Below are positions 1-58,777 of a stretch of DNA of 58,777 bases, piece after piece (positions within the stretch are counted from its first letter, which is position 1; every line of letters begins with the position of its first letter). The position numbers were made by a program, and so were the translations under genes. This DNA is from a virus. Location of the stretch: positions 5 through 58,781 of IMG/VR virus record IMGVR_UViG_3300002514_000020; one strand, 5' to 3'. The notes below the pieces were generated by a model, which worked only from the letters and a program-made list of their open reading frames with translations, made no database searches and was not told the DNA's origin.

Positions 1-1
1 T

Positions 2-168
2 AGTTTAGGTTCTTGTTCTTGGGGAGATTACGTTCAGTTTACTATCTACTCAAAAGAAAAAGGGAAATTTATTAGACTTGAGATGACAGCGGAAGAGGCT
101 GAACAACTACGGGCAAAGTTTAACGAGGGAATGAAAAAGTTTGAAAAGGACACATTTGGAAATAAGTA
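2..168 (+). CDS. C-terminal part of an unknown small protein (5' end outside window)
   Basis: The reading frame beginning at base 2 is open from the window edge to a TAA at 166-168 and gives about 55 residues. The visible part has a beta-like stretch (SWGDYVQFTIYSKEKGKFI) and then a charged helix (EMTAEEAEQLRAKFNEGMKKF). It overlaps the first codons of the next gene by 28 bases, an overlap style used throughout this genome. I do not recognise the family; the helix-ending design is common in small phage accessory proteins. The start is not in the window. Confidence 0.6.
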
Positions 169-827
169 AGGCTCACCCTATATCATTAAGGCGGTTTAGG
201 CTCCTTGACCTTTTTTGTTGCCAAGGCGGGGCTGGGATGGGTTATAGAAATGCAGGATTTGAAGTGGTGGGGGTTGACATTGAGCCACAACCAAAATACC
301 CTTTTGAGTTTGTGCAAGCTGACGCACTCGAATACCTTGAAAAGCACGGACATGAGTTTGATGTAATACACGCAAGCCCACCATGCCAAGGATATAGCCA
401 CTTGACACCAAAACACCATAAAGACAACCACGAAAAGTTAATTGATAAATTGCGTGTTTTGCTCAAACGTATAAGCAAGCCGTACATTATTGAAAATGTG
501 GCGGGAGCAAAGCACGAACTAAAAAACCCAATTATGCTTTGTGGCACAATGTTCAACTTGCGATGCCAGCGGCACAGGTTCTTTGAAACTTCTTTTGCCT
601 TAGAAGTAAAAATGAAATGCGACCACAGTAAACTACCTTTGTTAGTAACAACTGCAAGTAAGGCAAGCAGAGAACTAAGGAAAAAACTTGGAATGAAACC
701 TAAGACCGTGAAAAATGCACCGCTGGCATACGGCATTGACTGGATGAATTTTGATGGATTAAAGGAATGTATCCCGCCCGCCTACACCGAATGGATAGGT
801 AAGTATTACATAACACGATTGAAATGA
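141..827 (+). CDS. Compact DNA (cytosine-5-)-methyltransferase
   Basis: Transfers a methyl group from S-adenosylmethionine to C5 of cytosine in DNA. Motif I (LDLFCCQGGAGMGY, residues 22-35) binds SAM. Motif IV PPCQ (80-83) carries the catalytic cysteine C82. ENV (118-120) is motif VI, QRHRFF (143-148) is motif VIII, and IPPAYTEWIG near the C-terminus is motif X. At about 228 residues it is far shorter than classical C5 enzymes (over 300) and has almost no room for a target-recognition domain. No ATG lies upstream of motif I, so the start is a TTG at 141 (GAGGGA lies about 10 bases upstream) or a TTG at 156. Both overlap the preceding gene. No restriction endonuclease is adjacent, so a role in self-protection against host restriction is inferred. 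Confidence 0.9.
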   Translation: MKRTHLEISKAHPISLRRFRLLDLFCCQGGAGMGYRNAGFEVVGVDIEPQPKYPFEFVQADALEYLEKHGHEFDVIHASPPCQGYSHLTPKHHKDNHEKLIDKLRVLLKRISKPYIIENVAGAKHELKNPIMLCGTMFNLRCQRHRFFETSFALEVKMKCDHSKLPLLVTTASKASRELRKKLGMKPKTVKNAPLAYGIDWMNFDGLKECIPPAYTEWIGKYYITRLK

Positions 828-1033
828 AAAAAGGAATACGATTGATCTGGAAATGCGGAAAGTGTCAGGATGTAGTGGTTTCATACTCTGCGATACGACA
901 CGATATGAACTATTGCGAGTGTGGAAAGAGTGCCGTTGACCTTGAAGAAGGGTATCAGCGAAACTCTGGTGAGAACATAATTGATATTAGCCGCAAGCGG
1001 TTTGAGGACGGTCAATGGAAACCCATTAAGTAA
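824..1033 (+). CDS. Small zinc-ribbon protein
   Basis: A 69-residue protein with two cysteine knuckles, CGKC near residue 11 and CECGK near residue 32, a spacing typical of a zinc ribbon. The C-terminal half is charged and probably helical. Its ATG overlaps the stop of the C5 methyltransferase (ATGA at 824-827) and its stop overlaps the start of the next methyltransferase (TAATG), so the three genes are translationally coupled. It may be a small nucleic-acid-binding accessory to the methyltransferases, but that is inference from position only. Confidence 0.7.
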   Translation: MKKGIRLIWKCGKCQDVVVSYSAIRHDMNYCECGKSAVDLEEGYQRNSGENIIDISRKRFEDGQWKPIK

Positions 1034-2397
1034 TGAATTTAACAGGTAGAGAGAGTATTGTCACGCTTCACCACGGGGATTGTTTGGAGGTTCTGAGAGG
1101 GATGGAGGCTGATTCGGTTGACAGTATGGTTACCGATCCACCATACGGCTTGTCCTTCATGGGTAAGGAATGGGACTATGATGTGCCAAGCGTTGCGGTT
1201 TGGTGCGAGTGCTTGCGAGTGTTGAAGCATGGCGGTCATCTTCTATCGTTCGCGGGTGCAAGAACATATCATCGTATGGCTGTGAACATTGAGGATGCTG
1301 GTTTTGAGATACGCGACCAGATCATGTGGGTGTATGGGTCGGGTTTCCCGAAGTCGCATAACATCAGCAAGGCGATAGACAAAGCCGCAGGTGCGGAACG
1401 GGAAGTCATCGGTCAAGCGGTTGCCTCTGCCTTGAGCGGCAATTCAAAGTTCAATGACGCTGATGTTGGAACGATAAGTCGCGACCATAACAACCCCACG
1501 CAGGGGTATAAAATGGGGGCGGCAGGATTTTACGACATCACTACCCCCACCACACCCGAAGCACAACAATGGGAAGGATGGGGAACTGCACTCAAACCAG
1601 CACACGAACCGATTGTCATGGCAAGAAAACCGTTGAGTGAAAAGACGATTGCAAAGAATGTGCTTGAGCATGGGACAGGTGGGATAAATATTGATGGGTG
1701 TAGGATAGAGACAGAGGAAGACTTGAATGGTGGTGCTTATGCGAAGGATGGAACTGAGAGGCATGATGGGGCGGAAAATTGGCGATACAAGCGAGATGGC
1801 GGTGCAGGAAACTTTGTTCAACCAGAAGGCAGATTCCCAGCAAACATAATCCTTGATGAAGAAGCAGGAAAGATGTTGGATGAACAAAGCGGCCAGCTGA
1901 AATCAGGAGATATGGATTCAATAGCTAAAGGCGGGCAATTCAATACTTATGGTGTTCAACAAGAAAGGCGTACTACTCAGATAGGAGATGAAGGTGGTGC
2001 ATCAAGATTCTTCTATTGTGCAAAAGCAAGTAAGAAAGAACGGAATGCAGGGTGTGAGGGGTTGCCATTGGGTGAGCCACCTGATAGTGCAAGAAGTAAA
2101 CCAGCAGAGGGTAGAAAAAACGCATTAGGAGAACCAAGAGCAAATAACCACCCAACAGTTAAGCCAGTTGAGTTAATGAGATACTTAGTAAGACTTGTAA
2201 CACCGCCTGATGGAATTGTATTGGATCCGTTCATGGGGTCGGGGTCAACAGGAAAGGCCGCGGTGTTTGAAGGAATGGACTTTATCGGCATTGAAAAGGA
2301 AAAAGAGTACATCGAGATCTCAAGGAAAAGGGTGGAGAACGCAAAGAAGGTAGTGAAGAGTGAAAATGCAGTAGGAGCGCAGTTGAATCTGTTTTGA
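1033..2397 (+). CDS. DNA adenine-N6 / cytosine-N4 methyltransferase
   Basis: Site-specific DNA methyltransferase acting on an exocyclic amino group. The catalytic motif IV is VTDPPYGL with D35-P36-P37-Y38, and the SAM-binding motif I is LDPFMGSGSTGKA beginning at D398. Motif IV preceding motif I is the beta-type order. The middle (about residues 110-350) is the likely target-recognition region. The length of 454 residues is usual for phage solitary methyltransferases. The start is fixed by a TAATG overlap with the preceding gene. No cognate restriction enzyme is seen, so this looks like a solitary, protective methyltransferase. Whether the product is m6A or m4C cannot be decided from the motif: DPPY favours m6A, while SPPY would favour m4C. 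Confidence 0.92.
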   Translation: MNLTGRESIVTLHHGDCLEVLRGMEADSVDSMVTDPPYGLSFMGKEWDYDVPSVAVWCECLRVLKHGGHLLSFAGARTYHRMAVNIEDAGFEIRDQIMWVYGSGFPKSHNISKAIDKAAGAEREVIGQAVASALSGNSKFNDADVGTISRDHNNPTQGYKMGAAGFYDITTPTTPEAQQWEGWGTALKPAHEPIVMARKPLSEKTIAKNVLEHGTGGINIDGCRIETEEDLNGGAYAKDGTERHDGAENWRYKRDGGAGNFVQPEGRFPANIILDEEAGKMLDEQSGQLKSGDMDSIAKGGQFNTYGVQQERRTTQIGDEGGASRFFYCAKASKKERNAGCEGLPLGEPPDSARSKPAEGRKNALGEPRANNHPTVKPVELMRYLVRLVTPPDGIVLDPFMGSGSTGKAAVFEGMDFIGIEKEKEYIEISRKRVENAKKVVKSENAVGAQLNLF

Positions 2398-2469
2398 GCA
2401 GAGAAGGAAAGGCCAATAGACATTAGGGGATCAACGCACCTGTTTGAGTTTAAGTTTTTATTTTCGTGC

Positions 2470-3090
2470 ATGAACAGATTAGCGAAGTGGGCAGAGACAT
2501 ACGGCACGGATAAACAGAAGTACAATTACCCCGATATTTATTTCAAGCATCTCAAAGGCAGAAAGGTCAAACACCTTCTTGAGATAGGCGTACAGGGCGG
2601 TAAGTCCATGAGGATGTGGCGTGAGTTCTTTCCACACACCACACGTATTACAGGAATTGACATCGACCCCAAGTGTTTGGACATCGACATCAATGGTGTG
2701 GACATTCATATCGGAGATCAGGCTGATGTGGAATTTCTCAACTCGCTGATGCGAAAGGTTCCGAAATTCGATATGGTCATAGATGATGGCGGTCATACCA
2801 TGCAGCAGCAGATACAATCCTTTGTTACGCTGTTTCCCCATGTGGAGAAGGGGGGGGTGTATGTGATTGAGGATTTACAGACCTCTTACAAATCCAATTT
2901 TATGCAGGATGTCGATGAGTGGACGAAGCTGGTTACTGGCGTTGAGTTTCTGAAAGACCTCATTGATGATGTGAACAACTGGGGTCAGGATTACAACAAC
3001 GGACATGAACTCGTTAAGGGTCGCAAACGCAAATATCCTGACATAACTTCCCTCACGTTTCACAACGGATTGTGTTTCATACGCAAGTGA
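2470..3090 (+). CDS. Class I SAM-dependent methyltransferase (O-methyltransferase-like)
   Basis: A 206-residue Rossmann-type methyltransferase. The SAM-binding loop is LEIGVQGGKSMRMW (about residues 36-49), the acidic end of strand 2 is TGIDIDPK (about 60-67), and the conserved DMVIDDGGHTMQQQ lies near 99-112, followed by GGVYVIEDLQTSY. This set matches the CmcI / Methyltransf_24 type that methylates sugars or small-molecule hydroxyls rather than DNA. It is separated from the DNA methyltransferases by a 72-base gap and is probably independent of them. Its relatives by fold are in the glycan cassette at 51362-52547, so it may act on the same glycan. The substrate is not known. Confidence 0.8.
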   Translation: MNRLAKWAETYGTDKQKYNYPDIYFKHLKGRKVKHLLEIGVQGGKSMRMWREFFPHTTRITGIDIDPKCLDIDINGVDIHIGDQADVEFLNSLMRKVPKFDMVIDDGGHTMQQQIQSFVTLFPHVEKGGVYVIEDLQTSYKSNFMQDVDEWTKLVTGVEFLKDLIDDVNNWGQDYNNGHELVKGRKRKYPDITSLTFHNGLCFIRK

Positions 3091-3106
3091 TTACTATTTT
3101 TATGGC

Positions 3107-3640
3107 ATGGCATACGGCAGAATAAGGGTGAGCGGAGACGCTGGAACGCAAGGTGGAAGACCAGCGTTGGAAAAGGGTAAGGAGCCGAAAGTAAATAAAG
3201 ATGGCAGTAAACAGAATCCTTATCCCACGTTCAAGCGCATGCGTAAGCACTCGTTCGTGCAGCCTCCATCAGGAGGTTCACGCCCAGCGTTAGCAAGCGC
3301 CACTAAGAAATTTGACCTTTCTGCCTTTGATCGGGTGTTGGGAAAATCTGCCTTTCTTCAACACAGAGACCGCGAGCGGCTAAGAGGGAACACCACGGGG
3401 CATAAGAAGATGTGGAAGATAACTGGTAAGAAGGTTTCTTATCGCAACAAAAAACTGGGAACCACATTGAGTAAGTTTACCGATAAGGTCACTAAGAAAA
3501 AGATTGCTGACACCGCTCCAAAACAAGCAACCCCATCTGGGAATTACGACAGCCCAGACAAAAGAAAATGGAAGAAGCCAGAAGAGCCTAAAAAGAAATC
3601 TACCGCTAAACTAATCGGCATCCAAAACACACGGTACTAA
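3107..3640 (+). CDS. Lys/Arg-rich hypothetical protein with PSGNYD motif
   Basis: A 177-residue, strongly basic, low-hydrophobicity protein with many Lys, Arg, Ser and Pro and no recognisable domain. Near the C-terminus it has ATPSGNYDSPDKRKWKK, very like KPSGNYDNADLDTRGKSWD in the gene at 4374, so the two probably share a short functional element. TATTTTTA lies 4 bases before the ATG. The gene starts 16 bases after the methyltransferase and is followed after 2 bases by the next gene. A nucleic-acid-binding or virion-associated role fits the composition but is not demonstrated. Confidence 0.7.
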   Translation: MAYGRIRVSGDAGTQGGRPALEKGKEPKVNKDGSKQNPYPTFKRMRKHSFVQPPSGGSRPALASATKKFDLSAFDRVLGKSAFLQHRDRERLRGNTTGHKKMWKITGKKVSYRNKKLGTTLSKFTDKVTKKKIADTAPKQATPSGNYDSPDKRKWKKPEEPKKKSTAKLIGIQNTRY

Positions 3641-3642
3641 TC

Positions 3643-4371
3643 ATGTGGAACTTTTCCCTTTCGCGAGAATTAGAACGCCTTGAGAGGGTACATGCCGAAA
3701 GGACGAAGTATATCCTTGACGAACAGGAGTACAACGCAGCACACTCCTTGTTTGCTGATAGCGCGTATCTCGCTAAAGGAAGTCCACAGACAGATTTTCC
3801 TGGCGCGGTTGACCTTACCGACCTTACCGAAAAGGAAAAAAAGGAAGACTTGGAGTGGTACAATAAGGAATTTGAGAAGCACCCATACGACCCGAAAGGC
3901 ACAAAGAAACGATTAGCGGATTTCAATAACCGCAACTGGAAGAACAGAAGGGAGTGGAAAAAGGTCAAGGGGAGGTCAGATGATTTCAGAGAGGCTGTTG
4001 ATTACGGCTATGGTAGATACAACACTTCGGCTGGGGGCGACCTGTCCCGTGAAGAACGCACCATGTATTCAATCCTTGGTAATTTGGGGACATCATCAAG
4101 AAAGGTCGGTACTACCGCAGAAGTAGTTTCCGCTACTACAAGAGGCCAGTATTTCCACAGGAAGATAGCGCCAGCAGGGTGGGAAGACAAGCCTGTTTAC
4201 AAAGAGCCTACCCAGCCGATAAAACGGGCTACGCTGGCTAAAGCTACTGGCGGAAAAGAAGACAAACCCATCAAGGAGATAATGATGCCCAATGGCAAGA
4301 AGATGAAGAAAGCTACCTTTATAGAAAAGTATAGTAAATCAGCTTGGGAACGAGCAACAAAAGGACACTAA
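3643..4371 (+). CDS. Charged hypothetical protein
   Basis: A 242-residue protein I do not recognise. It begins with a charged helix (LERLERVHAERTKYILDEQ), has a Trp/Arg/Lys-rich centre and ends in a Lys-rich tail (PNGKKMKKATFIEKYSKS). No membrane segment or signal peptide is seen. It lies 2 bases after the preceding gene and 2 bases before the next, within a run of three small basic proteins that are probably co-transcribed and may function together. Confidence 0.7.
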   Translation: MWNFSLSRELERLERVHAERTKYILDEQEYNAAHSLFADSAYLAKGSPQTDFPGAVDLTDLTEKEKKEDLEWYNKEFEKHPYDPKGTKKRLADFNNRNWKNRREWKKVKGRSDDFREAVDYGYGRYNTSAGGDLSREERTMYSILGNLGTSSRKVGTTAEVVSATTRGQYFHRKIAPAGWEDKPVYKEPTQPIKRATLAKATGGKEDKPIKEIMMPNGKKMKKATFIEKYSKSAWERATKGH

Positions 4372-4373
4372 TC

Positions 4374-4823
4374 ATGGCAAACGGTTCAAGAATGGGCGCA
4401 GGAGGAAGTAAGCCCTTCGCTAAAGTACTTTCCTCAAGGAAGGAGAAACCAGCAGGTAAACCTTCTGGCAACTATGATAACGCGGATTTGGACACCAGAG
4501 GTAAATCTTGGGATAGTCCAAAGACCGAGAAGGGAGCAAAGGCGCTCGCTAAATTCTCGAAGTTCGTTAAGGTCGGAAATCAGATTTACAGCGCAGTTCA
4601 TGGTACGGGCGGTGGGTCTCTGCCCGACACACATCCACACGGTAGCAACGAGCAGAAGAAAGAGAACGAGAAAGCTGGCGAGGAAAAGCATAAGGTTATT
4701 CAACCCAAAGAAGCTGCCGCAGAAGCAACGTCAGGAGACACGCTAACCAAAAGGGTTAAGCGCATAAAAAAGAGTGTAGACGCTGCTGGTATTGCAGGTT
4801 CCACGCTAAAGCAGCTTGATTAG
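4374..4823 (+). CDS. Small hypothetical protein with PSGNYD motif
   Basis: A 149-residue hydrophilic protein. ATG 4374 is chosen over a start 30 bases earlier because it lies just after the upstream stop, as in the neighbouring genes. It has a Gly-rich N-terminus (SRMGAGGSKPF), the KPSGNYDNADLD motif shared with the gene at 3107, and a Lys/Glu-rich C-terminal half likely to be helical. Its last 18 bases overlap the end of the convergent minus-strand gene at 4806-5099. Function unknown. Confidence 0.65.
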   Translation: MANGSRMGAGGSKPFAKVLSSRKEKPAGKPSGNYDNADLDTRGKSWDSPKTEKGAKALAKFSKFVKVGNQIYSAVHGTGGGSLPDTHPHGSNEQKKENEKAGEEKHKVIQPKEAAAEATSGDTLTKRVKRIKKSVDAAGIAGSTLKQLD

Positions 4824-5099
4824 CGCAATCTTGTCATTGCATGTCGCAATGCGTTGATGGCTCACCATGATGGAGTGCTTATGCTGCATGATGGCTTTGT
4901 TCCATTGGGTCAGTAGACGCTTCTTAGCTTCCGCGTAGGTGTCATGTACCGAAATGGCATCACCGTACTTCTTGAATTTCTTAGGCTCATCCTCACCGTC
5001 CAGCAGCCAAACAGTATGGTCGGTTTCTTTTGTGCATTGTGCTTCCCTGATTGAACTGGTAGCCAGTACCGATATGTACTTCGTTGTTGTTTCACTCAT
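4806..5099 (-). CDS. Small hypothetical protein, last gene of the minus-strand operon
   Basis: A 97-residue protein with a predicted beta-rich first half (KYISVLATSSIREAQ, HTVWLLDGEDEPKKF) and a helical second half (TYAEAKKRLLTQWNKAI). The phrase VHDTYAEAKKRL resembles a segment seen in many small phage proteins of unknown function. Its ATG overlaps the stop of the upstream gene (5096-5099), so it is coupled to the leftward operon. Its 3' end runs 18 bases into the convergent plus-strand gene. I see no terminator hairpin at the junction. Confidence 0.7.
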   Translation of the reverse strand: MSETTTKYISVLATSSIREAQCTKETDHTVWLLDGEDEPKKFKKYGDAISVHDTYAEAKKRLLTQWNKAIMQHKHSIMVSHQRIATCNDKIALIKLL

Positions 5100-5323
5100 A
5101 GTAATTGTTCTTCTTTGATTTTTGCTCGTTCCTGTTCTCTGGCTTTTTTCATTACCCTCAATAGGTAGCGCCTTATCTGTGGTCTACTTCTCCTGCCCAT
5201 CTTATACATGAGCAATTCGTCTGACTTCTTAATTTCCTTGTCCAGTATTTCTGCATCCCTCATCCAGTATCCTTTAGTAAAACCCTCACGCTGTCCTGCA
5301 AGCACCCAATCTGATAGCGACAA
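5096..5323 (-). CDS. Basic helical hypothetical protein; start doubtful
   Basis: A 75-residue Lys/Arg/Glu-rich, helical protein (LSDWVLAGQREGFTKGYW, then MGRRSRPQIRRYLLRVMKK). No ATG is available in this frame. The only usable start is a TTG at 5323, and the frame is open upstream for only 11 more codons (to a TGA near 5359). The sequence upstream in the neighbouring frame reads as a natural N-terminus for this protein (see 5260-5388), so either the gene starts at TTG or a -1 shift joins the two. Function unknown. Confidence 0.55.
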   Translation of the reverse strand: MSLSDWVLAGQREGFTKGYWMRDAEILDKEIKKSDELLMYKMGRRSRPQIRRYLLRVMKKAREQERAKIKEEQLL

Positions 5324-5388
5324 TTTGCCATTGTATTCCTTGAGAACTCTCTGACCTCTTCTTCACGCTTCAATTTTTGAAGTTCCAT
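5260..5388 (-). CDS. Small overlapping ORF, possible 5' part of the next gene in another frame
   Basis: A 42-codon reading frame from ATG 5388 to TGA 5260. It fills most of the gap between the genes ending at 5427 and starting at 5323. Its first half (MELQKLKREEEVREF) is a charged helix that would continue naturally into the frame of the gene at 5096-5323 (LKEYNGKLSLSDW) after a -1 shift. Its own second half (CRYQIGCLQDSVRVLLKDTG) looks like out-of-frame translation. No canonical slippery heptamer is visible, so a sequence indel, a rare shift or a chance frame are all possible. Confidence 0.35.
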   Translation of the reverse strand: MELQKLKREEEVREFSRNTMANCRYQIGCLQDSVRVLLKDTG

Positions 5389-5426
5389 GATGCGCTTGTT
5401 GAGAATGGATATGGCGTATGAGTGGT

Positions 5427-5672
5427 TCAAAATAGTGTTGGCTGTTTGTATAGGGGCTTCCCTTTGACCTTCTCTAATTCCTTTTCTACAATCTCCATCG
5501 TATTGGTGAAGAGTTCTGTTCCGTCATTCCATATTATCAGAATGATCTCGCTGTCCGTCTTGTAACCCCAACGGATTGCTTTACCATTCTCATTCTGATA
5601 CAGTACCTTCCTTGTTGCTCGGAACTCGCACAAGTAGTCGGTACTTGAAATATCCGTTTTTGGCCTCGCCAT
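5427..5672 (-). CDS. Small hypothetical protein
   Basis: An 81-residue protein with several beta-like stretches (KAIRWGYKTDSEIILIIW) and a C-terminal helix (NTMEIVEKELEKVKG). The only ATG start, 5672, lies 83 bases inside the 3' end of the upstream winged-helix gene, an unusually long overlap for this operon. The first 27 residues are therefore dual-coded, or a non-ATG start further in is used. Function unknown. Confidence 0.55.
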   Translation of the reverse strand: MARPKTDISSTDYLCEFRATRKVLYQNENGKAIRWGYKTDSEIILIIWNDGTELFTNTMEIVEKELEKVKGKPLYKQPTLF

Positions 5673-5910
5673 ACCTTTTCTTTTCTACGGTGTGGTTTCC
5701 AAAGCGTTCCTTTCTCAAGTGCCGAAGCTGCGCTGAAACGCTCGCTTCGGGGTCTCCTGTTATGTCTGCTATCAGCCGCAATCCTCTCCACTCTCCATCC
5801 TTCATGCACCTGAACACGCGCTCAATCTGACCCGTAAGCCTGACATCATCTAACTCTGGTTTATAGTCAGAGCCGTTAAATCTTGGTGGTTGGTTGAATA
5901 GGTCTACCAT
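5590..5910 (-). CDS. Winged-helix DNA-binding protein
   Basis: A 106-residue protein whose core matches the winged-helix proteins common in phages: a helix GQIERVFRCMKDG (about 27-39), WRGLRLIADITG (helix-turn), PEASVSAQLRHLRKERFG (about 53-70, the likely recognition helix), then a beta wing with VEKKRYGEAKNGYFKYRL. It probably binds DNA as a transcriptional or replication accessory factor. Its start overlaps the stop of the upstream gene at 5910. Its place in the minus-strand (presumed early) operon fits a regulatory role, which is inference. Confidence 0.75.
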   Translation of the reverse strand: MVDLFNQPPRFNGSDYKPELDDVRLTGQIERVFRCMKDGEWRGLRLIADITGDPEASVSAQLRHLRKERFGNHTVEKKRYGEAKNGYFKYRLLVRVPSNKEGTVSE

Positions 5911-6197
5911 CAGTTCATATATTTTTCGTCTTCCTTTCTTGGCATTGGCATCATAGTGAATGGAGTGGTCTTTGGTTTCTTGCCAGTCCTATCGAACTCT
6001 TCCGCTCCCTCAACCAAAGCAGTAATTCCCTCTGCCATTGCTGTCATTGCAGCAAAGCGAGCGTCAAACATCTTAGGGTGTGGCTCGTCCACTTTGAACA
6101 TAAGCTGCATCCCTTCCCCTTCGTTGAACTCAAGGGTTCCTTCAATTTTTTTACCAGTACCTCTCTCGGTGAATACTATGTCTATTATTTCGCTCAT
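5910..6197 (-). CDS. Acidic hypothetical protein
   Basis: A 95-residue acidic protein. The first 40 residues look beta-rich (EIIDIVFTERGTGKKIEGTLEF), followed by a Met/Ala-rich helix (MFDARFAAMTAMAEGITALV) and a proline-containing tail. The ATG overlaps the TGA of the tiny membrane protein gene upstream (6194-6197) and the stop meets the next start, so it is tightly coupled. I recognise no family. Confidence 0.65.
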   Translation of the reverse strand: MSEIIDIVFTERGTGKKIEGTLEFNEGEGMQLMFKVDEPHPKMFDARFAAMTAMAEGITALVEGAEEFDRTGKKPKTTPFTMMPMPRKEDEKYMN

Positions 6198-6307
6198 TTG
6201 AATATTGCGTATAAGATTGATACTGTTACCATTGCCGACATACAGAATATCAGTAGTCGGATTATCCAGTCGTTAGGACTGGGTTCGTTTCCATAGAGAC
6301 CGCTCAT
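6194..6307 (-). CDS. 37-residue single-pass membrane protein
   Basis: A very short gene. ATG at 6307 overlaps the TGA of the upstream gene (ATGA), and its own TGA at 6194-6196 overlaps the next ATG (ATGA). This double coupling is strong evidence that it is real. The product starts with about 15 polar residues (MSGLYGNEPSPNDW) and ends in one hydrophobic segment (IIRLLIFCMSAMVTVSILYA, residues 16-35) and FK. This is a tail-anchor-like single-span topology. It lies beside another protein with an N-terminal membrane segment (6304-6582), so the two may pair in the membrane. Function unknown. Confidence 0.7.
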   Translation of the reverse strand: MSGLYGNEPSPNDWIIRLLIFCMSAMVTVSILYAIFK

Positions 6308-6582
6308 GCTCCCTGTGGATATGCTTCGGCAAACTTCTGCATTTGTCCTTTGCTGTTTCTAATCATAGCCTTGCCGAGAATACCAGCTTGCTTGTTGCAA
6401 CGCACCGCCAACGCATCAACCTCCGTCTGCTTCTTATCTAAATCCGCATCATGCTTGGCTCTCTGTTGTCCAAGGCTTACTATCTGCCCCTCAAGGTCGC
6501 GCCTCTTGGCTTTTTCCATCCTTACCATATTTATGAGTAGTCCGAAAATTACTGCTGTTCCTGCTATTAAAAGATATTCCAT
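6304..6582 (-). CDS. N-terminally membrane-anchored coiled-coil protein
   Basis: A 92-residue protein with one N-terminal hydrophobic span (residues 3-21, YLLIAGTAVIFGLLINMV) and then a long charged helix with coiled-coil character (MEKAKRRDLEGQIVSLGQQ and onward). It resembles an inner-membrane spanin or other membrane-tethered coiled-coil phage protein by architecture only. It sits in the presumed early minus-strand operon rather than beside the endolysin, and a spanin-like pair exists elsewhere (55296-56001), so a different role is likely. Start ATG 6582; the stop is coupled to the tiny membrane gene. Confidence 0.65.
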   Translation of the reverse strand: MEYLLIAGTAVIFGLLINMVRMEKAKRRDLEGQIVSLGQQRAKHDADLDKKQTEVDALAVRCNKQAGILGKAMIRNSKGQMQKFAEAYPQGA

Positions 6583-6604
6583 GTTATTTAATTAAGAGAG
6601 TTGG

Positions 6605-6925
6605 TTAATAAAGGTCGTCATCGTCATCAAGTTCGCTGCTCGATGGTTCGGCAGTCGTACCGTCTGATGGTTTTAGCTTCCAGCAAGTAAGATCAACAAA
6701 CCATCTGCCGTTGTTCTCGTTCCCACGTAGGTTGAAATGTGCTTCCACCGTGTCGCCCATATTGAACTCATCCAGCTTGTCGCAATCATCTTTGATTAGA
6801 TCAAACGGTAGTTCTTGGGGGTATCTCTCATTCGTCTTGAGAATGAATGTTCTTTTCTGAAAACCACTACTGAACTTCTTGGTTTCCTCAATCTTTAGGA
6901 TTTCTCCTGTGCGAGTTTCGCTCAT
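6605..6925 (-). CDS. DUF3127-like OB-fold single-stranded DNA-binding protein
   Basis: A 106-residue protein with the features of the DUF3127 family. N-terminal beta strands (TGEILKIEETKKF) are followed by the segment FQKRTFILKTNERYPQELPF, then LDEFNMGDTVEAHFNLRGNE and NGRWFVDLTCWKL (about 73-85). The C-terminus is SSSELDDDDDLY, an acidic tail ending in an aromatic residue, like the partner-recruiting tail of bacterial SSB proteins. It probably coats single-stranded DNA during replication or recombination and works with RecT and YqaJ at 56394-58630. The ATG overlaps the stop of the upstream acetyltransferase gene. Confidence 0.8.
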   Translation of the reverse strand: MSETRTGEILKIEETKKFSSGFQKRTFILKTNERYPQELPFDLIKDDCDKLDEFNMGDTVEAHFNLRGNENNGRWFVDLTCWKLKPSDGTTAEPSSSELDDDDDLY

Positions 6926-7404
6926 GTTGATAGAATTATTTTAGTGTGAAATTGTTTATCCTTGTAAATGAATTTGGGCATCTCTCCCCGTTGCTTATAT
7001 CCTAATGAAGCAAAGAGGAAGATGGAAGTCACATTCTCCGCGAAACATTCTGCCACGAATAACTCACACGGAGACAGTTTCATCGCCTCTTCTACCATGC
7101 GCCCCCCAATACCCAACCCCCTCAAATCCTCTCTCACAGCTACCATTACGTTCCCAACGTGTTGGCTCGCCTCTAACCCTTCTCTCGACACTATACAGTT
7201 TCCGACAACCCCACCATCCACTTTAGCAACAATGCCTGTCATGCCCCCATGAATAATCGCGAATTGCATAGAACCTGCAAGGTCTCCATTGAACACATCG
7301 TGCGACAACAATAGGTATTGAGCCTCATCAGCAACCGCTTTTAGAAAACGAACCGTTGGTGTGACTTCTTTACTCGTTAAGGGTATTGTTGTGCAACCTT
7401 CCAT
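6922..7404 (-). CDS. GNAT-family N-acetyltransferase
   Basis: A 160-residue acetyltransferase of the GNAT fold, which moves the acetyl group of acetyl-CoA to an amine. The coenzyme A pyrophosphate-binding motif A is visible as VREDLRGLGIGGRMVEEAM (Q/RxxGxG/A type, about residues 90-108). It is preceded by beta strand NVMVAV and followed by CELFVAECFAENVTSIFLF and the LGYKQRG motif B-like segment. It has its own Bacteroidota-type promoter just upstream (7424-7453), so it can be expressed apart from the HNH operon. The substrate is unknown; phage GNATs may modify host or defence proteins or small molecules. Confidence 0.85.
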   Translation of the reverse strand: MEGCTTIPLTSKEVTPTVRFLKAVADEAQYLLLSHDVFNGDLAGSMQFAIIHGGMTGIVAKVDGGVVGNCIVSREGLEASQHVGNVMVAVREDLRGLGIGGRMVEEAMKLSPCELFVAECFAENVTSIFLFASLGYKQRGEMPKFIYKDKQFHTKIILST

Positions 7405-7423
7405 CTTGTACCTCTTTGCCCGA

Positions 7424-7453
7424 CAAATGTACTACTATTATAGAAACCGCCAA
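7424..7453 (-). promoter_or_regulatory. Bacteroidota-type promoter for the acetyltransferase gene
   Basis: On the minus strand TTG (7453-7451) is followed by 19 bases and then TACATTTG (7431-7424). This fits the TTG/N17-23/TAnnTTTG consensus of the primary sigma factor of Bacteroidota. Transcription should begin about 4-7 bases later, leaving a short leader before ATG 7404. Confidence 0.7.
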
Positions 7454-7474
7454 ACCTTTTATAGAAAAAGGTTT
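7452..7474 (-). promoter_or_regulatory. Hairpin after the stop codon, overlapping the promoter
   Basis: AAACCTTTT (7452-7460) pairs with AAAAGGTTT (7466-7474) around a 5-base loop, a perfect 9-bp stem, immediately after the stop at 7477-7479 of the minus-strand gene upstream. No U tract follows it on the minus strand, so it is at best a weak terminator there. On the plus strand it is followed by ATTTATTT. It overlaps the -33 element of the next promoter. Confidence 0.4.
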
Positions 7475-7476
7475 AT

Positions 7477-7797
7477 TTATTTCCAGTTTAGGTATTCATT
7501 ATTCAACATCTCCATTCTATCCATCAAAACCTTTCTCCATTCAAGAATGAAGTCCAGCATCTCTTTAGACATAATCGCGGAGTACATTAGCTTCTCATCA
7601 TGGAAGCCTAATTCAATAGCGGTGTTCTCCAACTCCTTTTTAATCAGAAGTCTGCGTATGCAGGGAATACTGGCTTGGGCATACTCTTCAAGCCAATCGA
7701 CCCGTTCTCCGCTTTCTTTTTGTTTCTCTCTCAACTCATTGAAGCGCGCACGCAAGGCGACCCTCATCTCTCCTTTTAGAAAATCATTTAGCAGCAT
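7477..7797 (-). CDS. Helical hypothetical protein
   Basis: About 106 residues, almost wholly helical and charged (ARFNELREKQKESGERVDWL, IRRLLIKKELENTAIEL, MSKEMLDFILEWRKVLMDRM). ATG 7797 is preferred to a TTG at 7815 because it gives MLLNDFLKGEMRV with a small 14-base overlap with the upstream membrane gene. Function unknown; the composition suggests a helical bundle that binds protein or nucleic acid. Confidence 0.65.
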   Translation of the reverse strand: MLLNDFLKGEMRVALRARFNELREKQKESGERVDWLEEYAQASIPCIRRLLIKKELENTAIELGFHDEKLMYSAIMSKEMLDFILEWRKVLMDRMEMLNNEYLNWK

Positions 7798-7915
7798 AGT
7801 ACAGTAGATATACAAGTATCGCAGATACCGCGTTCATAATGTAGAAGGCTCTCTTCATGTAAAGTTTCAGCTTCCGTCCGTTCTCCAATGCTTCTTTTGA
7901 ATGTCCGTATTTCAT
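7784..7915 (-). CDS. 43-residue single-pass membrane protein
   Basis: A short gene from ATG 7915 to TGA 7784-7786. The first 23 residues are basic and polar (MKYGHSKEALENGRKLKLYM), followed by a hydrophobic span (AFYIMNAVSAILVYLLYYAA) and a final Lys. The positive N-terminal half suggests it stays in the cytoplasm. It starts 1 base after the upstream stop and overlaps the next gene by 14 bases, which supports it as a real member of the operon. It has the same size and design as the tiny membrane protein at 6194-6307. Function unknown. Confidence 0.65.
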   Translation of the reverse strand: MKYGHSKEALENGRKLKLYMKRAFYIMNAVSAILVYLLYYAAK

Positions 7916-7916
7916 A

Positions 7917-8330
7917 TCAGTCCTGTGGGTGAGGTAATAAGTCTAATTGTGATTGTAGTGTGTTCATTTTCGTGTCGCCCAAGTTAATGTATCGCTCGGC
8001 ATATAGCTTTGCGGTGGCGCGGAACTCGTCACACTTTTTATATTTATACATCTTCACCACCGTCATAAGATGCTTGACATCTTCCTTTGCCAGCCCAGCC
8101 TGTTTCATCAACCCTTCGATATATTCGAGGCTTGCCGTCTCTTGCTTTTTGACCGCTATAATTTCTCCTTCTTCGTCTGCTACTGATCTCATTAAGATTG
8201 TTTCGTTATTTAGAACAGCTTTGTGTTTCTCATACGCGACAGCAGCTTCCACCATGTCTTCGTATTCGTTGATAGCGCGGAGACCTCCGCGCACATCACG
8301 CTCGTAGATTTTGTATTCTGCACCGTCCAT
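7917..8330 (-). CDS. Helical hypothetical protein
   Basis: A 137-residue, mostly helical protein (AINEYEDMVEAAVAYEKHK, SLEYIEGLMKQAGLAKEDV, KHLMTVVKMYKYKKCDEF). I recognise no domain. It starts 34 bases inside the end of the HNH gene (ATG 8330) and is the second gene transcribed from the promoter at 8613-8642. The position next to the HNH nuclease could mean a nuclease partner, but nothing in the sequence proves it. Confidence 0.65.
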   Translation of the reverse strand: MDGAEYKIYERDVRGGLRAINEYEDMVEAAVAYEKHKAVLNNETILMRSVADEEGEIIAVKKQETASLEYIEGLMKQAGLAKEDVKHLMTVVKMYKYKKCDEFRATAKLYAERYINLGDTKMNTLQSQLDLLPHPQD

Positions 8331-8595
8331 GTTCTTTGAAATAAGTTAGAAACTCAACATGGGTCTTTTTCAACCACTCGATACTGAACACTTCTGCGTG
8401 GCAATCATCGTGGCACACCCGACACAAGCCCATTAGGTTTTCGATGTAGTCCAATAACTTGGAGCCTCCCATCTTCTTGGCTTCTATGTGGTGTACGTCA
8501 ACTGACGGATTACTACAAATTTCACATGGCATGTACTCCTGTTGGTCAACAGAATAGCCGAAGTGCTTTAGGTATGTTAGTGTGTAAGGCCTCAT
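8296..8595 (-). CDS. HNH endonuclease
   Basis: A 99-residue HNH (beta-beta-alpha metal) nuclease that cuts DNA using a metal-bound His pair. C24 and C27 (CEIC) with C58 and C61 (CRVCH) form the structural zinc site. VDVHHIEAK provides the catalytic H35-H36, N53 is the central Asn, and C-H62 / H66 complete the active site. Length and layout match the free-standing HNH proteins found beside terminases in many phages, where they help DNA cutting during packaging. Here it sits divergently, about 800 bases from the terminase gene, and is the first gene of the leftward operon. A packaging role is plausible; a homing-type role is the alternative. Confidence 0.88.
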   Translation of the reverse strand: MRPYTLTYLKHFGYSVDQQEYMPCEICSNPSVDVHHIEAKKMGGSKLLDYIENLMGLCRVCHDDCHAEVFSIEWLKKTHVEFLTYFKEHGRCRIQNLRA

Positions 8596-8612
8596 TTTAT
8601 TAACAACCGCGT

Positions 8613-8642
8613 CAAAGGTATGTGGAAAAACTCTAAAACCAA
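8613..8642 (-). promoter_or_regulatory. Promoter of the leftward operon
   Basis: On the minus strand TTG (8642-8640), 19 bases, then TACCTTTG (8620-8613), an exact match to TTG/N17-23/TAnnTTTG. It lies about 18 bases before the HNH start codon at 8595 and probably drives the whole minus-strand gene set. Confidence 0.75.
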
Positions 8643-8667
8643 AAGAAAATAACTATAATCCCGTTTG

Positions 8668-8675
8668 TACCTTTG
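8668..8675 (+). promoter_or_regulatory. -7 element of a rightward promoter
   Basis: TACCTTTG followed by TCGCG, almost the same as the opposite promoter (TACCTTTGACGCG). No TTG is found at the usual -33 distance, so it may need an activator or be weaker. The first thing it would transcribe is the structured RNA at 8680-8757. Confidence 0.55.
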
Positions 8676-8679
8676 TCGC

Positions 8680-8757
8680 GCAACCTCAAGGGTAGTCGCA
8701 AGACCGCCCGAAAATTGGAGCCGCTTGTTTCTGACCTCTCAAGTGGTTCCTTTTTTT
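8680..8757 (+). ncRNA. Candidate small structured RNA (about 78 nt)
   Basis: It begins a few bases after TACCTTTG and ends in a terminator T tract. Hairpin 1: GGGTAGTC (8690-8697), GNRA-type loop GCAA, GACCGCCC (8702-8709), with one A-C mismatch and one G-U pair. Hairpin 2: GGAGCCGCTTG (8717-8727) with CAAGTGGTTCC (8740-8750), 11 paired bases with two G-U pairs, then T7. The two-hairpin design with a preceding promoter and no convincing reading frame suggests a regulatory RNA or a leader/attenuator of the structural operon. The 5' end is an estimate. Confidence 0.5.
8717..8757 (+). terminator. Rho-independent terminator
   Basis: An 11-bp stem (8717-8727 with 8740-8750), 12-base loop and seven T (8751-8757). 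It would end transcription from the promoter at 8668. Confidence 0.75.
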
Positions 8758-8813
8758 GTTGTAGTTTTACTGCCGCTTGCGGCAAAAGAAATTTGGTCAT
8801 CCGACCTCATAGA

Positions 8814-8857
8814 CCCCAGACTGGTAGCCGTAAGCAAGTCGCCATCTGGGGTTTTTT
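8814..8857 (+). terminator. Rho-independent terminator
   Basis: CCCCAGA-C-TGG (8814-8824) pairs with CCA-TCTGGGG (8842-8851) with one bulged C, followed by six T (8852-8857). Second strong terminator in tandem ahead of the terminase operon; it suggests transcription into the virion genes is gated here. Confidence 0.75.
8832..8843 (+). repeat. Left arm of a 12-bp inverted repeat (right arm 9055-9066)
   Basis: AAGCAAGTCGCC at 8832-8843 is the exact reverse complement of GGCGACTTGCTT at 9055-9066, 211 bases apart. A third, 9-base copy (CGACTTGCT) lies at 8967-8975 in the same orientation as the right arm. Three related sites just before the terminase gene could be binding sites for a packaging or regulatory protein. 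Confidence 0.5.
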
Positions 8858-9054
8858 GTTGGGTAACTGTTCTAACCCAAGCTAAATAAAAACAGTAGAG
8901 CCGAGCAAAAGCATGTGGTTCTTTAGTAATCACTCAACGCTGTTAAATGATGTAGATGGGCTTTCACGACTTGCTACCCGACATCAACCAAACCGATACC
9001 GACAACTCAACGGAAGCAACTGGTCAGGCATATCGTTCCTTGCTGGGGGTAGGG

Positions 9055-9066
9055 GGCGACTTGCTT
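9055..9066 (+). repeat. Right arm of the 12-bp inverted repeat
   Basis: GGCGACTTGCTT, exact reverse complement of 8832-8843, and sharing CGACTTGCT with 8967-8975. Confidence 0.5.
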
Positions 9067-9117
9067 GTGCTGACCTCCCTCAACCTCCAATCTAACAAAA
9101 GCAACCACAACAATAGC

Positions 9118-9125
9118 TATATTTG
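9118..9125 (+). promoter_or_regulatory. TATATTTG element 4 bases before a start codon
   Basis: An exact TAnnTTTG with ATG 9130 four bases after it, so a transcript from it would begin at or next to the start codon. There is no TTG at the -33 distance. Confidence 0.4.
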
Positions 9126-9129
9126 CTTC

Positions 9130-9414
9130 ATGTGTGGATGTACTGAAAACAAACCAACCATATCTAATTGGAAGACAATTAAGGAAGGAGTAAGGGCTGC
9201 GCCAAGAGTAGCCAAGCAAATAGCGAACAAACAGTTCGTTCCACAGGAAGTTTTCGAGGAAAGGTTAGCCATCTGCGTTAGCAATGAATGTGAGAAGTTC
9301 CAGCCAGAGGGGCATAGATGTAGGTCGTGTACGTGCTTTCTGAAAGCCAAGACCCGTCTATCCCTTGAAGAATGTCCCGAAGGAAAGTGGAAGAAATATG
9401 AGCAAGAAGGATAG
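9130..9414 (+). CDS. Cys-rich zinc-finger protein upstream of terminase
   Basis: A 94-residue protein with a C-terminal four-cysteine module: RLAICVSNEC, CRSCTCFLKAK and ECPEGKW. This layout is shared with small phage proteins of the DUF6171-like type (Cx2-6C, CxxCxC, CPxGKW). ATG 9130 is preferred because it follows a TAnnTTTG element. The frame is open back to an ATG at 8956, which would add 58 residues of unclear character. Its end overlaps the terminase start by 17 bases. It occupies the place where a small terminase subunit is often found, but it does not look like one. Confidence 0.7.
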   Translation: MCGCTENKPTISNWKTIKEGVRAAPRVAKQIANKQFVPQEVFEERLAICVSNECEKFQPEGHRCRSCTCFLKAKTRLSLEECPEGKWKKYEQEG

Positions 9415-11653
9415 ACATTTATGGTTCCTATACGAACTACACAAAGACGGGATTGAGATAGGTCATGCTAACGTTGGTCTACTTAATTCTTCTGGCATAC
9501 TTTCTGACGAGGAAGTCCCCCACTTCTACGATAACAAAAGCACTTATACTCGTAATCAGGCGGTTAAACATCCTACCGAAGCGTTCATCGACCAAAGAGT
9601 TGATGTTGTCGATGAAGACCACGCACCAGCCGATGTGGTCATGGATGAAGAAGACCATGATGAGATTGTTAAGAAGTATCAAGGGGGGAAAGAAATAACC
9701 AAAGAGGACTGGCTACCACATAACGGGAACGTTCTCGAACCCAACGAAGATTTCATACGGCTTATTGATAGCATCCTTATCGGGTTCTCTCATAGGATTG
9801 AAAACAAACAATACGACCTGTATAAGCAGCAATCGGCTGATTGGATAGCAGAGGGACAAACACTCGCTGATTGTGAAGGTTATGATGAGATATATGAGTT
9901 CGTTAGGATGGAGCGGAGACGCTTCAAGATAAATGGGCTTTATTTCTGTAATAAGTATCTCGAACTGAAAGAGGGTGAGGTAGCAGGTGGTCACAGAGAT
10001 TATGAGGCGTGGGACTGTCAAGCCTTTGTCTGTTGGTTGATTGACTGCGGTTTCTCGATACTACTGGGAAAGTTAAGGCAGGTCGGACTTACCACAACTA
10101 TGGGTGGTCTTACTGTAAGAGACCTCATCTGTCACCCTAACTATTTTATGAAGTTCATCACCGAGAACGCTCTTAAAGGTGAAGAGATATTCAATGATAA
10201 GATACGGTTCGCTTTCTACGCGCTTCCTGATGTATTCCGTCCAACAGTAGCAAACGACAGAGACCGACTACTCCGCTTCATGTATAAGCAGAAGAAGGGT
10301 GAGGGTCGCGCCATTGATAGTAAATGCGTGGTTGAAGCACCATACGTTACAGCAATTAACGGTGGTACTCCGAATAAGGTACTGGTTGATGAGGTCGGAC
10401 AAATCGGTATTCTCGGTGAGATGACCAATGAGGGTCGTCCTACAATGTTCATCGTTGATGCCAAGACCCAGAAAATGAGAATGGTTCGCCAGCTTGTGAT
10501 GTGGGGAACAGGTGGTAATCTCGATAAGGGTGGTGCTGCATTTGAAACAGAGTTCCGCGCATGTATGGAAGCATGGAAGAAAAGGAACTTCAACTACGGT
10601 GTGCTGCCGATTTTCCTTGATGCGTTCTCAAAACCATCCGTAACAAAAGAGTTCTTCGAGAGAGAAAAGGAATACTACTACGGTAAGAAAGGAGTTGAAG
10701 CAGAGCGTAAGAAGCTTCAATTTCACCAGCACTATCCTGTTACCATTGAGGATATGTTCCTGCGTAACCACAGGACGATCATTCCTATCGCACAGATCAA
10801 CGAACATTTGGACAGGTGCTACAAATTATACAAAGCCAAGCCGCCACAAAAAGGTTTCTTTGAACCTATCTATGATTATGAGGTTGAACAACCAGAGGCA
10901 TCCGATGTGCCTTTCAAGGTGATAGGAGCCAATTTCATTCCAACCAAAGATGACGATGATAGGGCATGTGTGGTGCTTCTCGACCATCCGAGATTGAAAT
11001 GGACAGACAGGTACTATCAGGGTACTGACCCGATATTCACCGAAACTGGGCTATCAAAGATGGCTTCAACAATATGGGACGAACACTATCACGCGCCCGT
11101 ATGCGCGTTCAATTATAGGGTTCCCAATTATAGGTTGTGTTATTTGCAGACCCTTCTTATGAACCTATATTATGGTCAATGTCCACATCTGGTTGAGAGC
11201 AACATCGGTAGTGGTCTGATTGATTACATTGATTACAAGGGGTTTTGGGGAACGCTTGTCAGCAACTACCAACTACCCCTATACCTACAAACCCCAAGTG
11301 GAGCATCCACAGGAATAAACAAAAGAGCCAATACCTCTGGGAAGATAATTGACAAGCTGATTGAGATGATTGATGGTCTCGGGCATAAGATACAGTTCGA
11401 TGAGTTCTGGGTTCAGCTTAAAACATTCTCCGAGAAAACACTACCGAGCGGAAAGACCAGATGGGAACCAGAGGACGGGAAGCTGTATGATGATGACCTT
11501 ATTGACGCGGTGGTGTATGGCTACATCTGCCGAATGGCGTTTGACCATAAGCACCCCAACCTACCACATGCAAATTCAGGCGAGAAGAAGACCCGTTACA
11601 AAATGATAATGGACGACAACTTTGAGATGAAGATGAAAAAGGTATTACGATAA
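9398..11653 (+). CDS. terL: Terminase large subunit (ATPase and nuclease)
   Basis: The packaging motor, which pumps DNA into the prohead and cuts it. ATG 9398 is chosen over a TTG 33 bases upstream (751 residues). The P-loop reads GKLRQVGLTTT (residues 224-234): the usual Lys before the Thr pair is Leu, while K225 stands at the start of the loop, as in phage lambda gpA. Walker B is VLVDE (328-332). The C-terminal RNase-H-type nuclease has D544 (GTDPI), E600 (VESNIG) and D703 (LIDAV). The 200 residues before the ATPase are an extension with no recognised domain. It is the first large gene of the structural operon. Confidence 0.92.
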   Translation: MSKKDRHLWFLYELHKDGIEIGHANVGLLNSSGILSDEEVPHFYDNKSTYTRNQAVKHPTEAFIDQRVDVVDEDHAPADVVMDEEDHDEIVKKYQGGKEITKEDWLPHNGNVLEPNEDFIRLIDSILIGFSHRIENKQYDLYKQQSADWIAEGQTLADCEGYDEIYEFVRMERRRFKINGLYFCNKYLELKEGEVAGGHRDYEAWDCQAFVCWLIDCGFSILLGKLRQVGLTTTMGGLTVRDLICHPNYFMKFITENALKGEEIFNDKIRFAFYALPDVFRPTVANDRDRLLRFMYKQKKGEGRAIDSKCVVEAPYVTAINGGTPNKVLVDEVGQIGILGEMTNEGRPTMFIVDAKTQKMRMVRQLVMWGTGGNLDKGGAAFETEFRACMEAWKKRNFNYGVLPIFLDAFSKPSVTKEFFEREKEYYYGKKGVEAERKKLQFHQHYPVTIEDMFLRNHRTIIPIAQINEHLDRCYKLYKAKPPQKGFFEPIYDYEVEQPEASDVPFKVIGANFIPTKDDDDRACVVLLDHPRLKWTDRYYQGTDPIFTETGLSKMASTIWDEHYHAPVCAFNYRVPNYRLCYLQTLLMNLYYGQCPHLVESNIGSGLIDYIDYKGFWGTLVSNYQLPLYLQTPSGASTGINKRANTSGKIIDKLIEMIDGLGHKIQFDEFWVQLKTFSEKTLPSGKTRWEPEDGKLYDDDLIDAVVYGYICRMAFDHKHPNLPHANSGEKKTRYKMIMDDNFEMKMKKVLR

Positions 11654-11657
11654 TCAT

Positions 11658-11665
11658 TACATTTG
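11658..11665 (+). promoter_or_regulatory. Candidate -7 element (TACATTTG)
   Basis: An exact TAnnTTTG just after the terminase stop, about 36 bases before ATG 11702. No -33 TTG is seen. It could give a separate transcript for the abundant protein that follows. Confidence 0.4.
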
Positions 11666-11701
11666 ACGCATATAGTACAAACCCAAAAAAAAAACATTAT
11701 C

Positions 11702-12448
11702 ATGCAAGTCATTCAAAAATCAACAACATTACTGAACGCCTACCTTACAGGAGAATTATCTGTGGTCAATGGCGTTCTCGCTCTTGACAACACACCAATA
11801 TCGGTGAAGTGGAAAGACGTAGACGCGGCAACAGCAACCACTTACGCTGCTGGTTCATTTGCCCGAATTGTTATCGACCTTGACGATAGCGGAGCGCTGG
11901 AATACGCAGCCAACTCTCCTGTCAAGATCACCTTCCGAAACACCACTACTGGGGCAGAGACCTCTCTTGTTGTGTACGGTGACAGCGCACCGACTGACAC
12001 CGAAATTGCTGCTGCTTTCGTACAGCAAGTTGGCTTGTTTGCCAACGTATCGGATTACGTCCTTGACGCTCCGAACTCTCACCCAGCAGTTGCGGAGGTA
12101 CTGGACATTGATTTCAACAACGCAGATTACAATAACGTGTTCGTTGAGACCAATAACGACAACCTTGCGGTTGGAACGGGTATCACCATTACCGATGCTG
12201 TTGTTCCAGTTGGAGCAGGTGACGCGGCACACTTGGCGGGCTACAACCCAGCAACCACTTACAACAAATTCGACCTACTCGTAAGAAGCACATTGACCAC
12301 AAACGGAAAGGATAGTGCAGTTCTCCATCAGCATACGGTGTATGTTGACGATAGCATTGCGCTGTTCGCGACAGAATTTGCTGGTGTAGTTGGACAGGTT
12401 ACTGCAACTACGGTCGCACACCACAAGGAGTACACAGCAGTCATCTAA
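11702..12448 (+). CDS. Beta-rich structural protein, possible capsid decoration
   Basis: A 248-residue protein rich in Ala, Thr, Val and Asp with a beta-sandwich look and very few Lys (PVKITFRNTTTGAETSLVVY, VGTGITITDAVVPVGAGDAA). ATG 11702 is preferred over a TTG at 11663, because a TAnnTTTG element overlaps the latter. It lies between terminase and portal, has a possible promoter in front and a strong terminator behind, so it is probably made as its own abundant transcript. That and the composition fit a head decoration or fibre protein, which is inference. Confidence 0.7.
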   Translation: MQVIQKSTTLLNAYLTGELSVVNGVLALDNTPISVKWKDVDAATATTYAAGSFARIVIDLDDSGALEYAANSPVKITFRNTTTGAETSLVVYGDSAPTDTEIAAAFVQQVGLFANVSDYVLDAPNSHPAVAEVLDIDFNNADYNNVFVETNNDNLAVGTGITITDAVVPVGAGDAAHLAGYNPATTYNKFDLLVRSTLTTNGKDSAVLHQHTVYVDDSIALFATEFAGVVGQVTATTVAHHKEYTAVI

Positions 12449-12470
12449 GACTTCTGACTATACTAAGAAC

Positions 12471-12505
12471 AAAGGGCGGCACTATGTCGCCCTTTTCTTA
12501 TTTTT
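12471..12505 (+). terminator. Rho-independent terminator
   Basis: AAAGGGCG (12471-12478) pairs with CGCCCTTT (12488-12495) around a 9-base loop, followed by a T-rich run to 12505. It ends the transcript of the gene at 11702-12448. Its T tract contains TATTTTTG and reaches to 5 bases before the next ATG. Confidence 0.75.
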
Positions 12506-12510
12506 GACAC

Positions 12511-13068
12511 ATGGATATTATCTTGTTCGAGCCGCAGAAAGGAGACCTGCGTGTTGACCACCCCGAACTTGCGGAAGTAGAAGAGTTCGTAGCGATCAAT
12601 GCGAAAGACCTAAAGTTCGTGTGGTACTGGGCAAATAGAACAAGCCCCTTCTTCGGTATCAAGAACAAGATGGAGAAGGTTCGGCAATGTATCAAGAAGT
12701 CGTATGGTGAAAAATATCTTTCCGAAAAAGATAGAAATAACTATTACAGTATGCGGTTTCCGCCAAAATTGCAGGTCGCAATAGAGGTTATGTCGCAATA
12801 CAATCCAACGGTGCGCAACCGCGCAAAGACCGTAATGGAAAAGATTTTCAACAATTATGAGGCAATAGCTTCTATTGGGGTTGACGAAGTGAAAGTGATG
12901 CCTACGGCAGAAAAGGAAGACTACGTTGGACTGGCGCAGAAAGTAATAGAGAAAATGCCAAGTCTTGTGTCGCAGATTGAGGGAGGTTTCGGAGTGAAAA
13001 AGAAATTCTCTGGCAAGAAGGATGAGGGCAGCAAGCGTATCATGGATGTTCTTTATGAGGAAGATTAA
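12511..13068 (+). CDS. Hypothetical protein between terminase and portal
   Basis: A 185-residue soluble protein with an acidic N-terminus, a helical centre (GIKNKMEKVRQCIKKSYGEK, RFPPKLQVAIEVMSQYNPTV) and a Lys-rich C-terminal tail ending VLYEED. I do not recognise it. In similar phage gene orders this slot holds a conserved protein needed for packaging or head assembly; a small terminase subunit is one option, since the repeated helices and the basic tail could bind DNA, but no helix-turn-helix is clear. Confidence 0.65.
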   Translation: MDIILFEPQKGDLRVDHPELAEVEEFVAINAKDLKFVWYWANRTSPFFGIKNKMEKVRQCIKKSYGEKYLSEKDRNNYYSMRFPPKLQVAIEVMSQYNPTVRNRAKTVMEKIFNNYEAIASIGVDEVKVMPTAEKEDYVGLAQKVIEKMPSLVSQIEGGFGVKKKFSGKKDEGSKRIMDVLYEED

Positions 13069-13069
13069 G

Positions 13070-13077
13070 TAAATTTG
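13070..13077 (+). promoter_or_regulatory. TAAATTTG element 5 bases before the portal start
   Basis: Exact TAnnTTTG with ATG 13083 five bases later. No TTG at the -33 distance. One of several such elements set right at a start codon. Confidence 0.35.
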
Positions 13078-13082
13078 AGACC

Positions 13083-15314
13083 ATGAGCAGTTTTGTAACC
13101 GAACCCAACAGACCTAACAGGTTAGTCCCTGCCAAACAAAAGGACAAAGACTATCACATCAAGCATGGTCGCTGGATATTGAACGGTATCAATTCCGACA
13201 AGCATAAGTTGTTTCAGATAAAAAGCCTTGTCAACTGGCATTTCTATAAAGGGAACCAATGGATATTCGATGAAGACCTTGAGGCGTTCCTTATGGATGA
13301 GAGTGGTGATGTGAAGAACCGTATCAAATTCGTGGAGAACCTTGTGCGCCCGATGGTTGAGCAATATGTGGGAACCGCTATAAACATGGACTTCAACGCG
13401 AAAGCGATGAGTGTTAGTGAGGGAGCGGCAACACGAAGGGAAGAAGAACTCAAGAACCTGAAATTCTGGGACACCGTAGCGCGAGCCACAGAAGGAACTC
13501 CATTGAACGCGCAGATCAAAGAAGACAACCCACTTATAGGGGATGACCAGAATGAGACAGACGAGAACTTCAACACGTTCTATTACGATAAGTATGAGCG
13601 AGCCATCAATAGGTTGGTGAAGTTTATTTGGGATAATAATGAGATTGATAAGTTAAAACCAGAGATTGCGAAACACCTTGCGCTTTCTGGCATTGCCATA
13701 TTAAAAGGGTACGAGCAGAATGGGCATCAGAAGTGGGACATCGTTGACCCAATGCGTTTCATCTTCGACCCGACAGCAAAAAAACCAGACCTTTCAGATA
13801 GCCAGTATTGGGGGGAGTACCACAACTATATGGCTACGGAATTATACGAAAGGTTCCAACACAACAGCACATCCGAGTTACAAACCTTAGAAGATTACTC
13901 CAACAACCCAATATCCTTTGGTCAGACGAACGGAGAATACTTTGATGTTGTAGGGGTAGAGGAAGGAAGGGTTCCAGTATTTGAACTCTGCTGGCGAGAC
14001 AGCGACCTCCACGAATATGGATGGGTACTGGATAAGTATGGGTACGAGTGCTTCGCCAGAGTTGACGACCCAGAAGGGGAGTACAACATGAATGACGTTA
14101 TTATGCCGAACGACCCAAAGAGGGTTGCAAAGTTGAAAGGAAAAAGAACCAAGAAAATCTACGTTGACCTACTTAGGTATGTGGCGTTTGTTCCATCAGA
14201 ACTTACAGGCGGAGATGGGGAACGAGAAGATATTTGTCTTGGATATGGAGAGTTGCCATACCAAGAAAGGAACATGCTTGACATCTCGAATGTTGAGCCA
14301 CCATATAAGATACGCACATGGGCGTACCATCATGGAGAGATACTTAGCCCAGTTGAAGATGTGATTTCTCCACAGCGCTTCTTGAATAGAGTGCTATCAG
14401 TTGCCGAGCAACAGGTGAATAACTCAAGAGGGGCAGGTACTATTCTTGACAAACACATGATTGACACTCAAGGCGGAGAAGAGGAAGTGTTGAAGAACAT
14501 GAACCAATCCAAGCCGATATTCGTCAACGCGAAGGGGAATATGTCCAATTCAGTCGGCACATACGATATGACAATGGGGCGTTCAGCCGATGCGCTATTC
14601 GGTATTGTGGGACAGATGCGTAGCATCATACAGAATGTAAGTGGAGTAAATGAAGCCATGCAGGGAACGCAGGGCGGAAAGCGTGAAGCGGTAGGAGTTA
14701 CCAACGCTATGATAAATAGGGGTACAGTAATGCAGGAGCCGTTCTACTTTGCTGTTTCAGATGTTCTTCTTAGTGCCGCGCAGTCGATGGCAAAGCAGGG
14801 AAAACAGATTTACGCGGAAAGTAAAAAACGGTTGGCTTCTATCGTTGGAGATGAATATGCACAGGATATAATCATCACTAAAAACATGATGCTCGAAGAG
14901 TTCCGTGTATTCATCAAGCGTACTGCGCCAGATGATGAGATCAGAATTTACAACCAACAAACACTTGTTGCTCTACTTGGAAATCAGATAATCGACCCAG
15001 AGGCGTTTCAGAAATTCTATGGTGGCGCGGAGGTTGACGATGTTCAAGCTGCTGTTAGAGAAAGCTATAACCGAAAGGTTCTTACCGAGAGGGAGATGGC
15101 GAAGGTTCAACAAGAGCAGATGGCTCAAGAGAACGCGGGCATGGCTCAAGAACAAAACATGGAGGCAGAGTTTCAAGCGACTGCTGCTGATGTCGAGCGT
15201 AGACAAGCGGTTGAGGATAGGGACGCTAACAATAAGGCGCAGATTGATACGGTCAACGCCAGAGGAAGGGCGAAGACAGAAGGAGATAGAGAGAAAAATA
15301 GACCATTACTGTAA
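13083..15314 (+). CDS. Portal protein
   Basis: A 743-residue portal that forms the ring at the capsid vertex through which DNA enters and leaves. Evidence is the length, the place between terminase and scaffold/capsid genes, and typical features: an N-terminal helical part with VENLVRPMVEQYVGTAINM, a WDIVDPMRFIFDP segment, an extended clip-like centre, and a C-terminal Gln/Glu/Ala-rich coiled coil (EMAKVQQEQMAQENAGMAQE) like the barrel helices of podovirus portals. No protease or minor head protein gene is fused. A TAnnTTTG element abuts its start. Confidence 0.85.
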   Translation: MSSFVTEPNRPNRLVPAKQKDKDYHIKHGRWILNGINSDKHKLFQIKSLVNWHFYKGNQWIFDEDLEAFLMDESGDVKNRIKFVENLVRPMVEQYVGTAINMDFNAKAMSVSEGAATRREEELKNLKFWDTVARATEGTPLNAQIKEDNPLIGDDQNETDENFNTFYYDKYERAINRLVKFIWDNNEIDKLKPEIAKHLALSGIAILKGYEQNGHQKWDIVDPMRFIFDPTAKKPDLSDSQYWGEYHNYMATELYERFQHNSTSELQTLEDYSNNPISFGQTNGEYFDVVGVEEGRVPVFELCWRDSDLHEYGWVLDKYGYECFARVDDPEGEYNMNDVIMPNDPKRVAKLKGKRTKKIYVDLLRYVAFVPSELTGGDGEREDICLGYGELPYQERNMLDISNVEPPYKIRTWAYHHGEILSPVEDVISPQRFLNRVLSVAEQQVNNSRGAGTILDKHMIDTQGGEEEVLKNMNQSKPIFVNAKGNMSNSVGTYDMTMGRSADALFGIVGQMRSIIQNVSGVNEAMQGTQGGKREAVGVTNAMINRGTVMQEPFYFAVSDVLLSAAQSMAKQGKQIYAESKKRLASIVGDEYAQDIIITKNMMLEEFRVFIKRTAPDDEIRIYNQQTLVALLGNQIIDPEAFQKFYGGAEVDDVQAAVRESYNRKVLTEREMAKVQQEQMAQENAGMAQEQNMEAEFQATAADVERRQAVEDRDANNKAQIDTVNARGRAKTEGDREKNRPLL

Positions 15315-15330
15315 TTGAAAGATTTTGCAG

Positions 15331-15338
15331 TATATTTG
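15331..15338 (+). promoter_or_regulatory. Candidate -7 element for the scaffold/capsid genes
   Basis: TATATTTG, exact TAnnTTTG, 20 bases before ATG 15359, with AGAGGAAAG between them as a possible ribosome-binding site. No good -33 TTG. It could raise expression of scaffold and major capsid protein. Confidence 0.5.
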
Positions 15339-15358
15339 CTAAAACGATAGAGGAAAGA

Positions 15359-16573
15359 ATGAATTTACAGAACCAACCTATACCACCTGCCCCTGCCGCA
15401 CCAGCGCAGCCGCCAGTTGAAACAGGAGTAGTAGATGCCCAAGCAAACATGGCTTTCGTGGCAGAGGCAATTAACGCTAACCCAGCTTTAGCTTCTGACC
15501 CAGATGTTGCAAATTATCTGGCATCAAACAACATTCAAGCACCTGCCGCACCTGCTGCACCAGCAGCGCCAGCCGCACCTGCCAACCAACCTCCTGCACC
15601 TGCCGCGCCAGTTGACCCTATCGCGCAAGCATTGGCAATGCAGAACGCACAGCCACCTGCTGCACCAGCACAACCCTATGAAAGCCAACTCTTCGCATCC
15701 CCTACGGACGCGCAGAACGCAGCTATTGTAAAAGGTACGGATGACATATATAATCACATCAACACCAAGTATGGTATGGATGTGAAAGAAGATTTTAATA
15801 ACTGGAATACGTTTTTCGGCTCCGTTGATAAATGGAGAGCAGACGCACAGAACGGTTCCGCAGCCACCGCAGAGTTAGATGCTCTTAGGACGGACATCAG
15901 CGCAATGCCACAACCATTGTATGATGCTATGAACGCTTGGGCTACGGGAAACGATTGGAAAGCGATTGCGAGTAACGTAAATAGTGCGATTGACTTTAAT
16001 AAGGCTTTCGACCAAAATTCAGTTTCAGATGTGCTGAACCATTACTACCCTAATGAGTTCACCAAAGAAGACCTTGCAAACCAAGAACCAAACACAAAGA
16101 AAGTCATTCTTTTAGCCCAACGACAATTTGAGTTGGATAAACAAGAGCATGATGCGAGACGTACCCGATTACAGGACGATGCGATCACTAAGGAAAATTC
16201 CTTAACTGAAAGTATCAAGGGTTCCGTCTCATTCTTAAAAGAAACGTTCCCTGCTCTTGAACCTGCCAAACTTGCAAAAGTTCAGCAGATAATGAGTGGC
16301 AACGGAGAAGCTGCCTTATTCAGAAATCCTGATGGCAGCTACAAAAAAGAAGCAGCTAAAGCAATTACACTCGCGCTGTTTGGGGAAGACGAAATTATTG
16401 GTGCAAGAAAGGCTCTTGAACAACGGAACAACCAGATGTATGACATCGTTGGGAACGGTGCTGATAGACCAGCCGCCAATATGCCCTCTGGGTATGGCGC
16501 TGCTCCACAGGCTCCAACTCCTGATGCTATGAAAACACAGTTTGGTGATCTGTTTGAAAAGACGTATTACTAA
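15359..16573 (+). CDS. Capsid scaffolding protein
   Basis: A 404-residue protein directly before the major capsid gene, as scaffolds are. Residues 1-120 are Pro/Ala-rich and disordered (long runs of PAAPAAPAAP), followed by a helical, acidic core (QFELDKQEHDARRTRLQDDA, SIKGSVSFLKETFPALEP) and a short C-terminal element (DAMKTQFGDLFEKTYY) of the kind that binds the capsid protein. No protease active-site motif was found, so cleavage of the scaffold is not suggested. Upstream a TATATTTG element and a purine-rich ribosome site are present. Confidence 0.82.
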   Translation: MNLQNQPIPPAPAAPAQPPVETGVVDAQANMAFVAEAINANPALASDPDVANYLASNNIQAPAAPAAPAAPAAPANQPPAPAAPVDPIAQALAMQNAQPPAAPAQPYESQLFASPTDAQNAAIVKGTDDIYNHINTKYGMDVKEDFNNWNTFFGSVDKWRADAQNGSAATAELDALRTDISAMPQPLYDAMNAWATGNDWKAIASNVNSAIDFNKAFDQNSVSDVLNHYYPNEFTKEDLANQEPNTKKVILLAQRQFELDKQEHDARRTRLQDDAITKENSLTESIKGSVSFLKETFPALEPAKLAKVQQIMSGNGEAALFRNPDGSYKKEAAKAITLALFGEDEIIGARKALEQRNNQMYDIVGNGADRPAANMPSGYGAAPQAPTPDAMKTQFGDLFEKTYY

Positions 16574-16598
16574 GTCTAACCCTTAACGGAAAACTAAA

Positions 16599-17843
16599 AT
16601 GCCAACTTTATATTCACCGCCAAACGCGAACCTGCACAACACTAACCTTAACTCGGTTGGCTCGCAGTACGCATCGTTGTTTGGTCACAACAATAGTCTT
16701 CTAATTCAGAAGATTACGCGCTCGTTGATTTACGATGCCGCGCCTCAACAGTATTTCGATTTGAAGCTGTTGAACATGAAACCTGCCAAAACCGTAAATA
16801 GTGATGAGTTTTTCTATCACGAAATGGGCTTTGGTCGTGAACCCGTAGAGATTACAGCTATTTCTGCTGCTGCGGTTCACCCTGCTTCTCAAACGCTAAC
16901 AGTTGCCAACCTTGACACAATCGCGGTTGACACTATCGTTGTTTACGCAAGTAACGCGAAAGGAACTGTTACTGCGATAAATACAGGTCTATCACAGATC
17001 ACCGTGACCCCAATGACAGGTGGCTCCGTGCCAGCAGTTATTGTTGGAGACCTGCTTGCTAACCTGTCACCAGTTGAAGCTGATGCTGCTGATGACATCA
17101 AGCAATACTTCCGTGCTGACACCATCGAGCGTTACAATTACGTGCAGATGTTCATTAAGGCACAGAGGTTCGGTAAGATGGAACTCTACAAGTATCAGAA
17201 AGCTGGTACTACGGAGAACTACTTGACAATGCAGCGCAAGCGATTGTTACAGCAGTTCCGTGTTGACCTTTCCAATATTCTTTGGAATGGCGATAGAGGC
17301 GAGGTAACACTTGCTGGTGGAGAAGTTGCGAAGACCACAGGTGGTATCTTCCCAACAATGTTGCAAGCTGGTTCTGCCAATATTGCAACTCCGATTGCCA
17401 CAATTACCACCGCTCTTGAAGACTTGGCTCTTTCAACGGAGTACAAGGCGTATGGTTCTACTCGGTTCCTTTATGGAACACCGCGTCAAATCCATGAGAT
17501 TTCGACTGCGTACAAGAGTGCGTTGACCCGTTACCGTCCAGACGATATGACTGCGAAGTTAAATCTGAAAGGTGTTGACATAGGCTCAACGTTCATCGTG
17601 TTTGTTCCGATGAAGCGCTTTGAAGAGAGATCATGTTTCCCTGCTGCTTGGACGAACAGGTTATTCCTGCTTGACCAAGAGAGTATTTCTTGCTGCCAGA
17701 CTTGGGGTGAGGAAATGGGACAAACACTTACCCGTAAGGGTCAGTCAAGTTCTTACAGGAACTACACCGACTTCTGGGTGAGCGCAACCTTTGGTATGGA
17801 GTTCAACAACCCTCTTGGGTCTGGTTGGATTGACATTATCTAA
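16599..17843 (+). CDS. Major capsid protein (HK97 fold)
   Basis: A 414-residue protein forming the capsid shell. Position after the scaffold, length, and composition support this. It starts with a polar arm (NANLHNTNLNSVGSQYASLF). A beta-rich block at about residues 85-150 (TLTVANLDTIAVDTIVVYA, TVTAINTGLSQITVTPMTGG) looks like an inserted domain. A long helix region with RKRLLQQFRVDLSNILWNGD and an A-domain-like end (FGMEFNNPLGSGWIDII) follow. A strong terminator follows 22 bases after the stop, so this is the end of the capsid transcript. Confidence 0.85.
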   Translation: MPTLYSPPNANLHNTNLNSVGSQYASLFGHNNSLLIQKITRSLIYDAAPQQYFDLKLLNMKPAKTVNSDEFFYHEMGFGREPVEITAISAAAVHPASQTLTVANLDTIAVDTIVVYASNAKGTVTAINTGLSQITVTPMTGGSVPAVIVGDLLANLSPVEADAADDIKQYFRADTIERYNYVQMFIKAQRFGKMELYKYQKAGTTENYLTMQRKRLLQQFRVDLSNILWNGDRGEVTLAGGEVAKTTGGIFPTMLQAGSANIATPIATITTALEDLALSTEYKAYGSTRFLYGTPRQIHEISTAYKSALTRYRPDDMTAKLNLKGVDIGSTFIVFVPMKRFEERSCFPAAWTNRLFLLDQESISCCQTWGEEMGQTLTRKGQSSSYRNYTDFWVSATFGMEFNNPLGSGWIDII

Positions 17844-17865
17844 GAGTTGTTCAGTTGATTTTAAC

Positions 17866-17895
17866 GGGCAGGGGTTTCGACCTCTGCCCTTATTT
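17866..17895 (+). terminator. Rho-independent terminator after the major capsid gene
   Basis: GGGCAGGGGT (17866-17875), TTCG tetraloop, ACCTCTGCCC (17880-17889): a 10-bp stem with one G-T pair and an exceptionally stable loop, followed by TTATTT. Confidence 0.85.
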
Positions 17896-17910
17896 AACAA
17901 ATAACAAGTG

Positions 17911-18777
17911 ATGGGAGATAAAGGATTGAACGAGAAACTGGACGCAATGAAATTGCAGATGGTCGATAGCGTACTGGAAAGTAGTGCGAGACATGAGGAA
18001 GACCCAAACAATGAAGAACTGATTACTGTCAGCAAGACAGAACTCGGAACTCTATCGGCACAGATCATCGACCTTGCTATGGAAAAAGCGAAGGGAGTGG
18101 TGGAGCCAGAACAAGCAGACGACAAACACACAAAGCTGCTTGAAACACTTGTTGAGGCGTTCCAATCATCTGGCGGAAATGCTGCTGATGCAAATGGTAG
18201 GTTGATAAAGCCAATGACCAAAGCACAGATTGACCCATCGGACATCCTTGAGAAACCAGCCATCTTCTTTACATACAGCTTCACATGGGCTGTTCTTGGA
18301 GATAAGAAATATGGTCAGGACGTACACACCCCTTACAAAACCCCTATCCGTTTTGAACACGTATATCGGTACAATAAGAAAGGGTCAACACGTTTTGACA
18401 ACAACACAGTCTGTTTGAGTTCTGCTAAAATCCACTCCAAAAAAGAGTGTGATTGGCTACGGAGCCATTCACTTTTCAACATCAAGTTCTTCGAGAAGAT
18501 TGATGATGTAAGACGTTACGATGTAACGTTCGCAGAAAAGATGGTGGAGATCAGTAACCAACTGAATGGAATGAGCCAGTTCGAGGTTCTTGAGAGAGCC
18601 AAATTGGAGAACATCCCAGTCGATACGGACATTGATAAGGTTCGTAGAGAACTGACATTCAAGATGGCAGCAGACGGAATGAACCAAGCGAAACAAGCCA
18701 AGCACCCCACAGTAAGCTTCTTCGGAGAAGACGGAAAGGAGACCCAAGAGAATTTCTTGGCACAGTCCACTTACTGA
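17911..18777 (+). CDS. Virion-associated hypothetical protein
   Basis: A 288-residue protein isolated between two terminators (17866-17895 and 18801-18837), so it must have its own transcript or depend on read-through. ATG 17911 is preferred to the adjoining GTG. The N-terminal 90 residues are acidic and helical; residues from about 105 on look globular (PAIFFTYSFTWAVLGDKKY, ECDWLRSHSLFNIKFFEKID). It follows the major capsid gene, so a head-completion or auxiliary head protein is likely. I do not recognise the family. Confidence 0.65.
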   Translation: MGDKGLNEKLDAMKLQMVDSVLESSARHEEDPNNEELITVSKTELGTLSAQIIDLAMEKAKGVVEPEQADDKHTKLLETLVEAFQSSGGNAADANGRLIKPMTKAQIDPSDILEKPAIFFTYSFTWAVLGDKKYGQDVHTPYKTPIRFEHVYRYNKKGSTRFDNNTVCLSSAKIHSKKECDWLRSHSLFNIKFFEKIDDVRRYDVTFAEKMVEISNQLNGMSQFEVLERAKLENIPVDTDIDKVRRELTFKMAADGMNQAKQAKHPTVSFFGEDGKETQENFLAQSTY

Positions 18778-18800
18778 TATAGCTTGGAATACAATGGAGG

Positions 18801-18837
18801 CTCGAACATCGAAAGGTGTTCGAGTTTTCTTATTTTT
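18801..18837 (+). terminator. Rho-independent terminator
   Basis: CTCGAACA (18801-18808), 8-base loop, TGTTCGAG (18817-18824), followed by TTTTCTTATTTTT. It ends 5 bases before the next ATG. Confidence 0.85.
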
Positions 18838-18842
18838 ACCGT

Positions 18843-19721
18843 ATGGCTATCCTTGCATCAGACATAGCTTCTCGCATGAGGCAGACTGGTCTCGATGCAG
18901 AAGGTACAGACCACTATCGGGACGACATTGACATCATTCCAGCGATAAATTCCGCAATTACTTGGCTGACCACAGTAATTGAAATAGCATACGGGGGAAA
19001 GAAATTCACAGAGGAACTTACAAGGGAACTGCGAAAGACCCGAATTTGGCAGACCAATGACTTTTCCCGTTTCAGGTTCAATTCAGCAGAGAATGGACAT
19101 GGACTTTGGACGGTTCTTGCTATACATCCCAAGCCCTGCGTGTTCATGTCGGACTTTGACCAACAAGACCTGTCTGGGTATTCAGCAACCTTCGCAGCGT
19201 TTGTGAGCAGCAACATGGGAAATGAGACCTGTAATAAACCGATACTGGACTTTGACCCGATAACAGGAGTGTTACTTCTACCACACGCATCCACTCTTAG
19301 ACCAGAACTATCATTTGTTTCGGCAGAATACGCATGTAAACGACTGACGGATGATGAATATGTAAGAAATAGAAAGAACCCGTTTGAAGCAGGAAATAAT
19401 ATAGTCGATTGTGATGACCTCATTCAATATGCCTACCTCAATATGACGGACTACAGTTCATTGACTGGTGGGTATATCACCACGCCCGAACATGAGTTTG
19501 AGGTAAGACCTTTGATTAAGAACAGTCTGGTGGCGATGACATATATCAGCGTTCCGCCAGCAATAACCCTGCTGACAGAAAACCTACCATTCCCTGCGGC
19601 AATGTTTGACATGATAGTAGCGAAGTCGTTACAATTTGTCTCGTACAAGCAAGGAGACCAGACGAGCCTTTATACGGTGACGCAGCAGGATATACAAACC
19701 CTTTTAACCGCAACTAACTAA
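18843..19721 (+). CDS. Head-tail connector (adaptor/ring)-like protein
   Basis: A 292-residue protein. ATG 18843 is chosen because an upstream frame start falls inside the terminator stem. It begins with helices around a D-I-x-x-A-I-N-S-A-I-T-W segment (about residues 38-52), typical of proteins that bind under the portal, then has beta-rich regions and a C-terminal helical part (NLPFPAAMFDMIVAKSLQF). It is the first of three similarly sized genes (292, 252, 252 residues) with TAATG coupling, matching the adaptor/ring genes that follow the capsid gene in short-tailed phages. Assignment is by position and general design. Confidence 0.6.
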   Translation: MAILASDIASRMRQTGLDAEGTDHYRDDIDIIPAINSAITWLTTVIEIAYGGKKFTEELTRELRKTRIWQTNDFSRFRFNSAENGHGLWTVLAIHPKPCVFMSDFDQQDLSGYSATFAAFVSSNMGNETCNKPILDFDPITGVLLLPHASTLRPELSFVSAEYACKRLTDDEYVRNRKNPFEAGNNIVDCDDLIQYAYLNMTDYSSLTGGYITTPEHEFEVRPLIKNSLVAMTYISVPPAITLLTENLPFPAAMFDMIVAKSLQFVSYKQGDQTSLYTVTQQDIQTLLTATN

Positions 19722-20479
19722 TGGCTACATATAGATACGTGTGCGAGGCGGTTGTCAAGGCATTGAAGCAGAACTTCGATGACGCTGACATTCCATTGGC
19801 ACTCGTCAACTTCTGGGTGACGTCAACCGCCAATAGACTGCGGTACTTACACCTAAAGAAGCAAGACCCGAAAAACGGAACGTTTCTTTCGATATTCGAT
19901 AACGTCCCAGTCCTTACATCAGCCATCAGTCAGCCACCAGATTTAGTGGCAGACAGAAAGTATTTCGACCTACCAGAGAGTATTGTGGAGTTAGAATACG
20001 ATCAGGGTGTAGATTTCATTTCCCATGTCGTTGATGTGGGGTGTTGTGGAACACCAGCATGGACGGTTGTTCTATTCCAACGGACAGCACCATCAATAGC
20101 GCACAGGTTGTATATGAACGACTTTGAGAAACCATCAAGCACAAACCCATACTTCTATGTTGTTGGAGGTCGGGTGTATCTTCTTGGGGTTGAGTGTGTA
20201 GTGGTGAGAGAGTTGGAGGTTGGGCTTTACACGAACTTTAGCCCGAACATCGAGTGTGACCTTGATAAAAAAGTCCCACTACCAGAGCATCTTATTGAGA
20301 ACCTTATCGCGCAGACCCTTACATTGGGGCGGTTCATGTTCGCATCACCAAGAGATAGGGAGAACGAAGGAACCGATACCGCTACAGATAAGGAGCAGCT
20401 TGACGGAAGAACAGTACAGAGACCGCGAGCGGCACAAGAGGTAAATGAGGCAGAGGAAGCACAGGCTCAAAATGTATAA
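19721..20479 (+). CDS. Tail ring/adaptor-like structural protein
   Basis: A 252-residue protein, second of the three connector-like genes, coupled to the first by TAATG. N-terminal helices (YVCEAVVKALKQNFDDADIP) lead into beta strands and a C-terminal disordered, Glu-rich tail (EVNEAEEAQAQNV). Residues about 85-200 are beta-rich with a CC pair. No known family is recognised; a ring of the neck or short tail is inferred from place and size. Confidence 0.55.
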   Translation: MATYRYVCEAVVKALKQNFDDADIPLALVNFWVTSTANRLRYLHLKKQDPKNGTFLSIFDNVPVLTSAISQPPDLVADRKYFDLPESIVELEYDQGVDFISHVVDVGCCGTPAWTVVLFQRTAPSIAHRLYMNDFEKPSSTNPYFYVVGGRVYLLGVECVVVRELEVGLYTNFSPNIECDLDKKVPLPEHLIENLIAQTLTLGRFMFASPRDRENEGTDTATDKEQLDGRTVQRPRAAQEVNEAEEAQAQNV

Positions 20480-20481
20480 TA

Positions 20482-21240
20482 ATGAACACGAACGACTTTG
20501 TTTCCATAAACCAACTACTCTCGGAGATACTTGTTTTCTGTAACGATGAGAACCTTCGTCACGGACAGACAAAGGGTTTCTACCAGTTGCAGTTACGCAA
20601 CGCGATTGACGAACTATCCATTGACACCTTCTTTGACGAACGGACGGTTGACCTACCATTAGACCCAGAACTCTTACAGTTGGATATGCCATCAAACATG
20701 TTCAACATCAGGGAGATTTACCTATGGAGGGGCGATTGTTGTAGTCCCGAAACCAGCGTTAAAGTGTGGTGGAAACGGCTATTCAATAATAAGTGGGGTG
20801 GGACAAACTACACCGCAAACCAAAAGGAGAACGGTAAAATGCAACATGACCCGTTCTTGAAACCATCATTTGACAGTAACACAAGAAGCACCGCCAACCT
20901 GTTCTACGCTAATTTTCAGAACGGTCTTGTCATGTTCTCCGCAAATAGCGCAGCATACCCCAATGTAAGGTTTGTTGGTAACGGCTTCGGGGGGGAGATA
21001 AACGAACTACCGATTGTTCCCAGATTTCTAAGGGAGGCGGTTGTTGATTTCGTTGTAGAGAAAATCCTATTTGCCAGAAAGAAGCGCAGTAAAGAAGACC
21101 GCGCTGACTGGATGGACGCTTACAATAAGCTGACAAAACCTTATGATGGTAGTTGGGCAAAAGCCCAGCACAGAATATCATCTCTCAATACATGGGAGCG
21201 TGAAAGCATAAAAGAATATTTAGGCAAGTATGACCTATAA
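20482..21240 (+). CDS. Tail ring/adaptor-like structural protein
   Basis: A 252-residue protein, third of the trio. It starts with a helical segment (FYQLQLRNAIDELSIDTFFDE) like that of ring and tail-tube adaptor proteins of crAss-like and other short-tailed phages, has a beta-rich middle (NMFNIREIYLWRGD) and ends with two helices (FLREAVVDFVVEKILFARKK). The stop overlaps the next start (TAATG). The match to known ring proteins is by design and gene order, not by a motif I can name. Confidence 0.55.
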   Translation: MNTNDFVSINQLLSEILVFCNDENLRHGQTKGFYQLQLRNAIDELSIDTFFDERTVDLPLDPELLQLDMPSNMFNIREIYLWRGDCCSPETSVKVWWKRLFNNKWGGTNYTANQKENGKMQHDPFLKPSFDSNTRSTANLFYANFQNGLVMFSANSAAYPNVRFVGNGFGGEINELPIVPRFLREAVVDFVVEKILFARKKRSKEDRADWMDAYNKLTKPYDGSWAKAQHRISSLNTWERESIKEYLGKYDL

Positions 21241-24200
21241 TGAAGCAGACACATTTCCCATACATAACCAAGACCGTAGGGGCAGGGGCTAACACGCAGT
21301 CAGACGAAGAGTTATTAGGCGCTGGCGAAGATGGTGAATACCTGAACGCGCGCAATGCCCGAACCAACGACATGGAGGGGTCGTCCAATGTGTCTGTTAA
21401 GATCAAGGGCGAAGAACTGTTATTGCCTGACGTTGACAATAGTTGTACTGCTGAATATGGCGGAGGCGCGCTACCTGACGGATGGGAGTGCCTACTTCTT
21501 GAGGAAATCCATGAGCAGCTAATTGAGGTCTGGGCTAACGAGAACACAGCGATAAACCCATTTCTAAGGATTGACGGGGTTATTGTAGCATCTCACGAAG
21601 ACCTACCGTTTCTGATTGAATATCCCCTGCAATGGGATAAAGACGAGAGTTGTGTTGGAGGGGAAATCTTCATTACAGACTTTAGAACACCACCGATTAT
21701 ACTGAATATCAAGGACATGCTCTTGAATAACGGTGTTGGTGTCGGAGATGAAACTGGGGTGTGTACGGAGAAGTATTACGAGCAGTTCAATATCGGCAGA
21801 TATACGGTGAACCTTGATGTGTCAATGGACAGTTTTAAGTTCATACGAATTACATCAAACCCGTACACTCTTGGGGTAGACCTTATTCTTGGAACAGGAG
21901 GACTTCCATGTGGTCAATATCAGTACCAGTTCCGATTTGTTGATGAAGACGGAAATAGAAGTTCGTTCAGTCCACCTACAGTAATGATACCTGTACCACA
22001 ACAGTTCGACAGCGCAAGCACGCCCTACCCGTACAGCAAGACGTTCGGTGGGGAAGCTGCGGAAGATACAGGTTATGGTATTCATTTACGAACACGTATT
22101 AACAACCCACTCAACTACGATTACATTGAAGTAAAGCGTATTCCATACAACAACGGAGAAGGGTTGGGTTTTACTCCTAATGGTGAGATTATAGGCGTGT
22201 GGGAAATAGCGCACGGAGAAAGGTCTGTAGTGAACATCGTTGATTACGGAGCGGAGCCAGAAGAGGAAATTCTGGTTGAGGAAGACGTTATGAGGTTGTC
22301 GGCAATTCAAGCCGCAAAAGCCATTCGGTATTTTGGGAGGCGACTGAACCTTATGAACATCAAGTACGCCTCAAGGGACTTGGACGCGCAGGTAACGTAC
22401 AAGCAGCTTAATGGCGTAGAGATGTTCCCAGTACAGAAGTATTTGGGAAAGAGCGGTCACGCTGACCCATACGACAGCGCGTATCATAAGTCATACAAGA
22501 ATAATGAGTATTATGGTTTCGGTGTCATTCTATATGATGGTCAAGGAAATTACTCATTCGTTGATGAGGTCGAAAACTTTGACAACTACAAGTTCCCACA
22601 CAGAAGGGAAGAGATAGGTGTAGGAAACTCACACACATTCAGTTCGTCACAGCGTCCTTTGGTGAAGTCCATGATGGGAGACCTTCCAACTAACGGGGTG
22701 TGGGAGATATTCGACCTCCACGACCCGATAGAGAAGACCGATGCGTGTTCGTTTATCAACATATACGGATGTCAGCCAGACCTTGATGGAACGGTACATA
22801 AGCTATGTAACCCAACCTTCTGTCCAACCTGCTCCTTTGGAATACCACTCTATGTCCCGTGGTGTGCTGACCCGTGGCCAGCGCACGGAGTTAACCACAA
22901 CCCATCATCATTCGGTTGTTCACCTGTTAGCTGTGTGCTTACTGCGGCTCCACCATTCTTTATGTCGCTGTCTTATGACGCGCCATACACGCCATTTCAC
23001 CCAACCAGCTACACCGACCCAAATGTTAATGGACATAATTATGTCCCTAATGTAAGGGTAGGGTGGGAGTGTCAACCAGCATCATGGACAATGGATAAGT
23101 TCGTTGATTACAACCCACAGGGGTTCTCGCCAGACTGGTACTCTATGGGAATGGGGTTTGCAGGTCTTGAGACATACCCAACATGGGCTAAAGGTTTTTC
23201 TATTGTAAGAACTAAAGCAGCAGGTAGGGTTGTGGCGGAAGGTATTGGGATGTATAAACTCAACCCTGCTGTTAATCCCAACCAGACAAGCAACAACAAC
23301 GACACAAAAGCGACCAAAGACAAACATAGGTTATGGTTCTATTCATCTGATATTGAGAACGCAATCGGGGTAAATCCCCAAGAGGTACAGTTGATGCAAG
23401 CTACTCCGAGCAACTATAAGGTACAGTTGATCTCACCAATGGGCTTCTTCTCTGAAATGTATCATGGTAGGTTTGATGACACACAGGTTGACCATACAGT
23501 TGACCTTATATCCTATGCCAGATTACAATATGAAGATGGAAGCATCAACATTAAAGACACCCCTTCTCAAATTGGAGATAATGGTCATGTTCAGTTCGGT
23601 AGTTGGAGAAATGATGCTACCACAGAAAGTATGGGGTGGGCTACTCAACAAGGAACGGAAGGGCGCGCCACAGATGCCAATGGAGAACTTAAAACATTCG
23701 GTCTCGCAGGAATTACATTTGTGACCGATGGAGACAGGCTTAGTCCTAAGTTTGAACTAACACTTGGGGAAAATGTATATAGGACATCAAATATTGCGTT
23801 TGACGACTGTAATAAGCGGTTCAATCACCCACGCCTAAGAAAGTTCCATGAGCCATTCTATATAGTTCAAATTATTCGTGATGATGTTCAGATACCGCAA
23901 GGACAGACCACTAAGCAGTTTATTGGCACAGGACATTACCAAAAAATAGAAGCTATCATTGGTGTAGGTAATGGGAACTACGGCAACCAATACAAGCTGG
24001 TTGATGAGAGATGGGAAGATTGCTGCCCAGCACTTGACCCTTTATCACCCTTTGCTGGCGACCTTGCTTACGTTTGGATTGAGAACGACCAAGAAGAGTA
24101 TGACAGGTGGCTCAATGTAACCTATCAGACACAGGTGTTTATTGACGCTGTTCACGCGGATATACTGGCAAATGGATTTTTTCTTGATGCAAATGGATTT

Positions 24201-26234
24201 GAGGTCTATGGGGTTTACACACACACATCCACATCTGATGAACGGGAAACTACCCTGATATTTGACGACACAACTGTGGTAGTTCCTTTCGCTAAGAAGA
24301 TAATGGTGAAGTACGACAACCGACTACCAATCAAATTTTGGGGTGGAGATGTCGTTGGCGGAGAAGATTTGTTTGCTCCTATTGATAGAAATAGTACCTG
24401 CCAATGTACTTCTGGCGTAGCAAAAAACGAAGAGTTCAGACTGAACTTAGGGTTCCCTTATTACGACTTTACAATTAACAATAGGTATTATGTTCCATCA
24501 AACCAAACAATGGCTATTACCCAGCAATGTAATACTGTTGACCTCAACTATATCAGGCAGATGGTTATTATGTACCCATCACAGACACGCTCGCACACAT
24601 GGTACTGTTATGAGGAACGGATAACCGATGAGTTTGTTCCGTCTGGGCTGAATGGGTATTTCCCAGCGACACACTATATCGTGCGACCATGTAAGTTCGA
24701 TTGTGACGACCCGAATGACGACTACTGTGATGGAGACTACTGGATTTCCACAATCTACCGTGACGATTATCCAAATTCAGAAAACCTTACTTGGGCGTGG
24801 GGAGGCTTTAGATACAACAAGCTGGCTAATGCTGACTACTCAAGAGAGCCTGACCACATCAAGTACACCACCAAGCCGATAGTAGGGTTTGTTGAGGAAA
24901 CAGATTTCTGTACCAGACACATTTGGACACCCGAAAGAAACATTGCAGCACAGGACACCCCAAGTTTACGGACGTTCCCAGAACTCAACCACTATGACCT
25001 TGATGACGCGCAGGGAGGAATCAAGCGCGCATTTAGTTCCCTGTCAGACAAGGGGCATAATCTTTACGCGATTACCGATAGCGGTATTGCGATGGTGTTA
25101 ACAGGTAAGAAAATACTATCAGACATTAACGCCACAGAGATTGCGCTGATGGGGAGTGGAGACAATCAGTTTGTTCAGTTGGAATACTGGCTCTCAAGAG
25201 TGATAGGAATGAACGATGAAACATGGAGGTCTTATGCAGAATGGAACAATGTTCTTTACTGGACAAACTTCAATTCAGCATACCAACTACTTGGTAATGA
25301 GATAGTTGATATTGGAAGGAAAGCATATTACCCAACAGTACGAAGCGAAGTTATTAGTAAACTTGGGGTGGGTCATGAGAATAAGTTGTGTGGAAATTAC
25401 GACACGCTTCATAACGAATACTGGGTAGATATATCAAGGAAATGTGTTGACATAATTCTTGTGAAAAAGTTTTATGACCCGATGGAAGATTTCGTGAGCG
25501 CTCCATACGTTCACGACATCAGGGTTACTGGTCTTGGGGAAAATTCAGACGGAAGACTTCGCTTACCAGCCGTTATGCCAACAGCAACAGACAGACTTTG
25601 TGTTACCAACAATAGCGGCCAAACCATAATAATTGAGCAACTGGTGTTCGCTCAAATAGTCGAGTACCCAATCGAAGATGGAGATACAAAATGCTTTTCC
25701 TTACATGTTGAAACTGGTCTCTGGCAATTTGAGGCTGCCGAAGACCCTTGCTTTGCGAACACACTTGTTTACAACCCACTCAAGGAACATTGGAATGGGA
25801 AGTACGACTACATCTTTGATAAGTACATCTCATTCAATGGGAGAACCTTTGCTTGTAGAGATGGATTGACATACGAACTGAACAAAGGCTACATCATAAA
25901 TGGTGAGGAAATTGAGTATGAGTTGTCGGAAGTGTTCGCCCCAGCAGGTATCGGTGAGGGAGAATTTAAGAGAGTGCGGATTGCGTCTGACGAAAAGCCG
26001 ACATCTGTTGATTTTAGAAATTTTGTAGCAGACCCGATACAGGCAGAAATGAGTACCGCCAACTTCGGACAGTTCTACCTTAAAAACTACAACGGATGGG
26101 AACAGCATATACCAAGAAAATCTGCTGCGCCACACGATAGATTTCAAGGGCGAAGCGTTGTGGTTGGAGTTAAACACAAGGGCGAAGCGTTCGTTCTTAA
26201 AATGATGGCAGTTCAATTTGCGCCAATGAAATAG
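21240..26234 (+). CDS. Very large tail protein (tail nozzle/muzzle-like)
   Basis: A 1664-residue, beta-rich, acidic protein with many Tyr, Asn, Gly and Cys. Near residues 500-560 it has a Cys-dense stretch (CNPTFCPTCSFGIPLYVPWC, then more Cys). Short repeated styles such as DPLSPFAGDLAYVWIEND and VWIEN suggest beta-propeller or knob modules. It follows the connector trio and precedes the ejection-like proteins, the place of T7 gp12 (tail nozzle, 794 residues) and of the crAss-like muzzle. At 1664 it is about twice the T7 protein. A tail-nozzle role with added receptor or plug domains is inferred; no enzyme motif was found. Confidence 0.6.
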   Translation: MKQTHFPYITKTVGAGANTQSDEELLGAGEDGEYLNARNARTNDMEGSSNVSVKIKGEELLLPDVDNSCTAEYGGGALPDGWECLLLEEIHEQLIEVWANENTAINPFLRIDGVIVASHEDLPFLIEYPLQWDKDESCVGGEIFITDFRTPPIILNIKDMLLNNGVGVGDETGVCTEKYYEQFNIGRYTVNLDVSMDSFKFIRITSNPYTLGVDLILGTGGLPCGQYQYQFRFVDEDGNRSSFSPPTVMIPVPQQFDSASTPYPYSKTFGGEAAEDTGYGIHLRTRINNPLNYDYIEVKRIPYNNGEGLGFTPNGEIIGVWEIAHGERSVVNIVDYGAEPEEEILVEEDVMRLSAIQAAKAIRYFGRRLNLMNIKYASRDLDAQVTYKQLNGVEMFPVQKYLGKSGHADPYDSAYHKSYKNNEYYGFGVILYDGQGNYSFVDEVENFDNYKFPHRREEIGVGNSHTFSSSQRPLVKSMMGDLPTNGVWEIFDLHDPIEKTDACSFINIYGCQPDLDGTVHKLCNPTFCPTCSFGIPLYVPWCADPWPAHGVNHNPSSFGCSPVSCVLTAAPPFFMSLSYDAPYTPFHPTSYTDPNVNGHNYVPNVRVGWECQPASWTMDKFVDYNPQGFSPDWYSMGMGFAGLETYPTWAKGFSIVRTKAAGRVVAEGIGMYKLNPAVNPNQTSNNNDTKATKDKHRLWFYSSDIENAIGVNPQEVQLMQATPSNYKVQLISPMGFFSEMYHGRFDDTQVDHTVDLISYARLQYEDGSINIKDTPSQIGDNGHVQFGSWRNDATTESMGWATQQGTEGRATDANGELKTFGLAGITFVTDGDRLSPKFELTLGENVYRTSNIAFDDCNKRFNHPRLRKFHEPFYIVQIIRDDVQIPQGQTTKQFIGTGHYQKIEAIIGVGNGNYGNQYKLVDERWEDCCPALDPLSPFAGDLAYVWIENDQEEYDRWLNVTYQTQVFIDAVHADILANGFFLDANGFEVYGVYTHTSTSDERETTLIFDDTTVVVPFAKKIMVKYDNRLPIKFWGGDVVGGEDLFAPIDRNSTCQCTSGVAKNEEFRLNLGFPYYDFTINNRYYVPSNQTMAITQQCNTVDLNYIRQMVIMYPSQTRSHTWYCYEERITDEFVPSGLNGYFPATHYIVRPCKFDCDDPNDDYCDGDYWISTIYRDDYPNSENLTWAWGGFRYNKLANADYSREPDHIKYTTKPIVGFVEETDFCTRHIWTPERNIAAQDTPSLRTFPELNHYDLDDAQGGIKRAFSSLSDKGHNLYAITDSGIAMVLTGKKILSDINATEIALMGSGDNQFVQLEYWLSRVIGMNDETWRSYAEWNNVLYWTNFNSAYQLLGNEIVDIGRKAYYPTVRSEVISKLGVGHENKLCGNYDTLHNEYWVDISRKCVDIILVKKFYDPMEDFVSAPYVHDIRVTGLGENSDGRLRLPAVMPTATDRLCVTNNSGQTIIIEQLVFAQIVEYPIEDGDTKCFSLHVETGLWQFEAAEDPCFANTLVYNPLKEHWNGKYDYIFDKYISFNGRTFACRDGLTYELNKGYIINGEEIEYELSEVFAPAGIGEGEFKRVRIASDEKPTSVDFRNFVADPIQAEMSTANFGQFYLKNYNGWEQHIPRKSAAPHDRFQGRSVVVGVKHKGEAFVLKMMAVQFAPMK

Positions 26235-26242
26235 TAACTTTG
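26235..26242 (+). promoter_or_regulatory. TAACTTTG element 5 bases before a start codon
   Basis: Exact TAnnTTTG overlapping the stop codon of the large tail gene (TAG, 26232-26234, is just upstream), with ATG 26248 five bases later. A TTG lies 14 bases upstream, shorter than the usual 17-23. Confidence 0.35.
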
Positions 26243-26247
26243 AAACG

Positions 26248-26973
26248 ATGAAGAATTTATCCACCCCCCTTATTATATGTCTTTACGCTATCATTCTGGT
26301 AGTGTGGTTCTTTGCCCCAGACACGGATTTAGGAAATATAACCCTTAGTTGGATGGCTGCGCTTGGTGCTGCTGGACAAAGTGGCATGTTGGGTGGAATG
26401 GTGAACAAAGCCAAAGAGGGCGGAGACAAGATTGAAAGCCTGACCAGAGAAAGGCACGCAGCCCACAAGCAGGGAGCCGCAGGTGTGGTTCAGATGATAC
26501 AGGGTGTGGGGATGGAGAGCATTGGCAGAAGGAAGGAAAAGAAAGCAGAAGCACTATTCCCAGAACTTATTGACCCCTCACGCGCACAGGCGCACTCGAA
26601 CTATCAAAGGATGGAACGTGGCGCAGCCACAGGGAGCCTGTTTCAGAATGAAGTGAACACCTTGATGCAAGGGCAAAGGGGGAGAGAGGCAGCAGTAGCA
26701 CGGATGGCTGGCACAGGCGGTTCAGCTTTACAGGCAATGGCATTATCCTCAAGAGTATCTGGGGAACAGAGAAATGCGCTCATGTCGGGCGTTATGGCTA
26801 ATCGAGACAAATACACAGCGTTGGCTGACGCAACATCAAAAGAGATGTCTCAAAGAAAGCTTGAGTTGAAAAGCTGGAAGTATTCTCAAAAGATGGCTGA
26901 TGCCAAGAAAATGAAGAGTGCTGGTAGAGCGAACATGCAAGCTGGCTTGGCGAACACGATGAACGCAGCATAA
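26248..26973 (+). CDS. Internal virion / ejection protein, gp14-like
   Basis: A 241-residue protein with one N-terminal hydrophobic span (about residues 7-24, PLIICLYAIILVVWFFA), a Gly/Ala/Met-rich segment (ALGAAGQSGMLGGMVNKAK) and then long charged helices rich in Ala, Met, Arg. Size, the membrane segment and place after the tail nozzle gene resemble T7 gp14 (196 residues), which leaves the virion and forms a pore in the outer membrane. It is the first of an ejection-like trio with 26973-29078 and 29137-44871. Confidence 0.6.
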   Translation: MKNLSTPLIICLYAIILVVWFFAPDTDLGNITLSWMAALGAAGQSGMLGGMVNKAKEGGDKIESLTRERHAAHKQGAAGVVQMIQGVGMESIGRRKEKKAEALFPELIDPSRAQAHSNYQRMERGAATGSLFQNEVNTLMQGQRGREAAVARMAGTGGSALQAMALSSRVSGEQRNALMSGVMANRDKYTALADATSKEMSQRKLELKSWKYSQKMADAKKMKSAGRANMQAGLANTMNAA

Positions 26974-29078
26974 TGGCCAAGAAAAGGAATAAAAAAAAAC
27001 AAGCGCGAAGCAGAGGACGGAGGGGAGTTAATCCGCCTAACGCTGGCAACCCCAATAACTATATCAGCCAGTCCAATAATCCCACATCTTCCGCGCCACC
27101 AAGCAACCCTACCGCAAGCTTCTTCGGACAGATGGGAGCGATAAGGCATCCGAAAACGCCCTCTTCTGGTATGGCTGCGGCAAAAGCCAGAGGGTCAGCA
27201 GCAGGAAAATCAGCAGTAGCCAGACTACTTGGGAAAACACCACACACAGGAACCCCTGATGGTGGTGGCAGTATAGCTGACATCTTCGGACAGATGGGTG
27301 ATTTAGGTGGTATCTCTGGCGACATGGGAAACCCTGATATGCTTGGTAATCCAGCGAAGTATGAAGACGCAAACAGGGGTCATTTGTCACTTGAGCAATA
27401 CTACCCACACTACATGGAGAACCCTGTGGTATCTCACGTTCAAGGCTCCATGATAGGAACCCAACCAATATTTGTTGAAAGCGGTTATCTTGCTCCCATT
27501 GGGATGCTCCACGCCAGAAAAAAGGTTCTCACAGACGCAGCCAAAGAAGCATATTACAGGCAGAAGAAAGTACAGGAGCCGCCTGAAAAAACACCGTTTC
27601 CTGATGCAGCTTGGGAGGAAACTCATGGAGCGTATGAGGGAGATATTAACCAAGCGTACTACGAGAAGTACAAGGAAATTTATATGCGACACGGTGGAGA
27701 TGGCGCATCAGCAAAGTTTGAGATAGAAGAGTGCGGCAGAGCGCTTAAAGCAGACGCAGCCCTCATCGATGAAGTAGCAGAAAGGGTGCAGAAAATAGAA
27801 GACCTACCTGCTGGCTCTTTCAAGCCCCAAGCTACTATGGATATGGTCTGGGACTTCTATAATAATATTGATGAATTTATAGCAGCATCTCACGATGAGA
27901 AGCAAAAGATGTTCCAGCGCTTCGGATATGGTGCTAAATTACCAACGCTGTATGCTGACCACATGAAGCAGTATGTCGATAAGGACATTGCTACCAAGCT
28001 TGGTATTGAAACTTTAGATGGGGTGGACAAAAAACTACTGGCAAAAACAACGAGTTCATACCTAACGCCACCCAAAAGGAAGTGGTTGGTTGACACTTTC
28101 ATGCAAAACAACAAAGCCGAACTAACAGGTCATGGTGGTGTGTATGCAGGTAAAAAACCTGCTTATGTTAGAGAACAAGTAGAGAAAGACATCGCGAACT
28201 TCTACAAAGCCAATCTCGGAATTACTTGGACACAGGTTTCTGATGGAGGTGATGGTGGTGGAGGCGGCAAGGACACCCCAACTCTCTATCGCTCCATCTA
28301 TGAGAGCAAACAGCAGATAACCGATCTGGTCAAATACGCTGGAAACGAGAGTAATTTGAGGTCTGGGCTGTTGGATGAGAACAACGACATCACATTCCCT
28401 GACGGAACGGTGGCGCAGATATTCTCGCTTGAAGTAGATGATCTCGGAGGGATGCAGCTTGACATCGGACTGGGAGCAACGGACAAAGAATGGCGCACGT
28501 TCACAGGCGAGGAAATAGGAAAGCTGATGGACAGCGACATAAACAGAGACGATTTCGATGGAATAGACAGAGACGCGGTTCCTATGGGAGCGTCAATGGA
28601 AGGGAAGCACATGGGTTCAAACATCGGCTTTGTCAAGGTTAAAGATGGAAAGGTCGGCAAAAACCTTCTTAGTGTTGCGCAGGTCGGAACAACGAACGAT
28701 AGCGATATGAGAATGGTGGCTGTTTCCGAGTACAGGTTCGGGTTAGCTGCTGAAAAAGCTGCTGCCTTCGCCAAAGACCTTGCGAGAGTACGGGAAGAAA
28801 GAAAGGATGGCACTAAAATACAAGACATCGACTTCGGAGACGACCAGTTTGCAGAAGCCCTACTGAAGTTTCAAGTGCTGTCAGACAACGAGATGATTAC
28901 AGGCGTAGACGATAACGGCTTTACCGTTCGCTTCCTCAGAGACATGCACAACCCAGCAGTTGTAGCAGAACTTGATAATCAGATTGACGACAGCTACCAC
29001 AAAAAACTCTTTAGGAAACGACCCAAAGCTGGCGAGGGCGGAGTGGTCTTTGATGAGACTGGCGGTGGGGGAAAGTAG
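26973..29078 (+). CDS. Internal virion protein, gp15-like
   Basis: A 701-residue protein coupled to the previous gene by TAATG. It starts with a very basic tail (MAKKRNKKKQARSRGRRG), has a Gly/Pro/Ser/Ala-rich disordered part to about residue 125 with two copies of FGQMG, then a long helical and mixed domain and a Gly-rich loop (SDGGDGGGGGK) near residue 430. No catalytic motif seen. Length is close to T7 gp15 (747 residues), and the position is the same. It probably sits inside the capsid and forms part of the conduit for DNA. Confidence 0.55.
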   Translation: MAKKRNKKKQARSRGRRGVNPPNAGNPNNYISQSNNPTSSAPPSNPTASFFGQMGAIRHPKTPSSGMAAAKARGSAAGKSAVARLLGKTPHTGTPDGGGSIADIFGQMGDLGGISGDMGNPDMLGNPAKYEDANRGHLSLEQYYPHYMENPVVSHVQGSMIGTQPIFVESGYLAPIGMLHARKKVLTDAAKEAYYRQKKVQEPPEKTPFPDAAWEETHGAYEGDINQAYYEKYKEIYMRHGGDGASAKFEIEECGRALKADAALIDEVAERVQKIEDLPAGSFKPQATMDMVWDFYNNIDEFIAASHDEKQKMFQRFGYGAKLPTLYADHMKQYVDKDIATKLGIETLDGVDKKLLAKTTSSYLTPPKRKWLVDTFMQNNKAELTGHGGVYAGKKPAYVREQVEKDIANFYKANLGITWTQVSDGGDGGGGGKDTPTLYRSIYESKQQITDLVKYAGNESNLRSGLLDENNDITFPDGTVAQIFSLEVDDLGGMQLDIGLGATDKEWRTFTGEEIGKLMDSDINRDDFDGIDRDAVPMGASMEGKHMGSNIGFVKVKDGKVGKNLLSVAQVGTTNDSDMRMVAVSEYRFGLAAEKAAAFAKDLARVREERKDGTKIQDIDFGDDQFAEALLKFQVLSDNEMITGVDDNGFTVRFLRDMHNPAVVAELDNQIDDSYHKKLFRKRPKAGEGGVVFDETGGGGK

Positions 29079-29124
29079 GGAAGACTTCTTAAACGCAACC
29101 CTAAGTGGGAACGGTAGTAATTCG

Positions 29125-29132
29125 TAACTTTC
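29125..29132 (+). promoter_or_regulatory. TAACTTTC element 4 bases before the giant gene
   Basis: Seven of eight bases of GTAACTTTG (26234-26242) recur here as GTAACTTTC, with ATG 29137 four bases later. The 58-base gap before the giant gene otherwise holds nothing I recognise. Confidence 0.3.
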
Positions 29133-29136
29133 GCCA

Positions 29137-32100
29137 ATGGCAATTCCTTTACAGACCGCGCCTGATGATGTAACCTCTACCGCCACAGGGAAACCAAAGG
29201 CAGGTGGCGCGGAAAGCATGGCTGTTATAGAAGCGCCTACGCCTAAAGCTGGCGGAAAGGAGCAAGACCCACCAGTTGAGCCAGAGAAATTTACGAAATT
29301 CTCTATACTCAAGGAACTTCAAAGCCACTTAGGAAGAAATGCATCACCAAATAAATTCGGTGTCACCCTTAAACAAGAGGGTGGTAAAAAGAAGATTTAC
29401 GATTTCCTTAATGATAAGCGTGGGGGAACCTTGCCAGAGTTCAATGAATGGGCAAAGGCGTTCGATTACGTTGCCCCACCACCAGAACCAGTTGAGGGGG
29501 TTCCATACAAGCTAACCCCAACACAGAGAAGGGAGGCTGCCAAGAATAAGAAGGAGTTTGGGACTAAAGCGGCAGGGGAACTTTTTGAAAATACGAAAGG
29601 GGCAGGAGACCTGTCGGAATACAGGAAACCAGTCGAAAGGTCAGAGCGGCTTTTACCAACAGAGGCAGGGGAGTTCTATACGTGGTGGAACACCGACCAA
29701 GATGTGCTGGCGTGGAGACACGAAATCGCGCTCAAACATAGGGTTGACCCAGACCCAATGGACGCTGACTATGATTATGTAGCCGCGTGGAAAGCTGGTA
29801 TTGTCCCAGAGAAAACTGACGTTGACGAGGGCAAGGCGAGTTCCGCTCGCGCACTACGACCTACCAGTAGAAACAATAAACTAATAGAAGGATGGAAGCC
29901 AACTGACGGAGAGGCATCTTCTCACCTAATGGCATCGGCAACCGTAGATGGAAAGAATGTTGCGTACCCAACCCTATTCCCTATAGACCCAAATAATATC
30001 ACATCCGACCCAAGTGGCTGGATGGAGATGACGGAAGAAAATGGGTATGATAAATGGGACGCGCTAAAAGAAGCACACAAAAGAGGCGAGATATTCTTTT
30101 TCGACACAAGGGAAGAGGCAGAGGGTTTTGCGAAAGGAGACTGGAAAGGGAAAAGACATTGGGCATCAGTTGACCCAGAGACAGGTGGCTACCTGAAAGG
30201 AGAAGCACACCCTACAAGGTGGAAAGAAGAACACTATCAGACATTCGGCTTTGACCCCGATGCTTATGGGATAGATGTGGAACAGAGCCTTGAACTTACC
30301 CTACTGGAAGCACAGAGCAGGGGAGCGTTCGATGATGACATATATCCTGCTGATAGCCCATATCCACTACCAACATGGAAGGAATTAAACCTTACACTTA
30401 GAGAGCCAACGGAAGCCGAGAAGATAGAGCGCGCTGCCAAGAAGGTGGCGAAAGACCGAGAAGCTTTCAGACTACGCAACTCCCTGAACAATCTTGCTGG
30501 GATAAATAAATCAAAGACGTTTCAAGAAGAGATGTCTGGCAGCCAAAAACCAAAGAAAGAGGGGGAAGAAGAAACCCCAGAGACCAACCTTAAAGAAGGT
30601 ATCACACCAGAGACCGAGCAGTTCCATAGATATAAACCGCTTTCACAGCTTGGTATGTTCTTCCTTACGCCAGCAGAACGCTCCATTGCGGAGGTATTAA
30701 AGAAAGAGGTTGAAGTAATTGAGAAGTCAGAATTGAAAGCCGATGGCAGCCTAAGACCTGACAGCGACCTATCTCAAAAATGGTCAACGCGCACCCTTGA
30801 TAAAGCACAGAGCATTAGTCCTGAATGGTCTCCATTATACAACCCAACGGACTATACAACCAAACTGGCAATGTTCGGGGTTTATGAGGCGGCAATGGCG
30901 GAGTTGCATGAGGCAGCTTATCAATTCAAGAGGGTTGCTGTTGGAGCAGGTTACTCGTATAAAAGAGAAGAGAAGGACGCAAAGGAGCAACCAGAAATTT
31001 CAAACCAACAGTCTCGAACTTTAGAGAATTTAGCAGCTAATAGAAGGAGGGCGCAAGAGACATACGAGCGGCTTTACAGTCTATTCGGAATGGACGCAGA
31101 TGGAGTGTACCCAGAGGTTTATATTGGTTCAGGTGATAACCACGCTTTAAGGGACACATACAACATGTTTGCTTTAGGAGTGGAGCGTCTTACCCCAGAC
31201 TTTCTACCGAACTCAAGTGCTACCGAGCAATTCTTGGAAGCAAAGATGAGGTTTGAAACTGCGTTCGATAATATGCGTGATATGAGTAGGGTGTTCTTAA
31301 CGAACAACTCTTTTGCTGAAACAAAAAACACATCCATCCCAAAGCGATTTATGGAGAAAGCCCTTGAAGGGAACATGGGTGCTGTTGCTCCTAAGAATAT
31401 GGGTATAGGTATCAAGACGGAGGAAGACGCGAGAATGAACGCTTTTTCCAGCCTATACCACAACGGCATCTATGATGTAATGAAACAAACAGGCATGTAT
31501 TCCAATAAGACTTTGGAAGACCTGATGGATAAAACAGGAAGAAGCCCAGTTACAGGCGAACTGTTTGCTGACTTTTCTGGTGGTCTTGGAGGGTTCTTGC
31601 CAACCTTATATGTAGCCAGAGGAACAATAATGAAGTTCGGAGGTAAGAACGCTCAAATGATGTTCCAAGCTATGAGGCGGAGTAAAGTTCCATCCACCCG
31701 TAGATGGGGAGTGTTAGGGAATATTCTACTTGAAGAGGCTGTATTTCAAGCAGCAGGTGGTGAGATAGGTGCTGGTGCTGGTTTTGGCGCAGCAGGAATG
31801 GCTACCGAGTTCATGCACGGAAGGACATTCGGAGGTAAGTATGGTGGTATCATATCAGCCATAGGGAATAAGTTTCTGGCAATGGCGACCACAGGAGTTA
31901 CCATGACATCAGCAATGGAGTTCTCGAAACTTACTGGCGCACTTGCCCACAATATAATTGAAGGTGGTGACGGAGAGCGGTTCATTGAAGCACTCCAACT
32001 TCGCAATAACAGAGGGGAGATGATTGAACTCTCGGATTTTGCCAAGCATAAGTTGATTGAGATGACGGTAAACTCCTTCTTCGGGCTTGCGCACGGAAAT

Positions 32101-35100
32101 TTGAAGGCTGATGTCAGAGACCATATCAATCCCCGAATAGATGAGGGCAAAGTTAAGTGGTTGGATAAGGAGCGTATGGAGATACGTCAACTCGCACGCG
32201 AACTTGAGAAAAAGGGGTACAAGGATATGGCTGACGAGATGTACCATTGGAACAACTCGCTCCCCCTGACGATCAGAAGAAACATGTCCCTTATTTCCGA
32301 GGTGGGAAGAAGCGCAGACGCTACTGGTGTTCCATATTTTTCAAAGAACCAGCGCTACAAGGTGGCTGACGGTGATGTTGGAATGACGCGAGAGGTCACG
32401 AAGGATGAAAAGAACAAACTCATTATCAACGAAGACGGACACCTTGTTTACTCTGAACCTAAAAAGAGCATTACAGACGAGTTGAGTGATGCAGATATGG
32501 TCAAGGAAAACCCTGACTTCGACCTTGCGAAAAAACATAACATCTCTGACGACATCTATGAGTTGGCGTTCAGAGGAAAGACCGCAACCGAAACTGCTGC
32601 GGAACTTTACGGTCAGATAAAGAAGGGTTCTATTGTTGTTAAAGACCATAATGGGGTTCCTATCAAGGGGAGGAAAGCAAAAGCGCGCCTGAAAGAAATT
32701 GTTGAGGCGGCACACAAACAAAAAGCTGTACCATCTATTGATAAGCTGCGTGAACTTGAGAACGAGTTTATGATACACACAGCCATAGGTAGAAACGGAG
32801 AGAAGTATCGTGCGAAGCAAAAGGAACTTGGTCAGATAGAATACGAGATCAAATTCCATAAGGAACAAGTGGAAAAGGCTGGGGAAGAACCCAGTCAATA
32901 TGATGCAAGTGCCATTGCTATCAAAGACCTTGAGGTTAAAAAAATCAAGAAGCAAGCGGAGATTGATGGGATGAAGGTGGATAAGCGCATACGTGAGATC
33001 GCTAAGAATGTAGAAGACATCCAAGACCAGTACAATAACTGGCGAGCCAGCGCTGACAGACTATTCTATGAGCGACCAGTTGAGCGCATTGGGGTTCGTG
33101 ATGTGGTTACTGACCCAGCCGAAATTGACCAACGGGTGCAGGAGTATGTTGATAAAGAAGGTGAGACCTTCCAACTGAAACCAACCTACAAGATTGATGG
33201 GAAAGAGGTTAATGAGAAAACCGCGCTGGAATACCTCAACAAAAGCAGTAACCGTGACAAGATACTTCGTGGAGAAAGTGACGTAAGCGCGGAAAATATA
33301 ACTGGCGACAACGCGGTTATTAACTCGCTTAGACGGATTAACAGAACAGAAAAGCCGTTCGGTGAGTACGCAGAAAGCGAGAGCAGGAACACAACCTTCA
33401 AGGATGCTGATGGCGCACAGGTATATCGTACCGAAGAAGATGGCTCGTACCGAAGAGGGAAACTTGTAAAAGAAAAGGGCGGAGAGTACACGTTCCGTAG
33501 TGGGTCAGGCAAGGAAGCCGACAGTAAGCCAGTAAGCAGAAGCGAGGAAGGTGGTGTTGATGTCAGGGAAACCTTAGAAGGAGCGGTTGAGCAAGGAGCG
33601 GTTGTAGAGAAAGAAGGGACAAAAGGGCGGCTTATTAAAGGTGAGGGCGGTAGGTATGCTATTGAAACAGCAGACGGTAAAGTGTATGATGTAGCCCCAT
33701 CGCAACCCAAAGACCGACTTGAAGACCACAACATCAAACCATTGGGGAGTGAGCGGAGAATAGAAGACACCGACAAGCTGGGAGAAAAGGGATTTACTTT
33801 GGCTGACCCGTTGATGGAGCAGCCAGTACGAACCAAAAGAAAGCAGCCGTCAGAGTTGAGTGCCGATGGGAAGCGCATCACAAAAGGCAAAGAGGTCTAT
33901 GAGGTCAAGGAGGTAAGAAAAAACGAAAAAGGAAAGGTCACATCCATTGGTGCGCAGAAGCTTGATGCCAAAGGAAAGCCAGTAGGCAAGAAAGTTTCTT
34001 TGCGTAATGACGATGTGCTGTACCAAATGGAGTTGTTCAATAGACAACCACCAGCGAAGGGAGTGAAATTCTCAACTGTTGAGGAACATGAGGGCGAAAG
34101 ATATATTGTTGAGCATGAGGGTGAACATGAGGTCTCAAGAACAAAACTGACGACTGTTGAGAAACAACGGGAAGCCGAAGTCGAAGCCGAGCAGAAAGCG
34201 GAGGTAAAGAAGCAAGAAGCGGAAGCGGAAGCGGAAGCGGAGATTGATGAGTTCTTAAAGGAAGAACCAGAGTTAGCAGAGGAACTTGAGAAGGAGTTTG
34301 AAAGCGAGAAGGTTGAAGAGAAAACACCAGAGACGGAAGAGGTTGAAGCGGCAGAGGAAAAGCCGAAAAGCCTTATAGATGAGTTGCTGGACGAGTTGAC
34401 TGACGAAGACCTTGCAGAATTTGGTCTTGAGACAACAAAGAAAGGCACGATTGAGGCGATGGAAACCAGTAGTGGTAAAACGCCAGAAGAGATCAAGAAA
34501 GCGAAAGTCCGTGCGCTGATAGGGAAGATGTTGAAAGACAAGAAAGAACTTCTTGCTGACCAACGGTTTCAGAAAAAGGTTAGTGACCTTTACGATGCCA
34601 TGTCAGAGCAAGCGGAGATGGTGGGTAGTAAAGAGCAATACGCAGAGTATGTTGCGTCAGTAGCGTCTGGTCTAACACCAAACGTACACGGTAAGAGACA
34701 TATCGGAAGTAAAGCTAAAGGCGTTGTATATACACACCCAACAGAGAAACTTGGCTTCGTGGATGGATATGATGGTTTGCGAGCAGAACCATATTTAATA
34801 AACCAGCGAAAAGAAGAGGCTATAGGGGAGTTCGATACATCGCCCCTTATCGCTGGCGAGTACAGGATAGAAGCACCAGAGCAATCACACATGCTTGGCT
34901 CTGTAGAAGACATAAGTAATTTCACAAAAGGTATAGAAGATGGAAAATACGGAGGAATACCAACAGAACAATCTGGTACGGGCGGAGCGGCTAAAGGGGT
35001 TAGACCCGAAGGTGGCAAGGCGACTGGCGAACCCGATGGCGGAAGTGGAGGAAAGGGACAGTCTGGAACAGATGGCGACAGGGGAGAAGTGGATGCCGAC

Positions 35101-38100
35101 CCAATCAAACCAGATGCTCCCAAACGAACCGTTCTTACATCAGATGAGGGCGAAGGAGATACAGGGCGACCCCCACTTCACGGAACTCATTACGGAGACC
35201 TCCCAGAACCCACAACTCATATCAATGATGGAAAATACGATATAGATGAACACCAGCTATATGCGTTAAACCAGATACTCACACGCTTCTATGATAATGA
35301 AGGTGAGGGATTTGTACTGGCAGACGGTACAGGAGTAGGTAAGACCAGAATACTTCTTACCTCCGCCAGAGAGATTGCCGACAGGACAGGAAAACCTGTT
35401 CTCATCATTACCGAGAATAAGCAGATTTTAGAGACCGCCTTTAAGCCAGAGGCGGAAAGAGCAGGGGTTAATCTCGATAATATTGAGATGACCACCTATG
35501 ATGGCATCAAAGGTGAGGGTGGTCTGAAAGAAGATTTCCAAAAAGACTATGGTGCAGTAATGTTTGATGAGGCTCACAACCTTAAAAACCCAACATCAGA
35601 CAAATCTGCCACAGCGCTGACCATTACGGCTGACAAACATTTGTTTGCCACAGCAACCCCAATGGACAGACCGACAGGAGCCACATACTTCTTTGAGAAG
35701 ATGCTTGGTATTCCAAAGGCACAGATCATGGCGCAGCTTGGTTTCAAGTTGAAGCCTATGGTACACCCAAAAACAGGCAAGACATTCGACATGCCAATCC
35801 TTATGGAAGGTTTCGAGTGGAAGGATGTGTTCCAAAACATGCTTAAAATGAGGGACGATGCTGAATTGAAAGGCGCGTTCCTTAGACGACACTACCCATT
35901 CTACGGGGAAATCCTTGAGAACAACCTATTCCTTTCTACAGAGGACGCGGCAATAACTGACGCGCACGTAAGAAACTGGTTAGACAAGATTGAAGACGGA
36001 GGGAAGAAAGCTGGTTTTATGAAGGGGCAGATGTTGTTCGAGACATCCCGACTGAATGAGAAGCTGAAACTTGATGCGCTATACCCAGAAATACAAGAAG
36101 CGCTTGTTAGAGGGGAGAAGGTAATTGTAATAGCAGAGACCGTTAACCCAAGCGTCCTTCGTGGCATGACCGAAAGGGAGTATTTCGAGAAGCGTCAATG
36201 GGGCATTAAGGCACAACTATCGTCAGAGCATGGCGAGAAGGTTGATGAACTGATGAACGCGCTAATGATGGTTCGTGGTGGGGAGAGAAACGAAGGGACA
36301 ACCCACGATGGTAGTTTAGCGGAGCATTACATGGCGATGGCTCGCATGAGAGATGCTGTAAGGAAGCAGGAAAAGCTGGAAGAGATACTTGACTTCGAGC
36401 AGATAATTCTTGAGATACCAGATGTCAAGCGGTTTATTGACATGGCGGAGAAAATCATGGATGACAAATCCATGCCTATTGAACTACGACAGTTTGCCGA
36501 AGAGATTGAAATGAACGGTAATCCCGTTAAAAGAAACCAAGCATACATTGACGGGGAGACCACCCGAATGAGAGAAAACAAGCGCCCAATAGACCGTGAG
36601 GGTGACGCTATAATCAACTCTATGATTAACGAACTCGGAGGTCGCCTGAAAGAAGATGGGTTCTCGTTCGGTAAAATTTACGGCAAGGGAGATAAGACTG
36701 GTGAGGTTGACAAGTTCCAAAACGATGAGAACGATGTGGTTATTGCTACACCAAAGTCGGGCGGTACTGGCATCAGCTTGGATGACCAAGTTGGCGGTAT
36801 GCCAAGAAAGATGTATATAACTACTGCAAACTTCGCAGGAGACCTGTTCCAGCAGATACTCGGACGTATCAGTAGAAAGAACACGAAGTCGGCATCGTCA
36901 GCAGAAATCATATACGCCAATACGCTACGTGCTGGCATGGCAGAGACCGTGTATTCTGACGGCAAAAGAAAAGATATAGTCGCTCAAAAACTCAAAGTTC
37001 TCAAGGCAATCCAAGAGGGATTAGACCCAGATGTTGCCAGAGGATTGAAGATTGACGGGGAAGAGGGTGATGTTACCGAAGAGATTACTGGTTCAGGAAA
37101 AAGCAAGGCGGTTCCATTGACCGACATTCTTCCACCAGCGAAAGGCAAACCGAAGCCGAAGCCACCAGAAGACCCGAACGAGCCGTTGGTTCTCAATGAA
37201 GACTACGCCAAGTGGGTTAGAGATGAAGAGATTTCTGACGACATCATTTTGGGTATTGCCCAGAAAAGAATGGATGGAAAACCTCTAACCAAAAGGGAGA
37301 AAGCCATACACGATCATCCAGTCAAGTATAAAGAAATTCAAGAACTTATTGATGAGCCACCAAAGGAAGAGAAGCCGCGTGGAGCAAGGCCAAGTGGAGG
37401 CTCGTCATCAAGACCGAAAGCAACTCCAAGTGGAGGTTCTGAAAAGCGCCCAGACGGAGAGAAAGTTACTGGTGCAAAGAAAAAAGTGAAAGAAGCGGAG
37501 GCAGGTGTTAAGAAAGCACAGGACGAAGCGGAGGCAGAGAAAGCGGCTGGAAAGAAGGACGTTCCATCAGAGGTCAAAGGTGAGCAGGACAGAACGCTTA
37601 AAGCGTTGACAGAGCCGTTCCAAGACCCGAATGGAAGCACTTGGGCGCAGTTCAATGAAAAAGGAGAGGTTGTCGCTGTCGGGTATTTGGAAGATGGGAA
37701 GGTGGTTCAGAATGACAGCCCGAACAACGAACGAAATCTAAAGCGCATCAAGCCGCTATGGGAAGAGTTCAAGCGCAGAAACGAGATAGCCCATTCCCCA
37801 GAACTGGCAGACGTTCTACAACTTATAGGAGAGAAAGGGGCTGATGGAGCAAGGGAGTTCTTCGAGCAGTTCACTTATGAAGAAAGAGGTACATCCCCAT
37901 CATCAACCGATGCTGAAAGCGCGGCAGGAGTAGCGAACTGGCTGTTCCATAAAGAACCTTCGCAGACCAAATTCATAGCTGAAAAAACAAAGGAAGCACT
38001 TACGGGAGAGAAACCAACACCGTCAGAGAGCGGAGAAAAGGTGCGTGCGGCAGAGGAAGAATTGAAAAAGGCACAGGAAGAGTTGGGTAAAGCCGAAGAG

Positions 38101-41100
38101 GAAGAGACGAAGAGCGTTGAGGAAACACCTACGGAAGAGCCACCCAAGAAGGAAGTAGAACCAGAAGCACCGAAACCGATAAAGGATTATGATGAGGTTC
38201 TACGGAACCCAAAGGAAGTAGAGCGGTTATTGAAAGAGAAGTTCATCTCTGATAATAAAGCGTTCTCCAATATGGAAAGCTGGAAGGTCGCTGGAAATGA
38301 GAACCAAATTGAATATGGAGATTTCATAAGCAATGAAGGGAAAAAAGTAACCGTCCACGATGAGAGGGGATTAAGGGAGGCTGTTATCGGAAACGTATTA
38401 AGGAACACTCCATACGCCAAAGACGTTAAGAATGTCGAGTACGATAAAGCGACAGGACATGTTAGATTTACAATAGAGTTTGAGAACGGGAAAGAAGTAA
38501 AAGCAAGTCTTTCAGCAGTTGAGCCGAACCTGCTCGGAACAGAGCATATACCAAATAGCGGTTCTGATGCGTCAATCACAAGGACTGGTCTATTGACAGC
38601 GCGGTATGCTGTTGAGGCTGGATATGATAATGCTGGCGGTCTTACCGCTCTGACAAAAGCGTATGTGTCAGCTAAGAAGAGGTCTCCAAGCAGAAGAAGC
38701 CTTACTGAAAAGAAGCTTGTCGAAGAAGTTGAAGATGTTATTGTTCCTAAACAACAGGAAAAAAGAACATTCGGAAACCCTAAATCCCCAAGAGTTCGTG
38801 GTGGTGTGCATGAGTTCAATGACAACGCCACAATCCAAGACCCATTTTCAGGCGAGGTATTTACTGTGCTGTTCTCGGACACCAAGCAGCCAATGCTGGT
38901 AACACACGACCAGAAGGCACACTCAATCATACCACACCCTGATAGGGAGTTTATTCTGATAGGCGAAAGCGGAACGATTGACGCATCAAGAATGTATCAC
39001 AATGATGTGACCGATGCGTACCTGCAAAAGCATATAGACGCTGGTGGTAAGGTTATTAACCTTGATGAATACAACGGGAATGTTCGTGAGCGTAAGGGTG
39101 AAGGTTTTGTAGAAGACTTTGACCCAGCCAACTACGGGGGGAAGCCCGTCTATGCGGTAATGGAGGATTTCGCCAATGCTCAAAAAGACATGGAGAATAC
39201 TGTTTATTTGGTATTCAGATCTATTGGGAAAGAATACGACAAAGCACTTGAAGACCTTGAGGACAGCGAAGGAACAGGGGCGGAGGCGCAGGAAATTCGT
39301 GACGCAATAGCCGAAAACCAAGCAGAAAGCAGTAAGCATATAAAGGAGTTTACGGAAAAACGGACAGCAGCCATAGAGAAGCTGAACAACTACATTCTTG
39401 AGCGAGCAGAAAAGAACTACAACTTCTTCGACCAAGTAGAGAGGATGTCGTTTCTTACTGACTACGAGCGTGCAACAACATTAAGAGACCAAGTGACCAA
39501 AAATCTCGACACTCTGATTGATGAGTTGGTTGAGTTGAGGAACACGCAAAAAAAGGCAGCAGAGACCGAGACACGCGGAGCAACCAAAGAGGGAGAGTTC
39601 AATGCTGTTTCTGGGTTCAGGGATGCGGTCAAGTCAGACAAGAGCGCTGGTGTTGTGGTTAAAGGTTCAGAGACCTCAATCTCAATGCCTGACGGTTCAG
39701 AGAGAGGGGCGCGGTTTGCGGTTGTTGAGGGAAGCGAAGTTGCTCCTTCACATATTCTACACTCCGTAGATAGGGTTGAAGTTCATCCATTATACCCGAC
39801 ACAGGAGGGAGTGGAAACCATCAATCCAACAGATTACAAGAACGATAAGCAAGCCTTAAAGCATACATGGGACATTTCCAATAATGTCAAGCCACACAAA
39901 ATGATTACCAATGCGGCTGAACCGTCCGTTGGAGTTCCTGTTATTTCTATTGATGGGGTGGTAAAAAGTGGAAACGGAAGAACCATAGCGTTCCAAAGAG
40001 CCATACGCGAAGGGAACCTTGAGGCGTACAATAAGCACCTTCAAGAGCATATATCGGAGTACGGTATCAAACCATCAGAGATTGCCCACATGGAGAACCC
40101 GATGTTGGTTAAGATTGATATGTCCAACATTGGTGGGGAGTACACCGTAGTTGAACTTTCTAAATTCAATGGAGACCCACAGAAAGTAAAGTCACCAACA
40201 CAGAAAGCTATTGAGTATTCTCGAATGGTTGCTGGTGAAGAGTTTGATGGAGTTAAGAAAAGAATGGCGGAGGTTCTGTCAGAAGTTGGGGCAGATGGCA
40301 AGCCGCGATACAAGAACTTCTCCGAGTTCTTTAAGGATAAAGCTGCCGTTAAGAGAATGATTGATGTCCTCACCCAAGAGAAGGTTATTCTTGAGAAGGA
40401 CGCGGCAGTTTATTTCGATGCTGCAAAAGGTCAGTTTACAGATCAAGGGAAGGTTCTGTTCCAAACCGTACTACAAGGTGGGTTGTTTGACGCTCGCGTT
40501 GTTGAAGCGCTGATTGATGGAAAACTCAAGGGTCTTAATAAGGATAAGGTCAGCAAGCTGCTCTTACCGTTGTATAAGATGAAAGCGCTTGACCCACAAT
40601 TCGACATCGTTCCTATGGTGAATGAGGCAATGTATCTCATCTCACAGCACAGAGCATCTACCTACACAGGAGACCTTGCTTCGTTCTTGAAAATGCCAAG
40701 AACTGCTGGCGAAACACCATCAATCCCAGAGGTAAATGCTCTTGCTATTCTCATTGGGGAAACATCAGGTAGAGCCGCTACATATAAAGCCAGAGACATC
40801 CAGAGGTTCTTGGATGAATACACTAAGCGCGCACTTGAAGCCAAAGGCGGAACCCTGTTTGCGGCTGACCCAAAGAACCTTACACCAAGAAGCCTGATTG
40901 ATGGGATAGCGTCAGAGAACGCACACTACGAGAAGCTGGTCGATATGCTCCGCTTTACTGATGAAGTAAAAGGAACAAAGGATGCTATGATGCGAAAGAA
41001 TACGCAGGGAAAAACAGAGCATCAAGTGATCGGTTCAAGTATTCCTTTCAGACACACAGGCAACGCAGCCGTTTGGAGGAAAAGTGAGTTGAATAACGTA

Positions 41101-44100
41101 CAAACCCTGCAAGACATTGCCAGAGACTTCTTCCGTGATGTAGGAATAAAAGGAGGTAAGGAAGCAAGGGCAGGTCATCAGAAGGTTGCTGGTAGGTCAG
41201 CGCTTGGGTGGTACAACAGCGAGAACGGCATCTTCATGTTCAAAAGCATTGACGACCTACCTACCATATTCCATGAGTTCGGACACAAGGTAGACCTTGA
41301 GAAAGTGTTTGGAGGAAGAAGCGGCTCTGGCGAATTGAACTTCACTACACAGGAGTTGCTTGTGATTGAGGCGCACGAAAGAGGGAACCACACCGCTATT
41401 GCCCAGCACAGAAGAACAATGGGTGATAAGGTAGTTGACACCCTTCTGCATAAGAATGAAATACGAACACAAGCGATTAAGTTCTTAGAGGATATAGACC
41501 ATTACCACAAGGCTAATGACGAGAAGGGGCTAAGAGAGGCGCTGGCAGAAGGATTCAGTAGGCTTATTGTAAACCCAGAATACTTGGAGACCAAAGCCCC
41601 GATATTCCATGAGTTCCTGACCGACCTGATTAAAACAAATCCCAAACTGGAAAGGGCAATGTATGACGCAAAGATTAAGGTCGAGATACTTAAAAAGAAA
41701 GACACCCGATTTAGAGATATGGTCGGTGGTGTTGCGTATTACAAGACAAAGGCTCGACTATTTTCAGCAATGAAGTGGCTTCGTGATGGCGATGCTATTT
41801 CAGCGTTGTTCGATAGCGACCATTGGATAAAGAAAATAAACGATGACCTGCTAAGAGAGAACCCAAATCTCCCAACTGGGCAGCAACCTATTTACGATGT
41901 TCTGTCATCAAGGGGGATTTCTGGCAAGGTCAACCAATGGGTGAATAGAAACCCATTCCTTACCCACGTTGACGCGTACGGAAAGAAGCATATACAAATT
42001 CTTCATAATGTGAAGCCGTTGACCAAGATACTTGAGCCAGCAATGGATAAGATAGGTATTCAGGGAACAGACCTGATACTGGCTTACCATCGTGCGGTTG
42101 ACCTTCATAGGATTTCCAAAGAAGCCAAGACGGAGTTCATGGATTTACAGTCCAAAGCACAGAAAGCTTCAGCGTGGTTGGAGATGCACACCAATGCTGA
42201 CGGTAAAATAGTTGGTGTCGGAGCGATGGAGATTGCTAAAAGGAGAGCGGTCATACTGGACTTCAAAAAGAAGAAGCCAGCGCTCAAGCGTAGAATGACC
42301 TATAAGGATAAGGCAATCAACAACAACATTAAGGAGGTTGAGGATGGTCTTGATGCGTTCAGAAGAGACTTCGGGAATGATATAATCAACGACCTAAAGA
42401 CCGACCTAATCGACTACAATAATGCTCTATTGGAATACGCAAGGGAGGGAGGTATTCTTACCACCGAACAGATTTCTGGTATGCGAAGAGATAGTGAGTT
42501 CTATTTCCCAATGAAAAGACATTTCGATAGCTGGGACAGAATAGGAGGCAGGAGAGTTGGCAAGGTCGGCACAAGCGTAAAGAAAAGAAACCTTGAGACC
42601 ACAAAAGGGTTTGAGGCAGGTGCAGTTTCTCGCGCACTTGAAAGTCCTGTTGCCAGCCTATACGACCACACACACGACATGCTCGTTAAGGTGGATGTGA
42701 ACAATAAGAAACGAGCGGTGGTCGATGCGCTGTTCAATGTCCGTCATGGAGCGACAAAGGTTCGTGGAGCAGGAGACCATACGGTAGAGATATGGAGAGA
42801 CGGGAAGAAGGAATACTACCAGATACCAGAAGAATACTCAAAGGAATTTGATGCGATGTCCCTTGCTCCCGATTGGAGCATGAAGTTATTACATCTCCCT
42901 GTTCGCGTACTTCAAAAAGGAGCGATAACGTATAACCCAGAGTTTGCGATTAAAAACTTTACACGCGACCAAGTTTCGTCTTCATTTTATAGTGAGCATG
43001 GCTACAACCCCATTATCAATCCATTGAACACGGCACGCGGAGTTCTGATGGCGATACAGGCACAAGCAGGTAGGGAAAGCGCCAAGACCAAAGAGGTTAT
43101 TGATAACTGGTATGCGTCAGGGGCAGCCATGTCAACCATGAACGAGATACTTACCGCAAAAGAAAATCTGTATAGCCCAAAGCAGAAAGAACACAGCGTT
43201 GTTCTTCTTCACGAACAGATAAAGGGTGGGCTACCAGCGCACCAGATAAGGGAGTACAATAGAAGGGTCAGTAGGTTCAATGCGTATATGAGCAAGGCTG
43301 GCAATAATACCATTGGTGCGTTCGGAAATTTCTTGTCAGCCGTAACAACAATATCAGAGACCTCAACCCGACTGGCTTTATACACCAATGCCTATAACAA
43401 AACGGGCGACCACAACTTAGCGCTGAAAGAAAGCAGGTTCGGTGGGGCGGATTACGGGCAATCAGGTAGCATGCAAATGATAAAATGGATGTCGGTAATG
43501 ACCCCATTCATTAACGCGAACCTACAACACACATACGAAACTGTTAAAACAGTTTCCACAAAAGAAAGAGCGATTAAAACCGCTAAGCTTGGAGGGATAA
43601 TTGCCATGATGTCTGCTGGTAACTGGGCATTACATAACCTTTTCTATGATGACATGATGGGTTATGATGACGGTCGCGTCAAAAAAGAATGGGACAGAGC
43701 CAGTATACATGAGAAGCTGCACTATTGGAGGATTTGGATTCCACACCTAAACGCAATGGCGAAGCTTCCGAAAGGCTCTTTCGGCATGGACTTCGGAACA
43801 ACAATCGAAGCTGGGCTTGACTACACACAAGGTAATGACCCAAGACTGATGGATGTGCTTTTAGGGGAAATTGTGAAGGAGAACTTAGGAACATTCACTT
43901 CCATCAAGAGCAACGCTCCACAGACATCCAAGGCTACTGCTATTATGAACAACTGGAACGACTGGACTGGAAGAGCAGTTGAACCAACATACATGCAGGG
44001 CATCAGTATGTATAGGAGGTATGATGCTGACACTCCACAGATATTCAAAAAAATGGGTAAGATGTCGGAGTGGGTGGGCATCAATGAGAACTATGGTGGC

Positions 44101-44871
44101 GTTTCTCCAAAGAGACTTGACGCAGTAACATACGCGCTTCTTGGTGGAGGTTTCTACAACGTTATTGATATGGGAGACAAGGCGTTGCAGGGATTAGGAG
44201 TGTTTGAAAAGAACCCCACCACCACAAAAGAGTGGGTTCAAGGCCTTCCTATTATTAAGACGATGTTCGCAAGAGAGGCTACGGGAACGCGGTCTTCATA
44301 CACGCGAGATATGTTTGATATTACAGATGAGATGAGCAGACTGTATAATGATTATCGTGACAGTCTGGGAGCCATCGACTATGAAACATATAAAATAACA
44401 ACAGGCTCCAAGAGGAAAGCTGAACTTCTCACGCACTACATGATACATTCTCAACGGGGTTCCAATGAGATACACAAACTGAAAGCAGCTATTGGGAACA
44501 TGATGAAAACATCTCAACAGTTGGCGGATCCCAAGTCCCTTCTCTATAAAGTTGTTAGTGGTTTGATGGGTGATGTAGAGGATAAGGAGGGAACAATGGA
44601 AGCATTTGCAGACTACTACAGGGAAAATGCGTTTGAGGCGATAGCGTTTGAAAGTGAGAGCTGGTACAATAACTTCCAAGAGTACAGGTCTCTTTCGGAT
44701 GATAAATCCGTAGCTGCTGATGATGAGGCAGGGTATCACCGCTACAGGGTCAGCCCGAAAACACTCATATACTCTCACCTGAATGACGAGAGGGTGATGC
44801 AGCTTTTAGGGCTGGATGATGTGGTTAAGATACTGACACTCAAGCAGGGAAAGAAGAAGCGCAAAAAGTAA
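29137..44871 (+). CDS. Giant polyvalent ejection protein (5244 residues)
   Basis: One uninterrupted frame of 5244 codons. Visible parts in order: a virion-type module with YDYVAAWKAG and VDGKNVAYPTLF (about 210-345); hydrophobic Gly/Ala helices (about 865-935); an Ala/Glu/Lys coiled coil (about 1670-1745); an SF2, strawberry-notch-like helicase with Walker A GTGVGKT (2064-2070), DEAH (2144-2147), TAT (2172-2174) and QxLGRxxR (2573-2580); two more coiled coils (about 2780-2815, 2970-3015); a DdrB/ParB-like domain with KSGNGRT (3610-3616); a zincin protease motif HEFGH (4046-4050) with a likely third ligand E4138 (ALAEGF); and an LPD38-like helical C-terminal region (about 4580-4860) with a membrane-like helix near 4820-4838. 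Function is inferred: carried in the head, ejected with DNA, acting against defence or helping DNA entry, as P1 DarB/DdrB do. Confidence 0.85.
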   Translation: MAIPLQTAPDDVTSTATGKPKAGGAESMAVIEAPTPKAGGKEQDPPVEPEKFTKFSILKELQSHLGRNASPNKFGVTLKQEGGKKKIYDFLNDKRGGTLPEFNEWAKAFDYVAPPPEPVEGVPYKLTPTQRREAAKNKKEFGTKAAGELFENTKGAGDLSEYRKPVERSERLLPTEAGEFYTWWNTDQDVLAWRHEIALKHRVDPDPMDADYDYVAAWKAGIVPEKTDVDEGKASSARALRPTSRNNKLIEGWKPTDGEASSHLMASATVDGKNVAYPTLFPIDPNNITSDPSGWMEMTEENGYDKWDALKEAHKRGEIFFFDTREEAEGFAKGDWKGKRHWASVDPETGGYLKGEAHPTRWKEEHYQTFGFDPDAYGIDVEQSLELTLLEAQSRGAFDDDIYPADSPYPLPTWKELNLTLREPTEAEKIERAAKKVAKDREAFRLRNSLNNLAGINKSKTFQEEMSGSQKPKKEGEEETPETNLKEGITPETEQFHRYKPLSQLGMFFLTPAERSIAEVLKKEVEVIEKSELKADGSLRPDSDLSQKWSTRTLDKAQSISPEWSPLYNPTDYTTKLAMFGVYEAAMAELHEAAYQFKRVAVGAGYSYKREEKDAKEQPEISNQQSRTLENLAANRRRAQETYERLYSLFGMDADGVYPEVYIGSGDNHALRDTYNMFALGVERLTPDFLPNSSATEQFLEAKMRFETAFDNMRDMSRVFLTNNSFAETKNTSIPKRFMEKALEGNMGAVAPKNMGIGIKTEEDARMNAFSSLYHNGIYDVMKQTGMYSNKTLEDLMDKTGRSPVTGELFADFSGGLGGFLPTLYVARGTIMKFGGKNAQMMFQAMRRSKVPSTRRWGVLGNILLEEAVFQAAGGEIGAGAGFGAAGMATEFMHGRTFGGKYGGIISAIGNKFLAMATTGVTMTSAMEFSKLTGALAHNIIEGGDGERFIEALQLRNNRGEMIELSDFAKHKLIEMTVNSFFGLAHGNLKADVRDHINPRIDEGKVKWLDKERMEIRQLARELEKKGYKDMADEMYHWNNSLPLTIRRNMSLISEVGRSADATGVPYFSKNQRYKVADGDVGMTREVTKDEKNKLIINEDGHLVYSEPKKSITDELSDADMVKENPDFDLAKKHNISDDIYELAFRGKTATETAAELYGQIKKGSIVVKDHNGVPIKGRKAKARLKEIVEAAHKQKAVPSIDKLRELENEFMIHTAIGRNGEKYRAKQKELGQIEYEIKFHKEQVEKAGEEPSQYDASAIAIKDLEVKKIKKQAEIDGMKVDKRIREIAKNVEDIQDQYNNWRASADRLFYERPVERIGVRDVVTDPAEIDQRVQEYVDKEGETFQLKPTYKIDGKEVNEKTALEYLNKSSNRDKILRGESDVSAENITGDNAVINSLRRINRTEKPFGEYAESESRNTTFKDADGAQVYRTEEDGSYRRGKLVKEKGGEYTFRSGSGKEADSKPVSRSEEGGVDVRETLEGAVEQGAVVEKEGTKGRLIKGEGGRYAIETADGKVYDVAPSQPKDRLEDHNIKPLGSERRIEDTDKLGEKGFTLADPLMEQPVRTKRKQPSELSADGKRITKGKEVYEVKEVRKNEKGKVTSIGAQKLDAKGKPVGKKVSLRNDDVLYQMELFNRQPPAKGVKFSTVEEHEGERYIVEHEGEHEVSRTKLTTVEKQREAEVEAEQKAEVKKQEAEAEAEAEIDEFLKEEPELAEELEKEFESEKVEEKTPETEEVEAAEEKPKSLIDELLDELTDEDLAEFGLETTKKGTIEAMETSSGKTPEEIKKAKVRALIGKMLKDKKELLADQRFQKKVSDLYDAMSEQAEMVGSKEQYAEYVASVASGLTPNVHGKRHIGSKAKGVVYTHPTEKLGFVDGYDGLRAEPYLINQRKEEAIGEFDTSPLIAGEYRIEAPEQSHMLGSVEDISNFTKGIEDGKYGGIPTEQSGTGGAAKGVRPEGGKATGEPDGGSGGKGQSGTDGDRGEVDADPIKPDAPKRTVLTSDEGEGDTGRPPLHGTHYGDLPEPTTHINDGKYDIDEHQLYALNQILTRFYDNEGEGFVLADGTGVGKTRILLTSAREIADRTGKPVLIITENKQILETAFKPEAERAGVNLDNIEMTTYDGIKGEGGLKEDFQKDYGAVMFDEAHNLKNPTSDKSATALTITADKHLFATATPMDRPTGATYFFEKMLGIPKAQIMAQLGFKLKPMVHPKTGKTFDMPILMEGFEWKDVFQNMLKMRDDAELKGAFLRRHYPFYGEILENNLFLSTEDAAITDAHVRNWLDKIEDGGKKAGFMKGQMLFETSRLNEKLKLDALYPEIQEALVRGEKVIVIAETVNPSVLRGMTEREYFEKRQWGIKAQLSSEHGEKVDELMNALMMVRGGERNEGTTHDGSLAEHYMAMARMRDAVRKQEKLEEILDFEQIILEIPDVKRFIDMAEKIMDDKSMPIELRQFAEEIEMNGNPVKRNQAYIDGETTRMRENKRPIDREGDAIINSMINELGGRLKEDGFSFGKIYGKGDKTGEVDKFQNDENDVVIATPKSGGTGISLDDQVGGMPRKMYITTANFAGDLFQQILGRISRKNTKSASSAEIIYANTLRAGMAETVYSDGKRKDIVAQKLKVLKAIQEGLDPDVARGLKIDGEEGDVTEEITGSGKSKAVPLTDILPPAKGKPKPKPPEDPNEPLVLNEDYAKWVRDEEISDDIILGIAQKRMDGKPLTKREKAIHDHPVKYKEIQELIDEPPKEEKPRGARPSGGSSSRPKATPSGGSEKRPDGEKVTGAKKKVKEAEAGVKKAQDEAEAEKAAGKKDVPSEVKGEQDRTLKALTEPFQDPNGSTWAQFNEKGEVVAVGYLEDGKVVQNDSPNNERNLKRIKPLWEEFKRRNEIAHSPELADVLQLIGEKGADGAREFFEQFTYEERGTSPSSTDAESAAGVANWLFHKEPSQTKFIAEKTKEALTGEKPTPSESGEKVRAAEEELKKAQEELGKAEEEETKSVEETPTEEPPKKEVEPEAPKPIKDYDEVLRNPKEVERLLKEKFISDNKAFSNMESWKVAGNENQIEYGDFISNEGKKVTVHDERGLREAVIGNVLRNTPYAKDVKNVEYDKATGHVRFTIEFENGKEVKASLSAVEPNLLGTEHIPNSGSDASITRTGLLTARYAVEAGYDNAGGLTALTKAYVSAKKRSPSRRSLTEKKLVEEVEDVIVPKQQEKRTFGNPKSPRVRGGVHEFNDNATIQDPFSGEVFTVLFSDTKQPMLVTHDQKAHSIIPHPDREFILIGESGTIDASRMYHNDVTDAYLQKHIDAGGKVINLDEYNGNVRERKGEGFVEDFDPANYGGKPVYAVMEDFANAQKDMENTVYLVFRSIGKEYDKALEDLEDSEGTGAEAQEIRDAIAENQAESSKHIKEFTEKRTAAIEKLNNYILERAEKNYNFFDQVERMSFLTDYERATTLRDQVTKNLDTLIDELVELRNTQKKAAETETRGATKEGEFNAVSGFRDAVKSDKSAGVVVKGSETSISMPDGSERGARFAVVEGSEVAPSHILHSVDRVEVHPLYPTQEGVETINPTDYKNDKQALKHTWDISNNVKPHKMITNAAEPSVGVPVISIDGVVKSGNGRTIAFQRAIREGNLEAYNKHLQEHISEYGIKPSEIAHMENPMLVKIDMSNIGGEYTVVELSKFNGDPQKVKSPTQKAIEYSRMVAGEEFDGVKKRMAEVLSEVGADGKPRYKNFSEFFKDKAAVKRMIDVLTQEKVILEKDAAVYFDAAKGQFTDQGKVLFQTVLQGGLFDARVVEALIDGKLKGLNKDKVSKLLLPLYKMKALDPQFDIVPMVNEAMYLISQHRASTYTGDLASFLKMPRTAGETPSIPEVNALAILIGETSGRAATYKARDIQRFLDEYTKRALEAKGGTLFAADPKNLTPRSLIDGIASENAHYEKLVDMLRFTDEVKGTKDAMMRKNTQGKTEHQVIGSSIPFRHTGNAAVWRKSELNNVQTLQDIARDFFRDVGIKGGKEARAGHQKVAGRSALGWYNSENGIFMFKSIDDLPTIFHEFGHKVDLEKVFGGRSGSGELNFTTQELLVIEAHERGNHTAIAQHRRTMGDKVVDTLLHKNEIRTQAIKFLEDIDHYHKANDEKGLREALAEGFSRLIVNPEYLETKAPIFHEFLTDLIKTNPKLERAMYDAKIKVEILKKKDTRFRDMVGGVAYYKTKARLFSAMKWLRDGDAISALFDSDHWIKKINDDLLRENPNLPTGQQPIYDVLSSRGISGKVNQWVNRNPFLTHVDAYGKKHIQILHNVKPLTKILEPAMDKIGIQGTDLILAYHRAVDLHRISKEAKTEFMDLQSKAQKASAWLEMHTNADGKIVGVGAMEIAKRRAVILDFKKKKPALKRRMTYKDKAINNNIKEVEDGLDAFRRDFGNDIINDLKTDLIDYNNALLEYAREGGILTTEQISGMRRDSEFYFPMKRHFDSWDRIGGRRVGKVGTSVKKRNLETTKGFEAGAVSRALESPVASLYDHTHDMLVKVDVNNKKRAVVDALFNVRHGATKVRGAGDHTVEIWRDGKKEYYQIPEEYSKEFDAMSLAPDWSMKLLHLPVRVLQKGAITYNPEFAIKNFTRDQVSSSFYSEHGYNPIINPLNTARGVLMAIQAQAGRESAKTKEVIDNWYASGAAMSTMNEILTAKENLYSPKQKEHSVVLLHEQIKGGLPAHQIREYNRRVSRFNAYMSKAGNNTIGAFGNFLSAVTTISETSTRLALYTNAYNKTGDHNLALKESRFGGADYGQSGSMQMIKWMSVMTPFINANLQHTYETVKTVSTKERAIKTAKLGGIIAMMSAGNWALHNLFYDDMMGYDDGRVKKEWDRASIHEKLHYWRIWIPHLNAMAKLPKGSFGMDFGTTIEAGLDYTQGNDPRLMDVLLGEIVKENLGTFTSIKSNAPQTSKATAIMNNWNDWTGRAVEPTYMQGISMYRRYDADTPQIFKKMGKMSEWVGINENYGGVSPKRLDAVTYALLGGGFYNVIDMGDKALQGLGVFEKNPTTTKEWVQGLPIIKTMFAREATGTRSSYTRDMFDITDEMSRLYNDYRDSLGAIDYETYKITTGSKRKAELLTHYMIHSQRGSNEIHKLKAAIGNMMKTSQQLADPKSLLYKVVSGLMGDVEDKEGTMEAFADYYRENAFEAIAFESESWYNNFQEYRSLSDDKSVAADDEAGYHRYRVSPKTLIYSHLNDERVMQLLGLDDVVKILTLKQGKKKRKK

Positions 44872-44895
44872 TAACTTTACAAAATACCCAAAGCA

Positions 44896-46632
44896 ATGTC
44901 ACAGACACTATGTAGTCTACAAGTTCAGTCCGAGTTCATAGTAATTCAGAGATCAGCGACCTCAAATACAGGGTCGTCAATCGTGCGTGTTTCGCATAAC
45001 TCTACTGGTGCAGATATAGATATAAGCGTATCAACGACCTGCGCTTACCAACAGGTCGCAGCAGGTACAGTTACAGTACCACAACACCCATTATATGTTG
45101 ACATTGATATTTCCTACGATACAAACGGGTATTCTGACGACTGTAGGGGCATCCAACTTTGTGGAGAAGTAACCATTACCTCCACCGAAGACGGGTGCGA
45201 AGACACCATTACCATACCAGTTTACATTTGGACTATCTGCGATACGAATGACTGGAAGCATGAGTGCTTTCAGACCATGCCCGAAGCCATTTGGATTGAC
45301 AAGCAAGACCCAACGACTTGGGATGCGATAATAGCGTTCATTCCCGACACGCAGATAACCTATTGGCTGGATATAAACAACTGCCCATACATCACCGACT
45401 ATGATAATGGCGCCATAGTTCCTGACCGTAGTGGCGGTGCGTTCAGCGTTACATTCGACCTTTCAACTTTTACAGATTGCGGAGACGACCTACTCGCCTG
45501 TGAGATAAGTTTGTTCGGAAGGGAGGACGGTATATGTGAGGCAAGAATACCAGTCTACGTTACAAATTCCTGCCCAGAGTTCGAGTGTCCGATTGACATA
45601 AACCCTCTCGCGGTATCAATCAATAAGAACGCTGGCGATACGGGAGCGTTTACCCTGTCAATAATAAACAACCAAAGTTACGAGGTTACACTTTCTGGGG
45701 TTTCTGGGTGTCCATACGTGGTAGTACCTTCTGACCCAACAGTATTGGCAGGAAGCGAGATGCTTAACGTCAGCTTCGACTACGACCTTACCAACTTCCA
45801 AACCTGTGGGGAGACCCCTTGTGGAGACCTCACGTTCACCGCAACATACGCAGGAGCAGGAGGCGAGACACTTACCTGCCAGATAACCGTAGCGGTCAGC
45901 ATAAGCTATGAGTGTGATGAGGAAGAGGGTGGTTACGAAACGCTACTTGAGGACAACGCAGGAAATTCCACCGTAGTAATTGATGATGACTGTGAACAGA
46001 TAACGGTCATTGATAATTCAGGCGGCTTTACCGAAAGCGGTCACTCAATGGGGGCGTTCACCAAATACAGAACGATAACCATTACACACCTGCAAACGGG
46101 AGGGGTTTATGTGCTATCGTCCATCGCTGGCGCAGACGAGTTGATACCTGCGTTACAGTCAGGAGTGGTACAGTTCTTCCATGATGTGACCGATGGCGGC
46201 ATATATCAGGTCGTGTTATGCAATGTCCCTACATGGAACGTGTCGGCATCGTATCAGGACAACGATGATGTTGTTTACTGGAACGACCAGCTTTACGGAG
46301 CGATAACAAACAATCAAGGGCAGACACCAAACACCAACGCAGACGATTGGACACCGATAACAGAGGCGCAGATAGGCGATTACTCTGGTAAATACTGCGC
46401 TACGAAGTTGGTTCTTTCTTCATGTTCGATTGAGGATTGCTTCGCCAATAACATGCACGAAATCCTATGTGAACTCAACTGTAACCTTGACGACCTGTGT
46501 AAGAACAAGGAACTCATGGACATGGTGAAGTTCATCTTCCTTCTTACCGCGCTGGAAGAGGCATTAGATCAGGATGATTGGGACGCTGTGATACTTATTT
46601 ATGATAAGATTACCCAAATCTGCACCTGCTAA
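44896..46632 (+). CDS. Tail fibre / receptor-binding protein with Ig-like repeats
   Basis: A 578-residue secreted-looking but signal-free virion protein. It has three tandem beta-sandwich repeats of about 90-110 residues (about 30-117, 118-226, 227-343), each with strands like VDIDISYDTNGYSDDC and C-x-D-x-I-T-I-P-V-Y-I ends and paired cysteines. Near residue 450-480 is a carbohydrate-binding-type segment, SASYQDNDDVVYWNDQLYGA and NTNADDWTP, the aromatic pattern of CBM5/12 modules. It ends in a Cys-containing helical tail. It starts the fibre gene group, so it likely binds a host surface glycan. Confidence 0.72.
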   Translation: MSQTLCSLQVQSEFIVIQRSATSNTGSSIVRVSHNSTGADIDISVSTTCAYQQVAAGTVTVPQHPLYVDIDISYDTNGYSDDCRGIQLCGEVTITSTEDGCEDTITIPVYIWTICDTNDWKHECFQTMPEAIWIDKQDPTTWDAIIAFIPDTQITYWLDINNCPYITDYDNGAIVPDRSGGAFSVTFDLSTFTDCGDDLLACEISLFGREDGICEARIPVYVTNSCPEFECPIDINPLAVSINKNAGDTGAFTLSIINNQSYEVTLSGVSGCPYVVVPSDPTVLAGSEMLNVSFDYDLTNFQTCGETPCGDLTFTATYAGAGGETLTCQITVAVSISYECDEEEGGYETLLEDNAGNSTVVIDDDCEQITVIDNSGGFTESGHSMGAFTKYRTITITHLQTGGVYVLSSIAGADELIPALQSGVVQFFHDVTDGGIYQVVLCNVPTWNVSASYQDNDDVVYWNDQLYGAITNNQGQTPNTNADDWTPITEAQIGDYSGKYCATKLVLSSCSIEDCFANNMHEILCELNCNLDDLCKNKELMDMVKFIFLLTALEEALDQDDWDAVILIYDKITQICTC

Positions 46633-48125
46633 TGTCTCCGAAAGTTCCCATAACCCCAGCAGTACCCGACATTGGCGCTACACCATCCGAATCGCCAGCC
46701 GCTCCGAAAGGAGATGCTGACTTTGGGCAGTTGACATTTCAGACCGACATTCAACCAAAGAAGTCTGGTGGTACAGTACCATCGAAGCCTGATGGGTCAG
46801 GAGCCTACTCAAATGAAGAGGTATTCAAAGCCCTGCCAAGACAGGCGAAGCAATTATCAGCCCTTGACCTACTTAATCTACAACCATGCTGTGTTGATTG
46901 GATAGACTTCATCCTCATGTCAGCAGGGCAAGGAGTTCTTGACACCGACAGGTTCCGTAGGTGGCTATCAAAGGAGCAGTTGAAGTGTATAGAGAGAGAG
47001 GTCGATAAGATTTCTGGCAAAGGAAGACCGAAGAAGAAGCCTACCAAAAGAAACTATGAGTACCCACCACCTGAACTGAACGTACAAACTGGTAGCGGTT
47101 CAGGAAGTGGTAGTGGTTCAGGAAGTGGTAGTGGTTCAGGAAGTGGTAGTGGTAGCGGTTCAGGAAGTGGCGCTTGTGTCACCACCCTTCCAATGGGTTC
47201 TTCTGCTGATGATGCAGTACAGGTAACATTTACCATGCCGCATGTGAGTAATTGGAATATGGTCATGACCACTAATTTGGTTGGCGACCCTGCCGAAGAA
47301 ACAGTAGAGGTTAATGTAGTGAATACGAATATCATAGTTATCTCCCCTTTCCATAAAGACGTACTTGTTGATATCTTAATCCGAGCCACAGATGGGCTGT
47401 CAGGCTGCGTGTGGTGCTTGAAGGTATTGAACGTCACAGTGGAGGGTGGAGACACAACAGTTACATTAGTGTCATTAGACGGTGCGTGTGCAGAGGTTGA
47501 CGCAGGTGGTGGTTCGGGAAGCGGAGATATACTTAATGCTTTGTTCACCAACTGTGCCGAAATAACCGACACTATGGTTATCAATGCGTTCATAGCTGAA
47601 CCAGAAACAGCAGAAACACCAGTAGCAACACTAAATGTTGGCGATGTCATTAAGACAACCCTTACAGCAGGTGGATGTTACCAGCTTACCGAATTTACGA
47701 CAGCCGAAATCACAGCATCACCAGCCCTAACAGCCGAAGTATTCCCAGCCACACTCACGGCATGTACGGACTGTGCTGACACAATATGTATTTCCCCAGT
47801 AGGAGTGTTTAGTGTAGACTTCCATATTGACGGGACGAACAACCTTGTCATTGAGAACAACACGATACACAACTGGGATGCTTACGCGCTCTCTGTAACA
47901 CCCGTTGATGGTGGGGCTATGACAAATCTAAGCGGCACAGTTCTTCTACCAACAGGCTCTACTTCGATAATAATGGCACACATTGACCCAACAGATAGGT
48001 ATGCTTTTAATCTTGTCATAACAATAGGCGCGTGTGATTACTGCTCGTTTAGTGGTGCGCCAGTAACTATGGTAGTAGGTGGGCTTGGTGTGTCTGCTGG
48101 AACAGCTAACGGAATTTGTCCATAA
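46632..48125 (+). CDS. Tail fibre-like protein with Ser-Gly linker
   Basis: A 497-residue protein coupled by TAATG to the previous gene. The N-terminal 150 residues contain a basic, helical anchor (LLNLQPCCVDWIDFILMSAG, WLSKEQLKCIEREVDKI). A Gly-Ser repeat linker runs about residues 154-180, then come beta-rich parts with CxxC pairs, and a second short GGGSGSG near 291. This design (anchor, flexible linker, beta domain) fits a fibre or baseplate receptor protein. Its stop overlaps the next start. The linker is Ser-rich and could be glycosylated by the downstream cassette, which is a hypothesis. Confidence 0.65.
   Translation: MSPKVPITPAVPDIGATPSESPAAPKGDADFGQLTFQTDIQPKKSGGTVPSKPDGSGAYSNEEVFKALPRQAKQLSALDLLNLQPCCVDWIDFILMSAGQGVLDTDRFRRWLSKEQLKCIEREVDKISGKGRPKKKPTKRNYEYPPPELNVQTGSGSGSGSGSGSGSGSGSGSGSGSGSGACVTTLPMGSSADDAVQVTFTMPHVSNWNMVMTTNLVGDPAEETVEVNVVNTNIIVISPFHKDVLVDILIRATDGLSGCVWCLKVLNVTVEGGDTTVTLVSLDGACAEVDAGGGSGSGDILNALFTNCAEITDTMVINAFIAEPETAETPVATLNVGDVIKTTLTAGGCYQLTEFTTAEITASPALTAEVFPATLTACTDCADTICISPVGVFSVDFHIDGTNNLVIENNTIHNWDAYALSVTPVDGGAMTNLSGTVLLPTGSTSIIMAHIDPTDRYAFNLVITIGACDYCSFSGAPVTMVVGGLGVSAGTANGICP
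47091..47172 (+). repeat. Tandem repeat encoding Gly-Ser linker
   Basis: About four imperfect copies of an 18-base unit (GGTTCAGGAAGTGGTAGT) inside the coding frame. Since the unit is a multiple of three, slippage would change linker length without breaking the frame. A shorter run of GGAAGC lies at 49069-49092 in the gene at 48873. Confidence 0.85.
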
Positions 48126-48862
48126 TGTACGATAAACAGATACAAAACCTATTCATCGAGGTAGCCGCCATAAGAAAGCGGCTTAACGTGCTTGCGCCAG
48201 AACTATCGAAACTGGAAGCCCCAACGGTTGACCTTGAACCCATCAATAAAAAGATTATTGACCTTAACAGGAGGGTTTCCGATAACGTGTTAAGCGAGGA
48301 AGATAAGGAGCAATTCGTACAACGGGCTACGGCTGATATGAAGCGTAGGATTGAGGACGTTGAAAGACTATCAGCACTTGAGCCAGATGTATTTAAGGGT
48401 ATGCAAGACAGCCCTCTGGTCGGGTGGTATGATGGGAAACCTAAACCAACAGAGTTTGAGGCGTTCCTACCAGCAATGGACGAGGGAGATGTGCTTGTTA
48501 AAGGAAGGGATGGTTTGATTGGCGCTCCAAGAGAATTGCCAGAAGACACAAGCGACTACAAGTATGAAGAGTTTGATTATAGAGCCGTTAATGAGGGTAA
48601 TGTTGATTTTGTGGTTGACAATGAAGAAGGTAGGTACGCTTGGCTACAAGAAATTTACTACTACTACCCATCAGACTTTGGTGTAGGCGCATATATAAAG
48701 GTCGGAGAGAATGAACAACAGCTTACCCAGTCAATGCAGATGCAACGGCTGGTGATAGACGCTCCATCACCCATAAAAGTGGAGGTCAAATTAGACCAAA
48801 CATCAGGTTTAACGACTGGGGCTTTGGAAGTGTGGACACAAAAAAGGAAATTTACCAAATAA
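48125..48862 (+). CDS. Hypothetical fibre-associated protein
   Basis: A 245-residue protein; ATG 48125 overlaps the stop of the preceding gene (TAATG). The first 100 residues are charged helices with heptad character (IQNLFIEVAAIRKRLNVLAPEL, VLSEEDKEQFVQRATADMKR), typical of a trimeric coiled-coil shaft or chaperone. The C-terminal half is beta-rich (VNEGNVDFVVDNEEGRYAW, MQRLVIDAPSPIKVEVKLD). It may be a fibre shaft or a fibre assembly protein. No family recognised. Confidence 0.6.
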   Translation: MYDKQIQNLFIEVAAIRKRLNVLAPELSKLEAPTVDLEPINKKIIDLNRRVSDNVLSEEDKEQFVQRATADMKRRIEDVERLSALEPDVFKGMQDSPLVGWYDGKPKPTEFEAFLPAMDEGDVLVKGRDGLIGAPRELPEDTSDYKYEEFDYRAVNEGNVDFVVDNEEGRYAWLQEIYYYYPSDFGVGAYIKVGENEQQLTQSMQMQRLVIDAPSPIKVEVKLDQTSGLTTGALEVWTQKRKFTK

Positions 48863-48872
48863 AGAAACAACC

Positions 48873-49433
48873 ATGTTAGGAGAATTGATAAAAAAAGGAC
48901 GTATTGTACTGGCAACAGTATTGATGGGACGAACTCCATCACGAACGGTTCCTCTAAGACTTGGGGGAATACTTGACGCAGTTAAACTTGACGAAGCAGT
49001 AAACCTCAAACAACTGAATGAGGTAATAGACATGATAGAGGCTCACCACCCAGAAGCAGACACCGATGGAAGCGGAAGCGGAAGCGGAAGTGGCGTTGGT
49101 ACAGGTGGCTTCAATCCAACAGCTATTCTTGGATGGAATTGGTTAGCCGCTCCTATCGAAACAGAAGGGAACGTCTATACTGTAAGCGGAACTTTAAGCA
49201 AAGTTTCTTTTGCAGGAATACCATCTTCATACGATATAGTTGGAGACTTCACGATAGGTTTTCTTGGTAACGCAAGCGACTTCGTTATTACTGTTGTTTC
49301 AGCAACGTTGAACGGAACGATACCGATACAAAGCGGTTGGTTTGAGATACTTTCCCCTCCACCAGCAGACCCAAGAGTAGACCTTACTGGTGTACCTGCG
49401 GTTGGATTTGTTACTGGTAACGTTGTGGTGTAG
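48873..49433 (+). CDS. Small fibre-like protein with Ser-Gly linker
   Basis: A 186-residue protein. An N-terminal segment (MLGELIKKGRIVLATVLMG) may be an attachment helix. A helix (LKQLNEVIDMIEAHH) is followed by a Ser-Gly linker (about residues 65-73, DGSGSGSGSGVG), then a beta-rich C-terminal domain with an aliphatic Val/Thr/Ile pattern ending in NVVV. The same anchor-linker-beta design as the gene at 46632. The stop TAG overlaps the GTG start of the next gene, so the glycosyltransferase gene is coupled directly to it. Confidence 0.6.
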   Translation: MLGELIKKGRIVLATVLMGRTPSRTVPLRLGGILDAVKLDEAVNLKQLNEVIDMIEAHHPEADTDGSGSGSGSGVGTGGFNPTAILGWNWLAAPIETEGNVYTVSGTLSKVSFAGIPSSYDIVGDFTIGFLGNASDFVITVVSATLNGTIPIQSGWFEILSPPPADPRVDLTGVPAVGFVTGNVVV

Positions 49434-50299
49434 TGGACATAGCCATACGGAACTCGGCAGGAGGGATAGGAGACGCGGTGTGTGGGGCGTATGTAGCACA
49501 AAGCATTAAACACAAGTTCCCGAACAAGAAGGTGGTGTATTTCACACACCAGCCTCATTGGTTAATGGATGTAGAAGGAATTTCTATACGCCCATACAGC
49601 GAGTTTCTTCCCTACGAAGGGGTTGTTTACGACCTGAACCACAACTACAACAAGCAGCTTTCCGAGATGCACAACCGAAAGCAATGGTATGCAAAGGCGG
49701 TTCCTATCGGTATGCACATCCAACCACCAAGATTAAGACGCACCTACTCTGCATCTCGCGCTGGAAATCACATAATCCTCAACCCATACACACATTGGAA
49801 GGGTAGAAATTGGAACACAGACCATTGGGCGCTGCTTGAACAGAGACTACTTGATAAAGGATATGATGTGGTGGTGATGGGAACCCCATCGGATAAATCA
49901 GGAGAGAAACTGGACTACTCCATGTTCAAATCAAGAACCATGATTAACAAAAATCACGATCAGGTTATTGATACGGTACTCAAGGCTAAGTGTGTTGTGG
50001 GAAATGATAGTGGTCTCCCTCATTTATCAGGAATGTACGGAGTTCCTACGGTAGCAATCACATCACAGATACACTCGAATAGATTGTTTAGCGGAACGAG
50101 CGTCAAAGGAGTTATGCCAGTTGGGTGGAGTTGCATGGACTGTGGATATGGACATAGAAAAAAACTTCATGGTACGTGTGGTAAAGTGTGTGCTGCGCTA
50201 CAAGAAATATCGGTTAAACAGGTAGAACATAGAATATTAACCTTACTTTCGGTGGGTGGAACGGTTGTAGAAGGAAAGTTAGAACTTGAAAGGGGTTAA
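49433..50299 (+). CDS. Glycosyltransferase family 9-like protein
   Basis: A 288-residue GT-B-fold glycosyltransferase of the ADP-heptose/LPS heptosyltransferase type (GT9), which transfers a sugar from a nucleotide donor. It has the GxGD start (SAGGIGDAVCGAYVAQSIK), the central donor motif NPYTHWKGRNWN (about 113-124) and the family signature GNDSGLPHLSGMYGVPTV (about 189-206). A pair CxxC near residue 236 is an extra. GTG start in TAGTG with the fibre gene. It is shorter than typical GT9 enzymes (about 320-350). Substrate unknown. First gene of a six-gene cassette. Confidence 0.85.
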   Translation: MDIAIRNSAGGIGDAVCGAYVAQSIKHKFPNKKVVYFTHQPHWLMDVEGISIRPYSEFLPYEGVVYDLNHNYNKQLSEMHNRKQWYAKAVPIGMHIQPPRLRRTYSASRAGNHIILNPYTHWKGRNWNTDHWALLEQRLLDKGYDVVVMGTPSDKSGEKLDYSMFKSRTMINKNHDQVIDTVLKAKCVVGNDSGLPHLSGMYGVPTVAITSQIHSNRLFSGTSVKGVMPVGWSCMDCGYGHRKKLHGTCGKVCAALQEISVKQVEHRILTLLSVGGTVVEGKLELERG

Positions 50300-51365
50300 A
50301 TACATATCACCAACGGGCAATAGTGGCTACGCAGAGGCAGGAAAAGACTACATAATCGGTCTCCATAATTATGGAATACCCGTAATGTATGAGCCTCTGA
50401 AATTCGACAACTTCGGAGAGCAGGAAACGGGCGACAGGTCAAAGGTCATCAAAAGCCTGTATCGCCCACTCGATTACGATACCGTGATAGTACACTCAAC
50501 CCCAACTAATTGGGGAGAGAAAGCACGCGCCAACAGAGGGAAGAAGATTATTGGCATGACCGTATGGGAGACCGACAAGGTTCCTGACAACTGGGTTAAG
50601 ATGATGAACCAAGTCCATCGTGTAGTGGTTCCATGTGAATGGAACGCCAGCGTATTCAAAAAGTGCGGAGTGACCAGACCAATATCTGTTATACCACACA
50701 TACTTAAACCAGCACCGACCATTACCTGTAAGGTGTCGGGAATTGAGCCAGAGGATTATGTGTTCTACACCATCGGGCAATGGCATAATAGGAAAGGAAT
50801 ACATGATGCCATACGGTCATACGTTGAGGCGTTCAAATCCACAGATAAGGTTGCTCTATTGGTGAAGACCTTTGCTTCTGACTTTTCAGAGGGGCAGAAG
50901 AATGAGATACGAAGGATGGTCGGTGATATTGTTTCATCATACGAAGATGTGCCAAAGGTGGTGTTGGTTCTTGATGAGTTGCGGCAAGAGGAAATGGAAG
51001 CACTCCATAATGTCGGTGATTGCTTCTTCTCCATGTGTAAGTCAGAGGGTTGGGGTCTACCAGCGTTCGATGCAGCAGGTAGAGGTAAGCCAGTAATTAT
51101 GACAAGCTATGGGGGTCAGATGGATTTCTTAAAAAAAGGAAATCATCGACTGATAAACTACAAGATGATACCTGTGTCGGGAATGGGTTGGATAAGAGCA
51201 TACAGTAAAGACCAGAAGTGGGCGCAGCCGAACATCAATCAAGCAGTCACCCACCTTAGAGATGTATTCAAACATCGGCTCGGAATAAATAAACAGCAGA
51301 TCAACTGGATGGCGAAGGAGTTTAATCCGAAGAGCGTAATCAAGAAGCTAATCAAAATACTATGA
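50286..51365 (+). CDS. Glycosyltransferase family 4-like protein
   Basis: A 359-residue GT-B glycosyltransferase of the group 1/GT4 type. It has an acceptor-side Rossmann half (TVIVHSTPTNWGEKARANRG), VIPHILKP, a FYTIGQWHNRKGIHDAI segment and the C-terminal donor motif CKSEGWGLPAFDAAGRGKPV (about residues 250-269, with the E-x7-E-like pattern). The start is a TTG at 50286, overlapping the upstream gene by 14 bases. The stop overlaps the next start (ATGA). Transfers a sugar, acceptor unknown. Confidence 0.85.
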   Translation: MKGVKYISPTGNSGYAEAGKDYIIGLHNYGIPVMYEPLKFDNFGEQETGDRSKVIKSLYRPLDYDTVIVHSTPTNWGEKARANRGKKIIGMTVWETDKVPDNWVKMMNQVHRVVVPCEWNASVFKKCGVTRPISVIPHILKPAPTITCKVSGIEPEDYVFYTIGQWHNRKGIHDAIRSYVEAFKSTDKVALLVKTFASDFSEGQKNEIRRMVGDIVSSYEDVPKVVLVLDELRQEEMEALHNVGDCFFSMCKSEGWGLPAFDAAGRGKPVIMTSYGGQMDFLKKGNHRLINYKMIPVSGMGWIRAYSKDQKWAQPNINQAVTHLRDVFKHRLGINKQQINWMAKEFNPKSVIKKLIKIL

Positions 51366-51946
51366 GAGACGAGATATTCAACCTTGTGAAAGAGGCGAAA
51401 GAGAAAACAGACCTGTTCAGACCAGCACCGATATATGAGATAGGGTCGTTTATTGTGAAGGGTCAGGAGGATTTGTCAGTCAGACCACTCTTTGAAGACC
51501 ATGCACATTACTTCGGTCTTGATATGAGAATGGGTAATGGAGTGGACATGATGCAGGACGTAATGAATATGTCGTTTGCTGACGGAGTGGTGGATAATTT
51601 CATTTCACTTGACACCCTTGAGCATGTTGAAAACCCATTCAAAATGATGGATGAGATACATAGGGTGCTGACCAGCGATGGGATTGCGATAGTGGTAACG
51701 GTAATGAACTTCCATATTCACGCTTACCCAGACGATTATTGGAGACCGACACCATCAGCGTTCAGAATACTATGTAAGAAGTTCGACAACTATATCGCGT
51801 TCAGTCATGGAGAAGATGAAGGACACCCGAAAACCGTTGGGGTTATTTGTGGCAAGGGTTCGCTACCTGATAACCTTGCTTCGGTACTGGAAGACTGGGG
51901 CGCTAAAGTGTGCTATACTAAACAAACTATCCATGAAGCGCTTTGA
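51362..51946 (+). CDS. SAM-dependent methyltransferase, glycan-cassette member
   Basis: A 194-residue class I methyltransferase of Methyltransf_11 type: IYEIGSF motif I (about residues 23-30), HYFGLDMRMGNGVD (motif II), DNFISLDTLEHVENPFKM (motif IV, about 78-95) and the typical LTSDGIAIVVTVMNF strand, then DDYWRPTPSAF. This set is seen in methyltransferases that end or cap surface polysaccharides. ATG overlaps the upstream stop (ATGA). Substrate unknown. Confidence 0.8.
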   Translation: MRDEIFNLVKEAKEKTDLFRPAPIYEIGSFIVKGQEDLSVRPLFEDHAHYFGLDMRMGNGVDMMQDVMNMSFADGVVDNFISLDTLEHVENPFKMMDEIHRVLTSDGIAIVVTVMNFHIHAYPDDYWRPTPSAFRILCKKFDNYIAFSHGEDEGHPKTVGVICGKGSLPDNLASVLEDWGAKVCYTKQTIHEAL

Positions 51947-52547
51947 TATAATCAACAGGCTGATTGAGAGCAAAGGCTACAAAACCTACCTTGAGATAGG
52001 CGTTAGGCATAAGCCCGATTGCTTTGACCGTATTAAAATCCAGCAAAGGATTGGGGTTGACCCAGACCCAGAAGCGAGAGCGGAATATCGCATGACGAGC
52101 GATGAGTTTTTCGCTATCAACAGAAATAAATTTGACATCATACTTATAGATGGGTTACACATTGACGAACAGGTTGCAAAGGATATTGATAACTCATTGG
52201 GGGTTCTCAACAAAGGAGGGGCAATCGTCCTGCACGACTGCAACCCACCTACGGAATTTGCACAGCGAGAGGTCTACGAGGTCAACGGAGAGTTCCCAAT
52301 GTGGAACGGAACAACATGGAAAGCATGGGTCAACTACCGAAGGTCGCAAACCTCAAGCCGATACATGAACCTGACCGTTGATACCGACTTCGGGGTTGGG
52401 CTTATTCTCGACATCGGAACAAGTGAACCGCTTGACATTATTGGTGAGGTAGAATACAACTTCCTTGAAGAATACAGGGAGCGGCTTCTGAACCTGATTA
52501 CAATAGAAACTTTCAAAGAAATCTGCGATGATATTTGTGTACGATGA
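51933..52547 (+). CDS. SAM-dependent methyltransferase (Methyltransf_24-like)
   Basis: A 204-residue methyltransferase; the ATG at 51933 is preferred over an upstream frame start because the preceding residues are out-of-frame shadow. Motifs: YLEIGVRHKPDCFD (about 19-32), IGVDPDPEA (about 43-51), FDIILIDGLHIDEQV (about 68-82) and GGAIVLHDCNPPT (about 97-109). This is the same fold as the protein at 2470. Overlaps the previous gene by 14 bases. Probably methylates a sugar hydroxyl. Confidence 0.8.
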   Translation: MKRFDIINRLIESKGYKTYLEIGVRHKPDCFDRIKIQQRIGVDPDPEARAEYRMTSDEFFAINRNKFDIILIDGLHIDEQVAKDIDNSLGVLNKGGAIVLHDCNPPTEFAQREVYEVNGEFPMWNGTTWKAWVNYRRSQTSSRYMNLTVDTDFGVGLILDIGTSEPLDIIGEVEYNFLEEYRERLLNLITIETFKEICDDICVR

Positions 52548-53331
52548 TGATATAGCAGGAGCAATGTCGGTCTTCCTTAGAGGGAAACAGATGGCGGAAC
52601 TACTTGACGCTGAACTAATAGCGGTCTCCGAAGTTGTCCCAAAGGATGATGAGACCTATATTCTTGTGAAGCCTTTGTCGCTCGCCAAATACCTACCCAT
52701 CAAACGTCCGAACAATAAGGTGTTCATAGATGTGATTGATGCACATAGGGAAATGGAGGAACAGAAAGCTGTTCTCAAGCATTTCGATGGTGCTATCTAT
52801 TGCAGCAAGTATGCCGCACAAGCGCACTCCCATTGGTATAATTCGGTACACACCATATATCACAGCTTCGACCCAAGATTATATGGCACTATCAAAAAAG
52901 ACACAGGGTTCTCTGTTGCTTATTTCGGTGGGAAGGAGAAGTTCTATGAGCCAGAGAAAATACCTGTGGTGGCAAACCCTGTAACAAGACCCGACATGTT
53001 CTCTCCATCGGATATGGCGGTTCCGTCTGCGCAGTACATTATCAAACCCGATGAACATATATTCACATACGACCCCTTAACCAAGCTGTCAACAGCATCG
53101 TACTTCCATTCGCCTGTAATGTGTTTGAAGAACGCGGAGATAGAACTGCTTGGAGAAGACTACCCATTCTACACCACACATGACCAAGACGAGATGGAAG
53201 AGGTCTATCTATGTATGAAACACGCATACAACAGGCGGTCAACAGCTTGGGGTATGGCCGTAAGGGCAATGACCAACGCGGCTGAAAAGACCAACCCCTA
53301 TGTGGTGTCAAACAAATACCTATCACTATGA
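52528..53331 (+). CDS. Glycosyltransferase-like protein
   Basis: A 267-residue protein with alpha/beta character. It begins IFVYDDDIAGAMSVFLRGKQ, has KVFIDVIDAHREMEEQKAVL and YCSKYAAQAHSHWYNSVHTI, like the acceptor half of GT-B enzymes. Unlike GT4 proteins the classical donor motif is not visible. It overlaps the upstream gene by 20 bases and the next by 4, so it is part of the cassette. It may be a divergent glycosyltransferase or a partner subunit of the next gene's product. Confidence 0.6.
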   Translation: MIFVYDDDIAGAMSVFLRGKQMAELLDAELIAVSEVVPKDDETYILVKPLSLAKYLPIKRPNNKVFIDVIDAHREMEEQKAVLKHFDGAIYCSKYAAQAHSHWYNSVHTIYHSFDPRLYGTIKKDTGFSVAYFGGKEKFYEPEKIPVVANPVTRPDMFSPSDMAVPSAQYIIKPDEHIFTYDPLTKLSTASYFHSPVMCLKNAEIELLGEDYPFYTTHDQDEMEEVYLCMKHAYNRRSTAWGMAVRAMTNAAEKTNPYVVSNKYLSL

Positions 53332-54275
53332 GAGTATTCTTCCCACACATGCACAACGCTTTCGAGCGTGTATTCTCCAAAGCCCTTGACCAATTAGGAC
53401 ATAGGCTGGTGATGCCTGATACATCGTTCGATAAGGATTTTAGGTATTCCCAGAGAGGTAATCTTGAAGAGACCAGAACCCGATATAGAACCGACACGAT
53501 TGATGTCATTTCAAGACCAGAGTTCTTCAAGAACCCACCAGAACTGATATTTGTCAGTTGTCGAGAGACCGAAGACGACACCATCAAACTGTATGAGCAG
53601 CTTAAACAGGATGGTTTTAATCCAAAGCTGGCACACTATTCAGGAAATGAGAACGTGAATTATAGGTTCCTCCATCATATAAAGAACGCATGGACTACAT
53701 CAATAGAGATGTTCCATTACTTCAAAAGGTGTGGTGTTTCCAATGCGGTACTTGGAAGTAAGCTGCCAGAGACAGAGGTATTCACGCTAAAGCCATTCAC
53801 AGGTGAGGCGTTGAAGGTTAGGTCGTATGTTCAACACTACGAGCAGTTGTTTCCTATTTCATTTGCAGAGTTCTCAAGGGTAAGCGAGATGTATAACTGC
53901 TTTGAGAACCACAGTAGAGTTCCATCGGAAACTGTACCAGAGTTGATGACTGATAGCATGGCAACATTCCATTTGAAAGACCATGATGGATGTCCGAACG
54001 TGCCAGTAGAGAGTATCATATCAGGAAGACCAGTAATTACCACCTATGAATTTGCGTCATCAAGGCGACTAAATGAGTGGATAGTTGAAGGTGTTACTGG
54101 CTTCTTATATGAAGACAAAGGGGAGTTGTCGGACATCATGCTTACCCTTGCTAACAACTTCGAGAGAGATAAAGGAGAGGCACTTCATAAGGCGTGTTAC
54201 GAACAGTCCAAAAGGATATTCAGACAGAGCCGTTCCCTATACAGTATAGAGCGGTTCTTAGAGCGACTTGTTTAA
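53328..54275 (+). CDS. Glycosyltransferase family 4-like protein
   Basis: A 315-residue protein with a GT-B feel. It starts MRVFFPHMHNAFERVFSKAL, and near residues 220-260 carries CPNVPVESIISGRPVITTYE and EGVTGFLYEDKGEL, the usual C-terminal signature of GT4 enzymes (E-x7-G-x-P-V-I and G-x-x-G-F-L). Overlaps the preceding gene by 4 bases (ATGA). It closes the cassette and is followed by the lysis genes after 53 bases. Sugar donor and acceptor unknown. Confidence 0.72.
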   Translation: MRVFFPHMHNAFERVFSKALDQLGHRLVMPDTSFDKDFRYSQRGNLEETRTRYRTDTIDVISRPEFFKNPPELIFVSCRETEDDTIKLYEQLKQDGFNPKLAHYSGNENVNYRFLHHIKNAWTTSIEMFHYFKRCGVSNAVLGSKLPETEVFTLKPFTGEALKVRSYVQHYEQLFPISFAEFSRVSEMYNCFENHSRVPSETVPELMTDSMATFHLKDHDGCPNVPVESIISGRPVITTYEFASSRRLNEWIVEGVTGFLYEDKGELSDIMLTLANNFERDKGEALHKACYEQSKRIFRQSRSLYSIERFLERLV

Positions 54276-54279
54276 TTCG

Positions 54280-54287
54280 TATTTTTG
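54280..54287 (+). promoter_or_regulatory. Candidate -7 element before the lysis genes
   Basis: TATTTTTG, an exact TAnnTTTG, in the 53-base gap ahead of the holin-like genes. No -33 TTG at the right distance. Weak evidence for separate late expression of the lysis genes. Confidence 0.3.
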
Positions 54288-54328
54288 GTGTGAAACCAGC
54301 ATGAGACACGACTATATGAGCAAAACCA

Positions 54329-54586
54329 ATGGAACGACTGATTGATAGTATGCTGACCCGACATATCCATGATAACCCTATCCTTAACGTAATCCTGTAC
54401 GCAACAGATTTGATAGGCAGTATTATGACAGTAGCTTGGCTGACAGGGATAATCGAGTTCTTTCACATTTACATTCTTATTGTAACCGCTATATCAATAA
54501 CCTTTACGGCTGTTGTCAAGCACAATCAATGGAGAGACAAGCGAGATGAAAAGCGAGCCAAAGAAAGAGCATGTACGAAGTCTTAA
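54329..54586 (+). CDS. Two-span membrane protein, holin-like
   Basis: An 85-residue protein with two hydrophobic segments (about residues 18-42 and 46-62, ILNVILYATDLIGSIMTVAW and YILIVTAISITFTAVV) and a strongly charged C-terminal tail (QWRDKRDEKRAKER). Size, topology and the place just before the endolysin gene match holins, which form the lesion that frees the endolysin at the end of infection. It overlaps the next gene by 16 bases. Sequence alone cannot separate a holin from another small membrane protein. Confidence 0.65.
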   Translation: MERLIDSMLTRHIHDNPILNVILYATDLIGSIMTVAWLTGIIEFFHIYILIVTAISITFTAVVKHNQWRDKRDEKRAKERACTKS

Positions 54587-54834
54587 AGAAGGGTGGTCGC
54601 AAATCCAACGCGACACTACTGACCATGTTCATCATAACTGGTTGCTACCTATTGCAGTACCCACAGACCATGATATTTATGATACTGGAAATGAACGGTA
54701 TCTGCTTCGACCATTATTGGATTGAACAATTCCCACGAATGACCCCAGCTTGGTACGGAGGATTCATGGTAACTTTGATAGGTCTCTTCGGGGCATCAAA
54801 CGCATACACACACAAGGCAGATGAAGCTAAATGA
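54571..54834 (+). CDS. Two-span membrane protein, second holin-like gene
   Basis: An 87-residue protein with two hydrophobic segments (about residues 15-40, LLTMFIITGCYLLQYPQTMI, and 61-78, WYGGFMVTLIGLFGASNAY). A pair of holin-like genes, holin and antiholin or pinholin and partner, is common in phages. It overlaps both neighbours by 14-16 bases. The role within the pair cannot be assigned. Confidence 0.6.
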   Translation: MYEVLKKGGRKSNATLLTMFIITGCYLLQYPQTMIFMILEMNGICFDHYWIEQFPRMTPAWYGGFMVTLIGLFGASNAYTHKADEAK

Positions 54835-55306
54835 TAGGTTTTGCGTACAAGAGTATGTTCCGAAAAGCATCTACGAAGAATATGGCTCACGCTCTATACG
54901 GTGGGTGTCCAACACGATTATTGAGGCAGACCTGCAACTACTCCTTGACTTGGAAGAAGAGTTCGGACGCAAGGTTTCCTGCACCATAAACGACTGGAAG
55001 TGGAACGCAAGCGGCAGCCAATACAGGGGTCGCAGAGTAGAGGGAGAACCGAACTGGTCTCCAACATCACTACACGCTCACGGAGCAGCAAGCGACAAAT
55101 TGTTCTATTACAAGAATGATGATGGCTCAAAGGAGCGCATCGAGAATAGGGTTATCTATGACTTCGTTCGGAAGTATGAGGCGCGTTACTACGCTCTCGG
55201 TATCAGAAGGATTGAAGATATAAGGGATGCGAAGACTTGGTTACATTGGGACACCTGTTGGACAGGTGCTTCTTTCAAGGATAGACTTCAAGTGGTTAGG
55301 GGCTAA
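54821..55306 (+). CDS. M15-family peptidase, probable endolysin
   Basis: A 161-residue metallopeptidase that cuts peptidoglycan peptides. It has the M15 motif SxHxxGxAxD as SLHAHGAASD (residues 83-92; H85 and D92 bind zinc) and the second motif WLHWD (140-144, H142 zinc ligand). The TINDWKW and RIEDIRDAKTWLHWD segments are typical. No signal peptide, so it depends on the holin-like genes upstream, with which it overlaps. L-alanyl-D-glutamate or D-alanyl-D-alanine endopeptidase are both possible. Its end overlaps the convergent gene at 55296 by 11 bases. Confidence 0.88.
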   Translation: MKLNDRFCVQEYVPKSIYEEYGSRSIRWVSNTIIEADLQLLLDLEEEFGRKVSCTINDWKWNASGSQYRGRRVEGEPNWSPTSLHAHGAASDKLFYYKNDDGSKERIENRVIYDFVRKYEARYYALGIRRIEDIRDAKTWLHWDTCWTGASFKDRLQVVRG

Positions 55307-55739
55307 CCTCTCTCCATATAATAATTCCTATTAACGCAGCCAGACCCGTACCAAGTCCAGCGTCTTTGAGACCGTTCTGTAATCTCTTTCGCTTCTCGCG
55401 CTTATCCGCCCTATCAATGATACCTTCCAGTTCGAGTATCACGACATCACGTTGGGTAATTACGCTGTCTTTTAAGACCATTTGGGTTTTATACCAAGCA
55501 ATCTTATCTACATGGAGTTCGTTAATACTGTCAGCATCATGTAGATTTCCTTCGCACTCTTCCGCAAAATACGCACCGAAGATCAGCAGTTCCCAATCGT
55601 ACTGAGTGATGCCAATAGTGTCTTCCTTACTGGGGGAACCTTCGTTCGCGTAAGGAGACCAAGTAATCCCTTCTGTCTGCGAGAATATAGTATCGCTCGT
55701 CAGTAGGAATAGAAGAAATACCAAAGTAAATCGTATCAT
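55296..55739 (-). CDS. Signal-bearing coiled-coil protein with C-terminal span, spanin-like
   Basis: A 147-residue protein. The N-terminus is a signal peptide (MIRFTLVFLLFLLTSDTIFS then QTEG), followed by an extracytoplasmic helical, charged region (VILELEGIIDRADKREKRKR) and a C-terminal Gly/Ala/Ile hydrophobic segment (GLGTGLAALIGIIIW, about residues 129-143). No lipobox Cys is present. Its start lies 113 bases inside the upstream gene, like overlapping spanin pairs. The signal-plus-C-terminal-span topology would suit a protein spanning the periplasm. It is antisense to and convergent with the endolysin. Confidence 0.55.
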   Translation of the reverse strand: MIRFTLVFLLFLLTSDTIFSQTEGITWSPYANEGSPSKEDTIGITQYDWELLIFGAYFAEECEGNLHDADSINELHVDKIAWYKTQMVLKDSVITQRDVVILELEGIIDRADKREKRKRLQNGLKDAGLGTGLAALIGIIIWREVSP

Positions 55740-56001
55740 AGTGATGCGTTCTTTTAGGTCTACGTCTTGAGATGACAGCTATCACGCTATCCTTGTAGTC
55801 AAGACTATCCTGTGCGCTTGACCACAACTTATTTATTCTTTCTGTCTCGTCCCAAGCCTGTTGAATACGCTCCAACGAAACAGCATCAAGTTCAGCATCC
55901 TTAATATCAGCGTTCTTATTGCATTGCCTGATGTTCAACAACACAAGTACGATAATGGCTAATACCATCACCCCTAAAATCTTGTTGGTTACGCTATCCA
56001 T
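55627..56001 (-). CDS. N-terminally anchored coiled-coil protein, inner-spanin-like
   Basis: A 124-residue protein with an N-terminal membrane span (about residues 8-24, ILGVMVLAIIVLVLLNI) and a charged, helical region (DAELDAVSLERIQQAWDETE, SAQDSLDYKDSVIAVI), ending in Tyr/Arg-rich sequence. This is the architecture of inner-membrane spanins (Rz-like), whose coiled coil crosses the periplasm. It overlaps the start of the next gene by 113 bases and is near the endolysin. A spanin role is inferred from design. Confidence 0.55.
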   Translation of the reverse strand: MDSVTNKILGVMVLAIIVLVLLNIRQCNKNADIKDAELDAVSLERIQQAWDETERINKLWSSAQDSLDYKDSVIAVISRRRPKRTHHYDTIYFGISSIPTDERYYILADRRDYLVSLRERRFPQ

Positions 56002-56300
56002 GTTGTGAGGTCGTCCACAGCCGTATTAAGTGCTGCGTTTCCCCCAGCACTCCAAGCCGCTTGATTGAGAATACTCTTGATGTCGAAACTGAACTTGCTG
56101 TTGTCCGTCCTTGTGATGTGAATTTTCTCCAAGTGGGGATATGGTGCGCCCTTATCAACATTACCAACATTGGCAATCCGTTGTCTACTGATACCAGCAA
56201 TCTCTGATTTATGGATGGTAGACCAATCAGTACCGTTGTGTGAGAACGCGATTGAGTTTGTCCAACCTGCGTCTACGTTTGTTCCTAAGTCGATGTGCAT
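55989..56300 (-). CDS. Hypothetical small protein
   Basis: A 103-residue protein with beta-like N-terminal half (MHIDLGTNVDAGWTNSIAFS) and mixed end (ALNTAVDDLTTWIA). ATG 56300 is preferred to a TTG at 56375, since a TATCTTTG element stands 16 bases ahead of it. It overlaps the next minus-strand gene by 13 bases. I do not recognise it; its place first in the operon with the spanin-like pair is the only hint. Confidence 0.6.
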   Translation of the reverse strand: MHIDLGTNVDAGWTNSIAFSHNGTDWSTIHKSEIAGISRQRIANVGNVDKGAPYPHLEKIHITRTDNSKFSFDIKSILNQAAWSAGGNAALNTAVDDLTTWIA

Positions 56301-56315
56301 GACGAATGTTTTTTT

Positions 56316-56323
56316 CAAAGATA
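56316..56323 (-). promoter_or_regulatory. -7 element of the minus-strand lysis-side operon
   Basis: TATCTTTG on the minus strand, an exact TAnnTTTG, 15 bases before ATG 56300. No -33 TTG at the usual distance. Divergent to the promoter at 56340-56368. Confidence 0.45.
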
Positions 56324-56339
56324 TTAAATGTTCTGTTGT

Positions 56340-56368
56340 TTGCCATAAGGAATAATCTATTATATTTG
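56340..56368 (+). promoter_or_regulatory. Promoter of the recombination genes
   Basis: TTG (56340-56342), 18 bases, TATATTTG (56361-56368): a full Bacteroidota-type promoter. The transcript should begin about 20 bases before ATG 56394 of the RecT gene. Confidence 0.75.
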
Positions 56369-56393
56369 TGGTCAAATCTATAATAAAAGGTCA

Positions 56394-57281
56394 ATGGCTG
56401 ATAATAAAGATAAGGTTGCAGTTATCAAACAACGTAGGGGAGAAGTAAAAGCGCTGTTTGAAAAGAACAAAGGCGCAATCGGACAGGCACTCCCGAAGTT
56501 CATTACTCCCGAAAGGATGATTAAAGTGGCGCTAACGTGCATAAACACCACTCCAAAACTATTAGAAGCAACCAACGCATCGCTGATGTCGTGCCTCATT
56601 CAGAGCGCACAGTTGGGACTTGTTCCTGATGGTATTCTCGGTCAATCATACCTATTACCTTTCGAGAATAACCGAAGAGGTATCGTTGAATGTCAGTTCA
56701 TTATCGGGTACAAGGGCTACATTCAGTTGGCTTACCGTAGTGGGCAGGTAAATTCATTCCAACCGAGAGCGGTGTATGAGCAGGATGATTTCAGATTTCA
56801 GTTCGGACTGAATGAGGAACTGCATCACGTTCCAACCACCAAAACAGAAAGGGGAGAATTGACCCATGTGTACGCAGTAATACACATGAAGGATGGTGGA
56901 CACATGTTTGATGTAATGTCAAAGGCGGAGGTTGAAGAGGTCAGAGCCATGTCCAAAGCACCGAACTCACCTGCTTGGAAGAACCACTACGCATCAATGG
57001 CTATGAAGTCTGTAATTCGTAGATTAGCTAAGATGGCTCCACTTAGTTCGGAGTTCCAAAAGGCTGCTGCTCTCGATGAATTGGGAGAACTCAAAGACAA
57101 ATCGCAGGGATTGGCTGTAACGCTTGACGACAGCATCCAAGATGTTGAAGATGTCAATGTGGAGATCGTTGAGGAAGCGGAGGTCGTTGAAGACGAGAAT
57201 AGAGAAGAGAGAAAGGCTACTCGCGCCAATAAAGCGAAAGATGCCACACAGGAAACATTAGATTTAATCGGAAAAAAATAA
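56394..57281 (+). CDS. recT: RecT-family single-strand annealing protein
   Basis: A 295-residue annealase that pairs complementary single strands during recombination. The core is typical of RecT: LMSCLIQSAQLGLVPDGILG (about 63-82), QSYLLPFENNRRG, QFIIGYKGYIQLAYRSGQV (about 100-118), HVYAVIHMKDGGHMFDVMSK, and the conserved SPAWKNHYASMAMKSVIRRL (about 192-211). The C-terminal 60 residues are an acidic, Glu-rich tail. It starts the rightward recombination operon and pairs with the YqaJ exonuclease two genes downstream. Confidence 0.93.
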   Translation: MADNKDKVAVIKQRRGEVKALFEKNKGAIGQALPKFITPERMIKVALTCINTTPKLLEATNASLMSCLIQSAQLGLVPDGILGQSYLLPFENNRRGIVECQFIIGYKGYIQLAYRSGQVNSFQPRAVYEQDDFRFQFGLNEELHHVPTTKTERGELTHVYAVIHMKDGGHMFDVMSKAEVEEVRAMSKAPNSPAWKNHYASMAMKSVIRRLAKMAPLSSEFQKAAALDELGELKDKSQGLAVTLDDSIQDVEDVNVEIVEEAEVVEDENREERKATRANKAKDATQETLDLIGKK

Positions 57282-57288
57282 AACTAAA

Positions 57289-57675
57289 ATGGTGAACTTA
57301 ACTATTGCAAAAATTGAGAACCTGTTGAATGACAGAACGAAATTCACAGAAGGGACAGGGTTGATGGTCAACTACGACAAGCAGCCGAATAAGAAGTTCA
57401 AGGTCAGCTTCGCGTTATCGGTTTACGGCAAACCAGTATTGGAGCATGAGTATGAAGTGGAGATGACCAAGCGCGATGCGAATGAGCAGATCGTTGAGGA
57501 TATTATTGTGTCCTTATTCAGTCTTGGTGCTTGGGCTATGTTCAGTAGCCAGTTTCCAAATGATGCGAACGAATTGACGCAGAAAGCTGAAAAGGCAAGG
57601 GCGAAGATTGATGAGGCGTTCGTAAAAGAGGTTAACGAAAAGGAAGAGGTCGCAGATGCTAAAGTTCCCAACTAA
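57289..57675 (+). CDS. Hypothetical protein between RecT and YqaJ
   Basis: A 128-residue protein with a beta-rich first half (KKFKVSFALSVYGKPVLEHE, YEVEMTKRD) and helical second half (ANEQIVEDIIVSLFSLGAWA, ELTQKAEKARAKIDEAFVKE). Its last 20 bases overlap the exonuclease start. No family recognised; the location suggests a recombination or ssDNA accessory. Confidence 0.7.
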   Translation: MVNLTIAKIENLLNDRTKFTEGTGLMVNYDKQPNKKFKVSFALSVYGKPVLEHEYEVEMTKRDANEQIVEDIIVSLFSLGAWAMFSSQFPNDANELTQKAEKARAKIDEAFVKEVNEKEEVADAKVPN

Positions 57676-58630
57676 TATTCCATTAGATCAATGGCACGCA
57701 GAGCGTAGCACATACATTGGAGGTTCAGAGATAGGGTACATCTTCGGGCTTGATGATTGGAAAGCAAACGTAGAGTATTACTATGAGAAGGTGGGCGTTA
57801 TCAACCCTAATCGGGCAGATAACATCCACTCGTTCATGGGTAAAGTGCTGGAAGATACCGTAGCAATGCTATGGCAGTATTATGATGGAAGTCAGAACAC
57901 TATCGTTGAGAACTACAACAACAGCAACATTATCCGTAAGTCTCGTAAGACCAACTTCCGTTTCACGAACCCGAAGTACCCACAACTTTCAGTAAACCTT
58001 GATAGGTTCTTTACAGACCCGAAGAGAGGTAAATCTGTCCTTGAGTGTAAGACCATGATAGGTTGGGTCGCTCAAATGTGGGAGAGCGGAATACCTCCAC
58101 GATACGTTCAGCAATTACAGACCTATCTCGGAGTAATGGAGTTGGAGTACGCTGAATTGGCGGTGCTGATTGACGGTAGGTTTCCCGAAATATATCCGTT
58201 TGAGTTCAGTAAGCCCTTGTTTGATAGTATCAATGAGGTAACGGCTGATATTTGGGACAGGGTTCTTAAAGGGCGTGAAGCAATCAAGGGGGTTGACCCA
58301 TTAAGTGATGAGGTCTATCCAATTCTTGATGAGTTTGCACCCGAACCAATCTACAATACTGCTTACGAGACATTCCTTCGCAAGAAGTATCGCTCAACTA
58401 CTGATGATAAGATTGAAGCAGATGAAGAGATGCTGCAAGCTGCATTGTATCTGAACGACCTAAACATCGCAGCCAAAGAGCATAAAGGAAAAACCAGCGC
58501 TGTGAAGTCTCGTATCATGGAGTTCATGGGTGAGATGGAGCAGATGAACTGCGGAGATTACGGTAAGATTATTTGGAGACCCGATAAGAACGGTAAGCGA
58601 ACGCTTAGAACCTACATTAAGAATGAGTAA
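57656..58630 (+). CDS. YqaJ-family recombination exonuclease
   Basis: A 324-residue nuclease of the YqaJ / lambda-exonuclease (PD-(D/E)xK) class, which trims one strand of a double-strand end to supply substrate for RecT. The N-terminal motif IGGSEIGYIFGLDDW (about 21-35), then VNLDRFF (D116), LECKTMIG (E130-x-K132) and PPRYVQQLQTYLGVMELEYA (about 147-166, the Gln-rich active-site helix) are visible. It overlaps the previous gene by 20 bases. The RecT/YqaJ pair is a complete phage recombination module. Confidence 0.92.
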   Translation: MLKFPTNIPLDQWHAERSTYIGGSEIGYIFGLDDWKANVEYYYEKVGVINPNRADNIHSFMGKVLEDTVAMLWQYYDGSQNTIVENYNNSNIIRKSRKTNFRFTNPKYPQLSVNLDRFFTDPKRGKSVLECKTMIGWVAQMWESGIPPRYVQQLQTYLGVMELEYAELAVLIDGRFPEIYPFEFSKPLFDSINEVTADIWDRVLKGREAIKGVDPLSDEVYPILDEFAPEPIYNTAYETFLRKKYRSTTDDKIEADEEMLQAALYLNDLNIAAKEHKGKTSAVKSRIMEFMGEMEQMNCGDYGKIIWRPDKNGKRTLRTYIKNE

Positions 58631-58777
58631 AGCGTTCGACATGCTTGTTGGCTCGAAAGAGTTAAAGAAAGCTGTCGTTCAAAGGATTGACAATAATCAA
58701 GTGAATATCTACAGGTTATGCGAGAAGTCAGGCGCTAACTACGCTCGATTTCAGACATGGATGAATGATGCTGACCC
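58623..58777 (+). CDS. N-terminal part of a small DNA-binding-like protein (runs off window)
   Basis: ATG 58623 overlaps the stop of the exonuclease gene (ATGAGTAA). The visible 51 residues have helices, with VNIYRLCEKSGANYARFQTW resembling a helix-turn-helix (alpha2-turn-alpha3, as in small Cro-like regulators). The 3' end is outside the window. DNA binding is inferred from that pattern only. Confidence 0.6.
   Translation, partial: MSKAFDMLVGSKELKKAVVQRIDNNQVNIYRLCEKSGANYARFQTWMNDAD

Follow-up and report, generated by a model that had tools for sequence, protein, structure and literature searches.

The stretch of viral DNA analysed here (58,777 b, hereafter the window, part of a 70,096-b IMG/VR record) contains one gene for a giant cysteine-free protein. 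With a probability of about 0.85, this protein is the main virion cargo of a phage that has a short tail and a crAss-type muzzle, and the third of its ejection proteins. We observed that the frame starts with ATG and runs for 5,244 codons without an internal stop, a length whose random survival has a probability of about 1e-109. It takes up 26.8% of the window, so that the first-pass annotation, which had described a single open frame of this length filling about 27% of it, was right on both points; since the window is part of a longer record, the share of the contig is about 22%. No terminal repeat was found in the contig and no Rfam family in the window. The features of the window are collected in Table 1.

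Table 1. Features of the giant protein and of its gene neighbourhood (positions in the window; aa, residues of the giant unless given as a length).
Feature	Coordinates	Strand	Basis
Terminase large subunit	9365..11653	+	PHROG 6681, 3.9e-11
Portal protein	13083..15314	+	Pfam P22_portal, 2.8e-12; PHROG 6547, 5.7e-34
Scaffold-like ORF, 0 Cys	15359..16573		
Putative major capsid protein	16599..17843	+	Position, size, conservation
Muzzle-like tail protein, 1,664 aa long	21240..26234	+	Pfam PF25731 crAss_MUZ, E=6e-11
First ejection-type protein, 241 aa long, hydrophobic N-terminus	26248..26973	+	Sequence; homologues at the same place in relatives G001 and G002
Second ejection-type protein, 701 aa long, 1 Cys	26973..29078	+	Counterparts without Cys, 799 and 731 aa long
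Giant gene, putative ejected polyvalent cargo protein, 5,244 aa long, 0 Cys	29137..44871	+	ORF, motifs, Cys count
Stretch aa 176-225	29662..29811	+	The one part that BLAST aligns with a syntenic giant (G022, 36%, E=3e-5)
SF2/SNF2-type helicase, aa ~2034-2600	35236..36936	+	Pfam ResIII and SNF2-rel_dom for lobe 1; motifs
DdrB-like ParB domain, aa 3520-3659	39694..40113	+	Pfam PF18763, E=1.4e-16; tblastn to P1 DdrB
HEFGH motif, aa 4046-4050, possible zincin metalloprotease	41272..41286	+	Motif only
C-terminal region, aa 4411-5089	42367..44403	+	PHROG 9854, E=3.7e-30
LPD38, aa 4850-5017	43684..44187	+	Pfam PF18857, E=1.3e-11

The helicase motifs GTGVGKT (motif I), DEAH (II), ATATP (III) and QILGRISR (VI) lie at residues 2064, 2144, 2171 and 2573, respectively, and residues 2034-2178 match the Pfam families ResIII (E=3.8e-7, 30.6 bits, cut-off 22.5) and SNF2-rel_dom (E=4.3e-6, 26.5 bits, cut-off 24.9). 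The SF2 helicase with all key motifs of the earlier reading is thus backed by its motifs and, for lobe 1, by profiles; lobe 2 is a putative assignment from its motif only. The DdrB-like ParB domain, with the sequence KSGNGRT at residue 3610, matches P1 DdrB directly (tblastn against phages, 30% identity over about 146 residues, E~2e-11), and the LPD38 region has relatives at about 22% identity in Bacillus phage Page, Escherichia phage PTXU04 and Pelagibacter phage HTVC204P (tblastn). The profile matches support both of these domains, as well as the proposal that several modules are fused in one chain. The giant therefore carries at least two unrelated effector or DNA-acting domains (SNF2/ResIII, ddrB-ParB, LPD38), which is how polyvalent proteins are recognized. 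An SNF2-type helicase, DdrB-ParB and LPD38 are likewise fused in the phage polyvalent proteins described by Iyer, Aravind et al. (2017, PMC5512222), where DdrB-ParB and LPD38 are listed as phage-only domains; compared with those proteins, the giant stands out for its 5,244 residues and for belonging to a phage in which a short tail is combined with a crAss-type muzzle. P1 DarB, which had been named as a precedent, is a methylase-helicase dyad (PMC5512222) with an adenine methylase N-terminal to the SNF2 helicase. The giant shares the SNF2-type helicase, but no methylase domain was found in it (Pfam, E<0.1), and the precedent has to be qualified accordingly. Residues 1-2633 gave no match to phages by tblastn; searches for related loci returned nothing with the C-terminal 1,278 residues and, with the helicase, only helicases in a short match.

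The first-pass annotation had also read HEFGH as the mark of a zincin protease, a domain that is frequent but not required in polyvalent proteins. The motif is present, but no zincin profile was found in the giant (Pfam), and tblastn gave matches at E>3 only. Structure prediction by domain, proposed there as a check, was applied to this stretch, and AlphaFold run without an alignment returned a low-confidence model (pLDDT 37) in which a helix and three strands are followed by a helix bearing HEFGH. This order is compatible with that of the polyvalent zincins in PMC5512222, although a model at pLDDT 37 proves nothing. Because of the missing profile match and the low pLDDT, the zincin is unproven.

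The genes of the window follow the order terminase, portal, scaffold, capsid, rings, muzzle, a protein of about 240 residues, one of about 750 and the giant. Profile matches and gene order place the giant gene among the late virion genes, a location typical of polyvalent proteins, and make it the final member of a row of three ejection-type genes (241, 701 and 5,244 residues) downstream of the tail genes, after the muzzle gene; the late structural context and the ejection logic of the earlier reading are in agreement with this arrangement. The muzzle-like protein matches PF25731 with 41.6 bits (cut-off 27), so the phage has the muzzle protein (crass fold) of the Crassvirales. Assignment to the Crassvirales by the capsid protein found no support at the sequence level, as hhalign against crAss001 gave a probability of 0.5%. 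The same small-medium-large layout is found in T7 gp14-15-16 and N4 gp52-51-50, whose large last members, T7 gp16 and the N4 virion RNA polymerase gp50, contain no cysteine, like the giant. However, their enzymatic domains differ from those of the giant, and no sequence match to either was found in the phage search. The DxDGD motif of the crassvirus virion RNA polymerase was found neither in the giant nor in the syntenic giants scanned. The window also holds three candidate DNA methyltransferase genes (141-827, 1033-2397 and 51807-52547; the first by motif only, the other two by PHROG), which might have complementary anti-restriction functions.

Relatives were sought with the putative capsid protein, which led to 3 and then to 61 related viral contigs, all metagenomic IMG/VR records. 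In G001 and G002 homologues of almost all genes from the terminase to the 241-residue protein follow one another as in the window, the exception being the short ORF 11663-12448. A counterpart of the 701-residue protein is present in G001, and the place of the window giant is taken by one of 3,529 or 3,741 residues. A mid-size protein followed by a giant or by a pair of large ORFs was observed in about 25 records. Outside the stretch at residues 176-225, no homology between the giant and the syntenic giants was found by BLAST, phmmer, HMM or hhalign; direct searches of the relatives' records with its second half gave nothing, and helicase, ParB and LPD38 were not found in the syntenic giants (Pfam). 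The shared role is therefore assigned by position and not by orthology. The cargo giants at this locus in G001-G029 have the same gene order and the same exclusion of cysteine as the window giant, but many of them are split by a ferritin gene, whereas the window giant is a single chain.

The absence of cysteine appears to be the best sequence evidence that the giant is an ejected cargo, and it had been overlooked in the first-pass annotation. The giant contains no cysteine, whereas the remaining ORFs of the window, at 1.43% Cys, predict about 75. Its in-frame codons include neither TGT nor TGC, whereas TGG (47), AGY (103) and CGY (67) are used normally; this rules out base composition as the cause and indicates selection at the protein level. 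The syntenic giants contain 38 cysteines in 28 non-redundant ORFs (59,513 aa), as compared to about 467 expected from the surrounding ORFs; the ORFs had been selected for large size and for a Cys content below 0.4%, which somewhat favours the count, and the filter removed no large ORF at the cargo position. T7 gp15 and gp16, N4 gp50, gp51 and gp52, and P22 gp7, gp16 and gp20, which are known ejected proteins, have no cysteine at all, and crAss001 gp46, gp47, gp49 and gp50 have 0, 1, 1 and 3, respectively. Portals, tail and replication proteins of T7, N4, P22 and crAss001, taken as controls, show ordinary or moderately reduced contents. The LPD38/ParB relatives of unrelated phages are also devoid of cysteine (Page, 1,679 aa; PTXU04, 2,197; HTVC204P, 1,253; Y3, 3,421), including Page, the phage of a Gram-positive host. 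Exceptions are the G001 giant, with 10 cysteines, and P1 DarB, with 9, a polyvalent protein that a long-tailed phage packages, and so not all injected proteins lack cysteine. The near-absence of cysteine is an empirical signature found here and not a published definition: the word "cysteine" does not occur in PMC5512222, while for N4-type virion RNA polymerases, which lack cysteine, it has been noted that disulfides would hinder injection (PMC3915230). As a minor observation, the ORF directly after the giant (44896-46632, weak tail fibre match) is at the opposite extreme, with 28 cysteines in 578 residues. About residues 1650-1800 of the G001 giant (L013/L014), a histidine phosphatase-like stretch (RHADT...) was recognized by eye, and it holds three of the 10 cysteines of that protein.

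Two other roles of the giant were considered. It could be an internal structural protein, such as a scaffold or core, that stays in the particle and owes its lack of cysteine to capsid assembly. The cysteine-free scaffold-like ORF and the cysteine-poor portals of N4 and T7 are in line with this, but a shell protein would have little use for a helicase and a ParB domain, and the gene comes after the tail and muzzle genes, like those of proven ejected proteins; we regard this role as improbable. Still less probable is an enzyme that serves phage DNA metabolism outside the virion and lies by chance among late genes, for although a helicase and a ParB domain could serve replication, 0 of about 75 expected cysteines is unlike the other enzymes of the window (the methyltransferase at 1033-2397 has 6 in 454 residues), and the depletion is common to the giants at the same position in about 25 relatives.

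With the giant as ejected cargo, we infer the following sequence of events. Packaging would place the protein in the head, and an envelope channel would first be formed by the two smaller ejection proteins. The giant would then be threaded, largely unfolded, through the portal, tail and muzzle, and would refold in the cytoplasm one domain after another. Inside the cell, its SNF2-type motor and DdrB-type ParB domain are most likely to act on the entering genome, protecting it from restriction or pulling or remodelling the DNA, or on host DNA, and the possible metalloprotease may cut the giant into units. Stray thiols would be unaffordable to such a chain, because it must unfold and cross into the cell from an oxidising virion or envelope.

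In ten relatives the cargo consists of two ORFs with a ferritin gene (PF00210, E=6e-15) between them, and here we observed a cysteine pattern at the facing ends. Cysteine is the last residue of the first ORF in nine of the ten and the last but one in the tenth, while the second ORF has a cysteine at residue 3-5 in all ten; one or two further cysteines occur in a few first halves and one in a single second half. The pattern persists between subgroups whose halves differ at 15-20% identity. Homologues of the first half that are part of a fused protein (G011, G015 and G023; about 29-36% identity over long matches) have no such cysteine. G016 and G019 were rejected as true splits, since their halves overlap in different frames without terminal cysteines, and were judged to be frame breaks in one gene. 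The ferritin gene, which encodes a conserved protein of 155 residues (e.g., L089:10190-10654), is absent from the window; it lies between the halves also in L116, L087, L112, L084, L109, L099, L107, L082, L094 and L102, and before the giant in L090 and L092. To our knowledge, phage ferritins are unusual.

The cargo of crassviruses (phi-crAss001 gp45-gp50 and phi14:2 g065-g067; PMC10172136) resembles the giant in being encoded after the muzzle, in measuring thousands of residues and in being nearly cysteine-free; the window giant differs in being a single chain without terminal cysteine. The pattern recurs independently in crassviruses. In the three virion proteins of phi14:2 the only cysteines are at residue 1797 of 1797 in g067, at 3 and 2179 of 2180 in g066 (RNA polymerase), and at 3 of 1421 in g065. 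In 30 crassvirus proteins (66,240 aa), 38 of the 70 cysteines lie within 10 residues of an end, as compared to 0.6 expected, and all 30 follow the order of a first protein with cysteine at the C-terminal end only, a middle one with both and a last one with the N-terminal end only; the 11 genomes (records L122, L125-L129, L131-L133, L135 and L136) are related, as are those of the ten split relatives, so counts of genomes are not independent events. The interrupted genes or recoded stops of cr116_1, cr108_1 and cr4_1, as well as crAss002, were kept outside this count, and most of their clear ends fit. The gp50-type and some other crassvirus proteins keep a few internal cysteines. Cysteine is not mentioned in the crassvirus structure paper (PMC10172136) or in a review, and the terminal pattern in split cargo seems to be new, although it may have been noticed earlier elsewhere.

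This pattern may reflect a reversible coupling. Disulfides would join the abutting C- and N-termini, so that separate proteins follow as one string, which would be fed through the tail N-terminus first and would come apart in the reducing cytoplasm. Ejection of crassvirus cargo N-terminus first and partly unfolded has been proposed (PMC10172136). In the window giant, peptide fusion would replace the disulfides, as the fully fused state without couplers, and it would need no cysteine for this reason. From the sequence patterns, we give even odds to the proposal that crass-like phages string their giant cargo by C-to-N disulfides and that the window giant is the one-peptide, cysteine-free alternative. 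Gut hosts are anaerobic, which makes the time at which such disulfides would form a difficulty for this proposal. A little short of even odds is given to another explanation, which concerns only the coupling: the terminal cysteines would be tolerated at flexible ends, bind metal or dock on a common partner. In its favour, protein ends are exposed and flexible, a bond is seen in no structure, and metal coordination is possible; against it speak the direction of the pattern in 30 of 30 proteins, its persistence at 15-20% identity, and the lack of these cysteines where the same N-terminal module occurs in fused homologues.

How proteins of 2,000-5,000 residues leave through a channel of 30-50 angstrom and then act as enzymes is an open question (PMC12633501, PMC10172136). 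Exclusion of cysteine offers a homology-free, sequence-only test for ejected cargo, useful for many unannotated giants, and the terminal pattern allows the order of the ejected proteins and their linkage to be tested. The size of the giant, which had been called striking, is indeed large at 5,244 residues but not unique, since crassvirus cargo proteins reach 4,491-4,946 residues and the P23-45 tape measure has 5,002 (PMC10770324). The terminal pattern also flags a probable annotation error: crAss002 gp33 (L142:21243-33980) has its first cysteine at residue 35 as annotated, whereas a start at the internal MSC of residues 33-35 would fit the pattern, and the annotated start is therefore probably 32 codons too early. 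Finally, unlike the giants, C1-type cargo proteins (gp45-like, phi14:2 g069) often have a pair of cysteines 8-9 residues apart, at 390/398, 224/232, 211/219, 259/267 and 369/378 (records L122, L128, L129, L133 and L136).
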